In this document: one piece after another, positions 1 to 64,000 of the stretch
Layout: every line of letters begins with the position of its first letter
How positions within the stretch are numbered: the first letter of the stretch is position 1
NCBI GenBank assembly: GCA_022539475.1
Contig: VCMS01000196.1
Location: 39,373 to 103,372, forward strand
Source of the DNA: Gracilaria domingensis
Lineage: Eukaryota > Rhodophyta > Florideophyceae > Gracilariales > Gracilariaceae
Length of the DNA: 64,000 nt
Direction of reading: 5' to 3'
The notes under the pieces: model-generated
The model's database searches: none
The model's input: the letters and a program-made list of their open reading frames with translations, nothing else
Told to the model about the DNA's origin: nothing
Made by a program: the position numbers and the translations under genes

Positions 1-2
1 TC

Positions 3-332
3 ACCCGTCCCCCGCCCCGAGAACCGGTTCAGAACCCGAACGAACTACTACCACGCTTGGGTTTTGCTAATTGTCACTCCCCGATGTCGGGAAAGAACAA
101 GGAAGCAGCCGAAGATAGCGTATACCCACAAGAATTCGTGGTAGATCGTATCGTGGAACACGAGGAAAGCCGCGAAGGGAAACTACTGTATAGAGTCCGT
201 TGGTACGGCTATCCCCCTGACGAGGACACTTGGGAGCCAATTGAACACCTCCCCAGGTCCAAGGTGATGTCGTATCATCGCCGTACTCGGACGCCATTGC
301 CTCCGACATTGGATAACGCGATGGTCGGGTAG
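3..332 (+). CDS. Ty3 pol polyprotein, C-terminal chromodomain (partial)
   Basis: Open from the left edge to a stop at 330-332; only the last ~109 codons are present. The final ~70 residues form a chromodomain: a FVVDRIVEH strand, then LLYRVRWYGYPPDEDTWEPIEHL with the aromatic and WEP positions typical of the fold, then a YHRR helix. The same block ends the pol proteins at 43271 and 62300, all finishing in a similar VG tail. In chromoviruses this module follows integrase and is thought to tether the integration complex to chromatin. Upstream sequence is P/E/N-rich linker. Intact as far as visible. Confidence 0.88.
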   Translation, partial: TRPPPREPVQNPNELLPRLGFANCHSPMSGKNKEAAEDSVYPQEFVVDRIVEHEESREGKLLYRVRWYGYPPDEDTWEPIEHLPRSKVMSYHRRTRTPLPPTLDNAMVG

Positions 333-723
333 CCCGCTTACCGGTGTGCTTTACAGTACTCATGCCGGCCGTGCGGCAAGAAGTCCGAAGAAGGATGCTC
401 AGAAGAGAAGAAGAAGAGAAAGAAGTAGGAAGAGATCCCCTGTATCATAGGAGAGATGTAGTAGAATTACCGAATTATCGGGAAACTTCCGTATTACGGA
501 GAAGTAGAAACTGCCTAAAAAGAAATGAAGACATCTGCACTATGTGGCCAGGAACTGGAAGAGAAGTGGAAGAAAACAGATCCCGTTGAGGAAGAAGGAA
601 GAAGAAGAAGCTCGTCGCCGAGAAGCATACCTCGACGAGGGTAAGGGAAAATTTGCCACTAGCTGGCTTTAATTGGAAACTATCACAAGACACTCTAAGA
701 TTGGAGGAAGACCTCATGAGGGG
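333..723 (+). other. Purine-rich spacer between pol and antisense ORF
   Basis: About 390 bases dominated by GAAGAAG/AGAAGAGA stretches (densest 376-620) with no supported coding region. A similar purine-rich spacer with AAGAGGAAG units lies at the same place in the element at the right edge (62301-62792), so it is a shared part of the element. Confidence 0.6.
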
Positions 724-1137
724 CTAACCTCCAGTGGAGGGAGCACCGCTTCCCGTGTTGGGATTTCGCGCGAAGTACTCGCTCGCCAGAGCCGCGAGCC
801 CCGCAACGGTGTTCACCCCCGGGGGGGTCGGAATGCCATGAGCCTGGAGGTCAGCACGAAGGGAAGCCACACTCCCAGCCCAATTGGCAGGCTGAGTAGT
901 GGGAGCGATCAAGGACCATCCCGCAGGGGCTTGAACGCCCTCTGTTGGGACCGCTGCCGCGTTAGGATCCGAGTTCGGAACTCTTGTCAGCTGTGCTGGC
1001 CCGGCTACGGTGGCAATCTCATCATCGTCCAACATTGGATCAGGTGCATCCGACGGAACGGCGTAATCCTCGGGGAACACGAACCCTACTGGGCGACCGA
1101 CCGGCATTTCGCGGGCCATAGCCGCCATTGCAGTCGC
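724..1137 (-). pseudogene. C-terminal part of Ty3-A antisense ORF beyond in-frame stop
   Basis: Same reading frame as the 547-aa ORF, directly after its TAA, open for a further ~137 codons. It continues the homology to the C-terminal part of the related antisense proteins: a basic GRPVGFV segment matching GHPRGFV at the homologous place, then an acidic stretch and an A/P-rich helical tail ending in a Gly/Ser-rich terminus. So this is one gene interrupted by a single stop codon, either a nonsense mutation or a readthrough position. The neighbouring frames show no disruption. Confidence 0.65.
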
Positions 1138-2781
1138 TTACTCCTCGGAGATGAACTGTCGTTCCCACGGGTCGTAGTACACCCAGACCCCGGAACGGGT
1201 GGAAATTCGCCCCGGTGATCGGTCACGGAAACGCTGTCGCCTGTCAGGCTGCCAAGCTACCGGAACTCGGTCCCAATCGACCCTATCGATGACATCCAAC
1301 AACTCTCCAACCTCTTCCTGGTTAGCCTCGGAACCCAAGGGGGTAACAAGATCAATCCTTCGAAGGAGCCACCTCAAATTTGGAGGGAGATACCACAAGC
1401 GGTAGTGATCATAGACATCCCACAGGAGGTGAACCGCGACGCGGGGAGCCCACTCGGCGAGTACCAACGACCAATAGCCCGAGTTGGGATTGTCTATCAA
1501 CCGCAAGCCGATATAGTAGATGCTCGGCGGGAGTTCAGCGAAACACCCCGCAGGGACCTCTACGCGACTCCAGCAGGATGGAAGGCCTACGTATCGGGAC
1601 GGTAAGGCATCGAAGCGCAAACGATCAACCTCCAAATTTGGATACGGAATCAGAAGTCCCCGACGGGAGCGCGCATTCCGCTCCAACCGGACCCTCCTCT
1701 CGAAATCATAGAGATCACGGTTGTGACGCCTACTCCGTGACAGGTATCGGAACTCTGCCCTCAGCAAGGGACGACTCCACAGGAGGATATCAGGATCCAC
1801 TTCACCAAAGTGATACCGATGCTCCGCTTCCCGAAACTCCGCCAACGCGTTGCCATATGAAACCTCCCCGTAGGTACGGTAGTGCGACACGTCGAAGTCT
1901 AATTCTGCCGGAATCGGATGATCATATTGCAACCTTCCAACCGTGGAATAAGCCAGACGAGCCATCTTCCCACGCGCTTGGTCAAGAGACTCTCCACGTT
2001 CACATCCGAGCAAGTGAGGTTCCACCGCAATGTGGGTTCGCCACTCGCGGGAGCGTACTGCATCTCGGGGGATCCCACCTGGGAGCATTCCGTTCACGGC
2101 GTAAGAATCGATGAGAGCCTCATCGGCAACCGCTGTCGGGTGGAACCACGGCGCGCGGGAGAAGATAAGGCCCTCGCGGCGTATATCCCGATTCACGAGG
2201 GACTCACGACTAATCCACCCACTGGGGTTCACCGTCAACGGGACAGCTTGTTCAGCATTCCAAGCAATGGCGTTAGTATCGAAAGCCTGCTGTGAAGGAG
2301 CAACTGGAGGAGCCGGAGGCATCGGAAGAGGAGCACTCGGATGGGGGTACGCCTCGTAGAAGCTGAAAGGAGCTACCGCTTGTGGGACCGGAGCTTGCGC
2401 CTGAGAAGGGAAGAACCCGAGATGGTTGTACCCCGCGTAGGGTTGATTGAACGGACCACCGTACGGATTCCCTTGAGGGAGAGGAGCTGACTGAAACCCA
2501 CCAAAGTATTGGGAGGGGCCTTGAGGAAGATGTCCTTGTAGCGACGCACTACCCGGGGGCACCTCAGACGCCGCTTGCGGAGCTGACGACGAGTTCCCCG
2601 GGAGCGGGTTGGTATGGAACGGGTTCGGATTCATTCCTGTCGAAGGAGAAGAAGGATCAGTAGGCACTGGTAGCGAACGCCGAGGTATCGGAGAAGAAGG
2701 AGGAGTTATATCCGAAGTCGGAGGCGAAAGCCGCTTGTGTGGAAGAACCAAGTGGTCGGTAGAACCCTGAGGGGACGTCAT
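1138..2781 (-). CDS. Antisense ORF protein of Ty3-A (547 aa)
   Basis: Lies antisense to pol, between pol and the 3' LTR. I do not recognise a known domain. The first ~190 residues are low-complexity Pro/Ser/Gly/Tyr-rich; from ~190 on the protein is globular and aligns by eye with the product of 40983-42782: shared blocks include DSYAV.G.LPGG, the MAR.GY segment, a YRT.GEV.YG segment, LRAEFR.L, and P.C..VEVP.GC..ELPP..YIG. A YYDPW motif comes just before the stop. The start at 2781 overlaps a TATA-like sequence, so the next in-frame Met (2634) may be the real start. The frame ends at a TAA (1138-1140) where the two homologues read on, so this copy may be truncated. Confidence 0.75.
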   Translation of the reverse strand: MTSPQGSTDHLVLPHKRLSPPTSDITPPSSPIPRRSLPVPTDPSSPSTGMNPNPFHTNPLPGNSSSAPQAASEVPPGSASLQGHLPQGPSQYFGGFQSAPLPQGNPYGGPFNQPYAGYNHLGFFPSQAQAPVPQAVAPFSFYEAYPHPSAPLPMPPAPPVAPSQQAFDTNAIAWNAEQAVPLTVNPSGWISRESLVNRDIRREGLIFSRAPWFHPTAVADEALIDSYAVNGMLPGGIPRDAVRSREWRTHIAVEPHLLGCERGESLDQARGKMARLAYSTVGRLQYDHPIPAELDFDVSHYRTYGEVSYGNALAEFREAEHRYHFGEVDPDILLWSRPLLRAEFRYLSRSRRHNRDLYDFERRVRLERNARSRRGLLIPYPNLEVDRLRFDALPSRYVGLPSCWSRVEVPAGCFAELPPSIYYIGLRLIDNPNSGYWSLVLAEWAPRVAVHLLWDVYDHYRLWYLPPNLRWLLRRIDLVTPLGSEANQEEVGELLDVIDRVDWDRVPVAWQPDRRQRFRDRSPGRISTRSGVWVYYDPWERQFISEE

Positions 2782-2788
2782 ATTTATA
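2781..2788 (-). promoter_or_regulatory. TATA-like box for the antisense ORF
   Basis: On the minus strand this reads TATAAATA, 69 bases inside the LTR edge. The complete element has TATATAAG at the equivalent place (40990-40997), 61 bases from its LTR edge. The conserved position suggests a core promoter for antisense transcription rather than a coding feature. Confidence 0.4.
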
Positions 2789-2810
2789 CTCCCGATGTCG
2801 GTACTTCGCC

Positions 2811-2840
2811 GTCGCGCTCGCGCTCGCGCTCGCGCTCGAA
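2811..2840. repeat. CGCTCG simple repeat
   Basis: Short run of CGCTCG/GCTCGC hexamers between the TATA-like box and the polypurine tract. Likely a simple-sequence expansion inside the element. Confidence 0.6.
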
Positions 2841-2856
2841 CCTAAGGAGGGGGAGA
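2841..2856 (+). promoter_or_regulatory. Polypurine tract of Ty3-A
   Basis: CCTAAGGAGGGGGAGA abuts the LTR start TGTGG. This is the expected primer site for plus-strand DNA synthesis. Near-identical tracts occur inside pol of the related element at 57753 and 60906. Confidence 0.85.
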
Positions 2857-4273
2857 TGTGGAGCAACAGCTTTCTGCTATCGGATGCATCACGGTTCTCA
2901 TAATGAGATGGTACCGATGGCCGGTGACGTGGCTAAGTTATGAAAGCTCCCTTTAATTTTGGGTATTTTTGGGATGGTTTGGTTGGACCCTTAATAGGTG
3001 GACCCTGCATGGGAAGTGCATAGTAGGTGTGATAGTAGGCCACGTGGTGGAGCTGGCTAGTTAGATATTTGTGCCACGCCCGTTGGAGAGCACCCTGCAC
3101 CCTGACAGTGGTTCGTCCACGTGTATGACCCTCGGGAGGTGTGCATCGTAGATACCGTAGTAGTAATAGTATATATGCTCGGGTGATCTCACCCTGGAGC
3201 CTCTAAGTAAATGGACAACTGAGTCGCGTCCTGTTGAGGATCGGGCTATAGTAGACAGCGGCCTACGTAGGTTTACCACTCCCCTCGGAGAGTAATCACG
3301 ATTGGTTTCGGCGCTACTACCCCTCAGGGTCACTTAGGAAGCTTGCATCTTGCCATCTCTGGAATCTTTGATATCTACCGTTTTATCGGTTCATTGTTGT
3401 TGTCATTGTATTTTGTTGTTTACTTTCGTGACTGTTGTTGTCACGCGTTCACCTGGTTCAGGTATTGCTTCCGCCCCAGTATTGGGTATATTTTTGGCAT
3501 GCCTTTGTGCGTCGCTCCGCTATCGGACCTGTTCCCGCCGGTTGGCACGGTCCGTAGATTCGCTCCGGTGGGTTGCACCGTGAGCTTTCCCACTTTGACA
3601 CGGTTCCCTTTTTCTCCATCTCTCCAGGTTCGGATCACACTTCACCTCTGGATCTACACCGTTCTTTGCATCTCACCTGTGTAGGTATATCCAGTCACCG
3701 TCTCCGGTCTTACACCCGGCTTGTCTCGCGACTCGAGCACGGACAGAGGGTTCTACCGCTGTTTCTATCCCATCCAGGGAGTAGGACTCGGACATCCTAA
3801 TGGAGATTCCCCATCGCGCCCAGCGCAGAGTTTTGCTCTACACCCTCGGGTTAATTCCGTCTTCGGACACCTTTCATTGTGGAGATACCTGCTTAACCAC
3901 AAGTGGTAGAACTACCAACTCTGTATAGAGATCTTTGCCGCGTGGGCTGAATACAGGTCTCCGTCATCCGCCGCCGGGTCTGTTGCCGCTTTCCGCACGC
4001 CTCGTGGGTGGTTTCCTTTGGTTTTTATCTCTTTTCCCCCTTTTTTGCTTAAGGTTTCCACTGCTCACTGGTACTGCCCACCACTGTGGTCTCCGTTTCC
4101 GGATCTTCACCTAGCCTGTTCCCCGTCAACCTCCGAGGTATATCCCGAGGCACGGGCAGTCTTACACCCGCCATTCTCCGTGCACGGAGGGCTCATTCTC
4201 TGGCTCTACGTCCCCTAGGGAGCAAGGACTCGAACTTCTTGAGTGTCTGTCCCGTCCCCGGGTTTGCACTACA
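2857..4273 (+). repeat. 3' LTR of Ty3-A (1417 bp)
   Basis: Starts TGTGGAGC right after the polypurine tract and ends GGGTTTGCACTACA. The end resembles GGGTTTTGCACCACA and GGGTTTTGCACAACA, the 3' ends of the other two LTRs in the window. It is longer than the 856-bp LTR of the complete element. Short frames inside it are not supported as genes. Confidence 0.8.
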
Positions 4274-5173
4274 AATTAATGCGATTCCATCGAATCCTCC
4301 CCTCTCCTGGCGCCATCATCAACATCTGGCAAGCCTCCGCGCGCCCTTCTCTTCCTTCTTCTAAGTGCAGCGCGCTCTTTTCCTTCTTATAAGTGCAACG
4401 CGCTCGTCGTCGCCGTCCTCGTTTACAAAAGGGACGGCTTTGGCGTTCACTCCGCTTGCGCACTGCGCAGCGCAACATCGTACAAGAGATTTTGAGCGCT
4501 CGATTCCGGCCATTCCTGAGTCGCCGCGCTTGAGGCCGCACCCTATCAGAGGCCGGTGAACCTCGAGCTTGGCTTCTGTCGCATGCCCTGCACGATCTTA
4601 GGATCGGCGGAGCGTGGACTACCAGACTGACAACGGCAGAAGAACACCCTCAGTGGCTTCGGTCGTTATGCGCTCTACGTCTTGTTTTGACACCGAAGTT
4701 CATTATAACGAGCGACCGCCGGCCGCTGTATCGTGGAAAGTTTGGGTTGTCTCAGCGCAGCACGGCGCATTCATAGAGATTTCGGGGATGTTTTCGCACA
4801 GTGCGAACCCCTTCCGCCGAAACGGGGGATTGTAGGACTCCACTTACTGCACTAGATTTGTGCGCGCTTTACTCCACCTCCAGTTAGCCCCGCTGCCCCG
4901 AATTTCCGAGCTCAAGCAGCTCGGAAGCACCTTCAGCGGTGCCAAGGAGCCCTCGGCGCTCTGCGCGCTCAAAGAGCACCAGAATAAACAAGGGCCAGTT
5001 GTGACTCCCGCAGCGACCGGCCCGGGGATCCACGACGAGCAGGACAGAAACTCTGCTCCATTGTGGCGTGCTTTCGCTCCCCGTTGTTCTTGTCTTCGCC
5101 AGCCTTTTCTTGCGGTTTTCCGCTCCACCCAACGAGTCCTGCGAGCACTGTGCTTCTGATGTAGGCAGCTCCA
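4274..5173. other. Intergenic, nothing recognised
   Basis: Non-LTR flank of Ty3-A. Overlapping short frames on both strands have no recognisable domain. A diverged short direct repeat containing GTGCAGCGCGCTC / GTGCAACGCGCTC lies near 4363-4404. Confidence 0.5.
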
Positions 5174-5668
5174 GTAGGGCCTACGGTGTTTCGGTTCCTT
5201 TTTCCAATCTGGCGCCAACAGAGATACGCTCTGCGTAATCGAATGGTTGTCGTTGCCGCTCGTGGGCCGCTGACGTCAGCCCCGGATCTGCTCGCCTTCG
5301 CGCCAAAAGCGCGCGTCGTAAATGGATTTGAGAGCCTTTCTCTCAGTCTTTCGCATCTCACTCGCACAATTTGTCTTACCCGTGGCTACGTGTACACTAC
5401 GTCGTATCTGTCGAATCGCCAGCACGCTTCGTATCAGTAGACAGTAGAAAGACTGTCGAGTACTACACGTACAAAGCACTGCAGCATCTGCGCCGTGGGC
5501 ACTGTCAGCACAACGGAAGTTCAAATATCTTCTTGCTGCATCTGCTTATCTTAGCTTGGCAATTCTATTCCTTTGGCTAAGCTTTTTGCAACCAGACAAT
5601 GTTGTCAACAAGATTTTTCAGCTGAGGACATCATCCCACCCAAGCCCTGCCCTGACCTGCGGTCGCTG
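5174..5668 (+). repeat. Dispersed repeat R1, copy A (left part)
   Basis: Starts GTAGGGCCTACGGTGTT and matches 26553-27037 at high identity with small indels. It is cut at 5668 by the foldback element. No open frame is conserved between copies, so it looks non-coding. Which class of element R1 is I cannot tell; no clear terminal inverted repeats are visible. Confidence 0.8.
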
Positions 5669-6245
5669 TGTGGCTATGTGTACATTTGTACACGCGCGGG
5701 ATGCTCGCAGTTCGCGTAAGATTGACCGATCTCCCGCTGCTCGAGAGCTCACGAGGAGCTCAGAGGGCGGGAGAACGGGGACTAAAATAAAGGAGACGGC
5801 GTCTGACCCCGCCCGGAGGAGGCGGAGGGGACCAGACGGAGGAACAGACTTCTTCCCTGCTCCTTTTGCCATTCCGAGGACCGAGAAGACGACAGCGTAG
5901 CTATCCGCAACGTTTGCTTAGCACGCGCCTCATACTGCCTTGTACCATAGTTATGGACCCAGTATGGTTCACGGCAGTATGAGGCGCGTGCTAAACAAAC
6001 GTTGCGGAGAGCTACGTTGTCGTCTTTTCGGTCCTCGGAATGGCAAACAGAGCAGGGAAGAAGTCGGTTCCCCCGTCTGGTCCCCTCCGCCTCCTCCGGG
6101 CGGGGTCAGACGCCGTCTCGTTTATTTTAGTCCCCGTTCTCCCGCCCTCTGAGCTCCTCGTGAGCTCTCGAGCAGCGGGAGATCGATCAATCTTACGCGA
6201 ACTGCGAGCAGCCTGCGCGTGTACAATTGTACACATAGCCATACA
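5669..6245. mobile_element. Foldback element, two ~270-bp arms
   Basis: Arms 5669-5940 and 5973-6245 are near-perfect inverted copies around a ~32-base centre. The outer ends read TGTGGCTATGTGTAC and its complement. The left flank is CGCTG; a second, half copy at 13820-14103 is followed by CGCTG at the same place in R1, suggesting a 5-bp target duplication. No coding capacity. It is probably a non-autonomous DNA element able to form a long hairpin RNA. Confidence 0.85.
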
Positions 6246-6839
6246 CCCCCCGCTTGCACCGTACTCGTTTCTCTCCATGATGATGGAGCCATGCACTCCA
6301 AGGGTTGCGGTGCGGGATCACCAAAAGGACGAAATCCGAAGCGGTATAGCAATCGAGCAACCAATAACAGAGCGGTAGTGCTAGCAAGGTAAGACACTCA
6401 TCGCAGTCCTTAAGATAGCGCGGACAATAACAAATTATCTGAACAATAAAGAAACCTTGTCGATCCATGTCACAAAGTTTTCTCGCCAAAAACAAAGAAC
6501 ACAGAGCGGCAGAGACACCAATATGTATCCAGTACATAACCAGGCACCACGATATAACTTAAACCAGTAGGTTCCAGCCAGGATGAAAATGTCATCGGCA
6601 CCGAACGAACGACATCATCATGACGCGTTGCAAGCTTAAATATTTCACCCTGCGCTGGCGGATCCCAAGTACATAAGCACAGCTTACAGTTCCTGCTGGA
6701 TCCAAGTCCTTCGTAGACTAGCCCCACCAGCCGAAACGCAAGATCACTGACGATCTGTATATCGTCGACAAGAACAAAGCAGTAGAGGGCAGGGCGCGGC
6801 TCAGCCGTGTCCTAGCACTCTCACACGCATACGCTACGC
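6246..6839. other. Intergenic, nothing recognised
   Basis: About 600 bases between the foldback element and the next ORF; no supported gene, RNA or repeat seen. Confidence 0.4.
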
Positions 6840-7862
6840 GTGTCTTGGTTCGAAGTGGGTCTTTTCAGGCAGCTTCACGTCACGATGAGAGTTGCCACCA
6901 GCGCCGACGGGGGACACAAGTCTGGGCTGCAAGAAGTGGTGCCTAGCGCGAAACATTCGACGTGGCGTTGTAGCTCAGCACCCCGCGGTGCGCATGTACA
7001 GATTGACATGCGTCGGGAAGCAGTGGTCAGGGACCCGCGGCGCATTGATAAATCAGTTCTGAAACGGGGCATGATTCGTAACCGTGCTTCAACGCAACTT
7101 CCAGATTTTAGATCTCTCTGGATCCTGTCTTCGACAACGAGCGAAAACAAAAGAAAACGGCTTGCAACGCAAATAGTCTGTACTGTACCAACTAAGAAGG
7201 CAAAAACAGCGGGTAGTTCTGAGGCAGATGCTGCGAATCAACAGCATTCCGAAAACACCATTACTCAAAGCCGTTATCCTCGGCGTGTGCGCAAAACACG
7301 GTACTTCTTTGTTTGTCAGCCCACCGCAAGCACTCAGCCTGAGGACGGAAGGCTTCACGAGGACGATGTGAGTGCTCCCCAATCTGCATCTCTAAGAAAT
7401 GATACGCTAGGAAGCGGCTCTGAGCAGGAATGGGACTTCACTAGTGTAGTTTCCATCACTCGAAACGCAGAAGCAGCGGATGAACTGTATCAAGTAGAAT
7501 ACCTTTCTGGGGAAATTAGGTCGCTACCACCGGCTGATTGTTTCGCACTTGTAGGGGAAACATTATTTGAATGGTGCAAAAAACGGCCGGGAGCGAAAGC
7601 AGATCACACTGTAGCGCTGCGCTACGGTCTGTATGAATGTAATACCGGGACCATATGGTCCAGAGACGAAGTTATGTTCGTGGCCAATACCTTTTTTTCA
7701 CCAGAGCAATACGGCGTCAGGATCTTAGAGAGTCCAGCGCACTACGCAAGGAATCACGACGAGCCACATTGGGGCTGGAGTTGTGTGACCTTAAACAGCA
7801 TTGAGGGCCCAGGGCTCTGTCCAGCACTAGTGGCAGAGCCAATACCCAGGGAAACACTTTGA
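6840..7862 (+). CDS. Hypothetical protein with chromo-like segment (340 aa)
   Basis: I do not recognise the family. The N-terminal half is basic, with a clustered KRKRL/KKAK region (~residues 103-123) suggesting nuclear location. Residues ~200-250 (DFTSVVSITRN, then ELYQVEYLSGE, then LFEWCKKR) have the strand-strand-helix pattern of a chromo or tudor-like domain but lack the WEP motif. The first codon may be TTG or GTG-like; a later ATG (6884) is also possible. The frame stops where GATATC-rich DNA begins. The frame at 8276 on the same strand could be the rest of one disrupted gene. Composition is balanced, unlike the shadow frames nearby. Confidence 0.5.
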   Translation: MSWFEVGLFRQLHVTMRVATSADGGHKSGLQEVVPSAKHSTWRCSSAPRGAHVQIDMRREAVVRDPRRIDKSVLKRGMIRNRASTQLPDFRSLWILSSTTSENKRKRLATQIVCTVPTKKAKTAGSSEADAANQQHSENTITQSRYPRRVRKTRYFFVCQPTASTQPEDGRLHEDDVSAPQSASLRNDTLGSGSEQEWDFTSVVSITRNAEAADELYQVEYLSGEIRSLPPADCFALVGETLFEWCKKRPGAKADHTVALRYGLYECNTGTIWSRDEVMFVANTFFSPEQYGVRILESPAHYARNHDEPHWGWSCVTLNSIEGPGLCPALVAEPIPRETL

Positions 7863-8245
7863 TATCCGCTTGATATTCCTTAGATATGCTTTGGATATCC
7901 ATCTGATTTTCGAGGTTGGATATACTGCCGATGTACATAGAAGACAGGACATTGCTCACAATATCCATACCAATGATATTCGTCTGATTTCTGGATGTCC
8001 GAATGATGTCCGAGCAATTCCAAGAGAAGCAACTTTGGTTTTCGAAATCATTCGTCATATCTACTGTTCTATCTTTCAAAGTAGTTGATGCATGTCTCAA
8101 GGGCATCAAAAGAGTATCATTTCGTACATCATCTGTCATATCTACTTGATATCACAGGGATATCATGGATATACGTAAGATATCCAGATGATATCCGAAA
8201 GACATCCGGATTTCAAATCTACGGGGTATCATTCCAGCATCTGTA
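7860..8245. repeat. GATATCC-rich degenerate repeat block
   Basis: Dense occurrences of GATATCC/GGATATC and relatives such as GATATCCGCTTGATATTCC near the left edge and GATATCCAGATGATATCC near the right. It is AT-rich and non-coding and separates two open frames on the same strand. It may be an inserted satellite-like block or a MITE remnant. Confidence 0.6.
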
Positions 8246-8275
8246 TACTTCTCTGGGATATGGGAGGGCCCAGTT

Positions 8276-8938
8276 ATGTGTGAAGTGCATAGAGTTGGTA
8301 ATCGTGTCTCGCTCATTCCCCAGCAAAGCGTCTCTGAAATTGATGCTTTGGACCGTTACTGTGTGGCTCATCCACAAGTTCCAGTAAGAGTCTCGTGTCC
8401 GGGTCGGACCCCTCATTTAAAAGGCACCAAAAAGTACCAGATCAATGATTCTCGCATGATGGTGTCCAGTACGGATGACTTCTGTATGCATGCCTCACTA
8501 ATCAATGCCACAGAACGAGTAACGGGCGCACGGTTCACAAAGTGCACCTTACTATCATCAGAACTTCCTGCATTATTAAGCTTCACAGATATGGCACGAT
8601 GGTTGCAAGACAAGGCAGGCAACATGAAGCTAAATCGTGTGAAGATACCAAAATCAGAACCAAGCCGACTTCGATGGTTGGCAACGCGGTGTGCCGGAGT
8701 ATACTTGGTACGCTTGAGAAAGAGAAATGTGGACCACGTATTATGCGTCGATGCAAACACCTGTGAAGTTCTAGATGCCGTGGAGCCATGCCCACTTGAG
8801 CTTTCTTACTTGTTCCTGTGTGCATGTTTGGGTGATATGGGTGAGGGTGTAAATGTAATGGAGCTGCGCGAGCTGGTCTTCTTCCGTCGCTCAAAGGGAA
8901 CCTTCTTGCATAAGGCGAGTGTCCCCGAGAGTACTTAA
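8276..8938 (+). CDS. Hypothetical protein with papain-like Cys/His pattern (220 aa)
   Basis: Not recognised as a named family. Residues ~65-80 contain DDFCMHASLINA, a Cys followed by a helix ending in Asn-Ala, and residues ~150-165 contain VDHVLCVDA, a His strand followed by Asp. That order resembles papain-fold cysteine peptidases encoded by many mobile elements and viruses. The N-terminal ~60 residues are less well defined, so translation may start at an internal Met. It lies downstream of the chromo-like ORF and just upstream of, and convergent with, the Copia remnant. The function is inference from motif order only. Confidence 0.45.
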   Translation: MCEVHRVGNRVSLIPQQSVSEIDALDRYCVAHPQVPVRVSCPGRTPHLKGTKKYQINDSRMMVSSTDDFCMHASLINATERVTGARFTKCTLLSSELPALLSFTDMARWLQDKAGNMKLNRVKIPKSEPSRLRWLATRCAGVYLVRLRKRNVDHVLCVDANTCEVLDAVEPCPLELSYLFLCACLGDMGEGVNVMELRELVFFRRSKGTFLHKASVPEST

Positions 8939-8983
8939 ACAGTTTACCTCTCAAATCTTGAGTCTACGAAAGCATTTATCGGC

Positions 8984-10084
8984 CTAGTTTGTGTTCGAAA
9001 CTCTCTTCTCATATTGAAGTAACGACGCAGGTATCACCCCTTTCCTCATCACCTCATTGAGCATCCGGAACATCACAACGTTACGTTTTGTCAATGCATC
9101 CGCAAGATTATGGGAGCCTTTAAACCACTGGAGAATAGATATCTCTCCTGTCTCGAACGAATCCCGAAGTCTCTCCACCGTTGGTCGAAGGCGATAATCC
9201 TTCCCTTCGTGGAGGGTCGTGATCGTGGAATATAATCCGTCAGAGTCTACAGTTAGGACAAACGGGAGGACCATCTTCGCTCTATAAACCCGCACTATAG
9301 CACCCGACATCGTAGCCCCACGGTCCGCCGAGAGGGCAGTAGCCAGGATCTCTGCTCCAATCGAGCTGAAAGACATCCTGGCTTGCTTGGAACTCGTCCA
9401 GTCAAGCATGTGGAACACTGGATCTCCACCCCCCGCAGGCATGAAAAGTACCGATAGAAAGCCGGTCTGCCCATACGAGCCCTTTCCCTGACTGGCATCC
9501 GAGAAAGCAAGGTATCGCGGAGCGATTGCGAGAGAAGGAGGACGCTTGTACAGAAGCTCGGGCTTCAGAGACTGCATTTCACCAAGGACTTGGTTCGCTA
9601 AGATCAAGTCCGATAATAGCAACTTCGAGGTCCGTTGTTGCAAGTAACTGGCAGCAAGAGAGACTTGTGGAAGGACGCCATGGCCTAGGAAGTTAAGCGA
9701 TCCAGAAAGACCGAGAAACTCAGTCCGCTCATCAGAGGTGCATGGGGAGTTAAAGCTTTTGCGGCGTTGCCTTGTGATCGAAAACTTCTGGATACTGCCC
9801 ATGAACTCTTCCATATTCACTGAGACGAACCCGTCATCTTCCCGATAGATACGTAGCCGGTTGAAGATGAGCCTGGGTGAAGTATCGAACTTGCCAACAG
9901 GTAATCTTGCACTGATCTCGTGGTGGAAACGTTCGAGGTCCTGCGGAAGCCCTGTGATAAGCATATCGTCAACGACTTTTGCCAATGCGAGATTTATAGA
10001 CCCGTCCTTGTTTACAAGTACAAAGAGTTGCGGGAGTCCTGGGAGGGGCTCGATCTCCTTCTCCGATAGCCACTTTTCAACCAT
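8984..10084 (-). pseudogene. Copia RT (C-terminal part) and RNase H
   Basis: 366-codon open frame. The RT active-site strand appears as VVDDMLITG (~residue 37), without the Tyr of the usual YVDD. RNase H follows with the expected acidic residues: FSDASQGKGSYG, SSIGAEILATAL, and LTVDSDGLYS, then NLADALTKRN, the typical end of Copia RNase H. The start lies inside RT, so the protein is incomplete; the upstream RT half is in another frame at 10194-11075. It ends at 8984 with no LTR visible downstream. Confidence 0.8.
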
Positions 10085-10193
10085 GAGCTGCCAGATCGAC
10101 CGGACTCAACAAGGCCGTTGCTTGGAGCTAAAAGCTTCCAAACATGACTTGGAGTAGCCCATCCTTTGGGAGGAACTATGAAGATATCGTGCG

Positions 10194-11075
10194 TCAGTTC
10201 ACCACCCTGTAGCTAAGCACTCTTGATATCAAGTGTGGCAAGTGGAAGCCCCAAGGTAGCTGCAATCGGGAGCACTGTTCGAATGATAAAAAATGCGTGG
10301 ATAAGAAGTCCTTTCGGATTCTCTCTTTCTCCGTGTCCCTATCACCGTGTGGAACCAAGCGACACTTGAGACGAAGCGTGCCCTCTTCACCATCATCCTT
10401 AATGTGAAAGAAGTGGTGAGAAGTAACGATGTTTGCTTTCCTTGAGAGAGCAAATCGGCGCACTTCCTGATAGCGTCCCTTGTAGACGGCTTTCTCTTTG
10501 GCAATGGATTTCTCAACAACCCATCTTGGCAGGAACTGTGTTCGGAATTCAGAGACTTGGTCTTTCCATAGCACGGGCAGAGCATTCTTCAGAATCTCTT
10601 GCTCTGCTGAGCGCAGTTGAACCGGTGGATTGACCTGTTGGACCGCAGTAACACCAACATCCTTGTCGGGACGCGGCGGGTCGTGCGGGATACCAATGTC
10701 TCTCTCAGGGTCATCAACGACTTGTGGTTTCTTTCCAGCAAGCATGGAACAAATATTGAGGTGGTAAGACCAAAGTGTTGCCTCATCATTCAGCAGAAAG
10801 CCTAGCGACTGCTTTCGGGGCTCTTCTGATGGTTTATCTTTCACAGCGGGTTCTGAGCTCATGCTTGGCTCGTCTCCACCGACTTTGGGATTCACACTCT
10901 CACCCACCTCGACAATACCGTGTGATAGTGGCGAGGTGTACCCAAGACTATTGAGTTCCAAGAGCAGAGCTGATGTTGGTACGAGACGAACATCTTCGTA
11001 GGCCGCACGAATACTAGGGCCCTGGTGTTGTTCATTCGAAGAAAGCAGAAGTAAATGTTCTTGCGCTTCACGCAC
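10194..11075 (-). pseudogene. Copia RT N-terminal region and linker
   Basis: The C-terminal third holds the start of RT: VTSHHFFHIKDDG followed by LRLKCRLVPHGDRDTEKERIRKD, which fits the start of RT in atypical Copia lineages where KARLVPHG replaces KARLVAKG. The preceding ~180 residues are a low-complexity P/D/E-rich linker between integrase and RT. The frame breaks before the palm motifs. Red algae are known to carry divergent Copia clades; placement in one of these is inference. Confidence 0.7.
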
Positions 11076-11311
11076 AAAACCAACCTTCCCCTCGCCAAAT
11101 TTGGGGCCTCTCTTGAAGTAATACAGGGCCGTGCCTTTCGGAAAGTGAGTCTGTGAGAGTATCTTCGGGCTGCGAGTCTTCTCGAGGGTGTGAATCGCCC
11201 TCCTCGCTACCTGTTCCTGGTACGCCTCGAGGATACCTTGGACTGCAGGAGCCCCATAAGGCTTGGTGTGTAGCCTCGAACCAGTTCGAAGCTGCTCATC
11301 TTCCGACTGCC

Positions 11312-12124
11312 CTACATGCAGTTGCTCAGGAATGTCCCACGAGAGAGAATCTCTTCGTAGGAGAACTTGGTTTTGCGAACCGCCGAAAAGTAGCTTGCGT
11401 CCCGAAGGAGTCGGGTGCAGACAAGCCTTACGATTGCATTCTTTGACTCCACCACGCCAATCTTGTTATGTCTACGCGCGGGGCGCGGCTCATAAGAGAT
11501 AGAGTGCGCACTGAGGAAGTTCTTGAACGTGTCTTTGTCGAATTCGGGGTCGCCAGAGAGTGATTCCGGTGGGCCATGGATATTCACCCAATGTTGCTCG
11601 AAAGCAGACTTCACCTCACTCAACTCTCTTGTCTCAAGTATTGCCGTGACGGAAAGTGCTGAGGAAGCATCCACCATATGTAATATGGAAAGGTTGTCCA
11701 TCTCTGAAACAAAGAGAAAGTCAATCTGGACATGTGTGTTGAATGGCACCAGCAGCCGCCGGAAGGAAACTTTCCTGGACGAAGAAGGACGCCCGGTGGT
11801 TTGGCATGTTGTGCACTTACTCAAGGTCGACCCGAGCGCCTGTGGCAGTACTGGAGTAAGAACACGAGCCCACCGACAGATTTCCTTCATGTCTTCAATA
11901 GGCATGTGGGTGAAGCCATGGAGCTCTGCCGCGAAACGGCGGCAGACCTTCTGGTCGCTATACCTCTTCCTCAGTGCCTTGATAGAGGTCCTTCCGATCA
12001 GGCTGCGGTAGCAGGCGAAATAAGAAGAAATGGCTTCACTGGTGCTAGGCATTACCAAGAGTCGGGTTCGAATGGTGTCGTCCGGGTGGCCAGGAAGCTG
12101 TAAACTGTACGTCTGGAGCTTCAA
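11312..12124 (-). pseudogene. Copia integrase
   Basis: 270 codons. A C..C pair of the N-terminal zinc-binding domain is visible (CTTCQTTGRPSSS) after a His-containing segment (ELHGFTHMP). The catalytic core shows VQIDFLFV (first Asp), LSGDPEFD (second Asp) and VVESKNAIVR (Glu), in order and with plausible DDE spacing. The frame is open through the core, then ends before the RT linker. It lies between protease and RT, the order diagnostic of Copia. Confidence 0.8.
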
Positions 12125-12159
12125 ATACTAGTCAGACAGTACCCCCTTGGGAAGGATTA

Positions 12160-12550
12160 GGAGACTTTCGCCGCCTAGCAAGTTACTCTGATGAAAACGT
12201 TTGTTGCCGACCAACAGTATCCCGTGACCAGCGACAAGGTAGAACGGCCGAGACGCCTTTTTCCCATCAATATCGGTCAGAGGGAGATCCCAGATGGCGA
12301 ATACTAATCGAGCGTCGTCGCAGTTTGTGCCATACCCGTGTTAGAAGGGTTCATAGTCAAGGAGGCGGAGTGGAAACGGAATTCTGAGAGCCGAGGCCAT
12401 TCGTGCTGCAGACTTCACGCCACCGACACTTCTAGGATAACCAAGGTCCAGAATAGGATTCGGATCATTCGCTCCTTTCGAATTTGGGGCTCCACGTCTT
12501 ATTATTAGGCTTGATTGGCGTCCGAAGGTGTGTATCCTCGACGAAAACAC
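12160..12550 (-). pseudogene. Copia aspartic protease region, DTG changed
   Basis: Within this stretch the frame reads ILDLGYPRSVGGVKSAARM, which matches the ILDTGCPRSVGG active-site region of retroelement aspartic proteases but has Leu in place of the Thr/Ser after the catalytic Asp. A downstream stop interrupts it. It sits between the gag zinc knuckle and integrase, as expected. Confidence 0.5.
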
Positions 12551-12599
12551 CCCTCAGACGGTTTATTCTTCCCGGATGACTCCTTCTCCAGTCGAACCA

Positions 12600-13800
12600 T
12601 TCTCTGCAGATAAGTTTCTCCATCCTCATATTTGCAATCCTTCCAGTTTCAGTAATGCTGAGTAGATCCACAATCAAAGCAGAAACCCTTCCTCAAAGCG
12701 TTCTGTCGCTTATTCGCGGGATCCGCGCGACCCTCAGAACGGCTCCGAGACTGGCCTCTTTTGTTCTCTCCAGCCTTCTTGGAATTGCGCTGCGCCCCTC
12801 CATCAGAGGGCTGCTGTGGCTCAGACGGAGAGACGCCGTACGAAACCAAGGCTTTGTGAACTCTCTGCTGAACCATGGTCTCAATGTCGTTGCGGGAAAG
12901 CTCGTTAGAGGCCTGCTTTGTAGCAGAAAAAAGCGAGTACGACACAGAGACAGCATCATCGAGGTGCAAGACTACTCGAGGAGCTGCGGGCTTTTCAATT
13001 GCTTTTATGTTCTCAGGTTTGCTGTCACCCTTCCGTTCAGGTAAAAGGGGAAGTTGCAGGGCCAATGCATCGGATGATTCCTTCACCTTTTTCCGGAACT
13101 CCTGGAAGTGAGACTACATGGCCTCCATGGTCTCCGAACTTTCAACGGGTTCGAGAGTTCCGACCAAAGAGTCAAAGACTTCTATAATCCTCTGCATAAA
13201 CTGAACGGAAAGAGACCTCCGTCCACTGCTGTCTGTCTCAGTTCGGCGCGAGATTGCGCTTCAGAGAGGAGCTGTAAAACAGCATTGTGAAGCGTGTTTT
13301 CTGTGAGCTTTGAATTGTTGATCAGCATGGTAGCAAGAACTTCACAAATGTGGGTTGAAGATTTAAACCCGGCGTGAATCAAATGTTGAGATGCAAGTCC
13401 ATGGAAACGGTCTACAAATGCCACCTAGTCTTCATTCGTTTACGATCACAGTTTGATACCTTGCTGAAAGAAGATATGAGGCGGTTGACCATAGCAATTG
13501 AAGGATTCACCGCAACCAAACGAACGATTTCTTGAACGGCCTGAATCTTGTCATCCTGACGAAAATCAATTTGCTCTTCTGCTTGGGCGTCTTCGACTAT
13601 GCTCTTTTGCGCATGGGGAAAGCCATGTTTCACAAGAACCCAAACCAAGGTAGTGAACATAGTTCTGTATCTTTTGTCCCACTCGTTTTCGGCTGTAATA
13701 CGAATAATGTAGACCGATTTAGAGATGTCTCGACGCCACTGCAAAAGAGGTTTTGCAACGTCGAAGCGCGCTACACCATGAGGGTAAGACATTTTTGACA
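12600..13800 (-). pseudogene. Copia gag remnant with broken zinc knuckle
   Basis: Three minus-strand frames (13412-13800, 13182-13424, 12649-13086) together resemble a gag: an N-terminal segment LLQWRRDISKSVYI, a mid-region of hydrophobic helices, then a basic serine-rich stretch and FCFDCGSTQHY. The zinc knuckle is cut by a TGA right after its His; reading past it gives NWKDC, which would supply the last Cys. Frameshifts and stops show it is dead. Confidence 0.65.
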
Positions 13801-13819
13801 GCGTTGGCTCTGGGCCCAA

Positions 13820-14103
13820 AACTATGGTACACGGCAGTATGAGGCGCGTGCTAAGCAAACGTTGCGGAGAGCTACGCTGTCATTTTCTCGGTCCTTTGAG
13901 GGGCAAACAGAGCAGGGAAGAAGTCGGTTCCCCGGTCTGATCCCCTCTGCCTTCTCCAGGCGGGGCCAAACGCCGTCTAGTTCATTTTAGTCCACGTTCT
14001 CTCGCCCTCGGAGCTCCTCGTGAGCTCTCAAGCAGCGGGAGGTCGGTCAATCTTACGCGAACTGCGAGCAGCCCACGCGTGTACAATTGTACACATAGCC
14101 ACA
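13820..14103. repeat. Half foldback element (one arm)
   Basis: Matches one arm of the foldback at 5669-6245, from the centre (AACTATGGTAC) to the outer terminus (GTACACATAGCCACA). It is followed by CGCTG (14104-14108), the presumed target duplication, and then R1 sequence. The other arm is missing; the inner end joins the Copia gag remnant. Confidence 0.8.
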
Positions 14104-14256
14104 CGCTGGTCGCAAATTATGATATGGTTCTCATCCAACCAGCAGAGTGTCTTGCCCTCTTCGCCCCGCCTGCTGTCCAAAATTCGCTCCTGTCTACGTG
14201 TATAGAGACGACGCATTTGGCTGCAAGTAGTCCCCAAAGTATCAATAACCTGGTTT
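14104..14256 (+). repeat. Dispersed repeat R1, copy C, first segment
   Basis: Matches 27036-27187 of R1 copy B. It stops at CCTGGTTT, where copy B continues uninterrupted with ATTGGGTTCTC. The continuation lies 2508 bases further on at 16765. Confidence 0.85.
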
Positions 14257-14290
14257 GTCAAACAGGACCAAGCTTGAAATGGATCGGGGC

Positions 14291-14315
14291 GAGCTTGACA
14301 TTGAATGTCAAGCTC
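14291..14315. repeat. 25-bp palindrome at left end of recombinase element
   Basis: Inverted GAGCTTGACATT halves around a central base, followed by a third half copy (GCGAGCTTGACATC at 14321). It lies 35 bases inside the insertion edge, a plausible recombinase-binding site. Confidence 0.6.
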
Positions 14316-14471
14316 CTGGGGCGAGCTTGACATCACAAGAAAATGGTCTCAATTTTATTCACAAGTTAAGTAGTTCACCAAAGGCGCTTTGACATCGAAG
14401 ACAGTGAGAGACAGTGGTCCAAATCTCCAGCCAGCTTCGGTCTTCAGCCTTCCCCACCAAAGCTCTCCGCC

Positions 14472-16619
14472 TCAGTTCGGTCCTGAGCCTTTTCCGTAAA
14501 TGTTTATCGTAACGTTTCCGCCCACATTACCATGATTCTGAAACACAGACCTTGAAACAACTTCATACCCCGCCGAACTACGATCTTCTTCCTCCAGATT
14601 TCGACGCCTCTTCCATTCTCGCACATTGCCATTCCTTCCTTCTTCAGCATCCCGTGTAGCATTCACAACAATTGTACTCTCTTCTGCCTCTTCGCCCTTC
14701 TCGATCGATACGAGCTTTCCACCTTCCTTACCTTCTTCAAACTCCCCAAGTATGCCGCTTTGCTGGCGCTTCCCCAAATTGCCACGGAGATTGGTATAAG
14801 CCGCAAACGATCGATGATCTCGATGCCCAGAACGCAACGCAACGTTCGCGTCACTGTTTCCAGCTAGAAAAATACGAGTGATAACAGTGCCACGAAGACC
14901 ATGCATTGTCATAGCGCTCCGTAGTCCGACTCCTTTTATATTGTTGCAGGAGAAAGCTTCCATAACGTAGCGCGTCAATGTGTTGGCACTAATGTTCTGT
15001 CCCTTGAAGAAGAGATGCGGCTTCCCTGCACGATAGTTGATCGCACAGAAGAAGTTTTCATGCGGCTTACGAAAACGAGTAATGATATGAAGATACTCCA
15101 CAAGCTCTTGATACCCATTGACTTTCCCACCAATTTGAGTCCGGTTCCAGACAAAGATCTCCTAAGGTTTAGCATTGATGTACTTCAACCCGCCTGACTT
15201 GGTCTTAGAAGCACGTTCTCCGCTTCCGATTCTACCAACAATTCGGACGACCTTCTCACAACCCTCGGTGACGTGAGTAACATCCTGGAGGCGCAGCTCG
15301 GCAAGCTCAGTCTTACGGAAGGCTGTCATGAAAGCCACATCAAATACAATACGCGTTAAGGACCCCTTCGGATGGGCCTTCGACAACTGCGCGGAGGCGT
15401 AAAGAGTCTGAATTTCTTCTTCCGTCAGAACGTTATGGCTCTGTCGCACATGCCCATTTGCTTGCCGCTCTCTAACACGGTTGTCCAGAACAGCTAGGCC
15501 ATTATGTTGATCGGAGAAAACAGGGCCACTGAAAAGGTTGAGCTCGTATCCCCAGCGTTGTCGCAACGCACGCTGAATTCCTGCAACATAACCACGAAGT
15601 GTTGATGGAGCAAGCTCTCCTTCGCCAATGCTGCTCTTTTTTGTGGCAATAAACTCAACAAGAATTGCGTTGATTCGCTGCAATTGTGAGTGGGTCCAAT
15701 TGTGGTGGTGAGGTGGCAATCGTTTGCGTTCGTCGTCTTGAAACATGAACCCAGCCATTAGGGTCACGGATTCCTCTCGAAGTTTTTGGCGTAAACTAGC
15801 AGCTGTTCGGCGATCTTTGAAAATACCAATGTTTTCCGCAGTCATGAGGTTGAATGCTTCCACAACGAACTCTGAAAGAAGATGCAGCGAAGTGTTCGTT
15901 GCCCGTGCCGTGTTCTTCGGAATATGTTTGCCTAGCAGAAGCTTTGCAGCAGCAGAAAGTGATGGGTCTCTTGGCTCAGAAATATGCGGCGTTTGTGCTG
16001 GCACGATAATGGTTTCGGGCTGGGAATAGGATGGTTCAGAGTGTTGAAGGAAGGGTATCATTTGCTGTTCTCGTTCATCAATGATTCTTGGCGGAGTGGT
16101 TTGCAGTGCATCAGGGTCTACTGTGGCATCACCTTCTGAAAGCCTGAAAGCTGTTGAGTATTCTGCAGATATCAGAGAGGGGGGTGTCAATGGATCTTGC
16201 CCTTGGAGGCATGCATCTTCATCAATTAGAAATGATAATGATGATGAATTGGTTTCACCAATTTGAGTAGAGTGTAGGTTTTCTCGTAACCTTTGATGGC
16301 CATCGTTCTCGGCATCCAAGTCGGTAACGGCGTGGTTGTCAAAGGGGCATTGAGTGCGAAGCTCTGTTTCACTCACGTGGGAGCGAGTGCCGTTTGCGCG
16401 CGTGTTCATGCTTGTTGAAGTTCGGTGGTCTTTTGCGCATTGAGGAGACAAGAGGAGGGAGATGAATAAAGATGAAGGCTTTACTTGGGTCCATTGTTGG
16501 TTTGGTGGAGCCGTAGAAAGAACCTCACATTGATCGAGATCATTTCTGTGCATCCCACTTATTCCTATAGAGACAGCTGCGTTGCTGTATGAAAAGCCAG
16601 TTGAACGACAGTTGCGCAC
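14472..16619 (-). pseudogene. Tyrosine recombinase, one in-frame TAG (716 codons)
   Basis: One frame from 16619 to 14472, interrupted only by TAG at 15162-15164. The N-terminal ~220 residues are low-complexity S/T/P/Q. A helical core-binding domain follows (~220-370). The catalytic domain has Arg I in AFRKTELAELRLQD (~460), then after the TAG, HGLRGTVITR (His..Arg II), SGHRDHRSFAAYTN with the His and the nucleophilic Tyr. A charged E/K-rich tail ends the protein. All catalytic residues are present, so the TAG is the only visible lesion; it could be a nonsense mutation or a readthrough stop. Confidence 0.75.
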
Positions 16620-16626
16620 TGTATGA

Positions 16627-16760
16627 CAAGCAAGTTATCAACCCGCGGCTCGCTCGCAAAAAAAGCTTTCTTCGGCTGTCATATCGTGTACTCGCTTCGC
16701 TCGAACACGATATAACGCCTTGGTCCGCTTTTTGCGAGCTTGCCCCGGGTGATAACTTAT
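16627..16760. repeat. Nested hairpin at right end of recombinase element
   Basis: An outer inverted repeat pairs CAAGTTATCA..GCTCGCAAAAAAAGC with GCTTTTTGCGAGC..TGATAACTT. An inner stem ATATCGTGT / ACACGATAT sits near the centre (about 16681-16713). It ends at the insertion edge and lies upstream of the recombinase gene, so it may be the att-like site or its promoter. Confidence 0.6.
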
Positions 16761-16764
16761 ACTT

Positions 16765-17118
16765 ATTGGGTTCTCACAACATCGTGCTGGCAGCTTTTAT
16801 ACTTAGGCTACTGATGAAATGCTGTTATTTGAAACTACCTACCCAGTTTTAGCTAAAGAGAAGAAACTGAATTCGTCCACTTAAGCAATTGCAAGCCTCC
16901 TACGCAACATCATTGCGAAGCCATTAAGACTGTTATACTCTTGCGCTGTGCATTTCTGGAGTGTTGTGCATGCTGCCACTTCTTTACGATTCGTAGCTTC
17001 AGCTGCTATGTAAAACTGTGAGAGATCCCAATAACTTGATTCGACTGAACATGCTATATTCCTGACTGTTCACGACTTACTTTTTTTTCCTCAAAGAACC
17101 TTGTCTTTACATCGGTAC
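16765..17118 (+). repeat. Dispersed repeat R1, copy C, second segment
   Basis: Matches 27188-27542 from ATTGGGTTCTCACAAC to CGGTAC with about 90% or better identity by eye. Both copies diverge from each other after CGGTAC, which marks the R1 right end. Confidence 0.85.
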
Positions 17119-18257
17119 ACCATTTGGTCTATATTTTTGAATACTGTAATATTAAACATTTCAAATCACAGTGTCAAAAAGCGCATATGTCATTAAGTAT
17201 AATACTGATACACTCTTTACATCAAAAGAGATCCAAATTTATACGTTTTTGAGAATTATAATGGCTAAACGATACCATTTGTTTATTAATTCATGTATTT
17301 TTTAAAATATCTTCCAATACATTTTATACCGGTTTTCTATCTGCAACCGATTGATGTTTTTGGAGCACTCTCTTAAGAACAAATTACGATAAAGCAAAGA
17401 AGTTGTTCCGATTTTTCTGGTAGGGGCGACTGCGATACAAAGATTAGAATTAGAATCAGTTATTATACTTATCTGTCAGTAAATTTTGCTAGAATTATTA
17501 CCAGTTTTAAATTTTACTTGCCACATGTATGGTCTGAAAATTGCAAGTTTCTTTTATAGTGGTATGACTCCGTACCAAAAATGAAATTGTTTCTAAATAG
17601 CTTTAACTGTCTAGCAGATATAGATTATAGATTGAAATCAATGTTCAAAATTGAGCATTATGTTTTTACATTCTATTGCAACCATGCACTCTCCGCAAAG
17701 GAGTTTTGCGGTTTTTTCCTTGGAGAAGCTTGCTTCTCTAAGCTCTGATAATTTATCTTTGCAAAATGTTTCGTTTCATTGCACTCTTAAATAGTTCCTC
17801 CAACTGGTGCAAAAGTACAAAATCTATGTCTTTCTGACAGCGCCTTAGATCTCTGATGCCCGCATCTCCCAGGTAGAAGTCCGAACAATTTCATTTCCAA
17901 TCTTTGGAAGGTGGTTGGTTCAAAAGTTGTGCGGAGTGCAGCTGTATTCAATTCTTGGATGAATCACGCATCCCACTTTACTGTTACGTACAAGTAGGTT
18001 TTCGCTGTCAGCTACATTCGTAACTGTGGCCCGAGCACGTAAGCAGAAGAAGACAGAGAAATATCGATATCTCCTCTGATTCCTACCCGATAGAAATCGT
18101 CGCAGCCAATAGACAGCAATGAGGAAAACCTGGGCGGAGGACTCCTCTCGCCTTCTGCTCGCGCTCAAGATGCACCTTTTAGAGAGCCTCAAAGCTCCAA
18201 GCTTCAAGATGGAAGAGTTTTCGCTTCGACGATCTGCGCTCGACATCATTCAACGGA
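17119..18257. other. AT-rich intergenic upstream of esterase
   Basis: No coding frame supported. Strongly AT-rich from 17119 to ~17820, with a GAGAAGC-TT-GCTTCTC hairpin near 17722-17737. The last ~350 bases are of normal composition and probably contain the esterase promoter, but I see no clear motif. Confidence 0.5.
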
Positions 18258-19232
18258 ATGCAGACGTCCTCTATTGAATCCGTCCCGTCGTTCGGGTATA
18301 CTTTGCAAAGGGACGTGCCATTTGGAGAGGCTTGTGTGGCACCGGATGGAGAAGAACCGCATGAAAAGACTCTCAAATTTGATGTCTATCGTCCATATGA
18401 GCCGCCTGAAGGTTCACTCCCAGCCGTCATCTATGTTCATGGCGGCGCTTATCATCGAGGCGGTCGAATGCAACCGCCGTACAAGTTAGAAGGCGCTATT
18501 CACTCGAGGCCGGAGGATTATGCACGTCTGCTGGCATCACATGGTTACATTGCATTTGTGGTTGAGTATCGTCTTGCACTCGATAATCCCGAACCAAAAT
18601 TGAAACCTGGCGAGGAAGACACACGTGCCGATATTGATGCCTACCTCACCAAATCACTTATGGAAGGTACATCTCGTGCACGTATCGCCATGGGACTGGA
18701 ACCACTCGATCCCAATAATTATGAACACAAAATGTACATGTGGAAGGCAGTAATGGCTGCTACCGAAGATGTTAAGATGGCGCTGGACAACATTATCGAA
18801 AACTCGCATTCGTTAAACGTCGATCCAGACCGTATTGCAATGGGTGGCCATTCCGCAGGGGGAGGTATTACGCTCAACATAGGACTCGGAATGCGTGCAC
18901 GTCTAGCTTGCATCTTCCCACTCTCAGGGCAAGACACTGCGTTTGAACATGATGCCATCGCCAAATATGAAAACCTCCCTCCCGCTCTTCTCGTATACGC
19001 ACAGTTTGATGAGGCTGCACAGATGGAGGAATTACCAGCTATTCTGAAACTCGTCAAGAAAGCAGACATGGCTTTCGACTTTGCCTGGATTCCAGGATTT
19101 CCACATTTCTATCCTTACAACTCTCCCGCGTTGGGCCGTGATGGGCGTCGAGATGCACTTGGTGACCGAATTGTTGAGTTTCTGCGCAAACATCTATCTA
19201 AGAAGAAGCCGACAAAGCCCCGTCGAAGGTAG
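18258..19232 (+). CDS. Alpha/beta-hydrolase carboxylesterase (324 aa)
   Basis: Likely serine esterase/lipase hydrolysing carboxylic esters. The oxyanion-hole motif HGGAYHRGG (~residues 61-69) marks the HGG-type carboxylesterase/BD-FAE group; GHSAGGG (~residues 196-202) holds the nucleophilic Ser; an Asp in YAQFDEAA (~252) and a His in GFPHFYP (~282) complete the triad in the expected order. There is no signal peptide; the C-terminus is basic (KKKPTKPRRR). It is uninterrupted, with length normal for the family. The Met at 18258 gives a plausible N-terminus. It stands alone between repeats and is probably a genuine host gene. Substrate cannot be predicted. Confidence 0.88.
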   Translation: MQTSSIESVPSFGYTLQRDVPFGEACVAPDGEEPHEKTLKFDVYRPYEPPEGSLPAVIYVHGGAYHRGGRMQPPYKLEGAIHSRPEDYARLLASHGYIAFVVEYRLALDNPEPKLKPGEEDTRADIDAYLTKSLMEGTSRARIAMGLEPLDPNNYEHKMYMWKAVMAATEDVKMALDNIIENSHSLNVDPDRIAMGGHSAGGGITLNIGLGMRARLACIFPLSGQDTAFEHDAIAKYENLPPALLVYAQFDEAAQMEELPAILKLVKKADMAFDFAWIPGFPHFYPYNSPALGRDGRRDALGDRIVEFLRKHLSKKKPTKPRRR

Positions 19233-20522
19233 TTATCGTTCGTGCTAATCCTCTTATTCAAGATTTGACAAATGGTTAGGGATGGCGTGAGATGTTCTCA
19301 CATGATGTGTCTGTCGAGAATACAGGGTTGTATGTTGCTGAGGAGAGAGCGAAGGCATTTCACAAGTGCTTTCGTGACTTAGATCGCTTTGTGTTACATT
19401 TAAGCATAGCTGTAGGAGCTCCTGCTAGCTCACTGTGAGACGCTGGTTTGGGCAGGTTTGCAGCGTCTAAAGTACGTAAGTAGCTACGAAAGGTGTTTGA
19501 TGGCGAAGAAGAGGTCATCATCTATTCTACGTAAACTTCAACTTGTTTCTGTCTCACTTAATTTCAAGCAGCTCCATTAGGGGCCGTAATTGACTGGCCA
19601 GCAGCTCCCTTCAGAGTCGCCAATGCGTTTGACTCGGCAATTCGTAACACAGTCCTATCAGGGACCGGTCGCCGAATGCCTCGCCATCTTCGTCGCTTGT
19701 CACTCAAAGCACACTGGTTGTGATTCGTCGACTTTCACAGAATTGTTGTCCATGGGCTCTATTTCCATAAATAGAATTTCAAAGCCACTGTGATCAGAGC
19801 TTTGAGAAGCAACTTCTCAAACGAAAAGGATGGAACGCTATTCTAGAAAGTTCTATTGTTTTCTGATTTATTTTATTACAAAATAGTGAGAAACTGTCTC
19901 ATTTGACTTGATGATATTTACTTGTTTTTTGAAGAAAGCTTGTACACAACAAGAATGACCGATAAATGAACATATGGATCTTGGGGATCTTTCTATGAAT
20001 ATATGAGAACATTTCTGGAGCTTTTTGTAATAAATTGTGTTTTTTCTCAAAACATTGTTGATTAATATAAATTAAGGAGAAAACTAAAAACTTATCCGTA
20101 TATATTGAGGAAGGGGCAGGAAATTCGAATAAAAGATAGATGTATTTACAAAGATAATAACGTGGACACGCTGAAGATAGAGAAACTGGACGCTTATCGC
20201 TGTTCAACTTGGCCATGCGTCTTTGCTCTCAATCTCACCCGAAACCTTGACCCAACACACCCAACCAAAGCCAGGCCTTGGCTGCACAGGCGAGCTCCTG
20301 TGGCGATTGCCTCGACAGGGAATAGCGGTAGAAGTCACTAAGCGCCGGAAAATGTTTATACCAAACCTTCTGTAAGAGTACTTGGTTGTCAAAAAATAAC
20401 GTGCGCTTTTTGTCTTCAAAAATATTTACAACGTTCGATATAACAATGACGCAATTTATTATAACGCAAACCTGTATTAACTCAATGAAGCATATGTAGA
20501 TCTCAAAGCAATATTATATAAC
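19233..20522. other. Intergenic with a perfect hairpin at 19801-19821
   Basis: No supported gene. TTTGAGAAG-CAA-CTTCTCAAA forms a 9-bp stem with a 3-base loop, ~570 bases after the esterase stop. Sequence becomes AT-rich from ~19830. Confidence 0.45.
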
Positions 20523-21400
20523 TCAATTCACCACAATTTCCTCAATATCGTCAGACTTCACGTATTTGTTGTCGGGAGCTTCTAATTCTACATCAAACAC
20601 TCGCATTCCTTCTCCAAAGTTCAACATTTTCTTTAGCAAAACATGGCTTTCAACACTGAAGGGTAGTAGAATGTGACAAAAAGACTGAACTTGCTCCAAT
20701 TTTTCTGCTAGAAGTTCTTTCAATGCCTTTTCAAAGCTTCCAATTTTTGAATGGTAATCGTGCTGTGGTTGAAATTGTTTGGTTAACCATGCTTTAAATA
20801 ACAGTTTTGGATTAGTTATAACCTCCGGCCGGTCAATTACGACTTCAAAAACATTTTTACGCTTGACAACCTGTACAAATACATCTGCTTTCGTTATGCA
20901 AGCCAGAGTCAATATTGCAAGACAGAAATAATTCATCAATGTCTTTGCGTGCTCCCAAGCAGATTTCAATACCAAGGGTGTAAATTCAGTTGCATACTGT
21001 TTCTTTCCAACGACAGAATCGTCAAAATTGTCATCAGTCTCGTCCTCTTCAGCTAGTACGTTTTCTTCGTCTTCTGCAAGATTTGCATAGGTTTCAAAGA
21101 AAGCACCTCAATTACGCGGCTTCAATGTTTGCTCAGCAAATTCTTAGCGATTTTGTTAGAATTAAATTTGTAGACAATATATTTTAAATATGACTTACCA
21201 TGTTCTTGAGCTTTATTTGCTTTGATCTCGTTGTATTTGTTCCGAAAAGTAGCCAACAAAAATCGCGGAAATAAACGGTCTATTTTATTAACATCTGGGG
21301 CCGCTTCTTCTCCTGTTAGTACGCCGCAGTCAAACATTTGATGCCATCGACGAACGGCGACGGAGTTATCAGTTAGTTTTGGACGCTTAGTTTGAGACAT
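20523..21400 (-). CDS. Harbinger-associated protein, two exons (261 aa)
   Basis: Exon 1 21400-21199, exon 2 21106-20523. The intron (21198-21107, 92 nt) begins GTAAGT and ends AG, and joining the exons keeps the frame (..EHG|AFFETYANLAEDEEN..). The N-terminus has a basic SQTKRPKL segment and a W..MFDCGV..GEEAAP pattern, followed by an FRNKYNEIK helix. The middle is acidic (DEENVLAEEDETDD) and the C-terminal half helical. It converges on a PIF/Harbinger-like transposase remnant; such elements usually carry a second, DNA-binding accessory protein. That role is inferred from context, since I do not recognise the domain with certainty. Confidence 0.5.
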
Positions 21401-22563
21401 GATGTTGCTTGAGGCTGACGGATGAATGCATGAATGTGAGCGAAGATAATAAATACTGTGCTCGTTCTATGCTGAAGCACTCATTCAAACTTTATATACT
21501 AGACTTGTCTCAAGGTAGACATGCTTGAAATATATGGCCACGTTAGAAAAATTGTAAACTGTTCTGAACATCTTTCTATTGGTACAAGAAGCCCGAAAAG
21601 ACAACAGGGCATATACTATTGCTGCTTTCATATCATTGGACACTTTATTTTCGCCTACTATGGCCATTTCGAATTTAAGGTGCAAGTGGTGTATGTCGTA
21701 CGCGTCAAATGTTTGGGAAATATCCCTTCATTTTCTGAACACTACTTTATTAAGGTCGTGTTATTTATGCCATTTGTGATGATTCAGGCAGTGCAATACA
21801 TTATCGCCATATGTGGTCCTTAGTTTTGATCAAAGTGGAGGTACCCGATCGCATTCACTCCAGTTTGTTCGAATTTTTTATCTCTGTTCCAGAACAAAAT
21901 GATTGATCTTAAAGTTGTATGGAATAGGAAGATTACAAAGAAGTGTCACAGTTTTCTGCCTTCTATCACAGTTGTACCAATGAACTGAAAATCGAACTAT
22001 ATCATGAATCTGGCTAAGTCTTGCAAGTTTACTTTACGTTTATCTCAAGTGTAACTTCTAGAATGTTTTTTTGTTGTTGCTGATAACCGATACTGCAGAA
22101 AGGATTACGTTTATCCATCTGAAATAAAAATTGAATCTAAATTTAGAGCTTTATACAAACGCGGATACAAACATAAGCAACACATACTCATAAACAGTGT
22201 GAAGACTGTTTGTTAGGGTTAACTAAACTTTTCAATTTATTAATGGCCTGATCAATACTTATGATACACTAGCAGCTAGGATACATTCCTTTTTGCTTTT
22301 CATACACGCGTAGAAATAGTTCTACGTACAAAATTAGTAACTATCGTCGCAAAAACATTTTAAATGGCTTGAACGCTGTAAAAGTTTTGATCCAGCTCAA
22401 ATAATATAGTTTGAATTTGTTTACGTCAACTCGTAGAAATAGATTTCGTTCAGCACAAAGGTATTGATCCTATGATGCACCCTCTTAGAGCAGGCATTTA
22501 TTTATAAGGAAGTACGTCGTTACTTGACACCTCAATGTTTCGAGTAACGGCATGACATGAGCA
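21401..22563. other. AT-rich non-coding, inside DNA transposon
   Basis: No supported frame. A CGTAGAA-ATAG-TTCTACG hairpin lies near 22309-22326. Probably internal spacer of the Harbinger-like element. Confidence 0.4.
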
Positions 22564-23444
22564 ATGCCAAAACTTTCTAGAAGAGCCACAGCGGCTACAT
22601 TTTATGGCTGCAGTATGTATATTTTACGACGGACTGGATCAGCAAGAAATCATGGTCGGCGTCGCTTTTGTTCACTTTTTGGGGTAACGTCAAACTCGAC
22701 GGCAATCTCGTGGAATCTTTTGAGAAGAAAACTTTCTAAAGGTGAAAAACCAACTCATTGTCTGCCGTCGTTGGTGTTTTTGAGACGGTACACGTCCGGA
22801 CATGTGCATTCTACATTAATAAACGTTGACGAGAAAACCTTTCGTAATTAGTCGCAAAAATTTGTTTATTTACTTTCGGAACTAAAAATGGTAAGTTCTG
22901 TATTTTTTTATTAATGTTCAGAACCGAAACTAACGATTCGAAGATTAATTGAAGATTACGTACGACTAAGAAGCCACTTCTAAATTGTTACCTCTCGGTT
23001 GATGGGACAGATTGTCCCATTAATGAACCTATTCCATTCTCTTCGGTTTGGTATTCTCATAAATTCAAGGGTGCTGGAATTCGATATGAAGTTGGAGTAT
23101 CTGTAAAAACGGGTTACATAGTCTGAGTCAATGGTGGATTTCTGTGTGGGTCCTATCTAGATGCTACGAATTTCAAAATCCTGTTAAAAAACGTTTTAAT
23201 GAGTACTGAAAAAGTTATAGCTGATAATGGATATCAAGATGAAAAATGCATCCGTAAGTCATCAATTTCTCAACATTTTCATCGTCGTCATTCTTTAATA
23301 AGAGCTAGACATGAAAACGTTAACAGACGTTTAAAGCAGTTTATGGTCTTAGAAACAAAATTTCGACACGATTTGTCGTTTCATACGATTTGTTTTCATG
23401 CAGTAGCCAATATTGTGCAAATATCGATTGAAAGCGAAGATTAG
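22564..23444 (+). pseudogene. DDE transposase (PIF/Harbinger-like), broken
   Basis: Successive frames together cover a DDE_Tnp_4-type transposase: N-terminal RRRFCSLFGV, FLRRYTSG and DEKTFRN, then SVDGTDCPI (first Asp), YSHKFKGAGIRYEVGVS, VIADNGYQDEK (second Asp) and RARHENVNRRLKQF (Glu), ending FHAVANIVQISIE. Two stops fall where Trp is conserved in the family: TAG after DEKTFRN and TGA after GYIV, each one G-to-A change from TGG. The middle region also shifts frame near 22890-22990, where GTAAGT and CAG flank a 31-nt stretch. Not functional as it stands. Confidence 0.75.
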
Positions 23445-23690
23445 TTGATTTTATCTCAAGATATTCTGAATATCCGTTAATAGTAAAATAAGTGGTTTAT
23501 AAACTCACCTTGTTACTTTAGTTCGTTTTTAGTAGTTTGTATTATTCCTAATTTTTGTGAAGCTTTGCAACAAGAGCATTCTATTGGTTTCTATTGAACG
23601 ATTTATGTGTCTTCTTTTCACCAATGATTACAATTAAACTAAATTGCATTAATATTCGTAGCAGATGGAAAGTCAAAATATCGCATTTAC
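23445..23690. other. AT-rich flank of Harbinger-like remnant
   Basis: Non-coding. It ends abruptly at ~23690 where composition switches to GC-rich, a likely junction. Confidence 0.4.
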
Positions 23691-24880
23691 CGCTATTCCC
23701 AGGCCATCGGAGACGACCCCCAAAGCGGAGCACCTCTCCGCCGCGGGTTCCCACCCCCGCCCAGCCTTTCTCCTTCTCTCACACTCTCGCCTTCGCTCGG
23801 CCTTCCTCCAATCCTTCTTCATCCGCCATGAACAGCCCCACCAGCACTCACTCCAGCTCCGCCGCCTCCTCCCCGTCGCAAGCCTCCGAGCGAGCGCATC
23901 GAACACGGAACACGGCAGCCAGCCACGCGCCCCACTAAGTATCCTCTTCCTCCTCGTCGCGCTTGTCCCCTTCAACCCCATCCGCGGCCCGAGCATCCCG
24001 CGCCTCGACAGCATCTCAGCCCGTGGCGCGCCGGCACATCCATAAGCCCCACAACTGTCACCAAACTCGCCGCCGCGACCACGAAGCCCCCATCCGTGCA
24101 GCACCCGCCGCACACGCCGTGCACTCCGCCGCAGACGCTTTGCACAAGTCGCGAAACTGACCAACCAGATGCGCCGCCAGTGCCAGCTTGTCGCCGCCGC
24201 CAGTGGCTGTTCGAAGAAAGGTGCGAGTAGCATCGAGCGCTTCGCACCCTGCGAGAACTGTATCGACGTCCGCAAAATGGGTGCGCAGAGTGACGGGGAC
24301 AACCGCGTAATCGCCACGCGCGCCGAAGGAGTCGTCCAAACAACGCACGCGAGAGAGAGCTCCGTCCGACGGCGACGCAAGGCGAGCAGGTAGCAAGCGG
24401 CACGCATGTACACACCGCCGGCGTGTGCGGCGCAGAACGTGGCTCGGCCGCCCAACCCGTACACGCCCGCCAATACAGTGGTCACAGCGCACGTCTTCCG
24501 GCAAGCGCCATCACCGCCGCCGGCCACGCAAGCCGAGATGGATTCGCGCAAGACCTGGTTTCAGGATTGTCGCAGAGACGGGCAGTGAGGCGAAAGCACG
24601 CGGTGCTCCCAACGCTTTCGCAGCTGCATGGGGACCACGGGGGAGTGGTGACGGCGCCGCAGAAGACGGTGGTAGATGGCGTCGTGGGCTCGGAGAACGG
24701 AGATGGCGGTTGGGTCTGCGGTAGATGTTGGTGGGGCAGCACACGGCCTTGGGCAGCACGCGCGGCTGGAGACGTCGAGCGGTATAGTGGCGGAAGCGGA
24801 ACACTCGACGTGTCCAACTGGACAAATAACTTGTCGTAACATTCGTCATTGGTACGCCATGAAATTACAGTGAGCGATTC
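23691..24880. other. GC-rich segment, gene content unclear
   Basis: Many long frames overlap on both strands because the segment is GC-rich, and none shows a known domain. The most protein-like is minus 24504-24058, which contains a helical stretch around VPVTLRTHFADVDTVLAGC. I do not call a gene. Confidence 0.35.
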
Positions 24881-25127
24881 AATGACGTCATGCGAAGCTG
24901 AGTGAGATGACGTCAGACGGAGAGACGATCTCTGCCATACTCTTGTTTGATTGGCATTGTGCGATATACACTGCCTTACACTGCTTTCAGCGCTCAAAAC
25001 ATTTCTTTTATGTTTAATTTTTTTCGGCGTATGTGCATAGTAGTACACGCTGCATCCGTGTACTACGTGCACCTTATAGATACAGCAACAACCTATCGTC
25101 CAATCAGCCAAAAGTCTGAGCCCATTT

Positions 25128-25262
25128 AGGGAGAGATTTTTGGAGAACTCTCCGTGCCACGGAGAACTTCTCCTTGGCAGGGAGAGGTCTCTCCCTACTG
25201 CGGGCCAGATGGGCCACAATCTCTGCAACCCTCTCCCAAAAAATTTGGAGAGGGAAATTCAT
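25128..25262. repeat. Cluster of nested hairpins (GGGAGAG/CTCTCCC)
   Basis: Repeated GGAGA/TCTCC units allow several stems, the clearest CTCCGTG-C-CACGGAG, bracketed by GGGAGAGATTTTTGGAGA and a CTCTCCCAAAAAATTTGGAGAGGG segment. It resembles the end of a MITE. No function assigned. The surrounding 24881-25513 has no supported gene. Confidence 0.45.
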
Positions 25263-25513
25263 CTACTTAGGGGCATGGGGCTAATCGAATGCATTCACAG
25301 GCAATAAACTGCTGGCCACGGAGTTCAGCGTCAAGCTTCACAAGATTTGTCTTCCCGCTAGCAAGTGAACAGAAACGCCACAATTACTATCCCTATCGCA
25401 CCATAGTGAACATAAATTCAAAGGGCTAGAGGGCTAACATCTATGAGAACATAAACGTAACCAAGGCTTTTATTGCCAATTGCAAGTGCTGGACCGACAG
25501 CATCGCCTCTAGT

Positions 25514-26365
25514 TCAGCCCCAGGGCAGAACTTGTTCACTCGTAAGATGAACTCTGGTGCCTTGAGCCTCCACAATAGATTCCTCCTCCAAATCCACATC
25601 AAAATGGGAGACGGTACAAGGTGGCAGAGACGACAGTGAATACAGCTGGGGCCGCTGCTCCAGCGAGTCCATGAAGCGTTTCCACACCTCCGGCGCACGA
25701 CTCGGGCTCTGGTTCCTCTTGCCATTCAAGCTCTTCACGTCCTTCTGCGTGATTTGCTTATTGAGATCCCAGATGCGAAAGCGCCACATATGATAACAGC
25801 ACGCAAGGTTGACCATCTCCAGCTTGGGCGCAGAAAGAATTTCAATCTGCCCCGTCCCCTCCGAGCGTATCAGCACAAACGAGGTACAGTTCGGCAGCAC
25901 CATGTAGTTAGGCCCGTACGCAAACCACATCTTGTGCGACAAGAAACTCTGCATCTTTGGGCAGCGCGTAAGACTGAGCCCCAGATCGGACCGAGCATCC
26001 AGTCGACAGTAATCAATCTGAAGCTCCTTCAACTCCGGCAACGCCAGGTCCAAAATCAGCTCGTCGTTGCGCGGGCCCATCGGGTTGGAGATCTGCACGC
26101 TCTCGAGAACGGGCATGTGCGCGGCGGAGAAGGAGATGGCGCTGAGACGCACGCAGTCGAGGCGCAGACGCTTGAGCTTGGGCATGTCGCCGGCGCGACA
26201 GAAGTTGAGCACGGAGCGCGACCCGACGTCGTCGGTGGCGATGGAGAGCGAGCGGATTCGGGCGTGGCGCTGCGCGATGAAGTCGACGAGTTGCTGCTGC
26301 GTCGGGGCGAGCGAGGAGGCCCAGACGGCGTTGCCGGAGCGGTCGAGGAGGAAGCCGAGATCCAT
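25514..26365 (-). CDS. Leucine-rich-repeat-like protein (283 aa)
   Basis: The start at 26365 is in a strong context (GCCGCCATGG); the frame is open further upstream but runs through low-complexity and then R1 repeat sequence. Repeating segments with Leu/Ile spacing fit LRRs of the F-box/RNase-inhibitor type: IRSLSIATD, PKLKRLRLDCVRLSAISF, MPVLESVQISN, LPELKELQIDYCRL, CPKMQSFLSHKMWF, CTSFVLIRSE, PKLEMVNLACC. No F-box is visible at the N-terminus, no signal peptide and no membrane segment. LRR proteins mostly mediate protein contacts; the partner is unknown. The start lies ~190 bases from the R1 repeat, which probably supplies its upstream region. Confidence 0.7.
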   Translation of the reverse strand: MDLGFLLDRSGNAVWASSLAPTQQQLVDFIAQRHARIRSLSIATDDVGSRSVLNFCRAGDMPKLKRLRLDCVRLSAISFSAAHMPVLESVQISNPMGPRNDELILDLALPELKELQIDYCRLDARSDLGLSLTRCPKMQSFLSHKMWFAYGPNYMVLPNCTSFVLIRSEGTGQIEILSAPKLEMVNLACCYHMWRFRIWDLNKQITQKDVKSLNGKRNQSPSRAPEVWKRFMDSLEQRPQLYSLSSLPPCTVSHFDVDLEEESIVEAQGTRVHLTSEQVLPWG

Positions 26366-26552
26366 GGCGGCGGCGGCGGCGGCCGGCGATAGAGGAGGGT
26401 AGGGAAGGCGGGCGATGGGGGTGGGGAGAGCGAATTGGTGCGGGGAGGGAGGTAGTGAGGATGGCGGGGGGAAGGGGGGGGGACCTCTGCCACATTCGCC
26501 ATTGCTTTCTTCGGGAAGAGGAGGCGGATGTGGCAGCGGCCAATCGGGCGGT

Positions 26553-27542
26553 GTAGGGCCTACGGTGTTTCGGTTTCGTTTTCCAATGTGGCACCAACAG
26601 AGATACGCTCTGCGTGGTCGAATGGCTGTCGTTGCCGCTCGTGGGCGGCTGACGTCAGCCCGTGATCTGCTCGCTTTCGCGCCAAAAGCGCGCGTCGTAA
26701 ATGGATTTGAGAGCCTTTCTCTCAGTCTTTCGTATCCCACTCGCACAATTTGTCTTACCCGTGGCTTCGTGTACACTACGTCGTATCTGTCGAATCGCCA
26801 GGACGCTTCGTGTCAGTAGACAGACTGTCGAGTACTACACGTACAAAGCACTGCAGCATCTGCGCCGTGGGCACTGTCAGCACAACGGAAGTTCAAATAT
26901 CTCCTTGCTGCATCTGCTTATCTTAGCTTGGCAATTCTATCCCTTTGGCTTAGCTTTTTGCAACCAGACAATGTTGTCGACAAGATTTTTCAGCCGAGGA
27001 CATCATCCTACCCAAGCCCTGCCCTGCCCTGCGGTTGCTGCTCGCAAATTATGATACGGTTCTCATCCAACCAGCTGAGTCTCTCGCCCTCTTCGCCCCC
27101 CCTGCGGTCCAACATTCGCTCCTGGCTACGTGTATAGAGACGACGCATTGGGCTGCAAGTAGTCCCCAAAGTAGCAATAACCTGGTTTATTGGGTTCTCA
27201 CAACATCGTGCTGGCACCTTTTATACCTAAGCTACTGATGAAATGCTGTTATTTGAAACTACCTACCCAATTATAGCTAAAGAGAAGTGACTGAATTCGT
27301 CCACTTAAGCAATTTCAAGCCTCCTACGCAACATCGTTGCGAAACCATCAACACTGTTATACCCTAACGCTGTGCATTTCTGGAGTGTTGTGCATGCTGC
27401 CACTTCTTCACGATTCGTAGCTTCAGCTGCTATGTAAAACTGTGAGGAATCCCAACAACTTGATTCGACTGAACATGCTATATTCCTGACTGTTCACGAC
27501 TTAATTTTTTTTCCTCAAAGGACCTTGTCTTTACAACGGTAC
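26553..27542 (+). repeat. Dispersed repeat R1, copy B (full length, ~990 bp)
   Basis: Uninterrupted copy: left half equals copy A (5174-5668), right half equals both parts of copy C. It starts GTAGGGCCTACGG and ends CGGTAC. It lacks both the foldback and the recombinase insertions and so serves as the empty-site reference for both. No obvious coding frame or terminal inverted repeat. Confidence 0.85.
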
Positions 27543-27790
27543 TGCGTCATGTGCCATGGAAATGGTGACTGCAGGACATCACTTGGTGCCTTCCCATGAA
27601 TCCAACCATTCAATTCCGACAAAGGCTGTATCCTGCATTCTGGAGCTTCACGTTTCACTTCATTGACCTTCTGAGATCATATAAATCCGAGAAACCGCAC
27701 CCCAACTTCATCCCCATGCGCCTTGGAACGAATCAATCCAGAAACGTCATCGAGGTACGCGACGATTAGGATCGAGCCGACGGCATACAA

Positions 27791-28441
27791 ATGAAGAAGT
27801 TTCTTCTCTTAACCCTATTACTCACCATTCTACTGGGCCTTTCGTCCAGCGTTCCGATAACCCCCGCTTTGCACACTTCGCTTCGGGCAGGCAAAGGCGG
27901 CGCAGGCGGCACCGGGCGCTCTGGTGGTAGAGGAGGTGACGGTGGAGACGGTGCAGGCGGTCAGCCCGGGGGCGATGGCGGTGCCGGTGGGGCAGCGCTC
28001 GGAGGTGGTGTCGGTGGAGATGGCGGCGATGGCGGGGACAGCGACTTTGGCGACGGAGGAAATGGCGGTGCTGGAGGGTCGGGCGTTGGTGGTGTTCGAG
28101 GCGGTAATGGTGGAGATGGCGGTATGGGTGGTGCGAATGGTGACGGCGGTGATGGTGGTGCGGGCGGTGGTGCATCAGCAGGTGGTGAAGGCAGGGGCGT
28201 ATCCGTGACTACGTTTTTGATACATGTTGAAGTCAAGAAGTCAAGCACTTTTGGCGGTAGTCATCTTGAAAGTAGTCAAAATATAGTCACAAGACATACG
28301 CGTGAACGTTTACTAGATAGCTTAAGAAGTAGGTGCCTAAGAGTTTTCTATCATCTTCCATGCTACTTTTGTCGCTGTTTTTTGCAACGCGGAGGCTCCA
28401 AATTGCAGTACACTGTTTTCCTCATGTTGGTTTCTATGTAA
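27791..28441 (+). CDS. Secreted GGX-repeat protein, N-terminal part
   Basis: Starts with a clear signal peptide (MKKFLLLTLLLTILLGLSSS, residues 1-20), then from ~33 to 136 an almost pure Gly-Gly-X repeat with X mostly Asp, Ala, Asn or Ser. At 28199 the coding sequence runs into an inserted element; residues 137-216 (VSVTTFLIHVE onward) are element-derived and not Gly-rich. Removing the insertion and one GGGC duplication joins this frame exactly to the GGX frame at 29061, giving an original protein of about 598 residues. Gly-Gly-X repeats can fold as bundled polyproline-II helices, as in snow-flea antifreeze protein; an extracellular structural or ice-binding role here is speculation. Confidence 0.75.
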   Translation: MKKFLLLTLLLTILLGLSSSVPITPALHTSLRAGKGGAGGTGRSGGRGGDGGDGAGGQPGGDGGAGGAALGGGVGGDGGDGGDSDFGDGGNGGAGGSGVGGVRGGNGGDGGMGGANGDGGDGGAGGGASAGGEGRGVSVTTFLIHVEVKKSSTFGGSHLESSQNIVTRHTRERLLDSLRSRCLRVFYHLPCYFCRCFLQRGGSKLQYTVFLMLVSM

Positions 28442-29056
28442 CTCTTAATGGATAAATGCTTTAATGCTTTCCGTGATTTCTAAGTCTCCGAAGGAAGAGA
28501 CTGTCTCCAATTGCCTTCAATGCTGGCAAGGTCACTGAAACGTCTTTCAGCTAGAGCAGAGTAAGCCTGAGCGGATAGAGCTACTTGCGCAATTATATTA
28601 AATGGAACGAGGCTTATCCACCGTGGCAGTTCGTTAGTGCGTCTCCAAAACCGCAGAGTCATGCTCGGCTCTTTCTATTTATTGTTCTTCAACGATTTGC
28701 AACGTTCCTTCTGCAACAAACTGAATATCCCCTTCAGTTTATGACTGTGAGTCATCAATGAACTGTCTAGTTCGACAGCTTCCCTTTCAAAAACAACAAA
28801 TGAACGAATGATTTGTAGGAAGATTAGACAGGACATAGAAGTCAGAACTACTGAGATGTTAATTACTACTGTGTGCGGTCAAATATATCTACTTAATATC
28901 TCTCAGAGATCATCCAAAGTCACATTGAGCTGCTATGGAGCCGTTCAATTGCTGCTGTAGACAACGGTGACTACAATATTTGACTACGGCCGAACTACTG
29001 GAGTCAATCAGTCAAAGTCAGTGAAAAAAGCGCCGTAGTCAGTCAGTCACCGATAC
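28199..29056. mobile_element. 858-bp inverted-repeat element inserted in GGX gene
   Basis: Ends GTATCCGTGACT.. and ..GTCACCGATAC are inverted repeats, extended on the right by two extra ACTG-type tetramers before ACTACG. It is flanked by a GGGC duplication at 28195-28198 and 29057-29060. No transposase frame inside, so it is non-autonomous (MITE-like). Exact removal restores the host reading frame, strong evidence for these borders. Confidence 0.85.
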
Positions 29057-29060
29057 GGGC

Positions 29061-30449
29061 CTGGGTGAAGGGGGCGCCGGGGGGGACGGGGGTGATGGAG
29101 GAGTTAATGGAAGTGGTGGGAATGGTGGTATGGGCGGAGGAGGGACTGGAGATGTGACTGGAGGAGAAGGAGGGGATGGCGGTATGGGTGGTGTTAATGG
29201 TGACGGGGGTGATGGCGGAAGTGGCGGTAGTGGTAGCGGTATCGAACAAGGTGGTGAGGGAGGCAACGGAGGGGATGGAGGTGTTAATGGAAATGGTGGA
29301 AACGGGGGTGATGGAGGCGGTGGTGGTGGAGCTGGAACTGGCGGTAATGGTGGAGATGGTGGAATGGGTGGAGTGAACGGCGATGGTGGTGACGGCGGAG
29401 AAGGTGGAGGTGGTGGTGGTATCGAAGTAGGTGGAGATGGAGGCGATGGAGGTGACGGAGGAATCAATGGGAATGGCGGTGCCGGTGGGGATGGAGGCGG
29501 TGGTGGTGGGGCTGGAACTGGAGGTACTGGTGGCGATGGAGGGATGGGTGGAGTGAATGGCGATGGCGGTAACGGTGGAGAAGGTGGAGGTGGTGGTTCA
29601 ATCGAAGAAGGTGGAGATGGAGGCGATGGAGGTGACGGAGGAATCAATGGGAATGGCGGTGAGGGTGGCGATGGCGGTGGTGGTGGTGGAGCTGGAATTG
29701 GCGGTGATGGTGGCGATGGAGGGATGGGTGGAGTGAATGGCCATGGTGGTAACGGTGGAGAAGGTGGAGGTGGTGGTTCAATCGAAGAAGGTGGAGATGG
29801 AGGCGACGGAGGCGACGGAGGAATTAACGGGAATGGCGGTGAGGGTGGCGATGGCGGCGGTGGCGGTTCAGCTGGTATTGGCGGTGATGGTGGCAATGGG
29901 GGAATGGGTGGAGCAAATGGTGATGGAGGTGACGGAGGGGACGGTGGCGGCGGTGGTGGAATCGAGGAAGGTGGGAGCGGCGGTGATGGCGGCGATGGAG
30001 GAATTAACGGCGATGGTGGCGACGGTGGCAGCGGATTCGCATCATTCGGCGGTTCTGGGGGGAGCGGTGGCGACGGCTCCGCAATGATGGACGGGGGGGA
30101 TGGCGGTGACGGGGGGAACGGTGCAGTCGGTGGCGACGGTGGACCGGGTGGCATGGGCGGGGTGGACGGAATGGGTGGCATGGGAGGATCTGGCGGCTCT
30201 GGGTTTATTGAGGGGGGGAGCGGGGGTGATGGAGGCGACGGGGGCGCGAACGCGGACGGGGGGAATGGCGGAGTTGGAGGTAGTGCCGGGACTAGTGGGG
30301 TTGGGGGGGATGGCGGGGATGGTGGGGATGGAGGTGACAGCGAAATCGGAGAAGCTGGTGATGGGGGCGACGGTGGCGCCGGTGGTATGGGCGGGGTGCT
30401 GGACGGCGTTGGTGGGGACGGCGGTGCTGGCGGGAGTGATCTGCGTTGA
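29061..30449 (+). CDS. GGX-repeat protein, C-terminal part (462 codons)
   Basis: Continuation of the secreted GGX protein beyond the inserted element; without it there is no start codon before the Met at 29130. The repeat is hierarchical: GGX triplets form a higher-order unit of roughly 60 residues (GGDGGDGGINGNGG..GGGGAG.GG.GGDGGMGGVNGDGG..GGGG.IEEG) repeated about five times, then degenerates toward the C-terminus. DNA identity between units is high, so the array has grown by unequal exchange. No Cys and few bulky residues. It ends GGAGGSDLR with a normal stop. Whether the allele is expressed depends on the insertion being removed or spliced; no GT..AG pair fits the needed borders. Confidence 0.75.
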   Translation: MGEGGAGGDGGDGGVNGSGGNGGMGGGGTGDVTGGEGGDGGMGGVNGDGGDGGSGGSGSGIEQGGEGGNGGDGGVNGNGGNGGDGGGGGGAGTGGNGGDGGMGGVNGDGGDGGEGGGGGGIEVGGDGGDGGDGGINGNGGAGGDGGGGGGAGTGGTGGDGGMGGVNGDGGNGGEGGGGGSIEEGGDGGDGGDGGINGNGGEGGDGGGGGGAGIGGDGGDGGMGGVNGHGGNGGEGGGGGSIEEGGDGGDGGDGGINGNGGEGGDGGGGGSAGIGGDGGNGGMGGANGDGGDGGDGGGGGGIEEGGSGGDGGDGGINGDGGDGGSGFASFGGSGGSGGDGSAMMDGGDGGDGGNGAVGGDGGPGGMGGVDGMGGMGGSGGSGFIEGGSGGDGGDGGANADGGNGGVGGSAGTSGVGGDGGDGGDGGDSEIGEAGDGGDGGAGGMGGVLDGVGGDGGAGGSDLR

Positions 30450-32077
30450 GGACAGGGGTTGGCACGGATCTTGCTGATCTGTTTGTTGTGGCTCGACGGT
30501 GGGAAAGCCTCGCCAGGTCGACGGCACAAGGATGTACGTGTGCTACTCCTCCCGTGCATGACGTCATTGTACCCTCTCCCTGCAATTAGAATGTAACACG
30601 TTGCCGCGTGTTCGGTCCGATTTGGAACACGCTATGCAACTTGGACTAAGCAAATGTTTCACATCCACGTGGTATACGTGAACGGTTTGGTCCAGTACCC
30701 TTGATCTGAACGTGCTTGTCCCGCGCTCCTGGAGCACGTGGGAGCTCAAACAACTGAACTCCCAAGCTGTTATTGTTGTGTCGGAGAGAAGATCGGAACT
30801 TCTTTTACAGATCCGTGCATTCACAAAAACCGGTACCAAACAGGTTGCCGACCCTCGTCGTACCAGGCGGGCATTCGAAACCACATCAAAATTCTGTGGA
30901 CTGAAGTTCAAATCCATGCACCTCAGGCAGCAACTCCGAGGCAGAAACAAGAATATTCGCGGTGGGCATTTGAAGCACTCGTTGTCAATATCGAGCTCAT
31001 CATCTGCACACGGCCTGCGCACGCCATCAATGCCAGGCCCCCTCTCTGTTGGGGAACCTACAAGGAAACGACCGTGCACTAATAACCTCACCGGACGCCG
31101 CAAACAGCGCGCACAGCTCGCAGCTCAGGGCTCCGCGTGTCGAAAACTGGTTGAGTGGGAGTGGAATGATTGACTGGCTCTACAGAAGAGGGTTGAAAAT
31201 GGCTATCCAGCTCGAAGCTGCTTGAAGCATTACTCTAGCAGCCGCCACAGACCTGCAAATAGTTGATGTCGTTAGTTTACGGCACTTAAGCCATGAAACC
31301 AAGGTTCAAAGATCCTTTTGAACGAGAGGAGCAAAGCCCACTGCAGTGCACCTTTCATGCAATCACCATTTCATGAGTGACAAAGATCTGAGCAGTGGGA
31401 CGAAGGCTGAGAGCAGAGTCCTCGTATTGGACTGCACTTGTTTAAATGTGAATAAGTATTTCACGACTCGTAAATCAGGAGGTGGAATGGCAATTCTAGT
31501 GTGTGCAGTGAAAACAAGAGCTCCCCGATATCTACTTTCCTTCTGTTCATTTTTCTATGGCGAAATCGCAATGAGCTCTCTGAGTACAAACAGCGAAACG
31601 CTGTGAGTTGAGAGCCAAAGGGCGAAGATCAGAGATTCATATAATCTTGAATGCAAATGAAACTCAGCATTCAAAGTACTGTCCAACATGGCACTCTTAC
31701 GTCGTGTACTACGAGTCGCTCCAATAATTGACCATCTCCGATTCAAGCAAAAACTCTCAAAATAAACCCAGGTTATTCCTAATTCTGGAATTGGTGCAGA
31801 TGACGAATATTATATTAAGTAACGTCGAGGGGACGGAGCGCACAACTTTGGATGTCAAGGATTACTAAGAACAGAGCTGATCAAGGGCTGATACCGGAGT
31901 AAGAACATTCAGCTGATGCTGAATATCCAATAAAAAAACACCGCAGAAAAGAGAAGAATTTGCAAAACCAAGATTGACAGAAAAATCCCTAGTGAAAAGT
32001 GGAAGGATTTTCAAATAGTGTCTTTAATTTGCATTGTAAATAGGGATCTCTACATTTTCCCATAGATTAGTTCAGAT
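30450..32077. other. Intergenic, no gene recognised
   Basis: Several frames of 80-180 codons occur on both strands (30564-31173, 31346-31606) but overlap one another and show no domain or consistent composition. I see nothing supportable. Confidence 0.4.
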
Positions 32078-32650
32078 TTAGGAGCGGTAGCGATAGCCTT
32101 TGGCATCGGTGAGATCCCATTTTTCGACATAGTCAAACGCTCGATGGGTAATCTGCTTGGTATGATAATCAATTTGAATATCATGTCCTAGTGAAGGATC
32201 GCTTGCGTCATTTGTGAGATAAACAGACCACTGATCTCTCTTCGTTTCTTTCATTGGCACAGGACCGTCTTCGGACCTGTTCCAATTCCACGTGGTGGTT
32301 CCCCACTCTTGCACAATCGTCCTGTTCGTTCCGTAGCGGTCGTTGTACGCGGCGTAGGTGAGACCATATCCGGTGATGGCGAACGCGTTGGTCATACTGA
32401 GGGATCCACTATTGAAGAAATCGCTGATAATGGTTTGTGTCCAGGTGTCGAGAATCATACTGATGCCTCGGGAATAATCGTTGACGTAGACGGACCAGTC
32501 ATCACGGGCGGTCTCGGTGAGTGTGTTGAGGATGTTTCCGTTGGTGTCTTCCTCTACCCAAGTCGAGGGTTGGCCGATCATATGGTAGGAGCCCGAAGAA
32601 ATGAGGATCATTGTGACTGTGAGCCCCGTTACGCCTGGGAAACCTGCCAT
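32078..32650 (-). CDS. Protein with duplicated DWSVYL motif (190 aa)
   Basis: Family not recognised. The N-terminus (TGLTVTMILISSGSYHM, residues 8-24) may be a weak signal or membrane segment. Two related segments repeat: ARDDWSVYVNDYSRGISMILD (~47-68) and KRDQWSVYLTNDAS..HDIQIDYHTKQI (~137-165), each a Trp-Ser-Val-Tyr strand followed by a D/S turn and a second strand ending in an acidic residue. The stretch before the second repeat is W/N/T-rich (WGTTTWNWNR). The internal duplication suggests a beta-rich, possibly lectin-like or sheet-forming extracellular protein; that is inference. Uninterrupted, apparently intact host gene. Confidence 0.65.
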   Translation of the reverse strand: MAGFPGVTGLTVTMILISSGSYHMIGQPSTWVEEDTNGNILNTLTETARDDWSVYVNDYSRGISMILDTWTQTIISDFFNSGSLSMTNAFAITGYGLTYAAYNDRYGTNRTIVQEWGTTTWNWNRSEDGPVPMKETKRDQWSVYLTNDASDPSLGHDIQIDYHTKQITHRAFDYVEKWDLTDAKGYRYRS

Positions 32651-33122
32651 GATTGGGGTGATTTCAAAGTCTGCAGCTGAGTTCCAAAGTTGGGTTACGA
32701 GTAAGCAGGGGCTGGGGTTGAGACTGAGAACGACGTTGTTGATGGTGGGTGCGTTTGCGAGTGAACGCGCCGAGAGACTCTTATTTAAGCGGAAAAGTGT
32801 TGTCCCGCGAAGGAATGCAAGCAGAACTGTTCTTCAAGGGGGTTTCACTGAAGAACGACAACACGGCATGACTTTAGTGAAGCAGACGTTTGAACTGTGT
32901 TCAAAATTGCGACCGTGAAGCCAGAGCGGGTAAAGGAAGATGCGACGTAGGCACAGCGCGGAATGCATGTTTAGCGTCGGCCAACCACAGCCGCCGAAGT
33001 GCGCATCTTGTACATGGTATTCCGTGTTGCAGGATATCGGAGCACGCGTGGAGACTAAGTCAGAAATGTGCCACACTTGCGGGATAACGATCTTGTGTTA
33101 CCACAAATGCCAGAGCAATGCT

Positions 33123-33157
33123 CCTCTTCCTCATGCTCTGAGAGCATGAGGAAGAGG
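33123..33157. repeat. Perfect 16-bp hairpin, 3-base loop
   Basis: Arms 33123-33138 and 33142-33157 (CCTCTTCCTCATGCTC and its complement) around TGA. Could be a terminator-like or regulatory structure, or a small palindrome; no gene ends nearby. Confidence 0.8.
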
Positions 33158-33780
33158 CGCTGCGCAGTCGCGCTGTGCGACCGAGCACAATTTGCCACGT
33201 GCAAAATTAATCGTAAAAAAACCACCAAAAAGCCATTGTATTCGTTGCTTTCAGCCTCGCCACGCGCAAAAGCCGCAGCAATGTGTACGCGTGGCCAGCT
33301 GAACAGCATGGGTGAGACTTGCTCTTAGAAGACCGATATGAGAGCTACTACAATCAGCGAGTCGAACCTTGTCCACCACGCTCTCAGCAGGTACTCTTCA
33401 TCGCTGAAGAACGCTCACGAGTGGAAAGACACTGAGGCGGAAGAGATTGACTGACTCCGTCGCGAACGGCACGCTTCGCGAGCATGCAAGCGCAGGTAGG
33501 ACCGAGGCAGATCGTGATGTTTGCGTCCTCAGCGCGCGTGAGAGAGAATCCGTGCCAGCGCAGGGGTGCCTTTCTGCGGCGACGATATGCAAGTACTGTT
33601 CAGCGCAAGGTACGACACTCGCGGAGTGGCGCCTCGGGCCGAGTATCGGTGGTATAGCGGTTGCTAAAGGCCGGGTGAGGCCTCCTACGAGTACGGAACA
33701 GCAAGCACGACGAGGTGCTTGATGGTCTCCTAATGGAGTGACTGGCTGCTGGCTCGCAGTGAGGTAGGGCGCGTGGGAGC

Positions 33781-33808
33781 GGTGTCTGTGTGTGTATGTG
33801 TGTGTCAG
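33781..33808. repeat. TG microsatellite
   Basis: Imperfect GTGTGTGTATGTGTGTGTC run. Confidence 0.7.
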
Positions 33809-33867
33809 GAATGCTTGGCTCTCTTTACTGTGGAGGTGCGCTAGTCGCAGGCTAAGTAGTGTGAGGA

Positions 33868-35081
33868 TATCCGGATGCTCCAGCGTAGGTGCCGGTATCC
33901 GACATGCGTCGTATTGTGAGTGGCCCGTGCTATCAGTGTGGACGTCAGGCCCGTCACTTCCGATGCAAGTGATCGTCATCACCATCACTCACTCTTTTTC
34001 TGTATCTTTCTGATTGTGCGCGGTAGTCGTGCGTGTGCGATCTTAGAATTGTACAAAGTTCTCAGATAGCATCACTTACTCTTTCTTCTCTTTATCTGCT
34101 TTTCTTTTGCGAGAGCACAATTCCATAATTATCATCAATACATTAACACGAACTTCTGAACTTCTCACAGGTCTCGAGTATTCTGCAAGTTGTTACTTCA
34201 GTTACGTAGTTGATAATAATTCACGGCTTTCTTTTTAGACATCTGGACATAAAGGAATGATGGGAAAATAGAACGGGGAAAAAGAGGGGGAACGTAGAAT
34301 TGCTTCCAAGAATTGGGTGTCCAATTAAGGCATGAACAAACCATTGGATCGCTCAGGACCGGATTTCTGCTAGCTCGCAGCGAGATTAGGCGTTCTATTA
34401 AGGCAAGAACGAAAACCTTTTGTCCTGGTAAGGCAAGGACGAGGCCATAAGGCGTCTTTTAAGGCAAAAACGAAGCCATGAGTTGTCCAGTTAAGGTGTG
34501 AACATACCATCGGTGTCACTCAGGAGCGGATTTCTGCTAGCTCGCAGCGAGATGAGGCGTTCTATTAAGGGAAGAACGAAAACCTTTTGTCCTGGTAGGG
34601 CGAGGACGAGGCCATGAGGCGTCTTTTTAAGGCAAGAACGAAGCCATGAGTTGTCCAGTTAAGGTGTAAACATACCATCGGTTGCGCTGAAGAGACACTT
34701 TAAAAAGCCAAATGGCTGCGGCTTTCGGTGCGCTCAGGAGCGGCTTAACCTGAAGGTGGCAATGACATAAGGCTGATGTTTGCGCTAAAAAGCGACTTTG
34801 CCTGCTAGCTCGCAGTGAGTTCGGTGGTGCTCAAAACCAAAGCTAGATACAGCCAAGGCTTATTGCGGAAGAGTTACTCCAAAAGAGGATCATTCGAATG
34901 ATGGTCTCCTACCTACAGTAAAGAGAGACAAGCAATCAGAAAGATACAGAAAAAGAGTGAGTGATGGTGATGACGATCACTTGCATCGGAAATGACGGGC
35001 CTGACGTCCACACTGATAGCACGGGCCACTCACAATACGACGCATATCGGATACCGGCACCTACGCTGGAGCATCCGGATA
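33868..35081. mobile_element. Large foldback element with internal tandem repeats
   Basis: Arms 33868-34016 and 34933-35081 are inverted copies, 149 bases each with two mismatches by eye (C/T at the GACATGCG and CACTTCCG positions). Between them lie two ~165-bp tandem units and several copies of CTAGCTCGCAGYGAG. No coding frame spans it. The right arm ends ~25 bases before recognisable coding sequence of a broken membrane-protein gene, so insertion or rearrangement probably removed that gene's 5' part. Confidence 0.8.
34343..34690 (+). repeat. Two ~165-bp tandem repeats inside foldback
   Basis: Unit 1 (~34343-34522) and unit 2 (~34515-34690) share CAGGANCGGATTTCTGCTAG, CGAAAACCTTTTGTCCTGG and GAAGCCATGAGTTGTCCAG. 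Each unit contains submotifs of TTAAGGCAAGAACGAAG type. Confidence 0.75.
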
Positions 35082-35104
35082 AGGTTTAACCCGTGTCTAC
35101 CAGT

Positions 35105-36208
35105 GAACAGAGTACATCTGAATGCGAATCGAGGCGTGCTTGGTAGTGCCATAGCACGCACGCGCTTTTCCGGTCTTGTACGCACTCATGTTGACCTTTC
35201 TCACGTCGGTTTCCTGCATGTCGCCGAGAGGTTCACGGAGAAATGGTGTCAGTCGTTTACCGGCCAAGCTGCGGAGAGGACGTTTATGCTGGAAGTGGTC
35301 TCCCTGTACGAACCTATCCTCATTGCGTGCGTGCGAGACCCTTCCGGTATTTCGGAAGTAGTGAGACAGATGGACGACTTTCGAGAAAACTGGCAGCGTC
35401 GCCCGGAAGTAAACGTTCCACTACCATGTGAGCTCCTTCAGCAGTTTGGCAGTGTTTGTGGCTCCGTGAGAATCACGCAGCAATCAACTCTTGTCGCCGG
35501 TCGGCCGCCGTACTGCATGCTCAAAGTGAATGGAAAGCGCGACGGCTCAGTTTTATGCCATCGACGGCTACGGCTTTGTGCCTGTTTGCCATTTCTGCTG
35601 CGCAGTTGCACAATGGCGTTGTTCATATGGGTGGTAGCTCTCTTGCTTCGGGCTCGTTAGATCGCGTCGCGCTGCCGCAGGAGCGGAACTTTCGACGACA
35701 GGTGATTGGGTTGACCATCACGTGGGTGGTGCTGTTTGTGCTGCTCCTCGCGCTGTATCTTCGACGGGAGGAGTGGCACATAAGGCGCGACGGCGTGGTA
35801 CGGCATCGAATCGGTGCGGTGTGCTGCGCCGTTTGGACCTCGCACGATGTGTCGCGCGCGACGGCGCTCACGATGGACGTGGCGGCCGCGCCGATGGCGG
35901 GCTCGTTCGAGAGGAAGGGCGTGAACAAGCTGGGCGGCCGGCGTTTCGGGCTGAGCTGGCGCGACGGCGAGGGCCGCCAGGTGCTGCAGATTGAGCGGCT
36001 GCTGGTCGCGGAAGCGGCGCACCTCGCGCCGAGGATTCGACTGGCCTGTCCGCTGCTGTTCAAGGAGGAGCGCGGCGGCGAGCTGCGAGACGTGGTATGG
36101 TATGCTGGACAGAATGTTGAGCAGAATACTGCACCTCAGCCGCCAATTGTCGCGCGGCAACAATGCAACGCCAGCTTTGGCCCTGAGCTCCTGAAGACAA
36201 GTTTATAG
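35105..36208 (+). pseudogene. Truncated, frameshifted membrane-protein gene copy
   Basis: Tandem paralogue of the gene at 36302-37651. Homology starts at RVHLNANRGV (matching RLRLDADEGV), lacking the first ~110 residues and both N-terminal membrane segments of the paralogue. It continues in one frame through VDLSHVGFLHVAERF and SEVVRQMDDF to about 35650, stops at 35660, and resumes in another frame (QERNFRRQVIGLTITW onward) through NKLGGRRFGLSWRDGEGRQ. One indel near 35645-35665 explains this. The 5' end abuts the foldback element. The remaining sequence is well conserved, so inactivation is not very old. Confidence 0.75.
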
Positions 36209-36301
36209 ACGACAAGCACTTACGAAAGGGTACGACCGTACCGTTGGTACTCCACCTGAGCTCCACGCAGATGGCAGCTGCGGGACCCTCGTCGAAGCTC
36301 G

Positions 36302-37651
36302 TTGCCCAAATCCATGCGCCCGAAGAACTATCTCCTCGTCGACAAGAGCCCCTCGTCAATCTGCCTCACCGTCGCAGACCGCCGCCATGCCTTCGAGACG
36401 CCGCCTCCGCCCTGGCACCGCACGCCGTACCCGCACCCGGCGGAGGTGCGCCACTCACTTTGCGACTCAATCCGCGCAGCGATTGCCCGTTACGCTCTAC
36501 GCGCTCTGTTCGTCGCCGTACTCGCAGTGCTCATCGGCTGTATCGGCCTCACGATCTTCCTCCTGCCCGATAAACCGCTGTTGACATTTTGGCCCATTGC
36601 TGAGGCAGCAGCGTTTAGCGCGATAGCGATCGCGCTTTGGACACGTCGAGCTGCGAACAGGCTGCGTCTGGACGCGGATGAAGGCGTGTTCGTTGCGGAG
36701 TACCCCTTTGCCGGGCGTACGGCCTTCGACCTTTCTCACGTTTCCTGCGTGCATGTGGCGGAGAGATTTGAGGAAAAATGTAACCAGCTGTCTTCTTCGG
36801 GCGAATTTATCAAGAAGAAGTATGTGGTTGAGGTCGTCTCCATGTACCATCCTATCTTCATTGCTTCCGAGCGTGACTCCTCAACCGTTTCTGAAGTAGT
36901 GCGACAGCTAGACCTTTTTGTTCAAAGCTGGCAGAGTCACACAAATGCCAAGCTTCTATTACCAAGTCTAGCCGTGCAACATTTTGGCCATTCGTCTGGC
37001 TCCGTGAGCATCGCAACCCAGTCAGCTCTTCTTCGTGATCGGCCACACTATTGTTCGCTCAGCGTGCACGAAACGGACGATGGCTCACTTTGTTGCTATC
37101 GGCGCCCCCGACTTTGTGCACTTGCGTGCTTCCAGTTCCTACTGCGCTTCTGTGCAGTGGGGTTGCTGATATGGGTGGTGTGCCTTGCAGCCTCTGCACA
37201 TCGCATGATGCTGTCGCAAGATGTTAGCTTACGCCGAAAGGTGGTGGGCATGACCACTGCGTGGCTGGCGTCCTTTCTGGGGCTGTTTGTACTGCAACTG
37301 TGCCGAGAAACCTGGGAGATAACGCCCGGCGGCGTGGCGCGGTATCGAATCGGATGGGCGTGCTGTTCGATATGGCGGTCTCGTGATGTTTCGCTCGCCA
37401 CGACGGTCACGTTGGATCTCGCGGCCGCGAAGATGCCGGGCTCTTCCGAGAAGAAGGGGATGAACCAGATGGGTGGTCGGCGATGGGGGCTGAGCTGGCG
37501 CGATGGCGATGGTCGACAGCTGTTCAAGATGGACAAGCTGCTGGGCGGTGAGGCGGCGTACCTGGCGGAGAAAGTGCGACATGTTTGCCCGGATTTGTTC
37601 GGTGAAGAAGGGAGCGAGGGGCTGCATTTTGTGGGGGATCAAGGGCCATAG
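36302..37651 (+). CDS. Four-TM membrane protein, unknown family (449 aa)
   Basis: Predicted hydrophobic segments: ~residues 70-90 (FVAVLAVLIGCIGLTIFLL), ~98-113 (WPIAEAAAFSAIAIALW), ~275-295 (FLLRFCAVGLLIWVVCLAAS) and ~315-333 (TTAWLASFLGLFVLQL), giving two pairs separated by a ~155-residue soluble domain. A second soluble domain follows the last segment (ITPGGVARYRIGW..., NQMGGRRWGLSWRDGDGRQLF) and resembles a PH-like beta-barrel in pattern. I do not recognise the family. The upstream neighbour is its broken tandem copy, so the pair arose by local duplication. Uninterrupted; start at 36302, with a second Met at 36314 also possible. Confidence 0.7.
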   Translation: MPKSMRPKNYLLVDKSPSSICLTVADRRHAFETPPPPWHRTPYPHPAEVRHSLCDSIRAAIARYALRALFVAVLAVLIGCIGLTIFLLPDKPLLTFWPIAEAAAFSAIAIALWTRRAANRLRLDADEGVFVAEYPFAGRTAFDLSHVSCVHVAERFEEKCNQLSSSGEFIKKKYVVEVVSMYHPIFIASERDSSTVSEVVRQLDLFVQSWQSHTNAKLLLPSLAVQHFGHSSGSVSIATQSALLRDRPHYCSLSVHETDDGSLCCYRRPRLCALACFQFLLRFCAVGLLIWVVCLAASAHRMMLSQDVSLRRKVVGMTTAWLASFLGLFVLQLCRETWEITPGGVARYRIGWACCSIWRSRDVSLATTVTLDLAAAKMPGSSEKKGMNQMGGRRWGLSWRDGDGRQLFKMDKLLGGEAAYLAEKVRHVCPDLFGEEGSEGLHFVGDQGP

Positions 37652-37911
37652 TGGAGCGCTTGGGAGAGATTGTTACACGTCATCATATTATGTTACGTGT
37701 CATACGCTTCGTACTATTGCCATAGTTCGTGCCAGGTCGAACGGCGAGCCACTCGTGGCTACCGTCGCAAAGCTACTCGCCAGCCTGGAGGAATAGATTT
37801 TTTTAAAACATTTACACGTTTAAACACAAGCGTAGGAACTGCGTAAAACGTGATATTTCAAACGTGAACCTTTGCGCAAACGGTGCCTGACCTGGGGTAG
37901 ACTCCTCTTCG
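37652..37911. other. Intergenic
   Basis: Short convergent gap between the membrane-protein gene and the lipase-like gene; nothing recognised. Confidence 0.4.
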
Positions 37912-39142
37912 TCAGCTAATCGTCAACGTCTCTACTCGCGGATTGACAATGGGCAGCTGTGTCAGCAGGCTTTCGTTTCTCCCTTTGAAAAAGACGAGGT
38001 AACTTCGGCTCACGATTGTGGCGATGGCCGATATGACGCTGCGCTGTGTCCGGAAGTCCGTACGGAACGTGGCCTCAAGCGGTCGCGGAAAAGCGCATCG
38101 AGGTGCCATGCTCGCGTTGGTGAAATCATTCGGTCCAAAGTGGTTGGTATCGGAAATGTTTGCTTTCACCAGCTTCCCGTTGGATTCCAGAGCAGCGTCG
38201 GCATCGCCAGTAGCAAACGGACTTTCCAAAACCGAGACAAAGAAATCGGACGGGATGTTGAATCTGAAAAACGGAAACCGCGCTCTTTTGGAGGGTAAAC
38301 ACAATTCTTTGTCAGTAAGAAATAACAACCGGACGAATGACATGTCACCGTGGCAGTGCGAACCTCGATGAAGTCAGAAGGAAAAGAAAAGAGAATGCTT
38401 CCCAGCTTTGACGTACATTCCGTCGAATAACGCCAAACCAACTGCTCTCGTTCCAGGTGGTAGGCGCGCCATACCTTCACACGCGAGTCTTAACTGAAGC
38501 TGTGACGGGTTGGATGCAAAGATATTTTCACACTGCCCCGATACAAGGAGGAGAGCAGCGAGTCCGCCAAGACTATGACCAAATACAACAGTGCGATCCA
38601 CAAACGCTTTGCGCAGCATCCAATGCGAGTTTGATTGATTGAGCACGTGATACAGGAAGCTGGTTCGTCAATAGAAAGGAGCGAACTCAATGTCAGCGGC
38701 GTGCCATAGTCGGACATGGAATGAAGACTCACCTTGGAACAAGAGCTGCTGATGCGAATTGCCCATTTTGTGGACACGGTTGTTTCAGTGTGGTCGTGAA
38801 GTTGATATGTGCCAGCAAGACTTGGGGAGTGAAACTCGGGAGTGGACGTTGATCGTATTGGGGGACTGCGACGATGAATCGTCGATAAGCAAAAGCAGAT
38901 GAGAGAGTTTCATAGTCGGAGGCGAGAAGGAGGCCACCGGGAAGTATGATGAGAAGGGGACTGCGACGAAGTGGAAGATGTGCGTACAGCGTAAACGGAA
39001 CTGTGGTGTTACGTGTTGTGTTGTCTGTCAAGTCGAAGAGTTGGTGCGGAACTCGGATTGTGGTTGTCGCGATGCGTGTGCCAGAGGCAAAGGCGAGTAG
39101 AAAGAGAAAGATGAGATACAAATTGATCCTGGAGCTGAGCAT
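37912..39142 (-). CDS. Secreted lipase/chlorophyllase-like hydrolase, three exons (334 aa)
   Basis: Exons 39142-38733, 38659-38417 and 38263-37912. Intron 1 (73 nt) reads GTGAGT..CAG and intron 2 (153 nt) GTACGT..TTTTTCAG; the joined frame is open to the stop. The N-terminus is a signal peptide (SSRINLYLIFLFLLAFASG). Exon 1 carries the LLIILPGGLLLAS oxyanion-type strand; exon 2 has the nucleophile elbow VVFGHSLGGLAALLL; exon 3 has DTNHFGPNDF, a plausible catalytic His. The order fits the dienelactone-hydrolase/chlorophyllase side of the alpha/beta hydrolases. The GHSLGG and both splice pairs make this a credible host gene; substrate unknown. A weaker reading without splicing breaks in three frames. 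Confidence 0.7.
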
Positions 39143-39292
39143 TTTAGCGCAGGGCTGAGATTGAAGGGGGAAGGTGGACCCTTGAACATAGCGATTGTGA
39201 AGATCATTGTGGCAATACAACCTGTTCGGTACGTGAGGTCAGTGAGCTGCCATGTGTCGTTGAGACTCTTATTCACCTTGACCACCGTTTGC

Positions 39293-39718
39293 TATTTGTG
39301 GAAACCATACAGCATCAAGTTCGTACCTCATCTTCGTGCCTGGCAGTTGGACTTTACGTGTCAACCGTGGATGGCATTACAACTCCTCCTCGACAGCTTA
39401 CGCCACTGCCGCACCGCGTCTTTGACACGACAGCGGCGATAGCATGCGCTTTGCGCGTTGCGCCTCCATCACGTTTGAATTTATAATATGCTGCTCGTGA
39501 GATGTCGTATCAAAGACACGCTGTCGCAGCGCCTCGCAGAAGCTTTGGTCGTCCTTGAAGGCGACAGACAGATGTCAGTCTTGGATGGACCACCACGTGT
39601 ACTTGCTGTAAGCTGTTAGAGAGAAGCAGTAAAGCAATCCACGGTGGACACGTAGGAGCAACTGTCAGGCGCGAAGATGAGGTGCGAACTTGATACTGTA
39701 AGGTTCCCATAAATTGGA
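39293..39718. repeat. Diverged inverted repeat (~110-bp arms)
   Basis: Arms ~39293-39403 and ~39605-39718 share ATCAAGTTCGYACCTCATC and CGTGTC.ACCGTGGAT in opposite orientation, about 80% identical by eye. No coding. Probably an old foldback/MITE. Confidence 0.65.
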
Positions 39719-40068
39719 AAATCTCACAAAAACGTGCATTGAAGGAAGCGGTGATGCGGGGCGAGCGGAGCGGATCGACAATGGTATATTGTGCACGCCT
39801 TGACTGCCGGCGAGTCAGACACTCGCTGGAACGGTCGTTAATTTTATTTGGTGCCAGGCGCTACAACATGCGGCGCCACTGTGCGCCCCCGCAACGCCGT
39901 CACAAACGTCGCGCGCATTCTCTGCGCTCGCCTCGCAAGAGGTCATCAGCGAGTAACACCGTCCCTCGTGGCTCGTGGCGAAGCGCAACTTTTCCTACAC
40001 CACTTTGCATCCCTTATGTAAAGTTGCCACAAACATAATCACATAAACAAAAAAAGCCAAAGAGCAAG
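39719..40068. other. Flank of Ty3-B, nothing recognised
   Basis: No gene. The last ~50 bases are A-rich and continue, across the Ty3-B insertion, into the sequence after 51827. Confidence 0.4.
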
Positions 40069-40073
40069 GCCGA
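40069..40073. repeat. Target-site duplication of Ty3-B (GCCGA), left
   Basis: GCCGA directly before TGTGGTGC; identical 5 bases follow the other LTR at 51823-51827. Confidence 0.9.
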
Positions 40074-40929
40074 TGTGGTGCAAAACCCTCGACGGGAAGC
40101 AACAAACCGCGTCGCGGACGAGCACCTCAGGGTGTTCAGGCCCTGCTCCCTGTGAAGGGCAGTCGAGCGGCAAAACCCTCCGATAGGGCCAACACGAGCC
40201 GGGTGTAAATCCGGGTGGCCCCGATCTAGGCGTGCAGTCGGAGGTAAAAGGGGTAGAATCGGCGTAGGTATCCGGATGGTTCCGGCGAGCCACAGCGAGT
40301 GGGGGTATCCAGCCCAACGGTATGGGACGACAAAAGATCGACAAACGAGCCGCACTGCGGAGCACTGACTCGCGATAAGCGGGAAAACTCCCGAGACAAA
40401 TAAAACAAACCTACAATGTAGGGCAGAGTAGCGAAAGCCGTAAGACGGAAATGAAAACAATAAAATAGATAAGAAAAGTGCCGTGACGACGGATTAGTAC
40501 TCCTCAGGGACGGAGGTTGGTTGATCAGCCCGGAATTGCGGCGGTATTTCCCAGGATGGGGCTGGTGACCGTGCGCAAGCGGCAAGAAGATCAGAGCCAA
40601 AGGCCTCGTTGAGGTTTACTTCCCGTACAGTGGCGGCAAGTGCCGCCACTTATATACGGCACTTGAAAATATCAATTAAAATATCTAACTATCCGGCGCT
40701 GCCGGCCAATACACTACAGGTGTGCAACCGTGGCAGGCTTGCCACGGCGCACCCGCTATCGGGTCAACTTGGCACACGTGTGCAGAAATACTACCCTTCC
40801 TAGGCATAACCCAAAATAGGGCACTACCCCAGTAGCCTCTCATAACCTGAGGTGTCGAAGCCGATGACGGATCAACAAACTATGAAAAGCACCTCGGTGC
40901 ATCCCCACAAAAGGGCGTTTTGCTCTACA
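40074..40929 (-). repeat. Ty3-B 3' LTR
   Basis: On the minus strand it begins TGTAGAGCAAAACG and ends GGGTTTTGCACCACA. Same length as 50967-51822. Differences seen at about 40175, 40228, 40503, 40509 and 40549. Confidence 0.95.
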
Positions 40930-40944
40930 TCTCCCCCTTCTCAG
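40930..40944 (-). promoter_or_regulatory. Ty3-B polypurine tract
   Basis: Minus strand CTGAGAAGGGGGAGA directly abuts the 3' LTR start TGTAG. The same 15-mer recurs exactly at 42908-42922, and near copies occur in pol at 44604 and 47809. Confidence 0.9.
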
Positions 40945-40982
40945 GCTGAGACACCGACTCCGTCGGCTCGATACGCCTCGCG

Positions 40983-42782
40983 ATGGAGGTATATAAGGAA
41001 GTCTCCCAAGACGGGTCTGCCGAGAACTGTTCGGAGCCACCAACACCTCCGGTGTCAGTAGCGAACCTCGTCATCTCGAGCCCCTCCGCGATGTCCAACG
41101 CACCGAACGGCCCTCCGTCCTCGACGGCACGCATGCAAGTATCGAACCCGCCGTTCCGGTCTGTTCCTCTCCCGCAGTCGGCGGCTGCCTCCCAGCCGGG
41201 TTCTTCCGGACAAGATCACGCTCCAGCCCAGGCTGGTCCCGCGCCCGTGTGGGATTGGTTCAACGCCGAGATGCCAGCTACGCTGGGTGGATGGCCTACC
41301 GCAGGCGCGTTACGCATCCGGGATCCGCACCGGCATAGTTTCCTTTTTGCCCAGGCTCCCTGGTTTGACGCCGAAGCCGTTCGGGATACGGAGCTCGTCG
41401 ACTCGTACGCTGTCGACGGTCAACTCCCTGGTGGGCTTCCTGCTGACGTTACCCGTTCATGGGACTGGATCGCCCGCGTTGCGGTTATACCGAGCTGCCT
41501 GTTTGTAGGTCGAAACGAGACGAGACAATTCGCTCGCAATGAGATGGCCCGCATTGGGTACGCGCGACACTTCCGAGCTCCGAACGAACATCCGGTGCCG
41601 GCACAGTACCAGTACGATGTGGCACGTTACCGAACTTTCGGCGAGGTCGGCTACGGCGACCATCTAGCCAACGCGTTGGACGAAATTGACCGATATTCGG
41701 ATACCGTTCAGCCGCAGCAGGAGTTGATCCTGTGGGCGCGGCCGATCCTTCGCGCCGAGTTCCGGTTCCTTCGCCGTCCTGGACGGTCTCAATTTCATGA
41801 AGGCCTCCGCTTCGAGAGGAAATGGCGTTCCCGCTTCGGGGTACTGGTGCCGTACCAGTGCACGGAGGTGGAACGCATTGCGCGTCATTCCCATACTGGG
41901 CGATACCTGCCGCTGCCGTCATTCTGGCCTGCGGTCGAAGTCCCACGAGGGTGTCACGTAGAGCTACCGCCCTGCCTAACTTACATAGGCTCGTACTTCA
42001 TGAATGATCCGCCTCGCGGCCTGTGGAGCATCCTGGCAACAGAATGGACCGTCCGCGTTGCGGCTTTCCTCCTCATCGAGGCATATGACTCATACCGAGT
42101 TTGGTTCATCCCGGAACTCATCCGGCAAGCGATCCGAGCGTTGGATCTCTCCGAAGTGCTCGGCTCGGTCCGCAATGCGCGCGAAGCCACCGCGTTGGTG
42201 GACGTCATTGACCAGATTGACTGGAATGAGGTGCCTGCTAGTCAGGTTTCCGACGGGGTCCGTCGGCAGTCGGACCGTTCCCCCGGACGGAACGTCAACG
42301 CCGGCGACTTCGTATACTTTGACCCATGGATTTGGGAGGTAATTGGTCCCGCTGAGGCGGCTGGTCGCCGCCGAGAGGAGCGATATATCCCGGAAGGGCA
42401 CCCGCGTGGGTTCGTATACGTCGACGATGACGGTGATGACCCTGCAGAGGGAGGAAGTCCCATGGATGAGGGGAGCCCAGTGGGGGTTGCCTCGGAGCCC
42501 GACGCTACGGGAGATGACGACGAAGTCGTGATCGTTGACCCGCCCGCTGTAGCGGCTCCCGCTCCGACCGGCCCGTGGGCTCAGGATGTAGCATCCGCCG
42601 TGGGCGGCAGTTCTTCTCTCACTCCGCGAGCGGCGGTCATTCGCGACTTCCTTCGAGGCGTGGGAGTGGCCGTTCCCGATACGGTGACCGACGAGTCGGA
42701 GTTGCAGGCAATAGCGGCACAGCGCTTCTCCGAGGCTCCCGGTAGTGGGGGCACCCCAGGTGCTGGACCGTCCGGCGCGTAA
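40983..42782 (+). CDS. Antisense ORF protein of Ty3-B (599 aa)
   Basis: Full-length intact version of the antisense protein seen in all three Ty3 copies. The first ~80 residues are Pro/Ser-rich; residues ~95-480 are globular with conserved blocks DSYAVDGQLPGGLP, MARIGYARH, YRTFGEVGYGDHL, LRAEFRFLRR, FGVLVPYQ, LPSFWPAVEVPRGCHVELPPCLTYIG and an IDWNEVP..Q segment; then VYFDPW, GHPRGFV, an acidic region and an A/P/S-rich tail. It has no signal peptide, membrane segment, zinc-binding or catalytic motif that I recognise, and no similarity to gag, env or RNase H. The same-frame Met at 41091 is an alternative start. Strong conservation between diverged copies implies selection on the protein. Confidence 0.85.
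   Translation: MEVYKEVSQDGSAENCSEPPTPPVSVANLVISSPSAMSNAPNGPPSSTARMQVSNPPFRSVPLPQSAAASQPGSSGQDHAPAQAGPAPVWDWFNAEMPATLGGWPTAGALRIRDPHRHSFLFAQAPWFDAEAVRDTELVDSYAVDGQLPGGLPADVTRSWDWIARVAVIPSCLFVGRNETRQFARNEMARIGYARHFRAPNEHPVPAQYQYDVARYRTFGEVGYGDHLANALDEIDRYSDTVQPQQELILWARPILRAEFRFLRRPGRSQFHEGLRFERKWRSRFGVLVPYQCTEVERIARHSHTGRYLPLPSFWPAVEVPRGCHVELPPCLTYIGSYFMNDPPRGLWSILATEWTVRVAAFLLIEAYDSYRVWFIPELIRQAIRALDLSEVLGSVRNAREATALVDVIDQIDWNEVPASQVSDGVRRQSDRSPGRNVNAGDFVYFDPWIWEVIGPAEAAGRRREERYIPEGHPRGFVYVDDDGDDPAEGGSPMDEGSPVGVASEPDATGDDDEVVIVDPPAVAAPAPTGPWAQDVASAVGGSSSLTPRAAVIRDFLRGVGVAVPDTVTDESELQAIAAQRFSEAPGSGGTPGAGPSGA
40990..40997 (+). promoter_or_regulatory. TATA-like box for Ty3-B antisense ORF
   Basis: TATATAAG on the plus strand, 61 bases inside the LTR edge, corresponding to TATAAATA in Ty3-A. 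It lies just after the first possible start codon (40983); if used, translation would begin at a later Met (41091). Confidence 0.4.
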
Positions 42783-43270
42783 TTCCCCGGCTCGCGGTCC
42801 CCGACGGGCTGCGGTAGTCCGCAATAGACCCCGATGATGAGGGGCGACTCAATAGTTAGAGGTAAACTTCTCCAGCCGTGCTGGCTTGGCTCAACTCTTC
42901 GTCTTGCTCTCCCCCTTCTCAGTGGGCAATACCTCGTTTGAGGCTGTTGCGAATGGCCCACAAGAGAGGGGTAACTTTTCCGCACAAGCGGCTGTAGCGA
43001 TAAAACTTCTTAGTCTTCCTTCCAGTGTCCTGGCTTCTTTCTTCTTTATCTTCTTCTCCACTGTAAGTGGCTTCCGCATTTCGCGGCATGTTTGTTCAGC
43101 GAAAAGCTGTCCGCTTAGAGCGGCCTGGTCCGCCTGAGGCGGCTGAGTGATCTCGAGTTAACTTCAAGTTGCATCCGCTTGACGCGGCATATTCTTGCGT
43201 AATGCAATACTGTCCGCATGACGCGGCATATTTCGTCTGGGACGGCTGTGCTCAATAGAGACGTGGGTGG
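42783..43270. other. Spacer between antisense ORF and pol, with internal PPT copy
   Basis: Converging 3' ends of the antisense ORF (plus) and pol (minus). It contains an exact copy of the polypurine tract at 42908-42922, and phrases with GCGGC repeats (GAGCGGCCT, GACGCGGCAT) near 43110-43230. Confidence 0.7.
42908..42922 (-). promoter_or_regulatory. Internal copy of the Ty3-B polypurine tract
   Basis: Minus strand CTGAGAAGGGGGAGA, identical over 15 bases to the LTR-adjacent tract. It is followed by GCAAGACG, resembling the GAGCAAAACG near the LTR start, so it looks like a duplicated PPT/LTR junction on the pol side of the antisense ORF. Confidence 0.65.
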
Positions 43271-46200
43271 TCAACCCACTTGGGCCTTGTCCAGCGTAGC
43301 CGGTATCGGTGTCCGTGTGCGACGGTGGTACTGCAAGACCTTCGAGCGAGGCAAGTGCTCAATGGGCTCGTGCGTATCCTCTGAAGAGGCGTAGCCGTAC
43401 CAACGGACTCGATACAGTAGTTCCCCGTCAGGGGCGTAGCCGTGACTTATCAGACGGTCAATGACATACTCCTCATCGAGGACCTTCCGCGCAGGATGCG
43501 GCTTTGTCGATGTATCCTCTCTCGAGGTGTCGTTGTTACCTCTCCCGTCGTGGGCTTCATTGGTTACTTTCGGCTTCCGTCCTGACGGCAAGACATCCTG
43601 TACGCCAGGCGAGAGCCATTTTGACCATGGTGTTTCCATGTCATTCCGGCTTCCAGAGTTCTGGCTTTCCTTCCCGTATTGTCGGGCTGTTACCGAGCTT
43701 CGGTGTTCTCGAATAGCGAGCTTCCGGCGTTCCGGCAAGATCTCCCGAAGTGAGGGTGAACGGTCCGCAATGCGGTGTGCCAGCGAGTGGTGCCGTGGCA
43801 CGTGCCGAGGCGACGCCTTGCCAAGCATTGCTGGCGGTGGGGCCTGCGCCGTTGCACGGCTGTGCGTTGCCGATTCAAATTCGGAATTTCCGTTTCCGGC
43901 GGCCGCAAGCCTTACAGCGGGCACGTGCCCGGCTCGTGTGTTGTCACCCTCCACTGGAGGCAGATCGCCGGCGAAGCCAGACACTTGGCGCAGCGTGCGC
44001 GCGTGTGCAGCGTTGGGCTGCTGCCCACCTACTGTGGCATGTCGACCTGCTGTTGCGGCGGTTGCCTCCGTGTTTTCAACGGCTTCATCACTCGATGCCT
44101 CAATAAAATCTCCCGAAATCGGGTCTGCCGTAACAACACGGTCTTTCTGGACAGGCTTCTTTTCCGGTCTTCCGGCTTCTTTTGACGCGAGTGCGCTGCC
44201 GCTGCCGGGCTCCGACTGCGGCGGGCATGTACTTTCCGCATTCGACGTGGCTGCTGCGGTGGTTACCACCCTCTTTTCCGGCGTACCGGTCTCACGCTGC
44301 ACAGCTGGGGCAGGCTCTTGTCCTTCCGTCTGTGACGGCCGTACAGTGCTATCCGTGGGCGAAGCGGCGACTTCTGCAGCAGCTACATCCTGGTGTTCTT
44401 CCGGTTCTCCGGCTTCGTGCTCCACCGAAGTGGTGCGTTCCTCTTTAGGCTTCCGCGATGACTGCGCGTTTCTCGCTTCTTTCCGAATCTGCGGCTGTAC
44501 GTCGCGCGTCCGCGTGCTTTCACCACGACTTGCGTGCGGCCCGGAGGCCTGCAAAGGCACTTCCGTCGACGACGGCGACAACGAGATCGAGCGACTTACC
44601 TCCTCCTCCCCCTCCTCAGTTGGAGCGTCGGGGGTGGTGGTGAGTATCCCCTGAGGGGCCATTATCCGCGTGTGGACATGTGCGGCGTTCGAGACTGGCG
44701 GGTTAGCTTCCGGCTTTGCCGGCAAATCAGCAAGTCCGCGGCTAGGATGCGGCAGGACTGACAACGAAGCGCGCTCTCCCGCTGTCGCGGCTGGGTCCAC
44801 AGTAGGCGTAGCGCTGTCCGGCGTTTCCGGTTGCTTTTCCTGACGAACAGGCTGTGGCGCAGGCGTTACGCGATCGCGCGAAAAACGCTCGTGTTCACCC
44901 TCAATATCGAGGACAACCGTTGTATCGGTGATAGAAATAACCCTGTAGGGGCCGTCCGCGATAGGAGAGAGCTTATGCCTCTTCTCCTTTTCCGGATTAT
45001 AGTATTCCTTCCGTAGGAAGGCGTAGTTACCTTCCCTGATCTGAGGGGCATCCCTGCGCATTCGTGCGTCGAAATTCCGCTTGTACGCGGCTTGTGCCTT
45101 ATCGATGTTTTGCCTAACTGTAGGAATGATGTTCTTAAGCCAGGCCTTCCAGGCGTCCCTGTGTAGACGAGGCGAGGGGAACTTATCCAAAGTTGGCTGT
45201 GGCTCGATAGCCACCGAAGGTGGAACGCGTGATAGCACAAGCTCGAACGGCGAGATCTGAGTAGTGCGATGAACCTGCGTATTGTAGGCATATGTCACCG
45301 CATCGGTGTATTGATCCCACTCCGACGGATGTTCGGCAACGAATGTCCGTAATGCATTGAGCATTGTGCGGTTAAAACGTTCAACCTGCCCATTACTCTG
45401 GGGGTGGTATGTTGTCGTAAACCAGTTTTGGATCCGCAAGATGCGGCAAACGTCCTGAAAGAACTTAGCCGTAAACTGCGGTCCATTGTCCGATAACAGG
45501 TCAATCGGCGGTCCGTAGACAAAAACCCAGTGTGTAACGAAAGCTTGGGCGACCGCACTGGCGGTAACCTTCGTCAAAGGCACAGTCCGTACCAGTTTAG
45601 AAAAACGGTCGGTGATCACAAGTAGAAACCGGTTTCCCCGGCGAGTGCGGATAAACTCGCCGAGCAAGTCAATTGCCACGAATTCAAGTGGAGCCCTAGC
45701 AGGGAAGAGTACCAACTTCTTGGAGTACTTCCGCAGTTTGACGCGGTTCTTCGCGCAGTCAGAACATCCACGAACAGTGGCATACGCGTCGAAAGCCATT
45801 GCTGGCCAGTAAAAGTCCTTCCGTAAGGTGTAGTACAACTTCCTGCCACCAGGGTGGGCTGACAACTTCGCGTAGTGCGACAAATGCAGTACTCGTGACT
45901 GAAGTGAGTGCGGAACCACAATCTGTGGCCTGTTTCCGACGGTTCGGATTAGAAATCCTTGGTCGTTCTCGACGAAAGGCAACTGTGCTCCACCGTTTAG
46001 GCGACTACGAATCTCCGTACAAAAACGGTCGGTGTGCTGCTCCCGGATGAGTTCCTCCGGCTTGATCGGTACGAAAGAGCCCGGTTCGGGTTGCGTGTCA
46101 GACACGGCTAAAACAGCATCGTAGATGTCCCATCCTTCCGATTCTTCATCGGCATCGCTCGAGCCGTCTTCCACGAGGAAGCACGGTATCTCCAGATCAT

Positions 46201-48802
46201 CGACTGGCGCAGCTTCAGCCGCTGTTTCCAAGCGGGACAGTGCATCAGCCTGAGTGTTCAGGAGTCCTTTCTTGTAACGGATTTCGAAGTCGAATTCCGA
46301 CAAGCGAAGTCTCCACCGCATCAAGCGGCCAGATGGCTCTGCTATAGAGAGTAGCCAGCGTAATGCCGAATGATCGGTATGGACAATGAAGCGGGTCCCC
46401 ATAAGATAGGGCCGCAGTGTCTGTAACGCCCAGACAACTGCCAAGCACTCCTTCTCGGATACCGAGTAATTCCTCTCGTGAACGTTGAGGCTCCTTGACC
46501 AATACCCAATTGGCAATCGCTCGCCATCATTGGTGGTCTGGAATAGGGCACAGCCGACTTGGTAGTCGCTCGCATCCGTATCTACTGCATATGGCAGACC
46601 AGCCCTAGGCAGGGATAAAACAGGTGGCGATGTCACCGCGTCCACGAGCGACGAGAAAGCCGCGACCTTGCGGTCATCAAATTCTTCCAGGTCGACTGGC
46701 TGGCCTTTGCGAAGAAGCTCGTTCAGAGGTGCAGCGATATCCGCGAAGTTCGGAATGAAGCGGCGATACACATTGCACAAGCCGAGAAAAGATCGGAGTT
46801 CCGTCTGCGTCCTCGGATGCCTAGCCTCTTTGAGGGATTTCACGCGTACTTCGTCAATCGAAAGCCGTCCCGGACGGATAACATGGCCGAGATACCTGAC
46901 GGTTTCGGTAAAGAACTCACACTTCTTGAGCTTGAGCGTAATGCCTGCATCGCGTAGGACTCGCATCACATCCCGTACGTGGGTCAAGTGCTCATCCAGG
47001 TTGCTGGAGTAGACAATGATGTCATCCAGGTATACCAGGCAAGTCTTCCACTTAAAGCGGGCTAGCAAAATATCCACAGCTCGTTGAAAAGTGGCTGGCG
47101 CGTTCGTTAACCCAAAGGGCATCCGATTGAATCGGTACAATCCTTCATGACAAACGAAGGCTGTCTTGTCACGATCCTCAGCCCTCACGGGTACTTGCCA
47201 ATAGCCCCAATTCGCGTCTAGGGTTGTGAACACTTTCGCGTCGCCCAATGAATCGATGCATTCATCCATTCGTGGGATAGGATACACATCCTTGACCGTA
47301 GCCGCGTTTAGCTTGCGGTAATCGATGCAAAATCGCCAAGACCCATCAGCTTTGGGCGCGAGCACCACCGGCGATGCCCAAGGTGACTGAGCCGGCTCGA
47401 TAACTCCAGCGCGGAGCATCTTCTCAACTTGAGCTTTCTCCTCCTGCCGAGCTGTCGGTCCTGCCCTGTAAGGGTGCTGTGAAATGGGCCGAGTATTCGG
47501 TAGCAAATCAATCCGATGTTCGGTAATACCAATCTTACCCAGAGTGCCATCCCACATGGGCGTGAACTCCTCAAGCATGTGCCGCAATTTATCGCGGTGA
47601 GTCTCTGGGACATGTTCAAGATCCAGAGACTCCAGTTCCTGTACTGCCTTATCCTTCGTGTCAGCAGCACTCAGGTCCGTATCATTACTGTCCGACGAGG
47701 TCGGCATTGCCTCCTTCGACAGGCTGCGGTTATTTGCATCCGACGAAGTCGGCGTAGCATCTTCCGACGAACTGTTCGGTCCAGTCGTTTCGGAATTGTT
47801 CCGTTCCGCCTCCCCCTCCTCAGCTTCGAGGATTCCGAGAACCTCGGCAATAGAAACCTGAGTAGGCACTATAGCCGCAGGATGCGGAAGCAACGAACCA
47901 ATAACTTGGCTCCTAACCAACCGTTGAGAAAAACGGCTGAAGTTCGCAACCAGCACCTGAAAAGGCTTCTCGGGTTCGACGAAAACAATCCCATTAGCGA
48001 GGGCAAGCTGATGCTTCTCCTGTAACGCAGGCAACGGTTGTACCGTTTGTAAGCCACATTGTGGGGAGGTCACAGTAACCCAGACCTGTGATTCAGGCGG
48101 GATGGAAATGGGCCGAGCTACTCGGAGCTTTGTAGACTTCCGTTCATCGGCTGTAGGCTTCTGCGCAGCAGGCAATGGCACTTGCTTCTTCAGAGCCCTT
48201 CTAAGGGGTCGCCGAACGATCGGTACAGTAGTCCCATCTTCCATCTCGATGGTTCGCTTCCGCGGTCGAATTGCATCGACGAAGCGGTCACAGAAGTCGC
48301 AGCCGAGGATAACCGGCGCAGCGAGTTGCTTGCAAACCAAGAAATCGAGCTTCGCCACGTAGCGGCCAAGCCTGACGAGCAGGTCTATTACTCCCACAGT
48401 CGAAAGTGGCCGATTGTTCGCATCCGCTATATCAATCTGCGGCGCCGCACGAACGCGAGACCGCAAGTGCGGCGGAATCATAGACTCAACCAAAAAGTTT
48501 GGCCCAGCTCCTGTATCGAGCACGGACAACTGCCGAACCATGTACTGGTCGGAAACACCTAGGTCGGCGTAAACTTTGTAGTTACGTTTCGCCATGACCA
48601 GGACTCTATCCGGGAACCGGCTGTTCTTAGACCGTATCCACGGGCGACGCAAGACACCAAGGTGCTCAGAGTCCACGTCTGTAGTGGCCAGTTTCCTCGA
48701 AAGGATTGTGACCGGGGAGCGAGGCTTCGCAGCCTCAGGCGCACTAAACCCCGTCGCTGGGGGCGCCTCTCCATTGCTGGAGGCTCCCTTGCTCAGTTTT
48801 TC
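43271..48802 (-). CDS. pol: Ty3-B pol: protease, RT, RNase H, integrase, chromodomain
   Basis: Read in the -1 frame from the slip site at the gag stop (48796-48802); the first usual start-like codon (GTG) is at 48676, numbering from there. Protease VLDTGAGPNF (~53-60). RT with LTNAPATFQRAV and YLDDIIVYS (~549). RNase H with DTDASDYQVG, SEKECLAVVWAL and HTDHSALRWLL. Integrase: HLSHYAKLSAH...CSDCA zinc finger, then Asp in AIDLLGEF (~1000), Asp in LSDNGPQF (~1059), Glu in NGQVERFNR (~1095), and a GPYRV motif (~1242). A ~490-residue disordered linker separates this from the C-terminal chromodomain (EYVIDRLISHG..LLYRVRWYGY). No stops; all catalytic residues present. Confidence 0.93.
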   Translation of the reverse strand, partial: EKLSKGASSNGEAPPATGFSAPEAAKPRSPVTILSRKLATTDVDSEHLGVLRRPWIRSKNSRFPDRVLVMAKRNYKVYADLGVSDQYMVRQLSVLDTGAGPNFLVESMIPPHLRSRVRAAPQIDIADANNRPLSTVGVIDLLVRLGRYVAKLDFLVCKQLAAPVILGCDFCDRFVDAIRPRKRTIEMEDGTTVPIVRRPLRRALKKQVPLPAAQKPTADERKSTKLRVARPISIPPESQVWVTVTSPQCGLQTVQPLPALQEKHQLALANGIVFVEPEKPFQVLVANFSRFSQRLVRSQVIGSLLPHPAAIVPTQVSIAEVLGILEAEEGEAERNNSETTGPNSSSEDATPTSSDANNRSLSKEAMPTSSDSNDTDLSAADTKDKAVQELESLDLEHVPETHRDKLRHMLEEFTPMWDGTLGKIGITEHRIDLLPNTRPISQHPYRAGPTARQEEKAQVEKMLRAGVIEPAQSPWASPVVLAPKADGSWRFCIDYRKLNAATVKDVYPIPRMDECIDSLGDAKVFTTLDANWGYWQVPVRAEDRDKTAFVCHEGLYRFNRMPFGLTNAPATFQRAVDILLARFKWKTCLVYLDDIIVYSSNLDEHLTHVRDVMRVLRDAGITLKLKKCEFFTETVRYLGHVIRPGRLSIDEVRVKSLKEARHPRTQTELRSFLGLCNVYRRFIPNFADIAAPLNELLRKGQPVDLEEFDDRKVAAFSSLVDAVTSPPVLSLPRAGLPYAVDTDASDYQVGCALFQTTNDGERLPIGYWSRSLNVHERNYSVSEKECLAVVWALQTLRPYLMGTRFIVHTDHSALRWLLSIAEPSGRLMRWRLRLSEFDFEIRYKKGLLNTQADALSRLETAAEAAPVDDLEIPCFLVEDGSSDADEESEGWDIYDAVLAVSDTQPEPGSFVPIKPEELIREQHTDRFCTEIRSRLNGGAQLPFVENDQGFLIRTVGNRPQIVVPHSLQSRVLHLSHYAKLSAHPGGRKLYYTLRKDFYWPAMAFDAYATVRGCSDCAKNRVKLRKYSKKLVLFPARAPLEFVAIDLLGEFIRTRRGNRFLLVITDRFSKLVRTVPLTKVTASAVAQAFVTHWVFVYGPPIDLLSDNGPQFTAKFFQDVCRILRIQNWFTTTYHPQSNGQVERFNRTMLNALRTFVAEHPSEWDQYTDAVTYAYNTQVHRTTQISPFELVLSRVPPSVAIEPQPTLDKFPSPRLHRDAWKAWLKNIIPTVRQNIDKAQAAYKRNFDARMRRDAPQIREGNYAFLRKEYYNPEKEKRHKLSPIADGPYRVISITDTTVVLDIEGEHERFSRDRVTPAPQPVRQEKQPETPDSATPTVDPAATAGERASLSVLPHPSRGLADLPAKPEANPPVSNAAHVHTRIMAPQGILTTTPDAPTEEGEEEVSRSISLSPSSTEVPLQASGPHASRGESTRTRDVQPQIRKEARNAQSSRKPKEERTTSVEHEAGEPEEHQDVAAAEVAASPTDSTVRPSQTEGQEPAPAVQRETGTPEKRVVTTAAATSNAESTCPPQSEPGSGSALASKEAGRPEKKPVQKDRVVTADPISGDFIEASSDEAVENTEATAATAGRHATVGGQQPNAAHARTLRQVSGFAGDLPPVEGDNTRAGHVPAVRLAAAGNGNSEFESATHSRATAQAPPPAMLGKASPRHVPRHHSLAHRIADRSPSLREILPERRKLAIREHRSSVTARQYGKESQNSGSRNDMETPWSKWLSPGVQDVLPSGRKPKVTNEAHDGRGNNDTSREDTSTKPHPARKVLDEEYVIDRLISHGYAPDGELLYRVRWYGYASSEDTHEPIEHLPRSKVLQYHRRTRTPIPATLDKAQVG
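44604..44619 (-). promoter_or_regulatory. PPT-like tract inside pol (linker region)
   Basis: Minus strand CTGAGGAGGGGGAGGA, coding EEGEEE in the linker after integrase. The equivalent place in Ty3-C has CCTAAGGAGGGGGAGG (60906). Confidence 0.55.
47809..47823 (-). promoter_or_regulatory. PPT-like tract inside pol (protease-RT junction)
   Basis: Minus strand CTGAGGAGGGGGAGG between protease and RT. The equivalent place in Ty3-C has CCTAAGGAGGGGGAGG (57753). Confidence 0.55.
48761..48802 (-). promoter_or_regulatory. -1 frameshift signal at Ty3-B gag stop
   Basis: Minus strand: slippery G AAA AAC directly before the gag TGA, 7-base spacer, then a stem GGG(A)GCCTCC / GG(AG)AGGC(G)CCC with a 6-base loop (48788-48761). 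Slipping back one base gives GAA AAA CTG, the frame of pol. Confidence 0.7.
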
Positions 48803-50802
48803 TGAGCGTCGCCGCCAATCTGCGGAGGTTGCGGTTCCGCAGGGGCGGCTACAGTTCCACCATTCGATGGCACCGTTTCCTGGTTTCCAGGCTGAGTCTC
48901 CGCCTTCGCACGAAGGTACGATTTGTCGGGAACACGTTCCCGCTCGGCGGGCGTCAACGACTCATACTGAGGCACTATCTTCGCCATATCCCGTATGGGC
49001 ATTAAGCAATTCGGAGCGATGTGCCCTGGCCTGTAACAGGTATGACAAATAAGGTGACGAAGAAGATCCGCGTTGGGCGGCCGGCGCTCCTGTCGAGGAG
49101 GATACGGGTCCCTCCATCCAGGGCGTTGGCTTCGATATCCGCCAGAGTGCGGCACGGGCAATGCCGGGACTTGACGTCCGGCGTACAGAGCGGGGTCTGC
49201 ATCCACTGTAGACTGCTCCGTCGTCGACGGCAATTCCGAACTCGGCATTGAACCATCGTCCTGTAACAGGTGCAGGTTATCATAACCCCCTTGAACAGAA
49301 CCTCGCGAATGAGGCAGTGAGGAGTCTCGGCCTTCTACATGAAGGAGTCGGCGCGTGCGCGCCTTGATGCCAGTGCGTGCTCGAGCTGCATCTCCCTCCG
49401 CTTGGGCAAATTGAACGAGTTCCAGATAGGTAATCCGGCGTTTGTTCTCCCGATAATGGGCTACCAACGTCCGAATTGATCGGTCCAGTCCATCAACAAA
49501 CATCGTACACCGCTCGGCTGCGGAGAACACGTTGCCACATCTGTGGAAAGCCTTATTGAGGCGGGTCGAATAAACGGTTTCCGACTCTTCGGCTCCTTGC
49601 TTCGTGTCTCGTAGCGCGAGTATGGCACCTTGTATCGCATTGCCTGTCGCGTAAGAGCGCAGGAGATATTGTACCGCTTCCGGCCAGCACGTAACTCCTC
49701 CTTCGGAGGCGCGAGACGACCCACGAACCGAATTGAATTGATCTTCGGCTACACCCGTCAAAAAGTACGGCAGCGCGATGTAGGCCTGTGCCTCACTCAT
49801 CCGAAGTACATCGGCTTCCGCTACGAAGCGGCTAAGAAAATCCAAGATCAGAATTGGATCTTCCCCAGAGAACTTGTGGGGCTTTAGCGTGAGCTCCATT
49901 TGTCGGAGATGATTTCGCACTTTGCCAGTCCCACGTGGGGTCCTCTGTGGCGTCGTGTCATCAAGCCGATAATATCGGTAAGATAGCAGCTTCCGATACA
50001 GTAAGTTTGTCGGCTTCAACTCCTTCAATCCGAGGTGTCTCCGTCCTTTTGTACGGCCTCGTGCAACGCCAGAAGTGGCTTCAGTAGCCCGTGAACGGGA
50101 TGCACGATAGTGAGAGCGCTCTTCCGCGCTGTCCGAAGAGTCGGTAGACGATCCCTTTTTGGGGCCCTCCTCATCAGAAGAGGATGAAGAAGACGAGTCA
50201 GACTCAACCTTGACCTTCTTCTTTGCCGGACGATCCCGGGAACGGCGCGAGTGCTGAGAACCCTCAGAAACCGGGGCTCCCGGCGCAACAGCATCAGATA
50301 CGATGATTTGCTCGACCGTCTCCAGACGGGTAGCCAGGCGGTCCAGGCGTGCGGCAGCCTGCTCGTGCAGACCAGCCGACACCTGTCGGTGTTCCATAAT
50401 CTGGTTGACATCAGACCGTAAAACACGGACGTCGCTCGAAACATCCCGGACACCGGCTTCATCGAGCCGTTGCCGGAGCTTCGTAATATCCCGGATGAGG
50501 CCCACCTGGGAGTTCTGCAGAATGCGAACTTGAGCCTCTAATTCACGGAGGGTATACTCGTCGGACCGCGACGACATAACGTCAACCGCTGCGGCGGCAT
50601 CAGCCGCAGGTGCGGTTTCAGTTGGCCCACGAGTGGGTGGGGTCCCGTTATCAGAACGGCGGCCCCGGGAAGCCGGTTTCGGGTCGCCATTGCCTGGGAC
50701 CTCCAGTGCGTCCTTCGGCAACGGAGGCAAACTTGCCGGCAAGCCGGACGAACCGGGCACAGAAGCGGCACGTGGCGCGCCACTCCTGCGACGGGAAAAC
50801 AT
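48793..50802 (-). CDS. gag: Ty3-B gag (669 aa)
   Basis: Nucleocapsid/capsid precursor. A basic Pro/Ser/Arg N-terminus is followed by a coiled-coil region (~80-150, LRELEAQVRILQNSQ and LETVEQI), an S/D/E-rich stretch, then the capsid-like domain (~270-470, with ILDFLSRFVAEADVLRMSEAQAY and VQYLLRSYATGN). Near the C-terminus CHTCYRPGHIAPNC is a classical CX2CX4HX4C zinc knuckle. ATG at 50802 is ~160 bases from the 5' LTR. The stop TGA (48793-48795) overlaps the slip site that opens pol. Confidence 0.92.
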   Translation of the reverse strand: MFSRRRSGAPRAASVPGSSGLPASLPPLPKDALEVPGNGDPKPASRGRRSDNGTPPTRGPTETAPAADAAAAVDVMSSRSDEYTLRELEAQVRILQNSQVGLIRDITKLRQRLDEAGVRDVSSDVRVLRSDVNQIMEHRQVSAGLHEQAAARLDRLATRLETVEQIIVSDAVAPGAPVSEGSQHSRRSRDRPAKKKVKVESDSSSSSSSDEEGPKKGSSTDSSDSAEERSHYRASRSRATEATSGVARGRTKGRRHLGLKELKPTNLLYRKLLSYRYYRLDDTTPQRTPRGTGKVRNHLRQMELTLKPHKFSGEDPILILDFLSRFVAEADVLRMSEAQAYIALPYFLTGVAEDQFNSVRGSSRASEGGVTCWPEAVQYLLRSYATGNAIQGAILALRDTKQGAEESETVYSTRLNKAFHRCGNVFSAAERCTMFVDGLDRSIRTLVAHYRENKRRITYLELVQFAQAEGDAARARTGIKARTRRLLHVEGRDSSLPHSRGSVQGGYDNLHLLQDDGSMPSSELPSTTEQSTVDADPALYAGRQVPALPVPHSGGYRSQRPGWRDPYPPRQERRPPNADLLRHLICHTCYRPGHIAPNCLMPIRDMAKIVPQYESLTPAERERVPDKSYLRAKAETQPGNQETVPSNGGTVAAPAEPQPPQIGGDAQKN

Positions 50803-50945
50803 CGTTCACCGACACAGTCGGCCAATGGGCAACCAAAACAACTTCCGAAAACGGACAATGAGAGAACCGTAAGAACGGATATTCCCAACTATCTGGGCTC
50901 TAATCAAACGAACCAGCTCCAACGATTGTTGGCCAATAAAGCCGA

Positions 50946-50963
50946 TTCTAGGTCGGGAGACCA
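50946..50963 (-). promoter_or_regulatory. Primer-binding site of Ty3-B
   Basis: Minus strand TGGTCTCCCGACCTAGAA, three bases after the 5' LTR. Ty3-C has the identical 18 bases at 54249. It begins TGG as expected for pairing with a tRNA CCA end; the matching tRNA would end TTCTAGGTCGGGAGACCA. I cannot name that tRNA. Confidence 0.75.
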
Positions 50964-50966
50964 GTT

Positions 50967-51822
50967 TGTGGTGCAAAACCCTCGACGGGAAGCAACAAAC
51001 CGCGTCGCGGACGAGCACCTCAGGGTGTTCAGGCCCTGCTCCCTGTGAAGGGCAGTCGAGCGGCAGAACCCTCCGATAGGGCCAACACGAGCCGGGTGTA
51101 AATCCGGGTGGCCCCGATCTGGGCGTGCAGTCGGAGGTAAAAGGGGTAGAATCGGCGTAGGTATCCGGATGGTTCCGGCGAGCCACAGCGAGTGGGGGTA
51201 TCCAGCCCAACGGTATGGGACGACAAAAGATCGACAAACGAGCCGCACTGCGGAGCACTGACTCGCGATAAGCGGGAAAACTCCCGAGACAAATAAAACA
51301 AACCTACAATGTAGGGCAGAGTAGCGAAAGCCGTAAGACGGAAATGAAAACAATAAAATAGATAAGAAAAGTGCCGTGACGACGGATTAGTACTCTTCAG
51401 AGACGGAGGTTGGTTGATCAGCCCGGAATTGCGGCGGTATTCCCCAGGATGGGGCTGGTGACCGTGCGCAAGCGGCAAGAAGATCAGAGCCAAAGGCCTC
51501 GTTGAGGTTTACTTCCCGTACAGTGGCGGCAAGTGCCGCCACTTATATACGGCACTTGAAAATATCAATTAAAATATCTAACTATCCGGCGCTGCCGGCC
51601 AATACACTACAGGTGTGCAACCGTGGCAGGCTTGCCACGGCGCACCCGCTATCGGGTCAACTTGGCACACGTGTGCAGAAATACTACCCTTCCTAGGCAT
51701 AACCCAAAATAGGGCACTACCCCAGTAGCCTCTCATAACCTGAGGTGTCGAAGCCGATGACGGATCAACAAACTATGAAAAGCACCTCGGTGCATCCCCA
51801 CAAAAGGGCGTTTTGCTCTACA
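50967..51822 (-). repeat. Ty3-B 5' LTR
   Basis: 856 bases, five differences by eye from the 3' LTR. Preceded in transcription order by the GCCGA duplication. Confidence 0.95.
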
Positions 51823-51827
51823 GCCGA
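51823..51827. repeat. Target-site duplication of Ty3-B (GCCGA), right
   Basis: Matches 40069-40073. Confidence 0.9.
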
Positions 51828-51889
51828 TAGATGCTTGATCACAAACGTTATCTGTTCTACAAGCGCCTTTTTTAGAACTTGCAAACACA

Positions 51890-52290
51890 ATGCAAAGTTC
51901 AATATCTAAGTCAATAAACGCAGTCACCTGGCTACAAAACACCTCACACTACTAAACTTCGAAAACGTAAGTAACACACCAAAATTCTAATAGGAAAAAA
52001 GAAGTACTACCTTCTAGAGAAATAAAAACGATTTGTAAGACACAACAAACAGAAAAGTAAACAAAGTCGCCTATGATATACAAATCAATACGGACAAAAG
52101 AGAAAGACATGTAAACCAAAAATGTTTAAATCAATAAACGCAGACACCTTGCTAACGAATAACTCACACCAGTAAACTCCCAAAACCTGAGCAGCACTTG
52201 AAACACCTATAGGGAAAAAAAAAATGCTGCCCTTGTATGGAAATGGAGAAGGATTGTGAGACACATCACACATAAGCAATAAACAAATTG
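51890..52290. repeat. Two diverged ~225-bp direct repeats, AT-rich
   Basis: TCAATAAACGCAG.CACC, then a CTCACAC...GTAAACT-like segment and ATAGGAAAAAA/ATAGGGAAAAAA recur at ~51901-52020 and ~52128-52225. They lie where the 3' LTR of the Copia fragment is expected. Ty3-B inserted at the left edge. Confidence 0.55.
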
Positions 52291-52366
52291 ACTTATAACG
52301 TAAGACGCAATAAGAATACAAGAAAAAGAAATATGTAAAACAGTTAGAGAAGTTAGTAGTCTCAAC

Positions 52367-53445
52367 ACTTCTTCTCAGAACGAGTCAAGATGCATCAATC
52401 TGACCATCAGCGAGGGTCGCACACTTTGTCAATATGTCAGCGATCTGTAGACTCCTTGGGATGTACAAGAACTTGATAATGTTTTCAGCAAACATATCTC
52501 TCACATGGTCTATCTTCAAGTCAATTTGCTTCTTGCGACCAGATATCTGAGGGTTCGTAATGAGTGAAAGTGGAGCCGAGCTGTCCAGTAAGGTCTCTGT
52601 ATCCTCATACCAGAACTCCTCGCTTCAAGACTGTTGGTGTGCGAATTCCCAAAACATCTTTTGGACCCATGTAATGTCCTTTGCGCCTGTAGACAGAGCT
52701 ACGTACTCCGCTTCTGCAGGCGAGAGAGCAATGACGGTTTGACGCTTAGATTTCCACATGATTGGTGCGTCGTTGACGACGGTTACGTACCCAGTAGTAG
52801 ACTTGCGAGTCTCTATACATCCCCCCCAATCGACGTCAGCGTACGCACGAAGTGATGCGGGAGCGATCGAAATGTTGGCGCGGTAGTGGAGTCCATAGTC
52901 CAATGTACCAGCCACGTACTGGAAGAGGCGCATTAACAGGGCGAAGTGGCGCTCGCAAGGATTATGCAGATGCTTCGAAAGAGCCGAAACCGGGAAAGAG
53001 AGATCCGGCCTTGTAGATACAGCCATGTAGAGAAGGCCACCAATTCCAGCCCTATAGTTAGCGTGATCCGTTGTAGAGAGTACCTGCTCGTCCTCACTTG
53101 CCGGACACAAGTTCGCTACGGCCGGGAAAGGGGACTGCACGGTGTTGCACTGTTCCATGCCAAACGTTTTCAATAGTTGTACGGCATACCCGTACTGGGT
53201 CACCTTGATTCCGAGTGGTGAGCGTTGGATGCTCCAACCAATGAACGACTTCAGCTCACCATAAATTTTCACATCGAAGGTCGCGGCGAGTCGTTCCTTG
53301 AAGTATGTCAGAAGGTTCATGCTGCTGGCAGCGAAGGCGCAGTCGTCAACGATTACTGCGACTATAATAAAACGTTCTTCCTCACGGTACATGAAGACTC
53401 GTGAGTCGAGAGCCGATGTCACGAATTCCCTGTAGTGCAACGCGA
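52367..53445 (-). mobile_element. 3' fragment of a second Copia element
   Basis: RT/RNase H coding sequence followed, on the minus strand, by CTGAGAAGAAG and TGTTGAGACTACTAAC, the usual PPT plus TGTTG start of a Copia LTR (LTR start at 52367, extending leftward). The upstream part is missing before ~53445. Confidence 0.7.
52625..53440 (-). pseudogene. Copia RT C-terminus and RNase H
   Basis: RT palm motif VAVIVDDCAFAAS (~29-40; Copia YVDD with Ile), SFIGWSIQR, then RNase H: LRAYADVDWGGCIETRKSTTGYV (first Asp and the diagnostic KSTTGYV), IALSPAEAEYVALS (Glu), and TWVQKMFWEF. The N-terminal two thirds of the polyprotein are absent. This is a conventional Copia type, distinct from the divergent one at 8984-13817. 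The coding homology stops near 53445, where unrelated DNA and the Ty3-C LTR follow. Confidence 0.85.
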
Positions 53446-53606
53446 TTGCGGGACTCCTTCGCTGATGCGATTCATAACATGCACGGCGATGCCGGGAGGT
53501 GGTGGCACACAGTATGAGTAACTGGTGAGATCAGCCCATTCTTGGGTATACTTAATATTAGAATTAGTGTTATGAGGCGCACGGCTTAGCCGGTGAGTCA
53601 CACACG

Positions 53607-54246
53607 TGTGGGAAGTTTGCACCCATTAGTTGGGGTATTTTAGATGTTTATTCTAGATATTTTCGCTACAACGCTTGACAGTGGGTTGGCACTCTACACT
53701 ACTTAGTAGGTTGAGCTGCACCCATTGTCGGGGAAGTAAACGGAACAACCGAGTGTTCGGCTCTGATGTTTCACCCTTGGTGACCGATATCCTCCTCCTG
53801 GAGAGTCGACACCTTGTGCAGGGTTCATCATCCGCCTCGCGGCATCATTAACACCACTACCGCTTTCGCGTGTTTACTTTGTGCGTGTTTTCTTTATTTT
53901 TGTCCCTGTTATACAGGTAGCACTACTTGGTGTACCGGTGCATACCGTTCGTGGCTCGGCACACTCGCGTGGGCTACTACCGCTCTCGCGTGTCATCGCC
54001 ACACTCGTGGGTACCGCGTGCTACGCACGTGACGCTACTGCCGACTTGTGTCGTGTGTTCTCTACCGCTGGACGCTTCTTCTTCGCCGCTTCGCTCCCTC
54101 CATTACTTGGGAAGGGTCGACCCCGGTCTTACACCCGGCATTGCCGTGTCGTACCTGTGGGAGCGCTCTACTGCTGTGCTCGCCTCTTGAGAGAGGGTCT
54201 GAACCGCCTTTGCGTGTCTTTCCCCATCGCTGGGTTTTGCACAACA
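53607..54246 (+). repeat. 5' LTR of Ty3-C (start uncertain)
   Basis: The end GGGTTTTGCACAACA at 54246 is firm: it matches the other LTR ends and is followed by the primer-binding site. The start is my best candidate, TGTGGGAAG at 53607; anything from ~53450 is possible. Confidence 0.6.
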
Positions 54247-54248
54247 AT

Positions 54249-54266
54249 TGGTCTCCCGACCTAGAA
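54249..54266 (+). promoter_or_regulatory. Primer-binding site of Ty3-C
   Basis: TGGTCTCCCGACCTAGAA, two bases after the LTR end, identical to that of Ty3-B. Confidence 0.75.
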
Positions 54267-54685
54267 GTCGCGTTGATCCAGCAAGTTGGTTTTCTGATCA
54301 ATTTCCGGTTTGCCGGTTCGTATCTGGTCGTGGAGATACACTACACAGTTTCTACTGGAAGGCTTTGCCGACAGACGTCGTGTTGGTACTGCTTTCCTCA
54401 TTTTGGGTTGTTGTTTGGACACGGTTTACTACCGGTGGCACTACCTATTTCCGTAGTGTGTGATTCCCGTCGGTACGGTTGTTGTCACCCCGTTTGGGTT
54501 GTCTACCGTTCCCAGCAATCTGGTCGAGTCAGCCCTAATTCCGTATACGGCTGTTCCCGTTGGTACGGTTGGTTCGTCCGATTTGTCGGTTATCGTCACT
54601 CGTGTGAGGACGCTACACTCATTCGAGGTTAATTTGTTGGTTGCTTTCCTGTTCCCAGTTTTCTGGTTGTTTCTCGTCGTGGACG

Positions 54686-56770
54686 ATGGTGTCGGGCAAG
54701 CGCTCGAGCCCTACGAAGTCTCGCTCCGTTGGCTCTGGCTTGCCCCCACGTCTGCGGTCTGTTCCTGAACCCCTACAGGGTGATGGAAAGAAACGCGGAA
54801 ACCGGAAACAGCCGGACAAGTCGTCTGACGCCCCAGTGGCTGGGCCCTCATCTGCTCCTTTGGAGGGTCTTATACCCGCTGTCGCGGCGAAGGATGCGCT
54901 CGTAAACGAGTTGGAGACTCAAGTTCGTGTGCTTGAGGCTCAGACTGCTGTCATGAGGAGTTCTCATGAAGCACTCGTTTCCGAGGTCGACACACTTCGT
55001 TTGAAGGTTGACGCAGCCCTCAACGGAGGTGTATCAGATGATCTACGTATTTTACGGAAGGATGTTAATGCCCTCTTGGAGGTTCTTCAAGGATATCCCG
55101 GTTTCACCGAGGAGGTTAACACGAAGTTCATTCGGATCCTTGGCCGTCTTGAGACGTTAGAGGCCACCATCCGTGAGGATGACGGCCCTGCTGCCGCCTC
55201 TGCGGGAGTGTCTCGTGGTACACGTGACCGGAAGTCCGGGAAGAGTCGCTCTAAGAAGAGGAATGTCGACGAGTATGACTCGGATTCGTCACAGTCTTCT
55301 GGTATTTCAAACCGCTCGGCGGGTTCCTTATCATCGAGCTCGTCAAGTGACGGTGAACGTCGCGCTCGTTCTACGCGTTCGCGGAGTTCTACGTCCACCT
55401 ATGGTGTTGTTGGTACCCGGAAACGGGGGCGAAAGCACTCAGGTTTGAGGGAACTGGAGCCGACGAATCCCTTGTTCAAAAGGTTGTTATCTTACCGGTA
55501 TTACCGTTTGGAAGATTCAAGTCTGAACCGGACGCCCCGTGGCACGGGTAAGGTGAAGGACTGCATCAAACGCATGTCCTTAACCTTTCGCAACCAGTTG
55601 TTCACTGGGGAGGATCCCATTCTGGTGCTTGACTTTCTTTCACGCTTTGTAGCGGAAGCTGACATCCTCGGCATGAGTGAGGGGCAAGCTTATGTTGCCT
55701 TACCGTATTTTCTACGTGGACTCGCTGAAGATCAGTATAACTCTGTAAGAGGTTCATCTCGCGCCTCTGAAGGAGGGGTCACCTGCTGGCCCGAAGCAGT
55801 GCAGTACTTGTTGCGCTCTTATGCGACAAATACCTCTATCGAGGAAGCAATCACCGCGTTGCGGGAGACGAAACAACGCCCGAAGGAGTCGGAAACCGAG
55901 TACTCGGTACGCCTGAATAAGGCATTCCACCGTTGTGGCAATGTTTACTCCTCAAACGAGCGCTGTACGCTGTTTATCAACGGATTGAATCCGGCTATTC
56001 GCACTCTGGTTGCCCAGCGACGGGAAGACCGGAAGAAGACTACCTATCTGGAGTTAGTGCAGTACGCGAAGGCGGAGGGAGACGCCTTGCGCGCACGCAC
56101 CGGATACCGGGTTTCAACCAAGGCGTTGCACCTCGAAGGAGGGTCGTCATCGGCTTCACTGCTACCGCAGGACTTTTCTGGCCACGATGTGGATAACTTA
56201 CATCTCGCACAGGTGGACCTGGATTCAATTCCGACTACGGAGTTGCCTTCTACTTCAGAAGCCTCGTCGAAGACGGAAGATGCGCTGCTTTACGCAGACC
56301 GTCCACGCGTTCGCGGTCCTCAAGTACCCTATTCAGGGAGTCGTTACCAGCGACCTGGTTGGGTAGACCCGCGAACGGTGAAGTTCCAAGACCCACGGAG
56401 TTCCGGAAGACCACCCCTGATCTGTTTCACGTGTTACAACCACGGTCATGCAGCTCCGAACTGCAACCTCTCGATGAGGGAAATGCCCACGGTTGTGGCG
56501 AATTTTGAAGCGCTGACCCCCGCCGAACAGGCGTCAGTGCCGGTAACCGCATATCTGCGTGCGAAGGCTGAGTACCCCCGTAGGGTGTCTGCTGCAGAAT
56601 TGGCTGCGTTACTGCACTCTGGTTCGACCCAGGTCAATGTTTCACCGGCTCAAGCCGTGGCGGCAACCGCTGTTGCGGGTAGTTCTGTCGCTGTTCCACA
56701 GGAATCTGTGAAGATGCCTGCTGCACAGGACGCCGTTCCCGTTAGAACGGATGGAACTCAGTTAAACTGA
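54686..56770 (+). CDS. gag: Ty3-C gag (694 aa)
   Basis: The first ATG of the open frame is at 54686 (MVSGKRSSP); the frame is open further upstream but without ATG. Basic N-terminus, coiled coil (~70-140, NELETQVRVLEAQ and LKVDAALNGG), S-rich acidic stretch, capsid-like domain (~245-450: ILVLDFLSRFVAEADILGMSEGQAY, then VTCWPEAVQYLLRSYATNTS), zinc knuckle CFTCYNHGHAAPNC (~580-593) of CX2CX4HX4C type, and an A/V/P tail. Closely similar to the Ty3-B gag through the capsid region. It ends at TGA 56768-56770 within the frameshift signal. Confidence 0.92.
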   Translation: MVSGKRSSPTKSRSVGSGLPPRLRSVPEPLQGDGKKRGNRKQPDKSSDAPVAGPSSAPLEGLIPAVAAKDALVNELETQVRVLEAQTAVMRSSHEALVSEVDTLRLKVDAALNGGVSDDLRILRKDVNALLEVLQGYPGFTEEVNTKFIRILGRLETLEATIREDDGPAAASAGVSRGTRDRKSGKSRSKKRNVDEYDSDSSQSSGISNRSAGSLSSSSSSDGERRARSTRSRSSTSTYGVVGTRKRGRKHSGLRELEPTNPLFKRLLSYRYYRLEDSSLNRTPRGTGKVKDCIKRMSLTFRNQLFTGEDPILVLDFLSRFVAEADILGMSEGQAYVALPYFLRGLAEDQYNSVRGSSRASEGGVTCWPEAVQYLLRSYATNTSIEEAITALRETKQRPKESETEYSVRLNKAFHRCGNVYSSNERCTLFINGLNPAIRTLVAQRREDRKKTTYLELVQYAKAEGDALRARTGYRVSTKALHLEGGSSSASLLPQDFSGHDVDNLHLAQVDLDSIPTTELPSTSEASSKTEDALLYADRPRVRGPQVPYSGSRYQRPGWVDPRTVKFQDPRSSGRPPLICFTCYNHGHAAPNCNLSMREMPTVVANFEALTPAEQASVPVTAYLRAKAEYPRRVSAAELAALLHSGSTQVNVSPAQAVAATAVAGSSVAVPQESVKMPAAQDAVPVRTDGTQLN

Positions 56771-57752
56771 GTACGGGAGTCTCCAATGGAGAGGCGCCCG
56801 AGTCGAGGTCTACGGCGCCCGAGGCGTCACCGCCTCGCTCCCAGGTCAAAATCCTTTCGAGGAAACAGACCGTCTTAGACGTGGACTCTACCACCATCGG
56901 TGTGTTACGTCGCCCGTGGATACGGTTCAGGAACAACCGGATCCCGGATCGAGTCATGGTGCTGGCCAAGCGAAACTACAAGATATTTGCTGACCTTGGC
57001 CTATCCACCCAGTATATGGTGCGTCATCTCTCTGTCTTAGATACAGGTGCTGGCCCCAACTTCATTGTTGAGTCGTTACTACCGCCGGAAGTCCGTTGTC
57101 GAATCCGCTCTGGACCCGTCATGGACGTGGCAGATGCTAACAATAACCCGTTACAAACGGCTGGAATGGTTTCACTGATTGTCAGGATTGGTAACTGCAT
57201 CGAGCAGGTAGAACTCATCGTCTGCAAGACGCTCGCTGCCCCTGTCATTCTAGGGTGTGACTTCTGCGACAGATATGTCGAAGCCATACGACCGCGTGCG
57301 CGTGAAGTGGAAATGGAAGATGGTTCGGTTGTACCGATTGTTCGTCGCTCATTACGCCGAGCGTCAGCTAAGCTGGTACCACTACCCGCTCCTCTACAGG
57401 ATTCCTCACCTCCGAAGGAGTCGCCGAAGCTCCGCGTAGCGCGTGCAATTTCTATTCCGCCAGAATCCCAGGTTTGGGTTGATGTTACTGCCGCACCGCG
57501 TGGTTTGCGGGTTGTTCAACCATTGAACTCGTTATACGAGAAGTATCAGGTCGCGTTGGCGAACGGAGTTGTTCAAATCAACAGCGAAAACCCCTTTCGG
57601 GTTATGTTGGCCAACTTTGGCAAGAAGCCCCAGTATCTGGTGAAGAACCAAGTAATTGGTACTGTCTTACCGCACCCTACGGCGCTTATCCCTACAAAGG
57701 TGACTGCCGCCGAGATGCTCGGGCTTGCTGAAGAACGCACTGGGTGCTTCAC
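56746..57752 (+). CDS. pol: Ty3-C pol, protease part
   Basis: Frame -1 relative to gag. It contains LKLRR-free linker then VLRRPWIRFRNNRIPDRVMVLAKRN, and the aspartic protease LDTGAGPNFIVES with ADANNNPLQTAG and APVILGCDFCDRYVEAIRP, matching Ty3-B nearly residue by residue. The frame loses homology near 57735-57752 and continues only to 57885; RT resumes in the next frame, so a single-base indel separates protease from RT in this copy. Confidence 0.85.
56761..56799 (+). promoter_or_regulatory. -1 frameshift signal at Ty3-C gag stop
   Basis: Slippery G TTA AAC (56761-56767) followed at once by the gag TGA, 7-base spacer, then a hairpin with stems GGG/CCC and TCTCC/GGAGA around AAT (56775-56799). 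The -1 frame is open from 56746, after a TAG, through protease. GTTAAAC is a known functional slip site in other systems. Confidence 0.7.
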
Positions 57753-57768
57753 CCTAAGGAGGGGGAGG
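57753..57768 (+). promoter_or_regulatory. PPT-like tract in Ty3-C pol (protease-RT junction)
   Basis: CCTAAGGAGGGGGAGG, same place as the tract at 47809 in Ty3-B and same sequence (through 15 bases) as the LTR-adjacent PPT of Ty3-A. Confidence 0.55.
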
Positions 57769-60700
57769 GAGAATCGTCGCGCTCGTCTGCGTCGGACCCG
57801 TCCCAGACGGTTGAACACACGAATGACTCGGAAGCTAGGACCGTTCCTACGAGTTATGACAAGATTGACCCTATCAAGGAGTTAGAAGAATTGAATCTCG
57901 GTCATGTACCGGTTTCACACCGTGAGAAGTTGCGCAACATGTTGCGAGAGTTTACACCAATGTGGGATGGTTCCCTCGGAGAGGTTTCAACTACGGAACA
58001 CCGGATTGACCTCCTGCCGGAGACCAAGCCGATTGCTCAGCACCCTTACAGGGCAGGCCCGAAAGCACGGGAAGAGGAAGAGTTTCAGATCAACAAAATG
58101 CTCCGCGCTGGCGTGATAGAACCGGCTCAGTCGCCGTGGGCATCTCCAGTTGTACTGGCTCCGAAACCCGATGGGTCCTGGCGCTTTTGTATCGACTATC
58201 GTCGCTTGAACGATGTCACCGTCAAAGACGTGTACCCCATACCTCGTATGGACGAGTATATCGACTCGCTTGGCGATGCTACTGTGTTCTCCACTTTGGA
58301 TGCAAACTGGGGTTACTGGCAAGTACCAGTTAGACCGGAAGACCGTGACAAGACCGCGTTTACCTGTCATTCAGGACTATACCGCTTTAAGCGTATGCCG
58401 TTCGGGCTAACGAACGCCCCCGCTACGTTTCAGCGTGCTCTGGACATTTTGTTAGCTCGCTTCAAATGGCGGAGTTGCTTGGTATACCTCGATGACATCA
58501 TCGTGTTTTCCAACAGTTTGGACGATCACCTCGAACATGTTCGAGAGATAATGACCGCTTTGCGGGATGCTGGAATTACTCTCAAATTGAGGAAGTGTGA
58601 GTTTTTCACTGACTCAGTGAAGTATCTGGGCCATGTCATACGTCCAGGACGGTTACTGATCGAGGAAGCTCGCGTGAAGTCCCTCAAAGAGGCGAAGCAC
58701 CCCACTACACAGACAGAGCTACGCTCCTTTCTGGGGCTATGCAACGTTTATAGACGGTTCATTTCTCGCTTCGCAAAGATCGCGGGACCGCTCAACGAAC
58801 TCCTGAAGAAGGGACAACCGCCCAAATTGGGACCACTTACCCCCACGCAAGTGGAGGCCTTCAACTCTCTTAAAGAGGCTGTTACCACGGCACCCGTGTT
58901 AGCGTTACCAAAGAACGGGTTGCCGTACACCGTGGATACGGATTCGAGCGATTACCAAATTGGCTGCGCTCTCTTTCAGACTACACCCGAAGGGGAACGC
59001 AAACCAATTGGCTATTGGTCTCGTACACTCAACGTGCACGAGCGCAATTACTCGGTATCCGAGAAGGAGTGTCTCGCCATGGTATGGGCTTTGCAGACTC
59101 TACGACCATATCTTATGGGTGTGCACTTTACCGTCAATACGGATCATTCCGCCTTGCGTTGGTTAATGTCAGTCACGGAGCCTTCCGGACGCTTAATGCG
59201 TTGGCGTCTTCGGCTTGCCGAGTTTGACTACGAGGTCACCTATAAGAAGGGTTGTTTAAACGCGCAAGCGGATGCTCTTTCACGTCTAGGAACGGAAGGT
59301 GAAGCCTTACCCGTCGATGACGAGGATGAAGATATCCCCTGTTTCCTCATGGAGGAGGGTTATGAAGACTACGACATCGTGTCGGACGATATCTGTGATG
59401 ATTTGCTCGTCGCAGACCGTGAAGACCCGGAATCCGGTACATTCGTCCCCATTACTCCAGAAGAGCTGGTGCGGGAACAGCAATCTGACCCGTTCTGTAC
59501 GAGGATACGCTCCCAAATTAATGGTGGTGCTAACATCCCGTTCGGGGTCAACACACAAGGTTACCTCGTCAGAGTGGTTCGTTCTGCCCCACAGATTGTG
59601 GTTCCTCACTCCTTACAAACAAGGGTATTGCATCTCTCGCATCACTCGCGGATGGCTTCCCATCCGGGTGCTAAGCGGTTATACACGACACTGCGTCGGG
59701 ATTTCTACTGGCCCGCGTTAGCGTTGGACTGCTACACCACCGTGAAGGCGTGTACACATTGTGCTCGCGAGCGAGTTAAACAGCGTCGCCATGCGAAGAA
59801 ACTAACTCTTTTCCCCGCAAGGGCGCCGTTGGAGTTTATTGCCATCGATATACTCGGTGAGTTCTTGCGTACTTCCCGAGGAAATCGGTTCTTACTCGTT
59901 ATTACGGATAGATTCAGTAAGCTAGTCCGGACAGTTCCGTTGAAGTCGATTACAGCACGCAGTGTTGCGGAGGCATTCGTTCGCCATTGGGTTATGGTCT
60001 ACGGTCCCCCGGTCAATCTCCTCTCAGATAATGGTCCGCAGTTTACTGCACGTTTCTTCCAGGATGTCTGTCGGATACTCGACGTGAAGAATCTCTTCAC
60101 GACGACGTATCATCCCCAATGCAATGGGCAAGTCGAACGGTTTAACCGGACAATGCTCTCCGCGTTGCGGGCTTATACAGTTGAACACCCGAAAACTTGG
60201 GATCTCTACACGGATACCGTGACGTATGCGTATAATACGCAAGTTCACAGAGTAACTGGTTTATCGCCCTTTGAGCTCGTGCTCTCACGGACACCACCGC
60301 CAGTTGCGGTTGAACCATCAGCAAAGCTGGATACGTCACCGTCAATACGGGATCACTACTTGCAATGGAAGCAGTGGTTATCCGCAATGGTACCTGTCGC
60401 CAGGTCGTCAATGGCGAAAGCACAACACGCTTACAAGCGGAACTTTGATGCCCGGGTACGGAGACCACTACCGCCACTGAAAGTGGGAAACCTCGCCTTT
60501 GTCAGGAAGGAGTACTACAACCCTGAAAAGGAGCGGCGCCACAAGCTTTCACCCATCGCTGATGGTCCGTACCGCGTTGTCAGCGTGAACAAGGACACTG
60601 TCGTACTGGAAGTTGGTGACGCTCATGAGCGTTTCTCCCGCGATCGCGTGGTAAGAGGTCCAACCGTTCACACGGAAGTACTTTCGGACACACAGCAGGA

Positions 60701-60905
60701 AGCTGGACAGACAGAGAACCGAGGAACCTCGTCGCAGAACACTACACCCACTGTGGGGCTCCGTCACCCAACACGGGGTCTCGCAGATGTACCGATTATA
60801 TCGTCGCAAGCCGAGGTATCGGAACATACACCGCTGGTGAAATCGCGTTTCACAGCGTCTGTTACACCGTCAACTGACGTGATGACTGCTCCCCATAACG
60901 CTCCA

Positions 60906-60921
60906 CCTAAGGAGGGGGAGG
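60906..60921 (+). promoter_or_regulatory. PPT-like tract in Ty3-C pol (linker)
   Basis: CCTAAGGAGGGGGAGG coding PKEGEG in the linker; counterpart of 44604 in Ty3-B. Confidence 0.55.
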
Positions 60922-62300
60922 GGAATTCACGCGTTGTCGCGGAGAGTGAGTCACCGGTGTCGCTACCGTCGCAGCACCGTGATTCACGGGAAAGTAATGA
61001 AGCAGAGGCAGAGTCGCCTCAGGACACCGTCGAAGACGTAGTTGCTACGGACACCACTGTCAGTGGGAAGGATCACCCGCTGTCGCGTGTTGAAGTCGCG
61101 AAGGACGCGCCGCAGTCGGCCGCTGTCGCGCAGAACTCTGCGGAGGATACACAACCTTCCACGAAGGATCGCGACCTTCAGGAAGGACACCGCACGCAAC
61201 GAACGGACTCAAGGTTGTCCCAGGATACTGGTATTGCTCACCCATCTGGGGAATTGTCACAGGAACACGCGCCCATCGTCGCACGGACGCAGGACGCGGA
61301 GCATGCTCTCGTTCGCGAAGTTTCCACGGCAAGGCCGGAAGTTGATCAAGAACACCCGACTTCTCGGCAGAGCAAGGCTACAGCGAAGCTGGATACTGTA
61401 TCACGGAGTATTCCGGACGCGCAGTCGCCGCATTCCGCCGCTGACGACCGCCGCAAACCGCCTTCGCAGGCGCGCTGTAGGGTAGTCACGGCAGATCCCG
61501 GTATCGTTGACACTGCAGAGCAGAAAGAAGAGAAGACGCTCGCTGAAGCGAAGATCAAGCACCCCGGTTCGGGTAATGGTAGTGCACCGTTGCACCCAGC
61601 CGTGGGGAAGTCGCAAGTCGCACGTCATGACGTTTCGCTAAGTCATGACGGCGCACCGCTCGTTGGAGATACGGATTACAGCCCTGATTTAGGGAAAACG
61701 CACACTGCAGCTGCAGGAGCGCTTGCGCACCACAAATCTTGGGGTGCGCAGCGCGCGCCACACAATGGGCCAATCACAGCTCGTGGCAGCGCTGCCACCA
61801 CGAACCGTCGCGCGCCGTCACGTGAACCGGCACGTGCCGTGGTGAACAATCCGCCTCCGCGTTCGCCTTCACCGTCAGGACGGGAACTACCGCATGAACT
61901 AGCCGTTCGCGGACCCGCCGAAGCGGCGAAGCTGCTTGAGAAGACCCGGATTCCGGAAGCGACCACTCAGCGGAGGACACACTTACCGCCGAAGGCGTCA
62001 GGAGAAACTCACAGCACCGCTGGTGACTATGTAACGGCACCGCCGCGGCACGCTGACGACCCTTCGCAGGAAGAGCTCGAGCGGGGAGTTTACTCGAAAG
62101 AGTTCGTTGTCGACCACATAGTGGGGCACAGTTGGAACCCGAAGGGGTATGTTCAGTACCAGGTACGCTGGTATGGCTATCCGCCGTCGCGGGACTCGGA
62201 CGAACCCGTGGAGCACCTACCCCGATCGAAGATCGTGCAGTACCACCGTCGTACTAACACGGCGTTGCCGGCTAATCTACATCAAGCGATGGTCGGTTAA

Positions 62301-62792
62301 CACACGTCGCTGGAGACGGAAGCTTATCGCGTACCGCGCACGAACGGTTCTACGAACCACAACACTCAATCGAGGAACGCTGCGACAACCTCCGGAGGAG
62401 TACGGTACCGCTACTCGCGTGGTGAGGAGACACTCTATTGAGAGGACAGTTGAAGTTCGAATAGTAACGCCCTCAGGAAGAGGAGAAGTTAAGAAGCACT
62501 CGCAAGAGGAAGAAGACTCTATGAAGAGGAAAAGGAAGCTCAGAAGAGAAGAAGCACTCGTAAGAGGAAGATGAACTCGTAAGAGGAAGAAGCACTCGTA
62601 AGAGGAAGATCACCCCGGAAGGGAGAAGTTAAGAAGTATACACCTTGGAAGAAGGGAAGAAGTCTTGAGATCAAGAGAAGTTCACAGTTTACTGGTCAAT
62701 GTTACTATGTTGTGGCTCGCTAGTCGAGCACACAACGGCCAAGTTATTGGGTATCAGCTAGGAAGGACTCCCTAGAGGAGAAGCTGCACGAG
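62301..62792 (+). other. Purine-rich spacer with AAGAGGAAG repeats
   Basis: Between pol and antisense ORF. Tandem CACTCGTAAGAGGAAGA units occur at ~62550-62612 in an overall GA-rich stretch (62450-62670), like the Ty3-A spacer. No coding. Confidence 0.6.
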
Positions 62793-63960
62793 TTACTCGG
62801 ATTCCTGCTGGTCTCCAGCGTTCGCAAGCTGCGCAATTAGCGCGTCGCGCATCTGCGAGACGTCGCCAGATGTCGAGTCGGAGATACCAGCCTCGCTGAG
62901 GAATTGAGCTATCACGGCAGCCCGTGCTTCGTCGGTAAGTCCCGCGTTCGCGGCTTCGTTCGGCGTAGCCGACGCCGCCATCGCAGGCGAAGCAACATTC
63001 TCCGCTGGAGTCGGAACCGCCACAGGCGTAGGAACAGGAGCCACTACGGGCCCAGGAGCCGCTAGAGGCGCAGAGGGAACATTCACCGGAGTCGGGAAGA
63101 TCGCGTCGACACCCGCTTGGGGACCTGGCACTGCTGAAGCAGGTACTGCCCCCTCCACCGGAGCTGCTGCGAAGTTGTCATCGCCATAGTCGTCACCGTC
63201 ATCGGGAGCGTCATCAACCATGATGTTTTGATCCCCGACAGGGTGAAAGAACTCATCAGTCATGATGAAACCCGTTGGGTGCCCCGGAGGGATGACTCGC
63301 TCGGCATTCCGAAGAAGTTCCGCCTCGGCGTTGGTAATCGGCACCCGTGTCCAGGGGTCGTAGTAGATGTAATCACCCGACAGTGGGGACCTGCGACCCG
63401 GAGACCGGTCAATGGCAAGATCGCCTTCGTCGCGCGCGCTCTGCGAACGAGGAACCTGGTTCCAGTCGACTCCATCAATCACTCGCAAGAGGCACATGAC
63501 TTCCGAGAAGTTTCCATTACCGCCAAGCGGGATAGTGAGATCCAAGCTCGGATGAGTTGCCGCAAGCGCGGGGGAATGAACCACAGTCGATACTGGTCAT
63601 ATACCTCGTTGAGGAGATACACCGCTGTTCGCGCCGCCCACTCCGTGAGGACAACGCTCCACCATCCGTAAACGGGTTTGTCACGAGCCTACTACCCACA
63701 TACGTGAGACAGGGGGGGAGTTCCACGTAACAGCCACGGCAGACCTCCACGGACGCCCACACAAAGGGGAGAGGAACATATCTCCCACGCATGTGGCGCG
63801 GACGAATCCGGTTTGATCGTGTTTTGATACGGGATAAGGTAAACGCCATCGGGAGCGGGCACGTCGTCGGGACGGCATCATGTTTTGAAAGGTAGTTGAC
63901 CGGGCGGTACGCTGTGGGAGATATCGAAATCTGCACGCAGAAGCGGAACGGGTCCAGCAA
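62793..63960 (-). pseudogene. Ty3-C antisense ORF, frameshifted
   Basis: Third copy of the antisense protein. Recognisable blocks in changing frames: RSRWRLPYPV (match to the LLIPYP block), RGRYVPLP..CYVELPPCLTYVGS, then TEWAARTAVYLLNEVYDQYRLWFIPPRLR in a third frame near 63660-63560, and VIDGVDWNQVPRSQ..YYDPWTRVPI..GHPTGFIM in the 263-codon frame 63584-62793, ending in an A/P-rich tail. At least three indels. It is oriented antisense to pol as in the other two copies; its N-terminus and the LTR are beyond the right edge. Confidence 0.75.
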
Positions 63961-64000
63961 AGGAGATCCCTGGTGAACGGGGCCGTTCTGGGTAACGCCT

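What the first reader, a model, noticed from the sequence alone, without database searches (positions are those of the whole stretch)
724..2781. Conserved antisense ORF in all three Ty3 chromoviruses of the window
Ty3-A (724-2781 minus), Ty3-B (40983-42782 plus) and Ty3-C (62793-63960 minus) each carry, antisense to pol and between pol and the 3' LTR, a homologous ORF of roughly 600-680 codons with shared blocks such as DSYAV.G.LPGG, YRT.GEV.YG and VEVP.GC..ELPP. Antisense ORFs at this place are known from some plant Tat-lineage elements, not as a rule from chromodomain elements. I recognise no domain, so this may be an undescribed retroelement accessory protein.
Basis: partly seen in the sequence, partly recalled or inferred. 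Interest (0 to 1): 0.88.

Follow-up and report, generated by a model that had tools for sequence, protein, structure and literature searches.

The report
Reverse-strand accessory gene in seaweed retrotransposons
Several kinds of Ty3-type jumping elements in a red seaweed genome carry, on the opposite strand next to their right-hand end, an extra protein gene that natural selection has kept, whose predicted core matched nothing in our structure search and whose job is unknown.

The parts
40983..42782 (+). aORF of element B, intact, 599 aa; disordered N-term (1-101), globular core (about 102-480), disordered acidic linker, C-terminal helix pair (548-583)
724..2781 (-). aORF of element A; open for 547 codons (2781-1141), stop at 1138-1140, then 137 further codons
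63252..63968 (-). matched pieces of the aORF of element C, frameshifted, cut off by the contig end
40074..40929 (-). 3' LTR of element B (the element reads on the minus strand)
50967..51822 (-). 5' LTR of element B; GCCGA at both outer edges of the element
40930..40942 (-). polypurine tract next to the 3' LTR of element B
43271..48676 (-). pol of element B: RT, RNase H, integrase, chromodomain, 1801 aa
48793..50802 (-). gag of element B, 669 aa; a CCHC knuckle below cut-off
2857..3842 (+). 3' LTR of element A; CCCTC duplication
2844..2856 (+). polypurine tract next to the 3' LTR of element A
90..329 (+). remaining chromodomain end of pol of element A
54641..56770 (+). gag of element C, 709 aa, 52% identical to gag of B
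56881..62300 (+). pol of element C, in two overlapping ORFs (56881-57885 and 57744-62300)

Best explanation
The ORF is a genuine, selected accessory gene of a clade of red-algal Ty3 chromodomain retrotransposons, probably present before the element families diverged. SHOWN: conserved place (between pol and 3' LTR, opposite strand), protein-level purifying selection between subfamilies, a confident predicted core without a detected PDB relative. INFERRED: it is transcribed from an antisense promoter in the 3' LTR, since its ATG lies 53 bp (B) or 75 bp (A) from the LTR and little room is left for a promoter outside it. The protein then acts in trans as a regulatory factor for the element; the C-terminal helix pair, weakly like a SAP domain (recalled as a nucleic-acid-binding helix-loop-helix), suggests contact with DNA or RNA. 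Estimates: selected accessory protein 0.95; LTR-driven antisense expression 0.6; nucleic-acid-binding regulatory role 0.35. The number below is for the statement as a whole.
Against: No RNA or protein evidence was available. The SAP match is weak, and Pfam gives no SAP hit. No promoter was shown; a TATATA word at -332 (B) and -394 (A) inside the LTR is weak. Close copies often show higher dN/dS (0.38-0.92 in several pairs), as expected of dead copies but also of weak constraint. In ten A-family copies the aORF ratio (0.43) exceeds that of the pol end (0.23). The pooled B value (0.087) is biased because those 20 loci were ranked by protein similarity. For 75 of 150 RT hits no aORF was found in truncated lists. 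The aORF tree is poorly supported apart from, weakly, B+C.
Confidence: 0.5

Rival explanations
1. The element captured a host gene, inserted in reverse, which now merely hitch-hikes.
For: Not related to gag by profile comparison (probability 0.2%); the origin is unexplained.
Against: Present in five divergent elements of one genome, multi-copy, and constrained across subfamilies. No hit was shown to be a host gene, but most neighbourhoods were not read.
Confidence: 0.1
2. The antisense transcript matters, not the protein: it pairs with the gag-pol RNA and feeds silencing or self-limitation.
For: The convergent layout could give overlapping 3' ends; PMC7264820 (parts 1-2 of 3 seen) raises dsRNA for such ORFs.
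Against: Constraint is on amino acids, with third positions free.
Confidence: 0.08
3. Structural or movement protein: an Env-like or particle-associated factor that happens to be encoded antisense.
For: Large globular core with a disordered, proline-rich N-terminus; it lies where env lies in retroviruses.
Against: No strong transmembrane segment: best 19-residue hydropathy 1.1-1.9, and 2.15 in P0010; opposite strand to gag-pol; no similarity to gag.
Confidence: 0.2
4. Anti-silencing or anti-defence protein that acts on host chromatin or RNA silencing so that new copies are expressed.
For: Fast evolution relative to pol (aORF 37-52% against pol 70-78% identity between five elements) is what an arms race would give; the deleted element A still carries an aORF.
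Against: No host target and no known suppressor fold; fast evolution has other causes; element A is one deleted copy and its aORF has a stop.
Confidence: 0.2

Closest known systems
Retand / Tat-lineage antisense aORF with TRP28 domain (PF04195), flowering plants (PMC11963269 abstract and passages; PMC7264820)
   Same: Ty3/gypsy element, antisense ORF between pol and 3' LTR, kept in most members, function unknown.
   Different: TRP28 not matched in any of 19 members; pol here has a chromodomain, Retand is described as a non-chromovirus lineage; red alga, not flowering plant.
Maize Grande gene23 (as described in PMC7264820)
   Same: Antisense gene between pol and 3' LTR.
   Different: gene23 is reported nuclear and with its own promoter; no such data here, and no sequence comparison was made.
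Boty of Botrytis cinerea (listed in PMC7264820)
   Same: Non-plant LTR element with an antisense ORF in the same place.
   Different: Sequence not compared; whether Boty is a chromodomain element was not checked.
HTLV antisense genes (HTLV antisense promoter in the 3' LTR, PMC7264820; APH-2, PMC11963269 passage; HBZ recalled)
   Same: Antisense gene at the 3' LTR side; a working analogy only.
   Different: Retrovirus of people; no homology tested or claimed.

Membership tests
Chromodomain Ty3 retrotransposon (the host element) | RT, RNase H, integrase and a C-terminal chromodomain in pol | tested here: met
   B and C pol, PF00385 29.3 and 27.7 bits against a cut-off of 25.1
Chromodomain Ty3 retrotransposon (the host element) | Paired LTRs, 5-bp target duplication, polypurine tract | tested here: met
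   for B and A; C is cut off by the contig end
Chromodomain Ty3 retrotransposon (the host element) | tRNA primer-binding site | tested here: inconclusive
   TGGTCTCCCGA follows the 5' LTR in A and B; no tRNA was matched to it
Retand antisense aORF | Antisense ORF between pol and 3' LTR | tested here: met
Retand antisense aORF | TRP28 domain PF04195 | tested here: not met
   not among the families matched at E up to 1 by any of 19 members
Retand antisense aORF | Non-chromovirus lineage | tested here: not met
   chromodomain present
Env-like protein | Same orientation as gag-pol | tested here: not met
Env-like protein | Transmembrane segment | tested here: inconclusive
   hydropathy only, maxima 1.1-1.9, 2.15 in P0010
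SAP domain (C-terminal helix pair) | SAP helix-loop-helix fold | tested here: inconclusive
Any solved fold (core domain) | PDB match to the core | tested here: inconclusive

The most novel reading that the evidence does not exclude
A new protein fold, encoded antisense and kept across red-algal chromodomain retrotransposons, acts as an LTR-driven regulator or anti-silencing factor: a layout like that of HTLV antisense genes, reached independently in algal retroelements.
Probability: 0.3. Interest if true: 0.82.

Novelty: new variant of a known kind. Interest (0 to 1): 0.64.

Why it matters
Antisense ORFs between pol and the 3' LTR are described mainly from plant elements, and the review seen here (PMC7264820) calls their function unknown. 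A protein without their TRP28 domain, in the same place, in chromodomain elements of a red alga, suggests that the arrangement arose more than once and has a use. Many copies without internal stops (53 of 73 and 51 of 71 scored) and a confident model make it testable.

Tried and rejected

Literature: open-access searches for antisense ORFs in chromoviruses and for Gracilaria or red-algal LTR elements listed no description of this gene (titles and abstract starts only). Subscription journals are mostly not held. PMC7264820: parts 1-2 of 3 seen. PMC11963269: abstract, outline and passages. All other papers: listings only.

Full report
WHAT WAS CHECKED. The window is C196:39373-103372 of a 77.9 Mb assembly, and its right end is the contig end. 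The three species-named relatives of the protein come from Gracilariopsis chorda and Agarophyton chilense, so the host is inferred to be a red alga of the Gracilariaceae; the species is not established. Element B is complete: LTRs 40074-40929 and 50967-51822, GCCGA on both sides, gag, a 1801-aa pol with RT, RNase H, integrase and chromodomain, and on the other strand a 599-codon ORF beginning 53 bp from the 3' LTR. The LTR limits add 12 shared bases that one search's rule cut off.

ELEMENTS A AND C. Element A is an internally deleted copy bounded by 98.3% identical LTRs and a CCCTC duplication. It keeps the chromodomain end of pol, a 214-codon ORF where gag should start (no tblastn match to the gags of B or C) and the aORF, which has one stop. 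Of 29 other A-type loci, 24 match A from the same base of L021 onwards, which marks A's deletion edge. One A-family relative on C122 has gag and pol (L054) and the chromodomain end and aORF (L022). Element C has gag and pol, but its aORF is in frameshifted pieces and runs to the contig end. A further element, Z, just left of the window (L051), also has pol, a chromodomain end and a facing aORF in pieces.

HOW WIDESPREAD. Searches of the same genome scored 73 places with B's protein (53 without internal stop), 80 with A's, 83 with P0004, 71 with the L055 protein (51 without stop) and 78 with P0005. These lists overlap and are lower bounds, ranked by similarity. Setting 262 aORF rows against 150 RT hits gave 75 RT hits whose nearest downstream aORF is on the opposite strand at 4.0-6.5 kb and none on the same strand. 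For 75 none was found, which cannot be told apart from list truncation; 4 RT hits had any aORF within 9 kb upstream.

SELECTION. Nei-Gojobori ratios between subfamilies are 0.13-0.20 where dS is not saturated; more distant pairs give 0.14-0.24 with dS above 1.6, which is not reliable. Close pairs range from 0.06 to 0.92. The right frame has 0-1 stop-bearing codons in the five pairs tested, the other five frames 9-34. The pooled ratio for L001-L020 (0.087) is biased by how the loci were chosen. In ten A-family copies the aORF ratio is 0.43 against 0.23 for the last 70 codons of pol; between two A subfamilies the raw pN/pS ratios are 0.195 for the aORF and 0.285 for the pol end. So constraint is clear between subfamilies and weaker or mixed among recent copies.

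CO-DESCENT. Over RT to integrase, five elements (A family, B, C, the L055 type and Z) are 70-78% identical; their aORFs are 37-52%. Both trees join B with C (99 and 65 support); the rest is poorly supported. The aORF therefore evolves faster than pol but is compatible with descent along with it.

MECHANISM. The start codon lies 53 bp (B) and 75 bp (A) from the 3' LTR, a gap that includes the polypurine tract. The promoter is therefore most likely in the LTR, by inference. No consistent membrane segment is seen, against an envelope role. A regulatory, nucleic-acid-binding role is favoured by the C-terminal helix pair and by analogy with other antisense ORFs discussed in PMC7264820; an anti-silencing role is a serious rival. 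Neither is shown.

NOVELTY. The arrangement is known from plant Retand, Grande and RIRE2 and from fungal Boty (PMC7264820; PMC11963269). The protein family, its predicted core and its occurrence in chromodomain elements of a red alga were not found in the searches listed under Tried and rejected. I rate it a new variant of a known kind.

Noticed in passing
window 44605-44617, 47809-47821 (B, minus), 57756-57768, 60909-60921 (C, plus), 2844-2856 (A); L051 162 and 3348; L055 6802 and 9936; L054 766 and 3947: The polypurine tract beside A's 3' LTR (CCTAAGGAGGGGGAGA) has near-identical internal copies at two like spots in pol of B, C, Z, L055 and the A family (L054), before RT and after integrase, coding x-K/E-E-G-E in otherwise variable linkers; 5 matches in the window, one of them the 3' tract of A, against 0.02 expected. 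Candidate central polypurine tracts.
   Followed up: partly
window 43074-43226: Five CCGC-N5-GCGG palindromes in 153 bp between pol and the aORF of B, four or five of them also in L001-L020; 14 in the window against 1.5 expected.
   Followed up: partly
window 42907-42920: A further purine tract (minus strand) between the aORF and pol of B, nearly the same as B's 3' tract.
   Followed up: no
G000:C144:60656, 72246, 83836: Three RT hits with the same score at exact 11,590-bp spacing: a tandem array of elements or an assembly artefact.
   Followed up: no
window 43461-44654 (+): A 397-codon ORF antisense inside pol of B; not tested.
   Followed up: no
L055:817-2202 (-): A 461-aa ORF beside the element that looks like a DDE transposase (recalled impression, not searched).
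   Followed up: no
window 43271-48676 (-): About 600 residues separate the integrase matches (to 1134) from the chromodomain (1737-1785) in pol of B.
   Followed up: no
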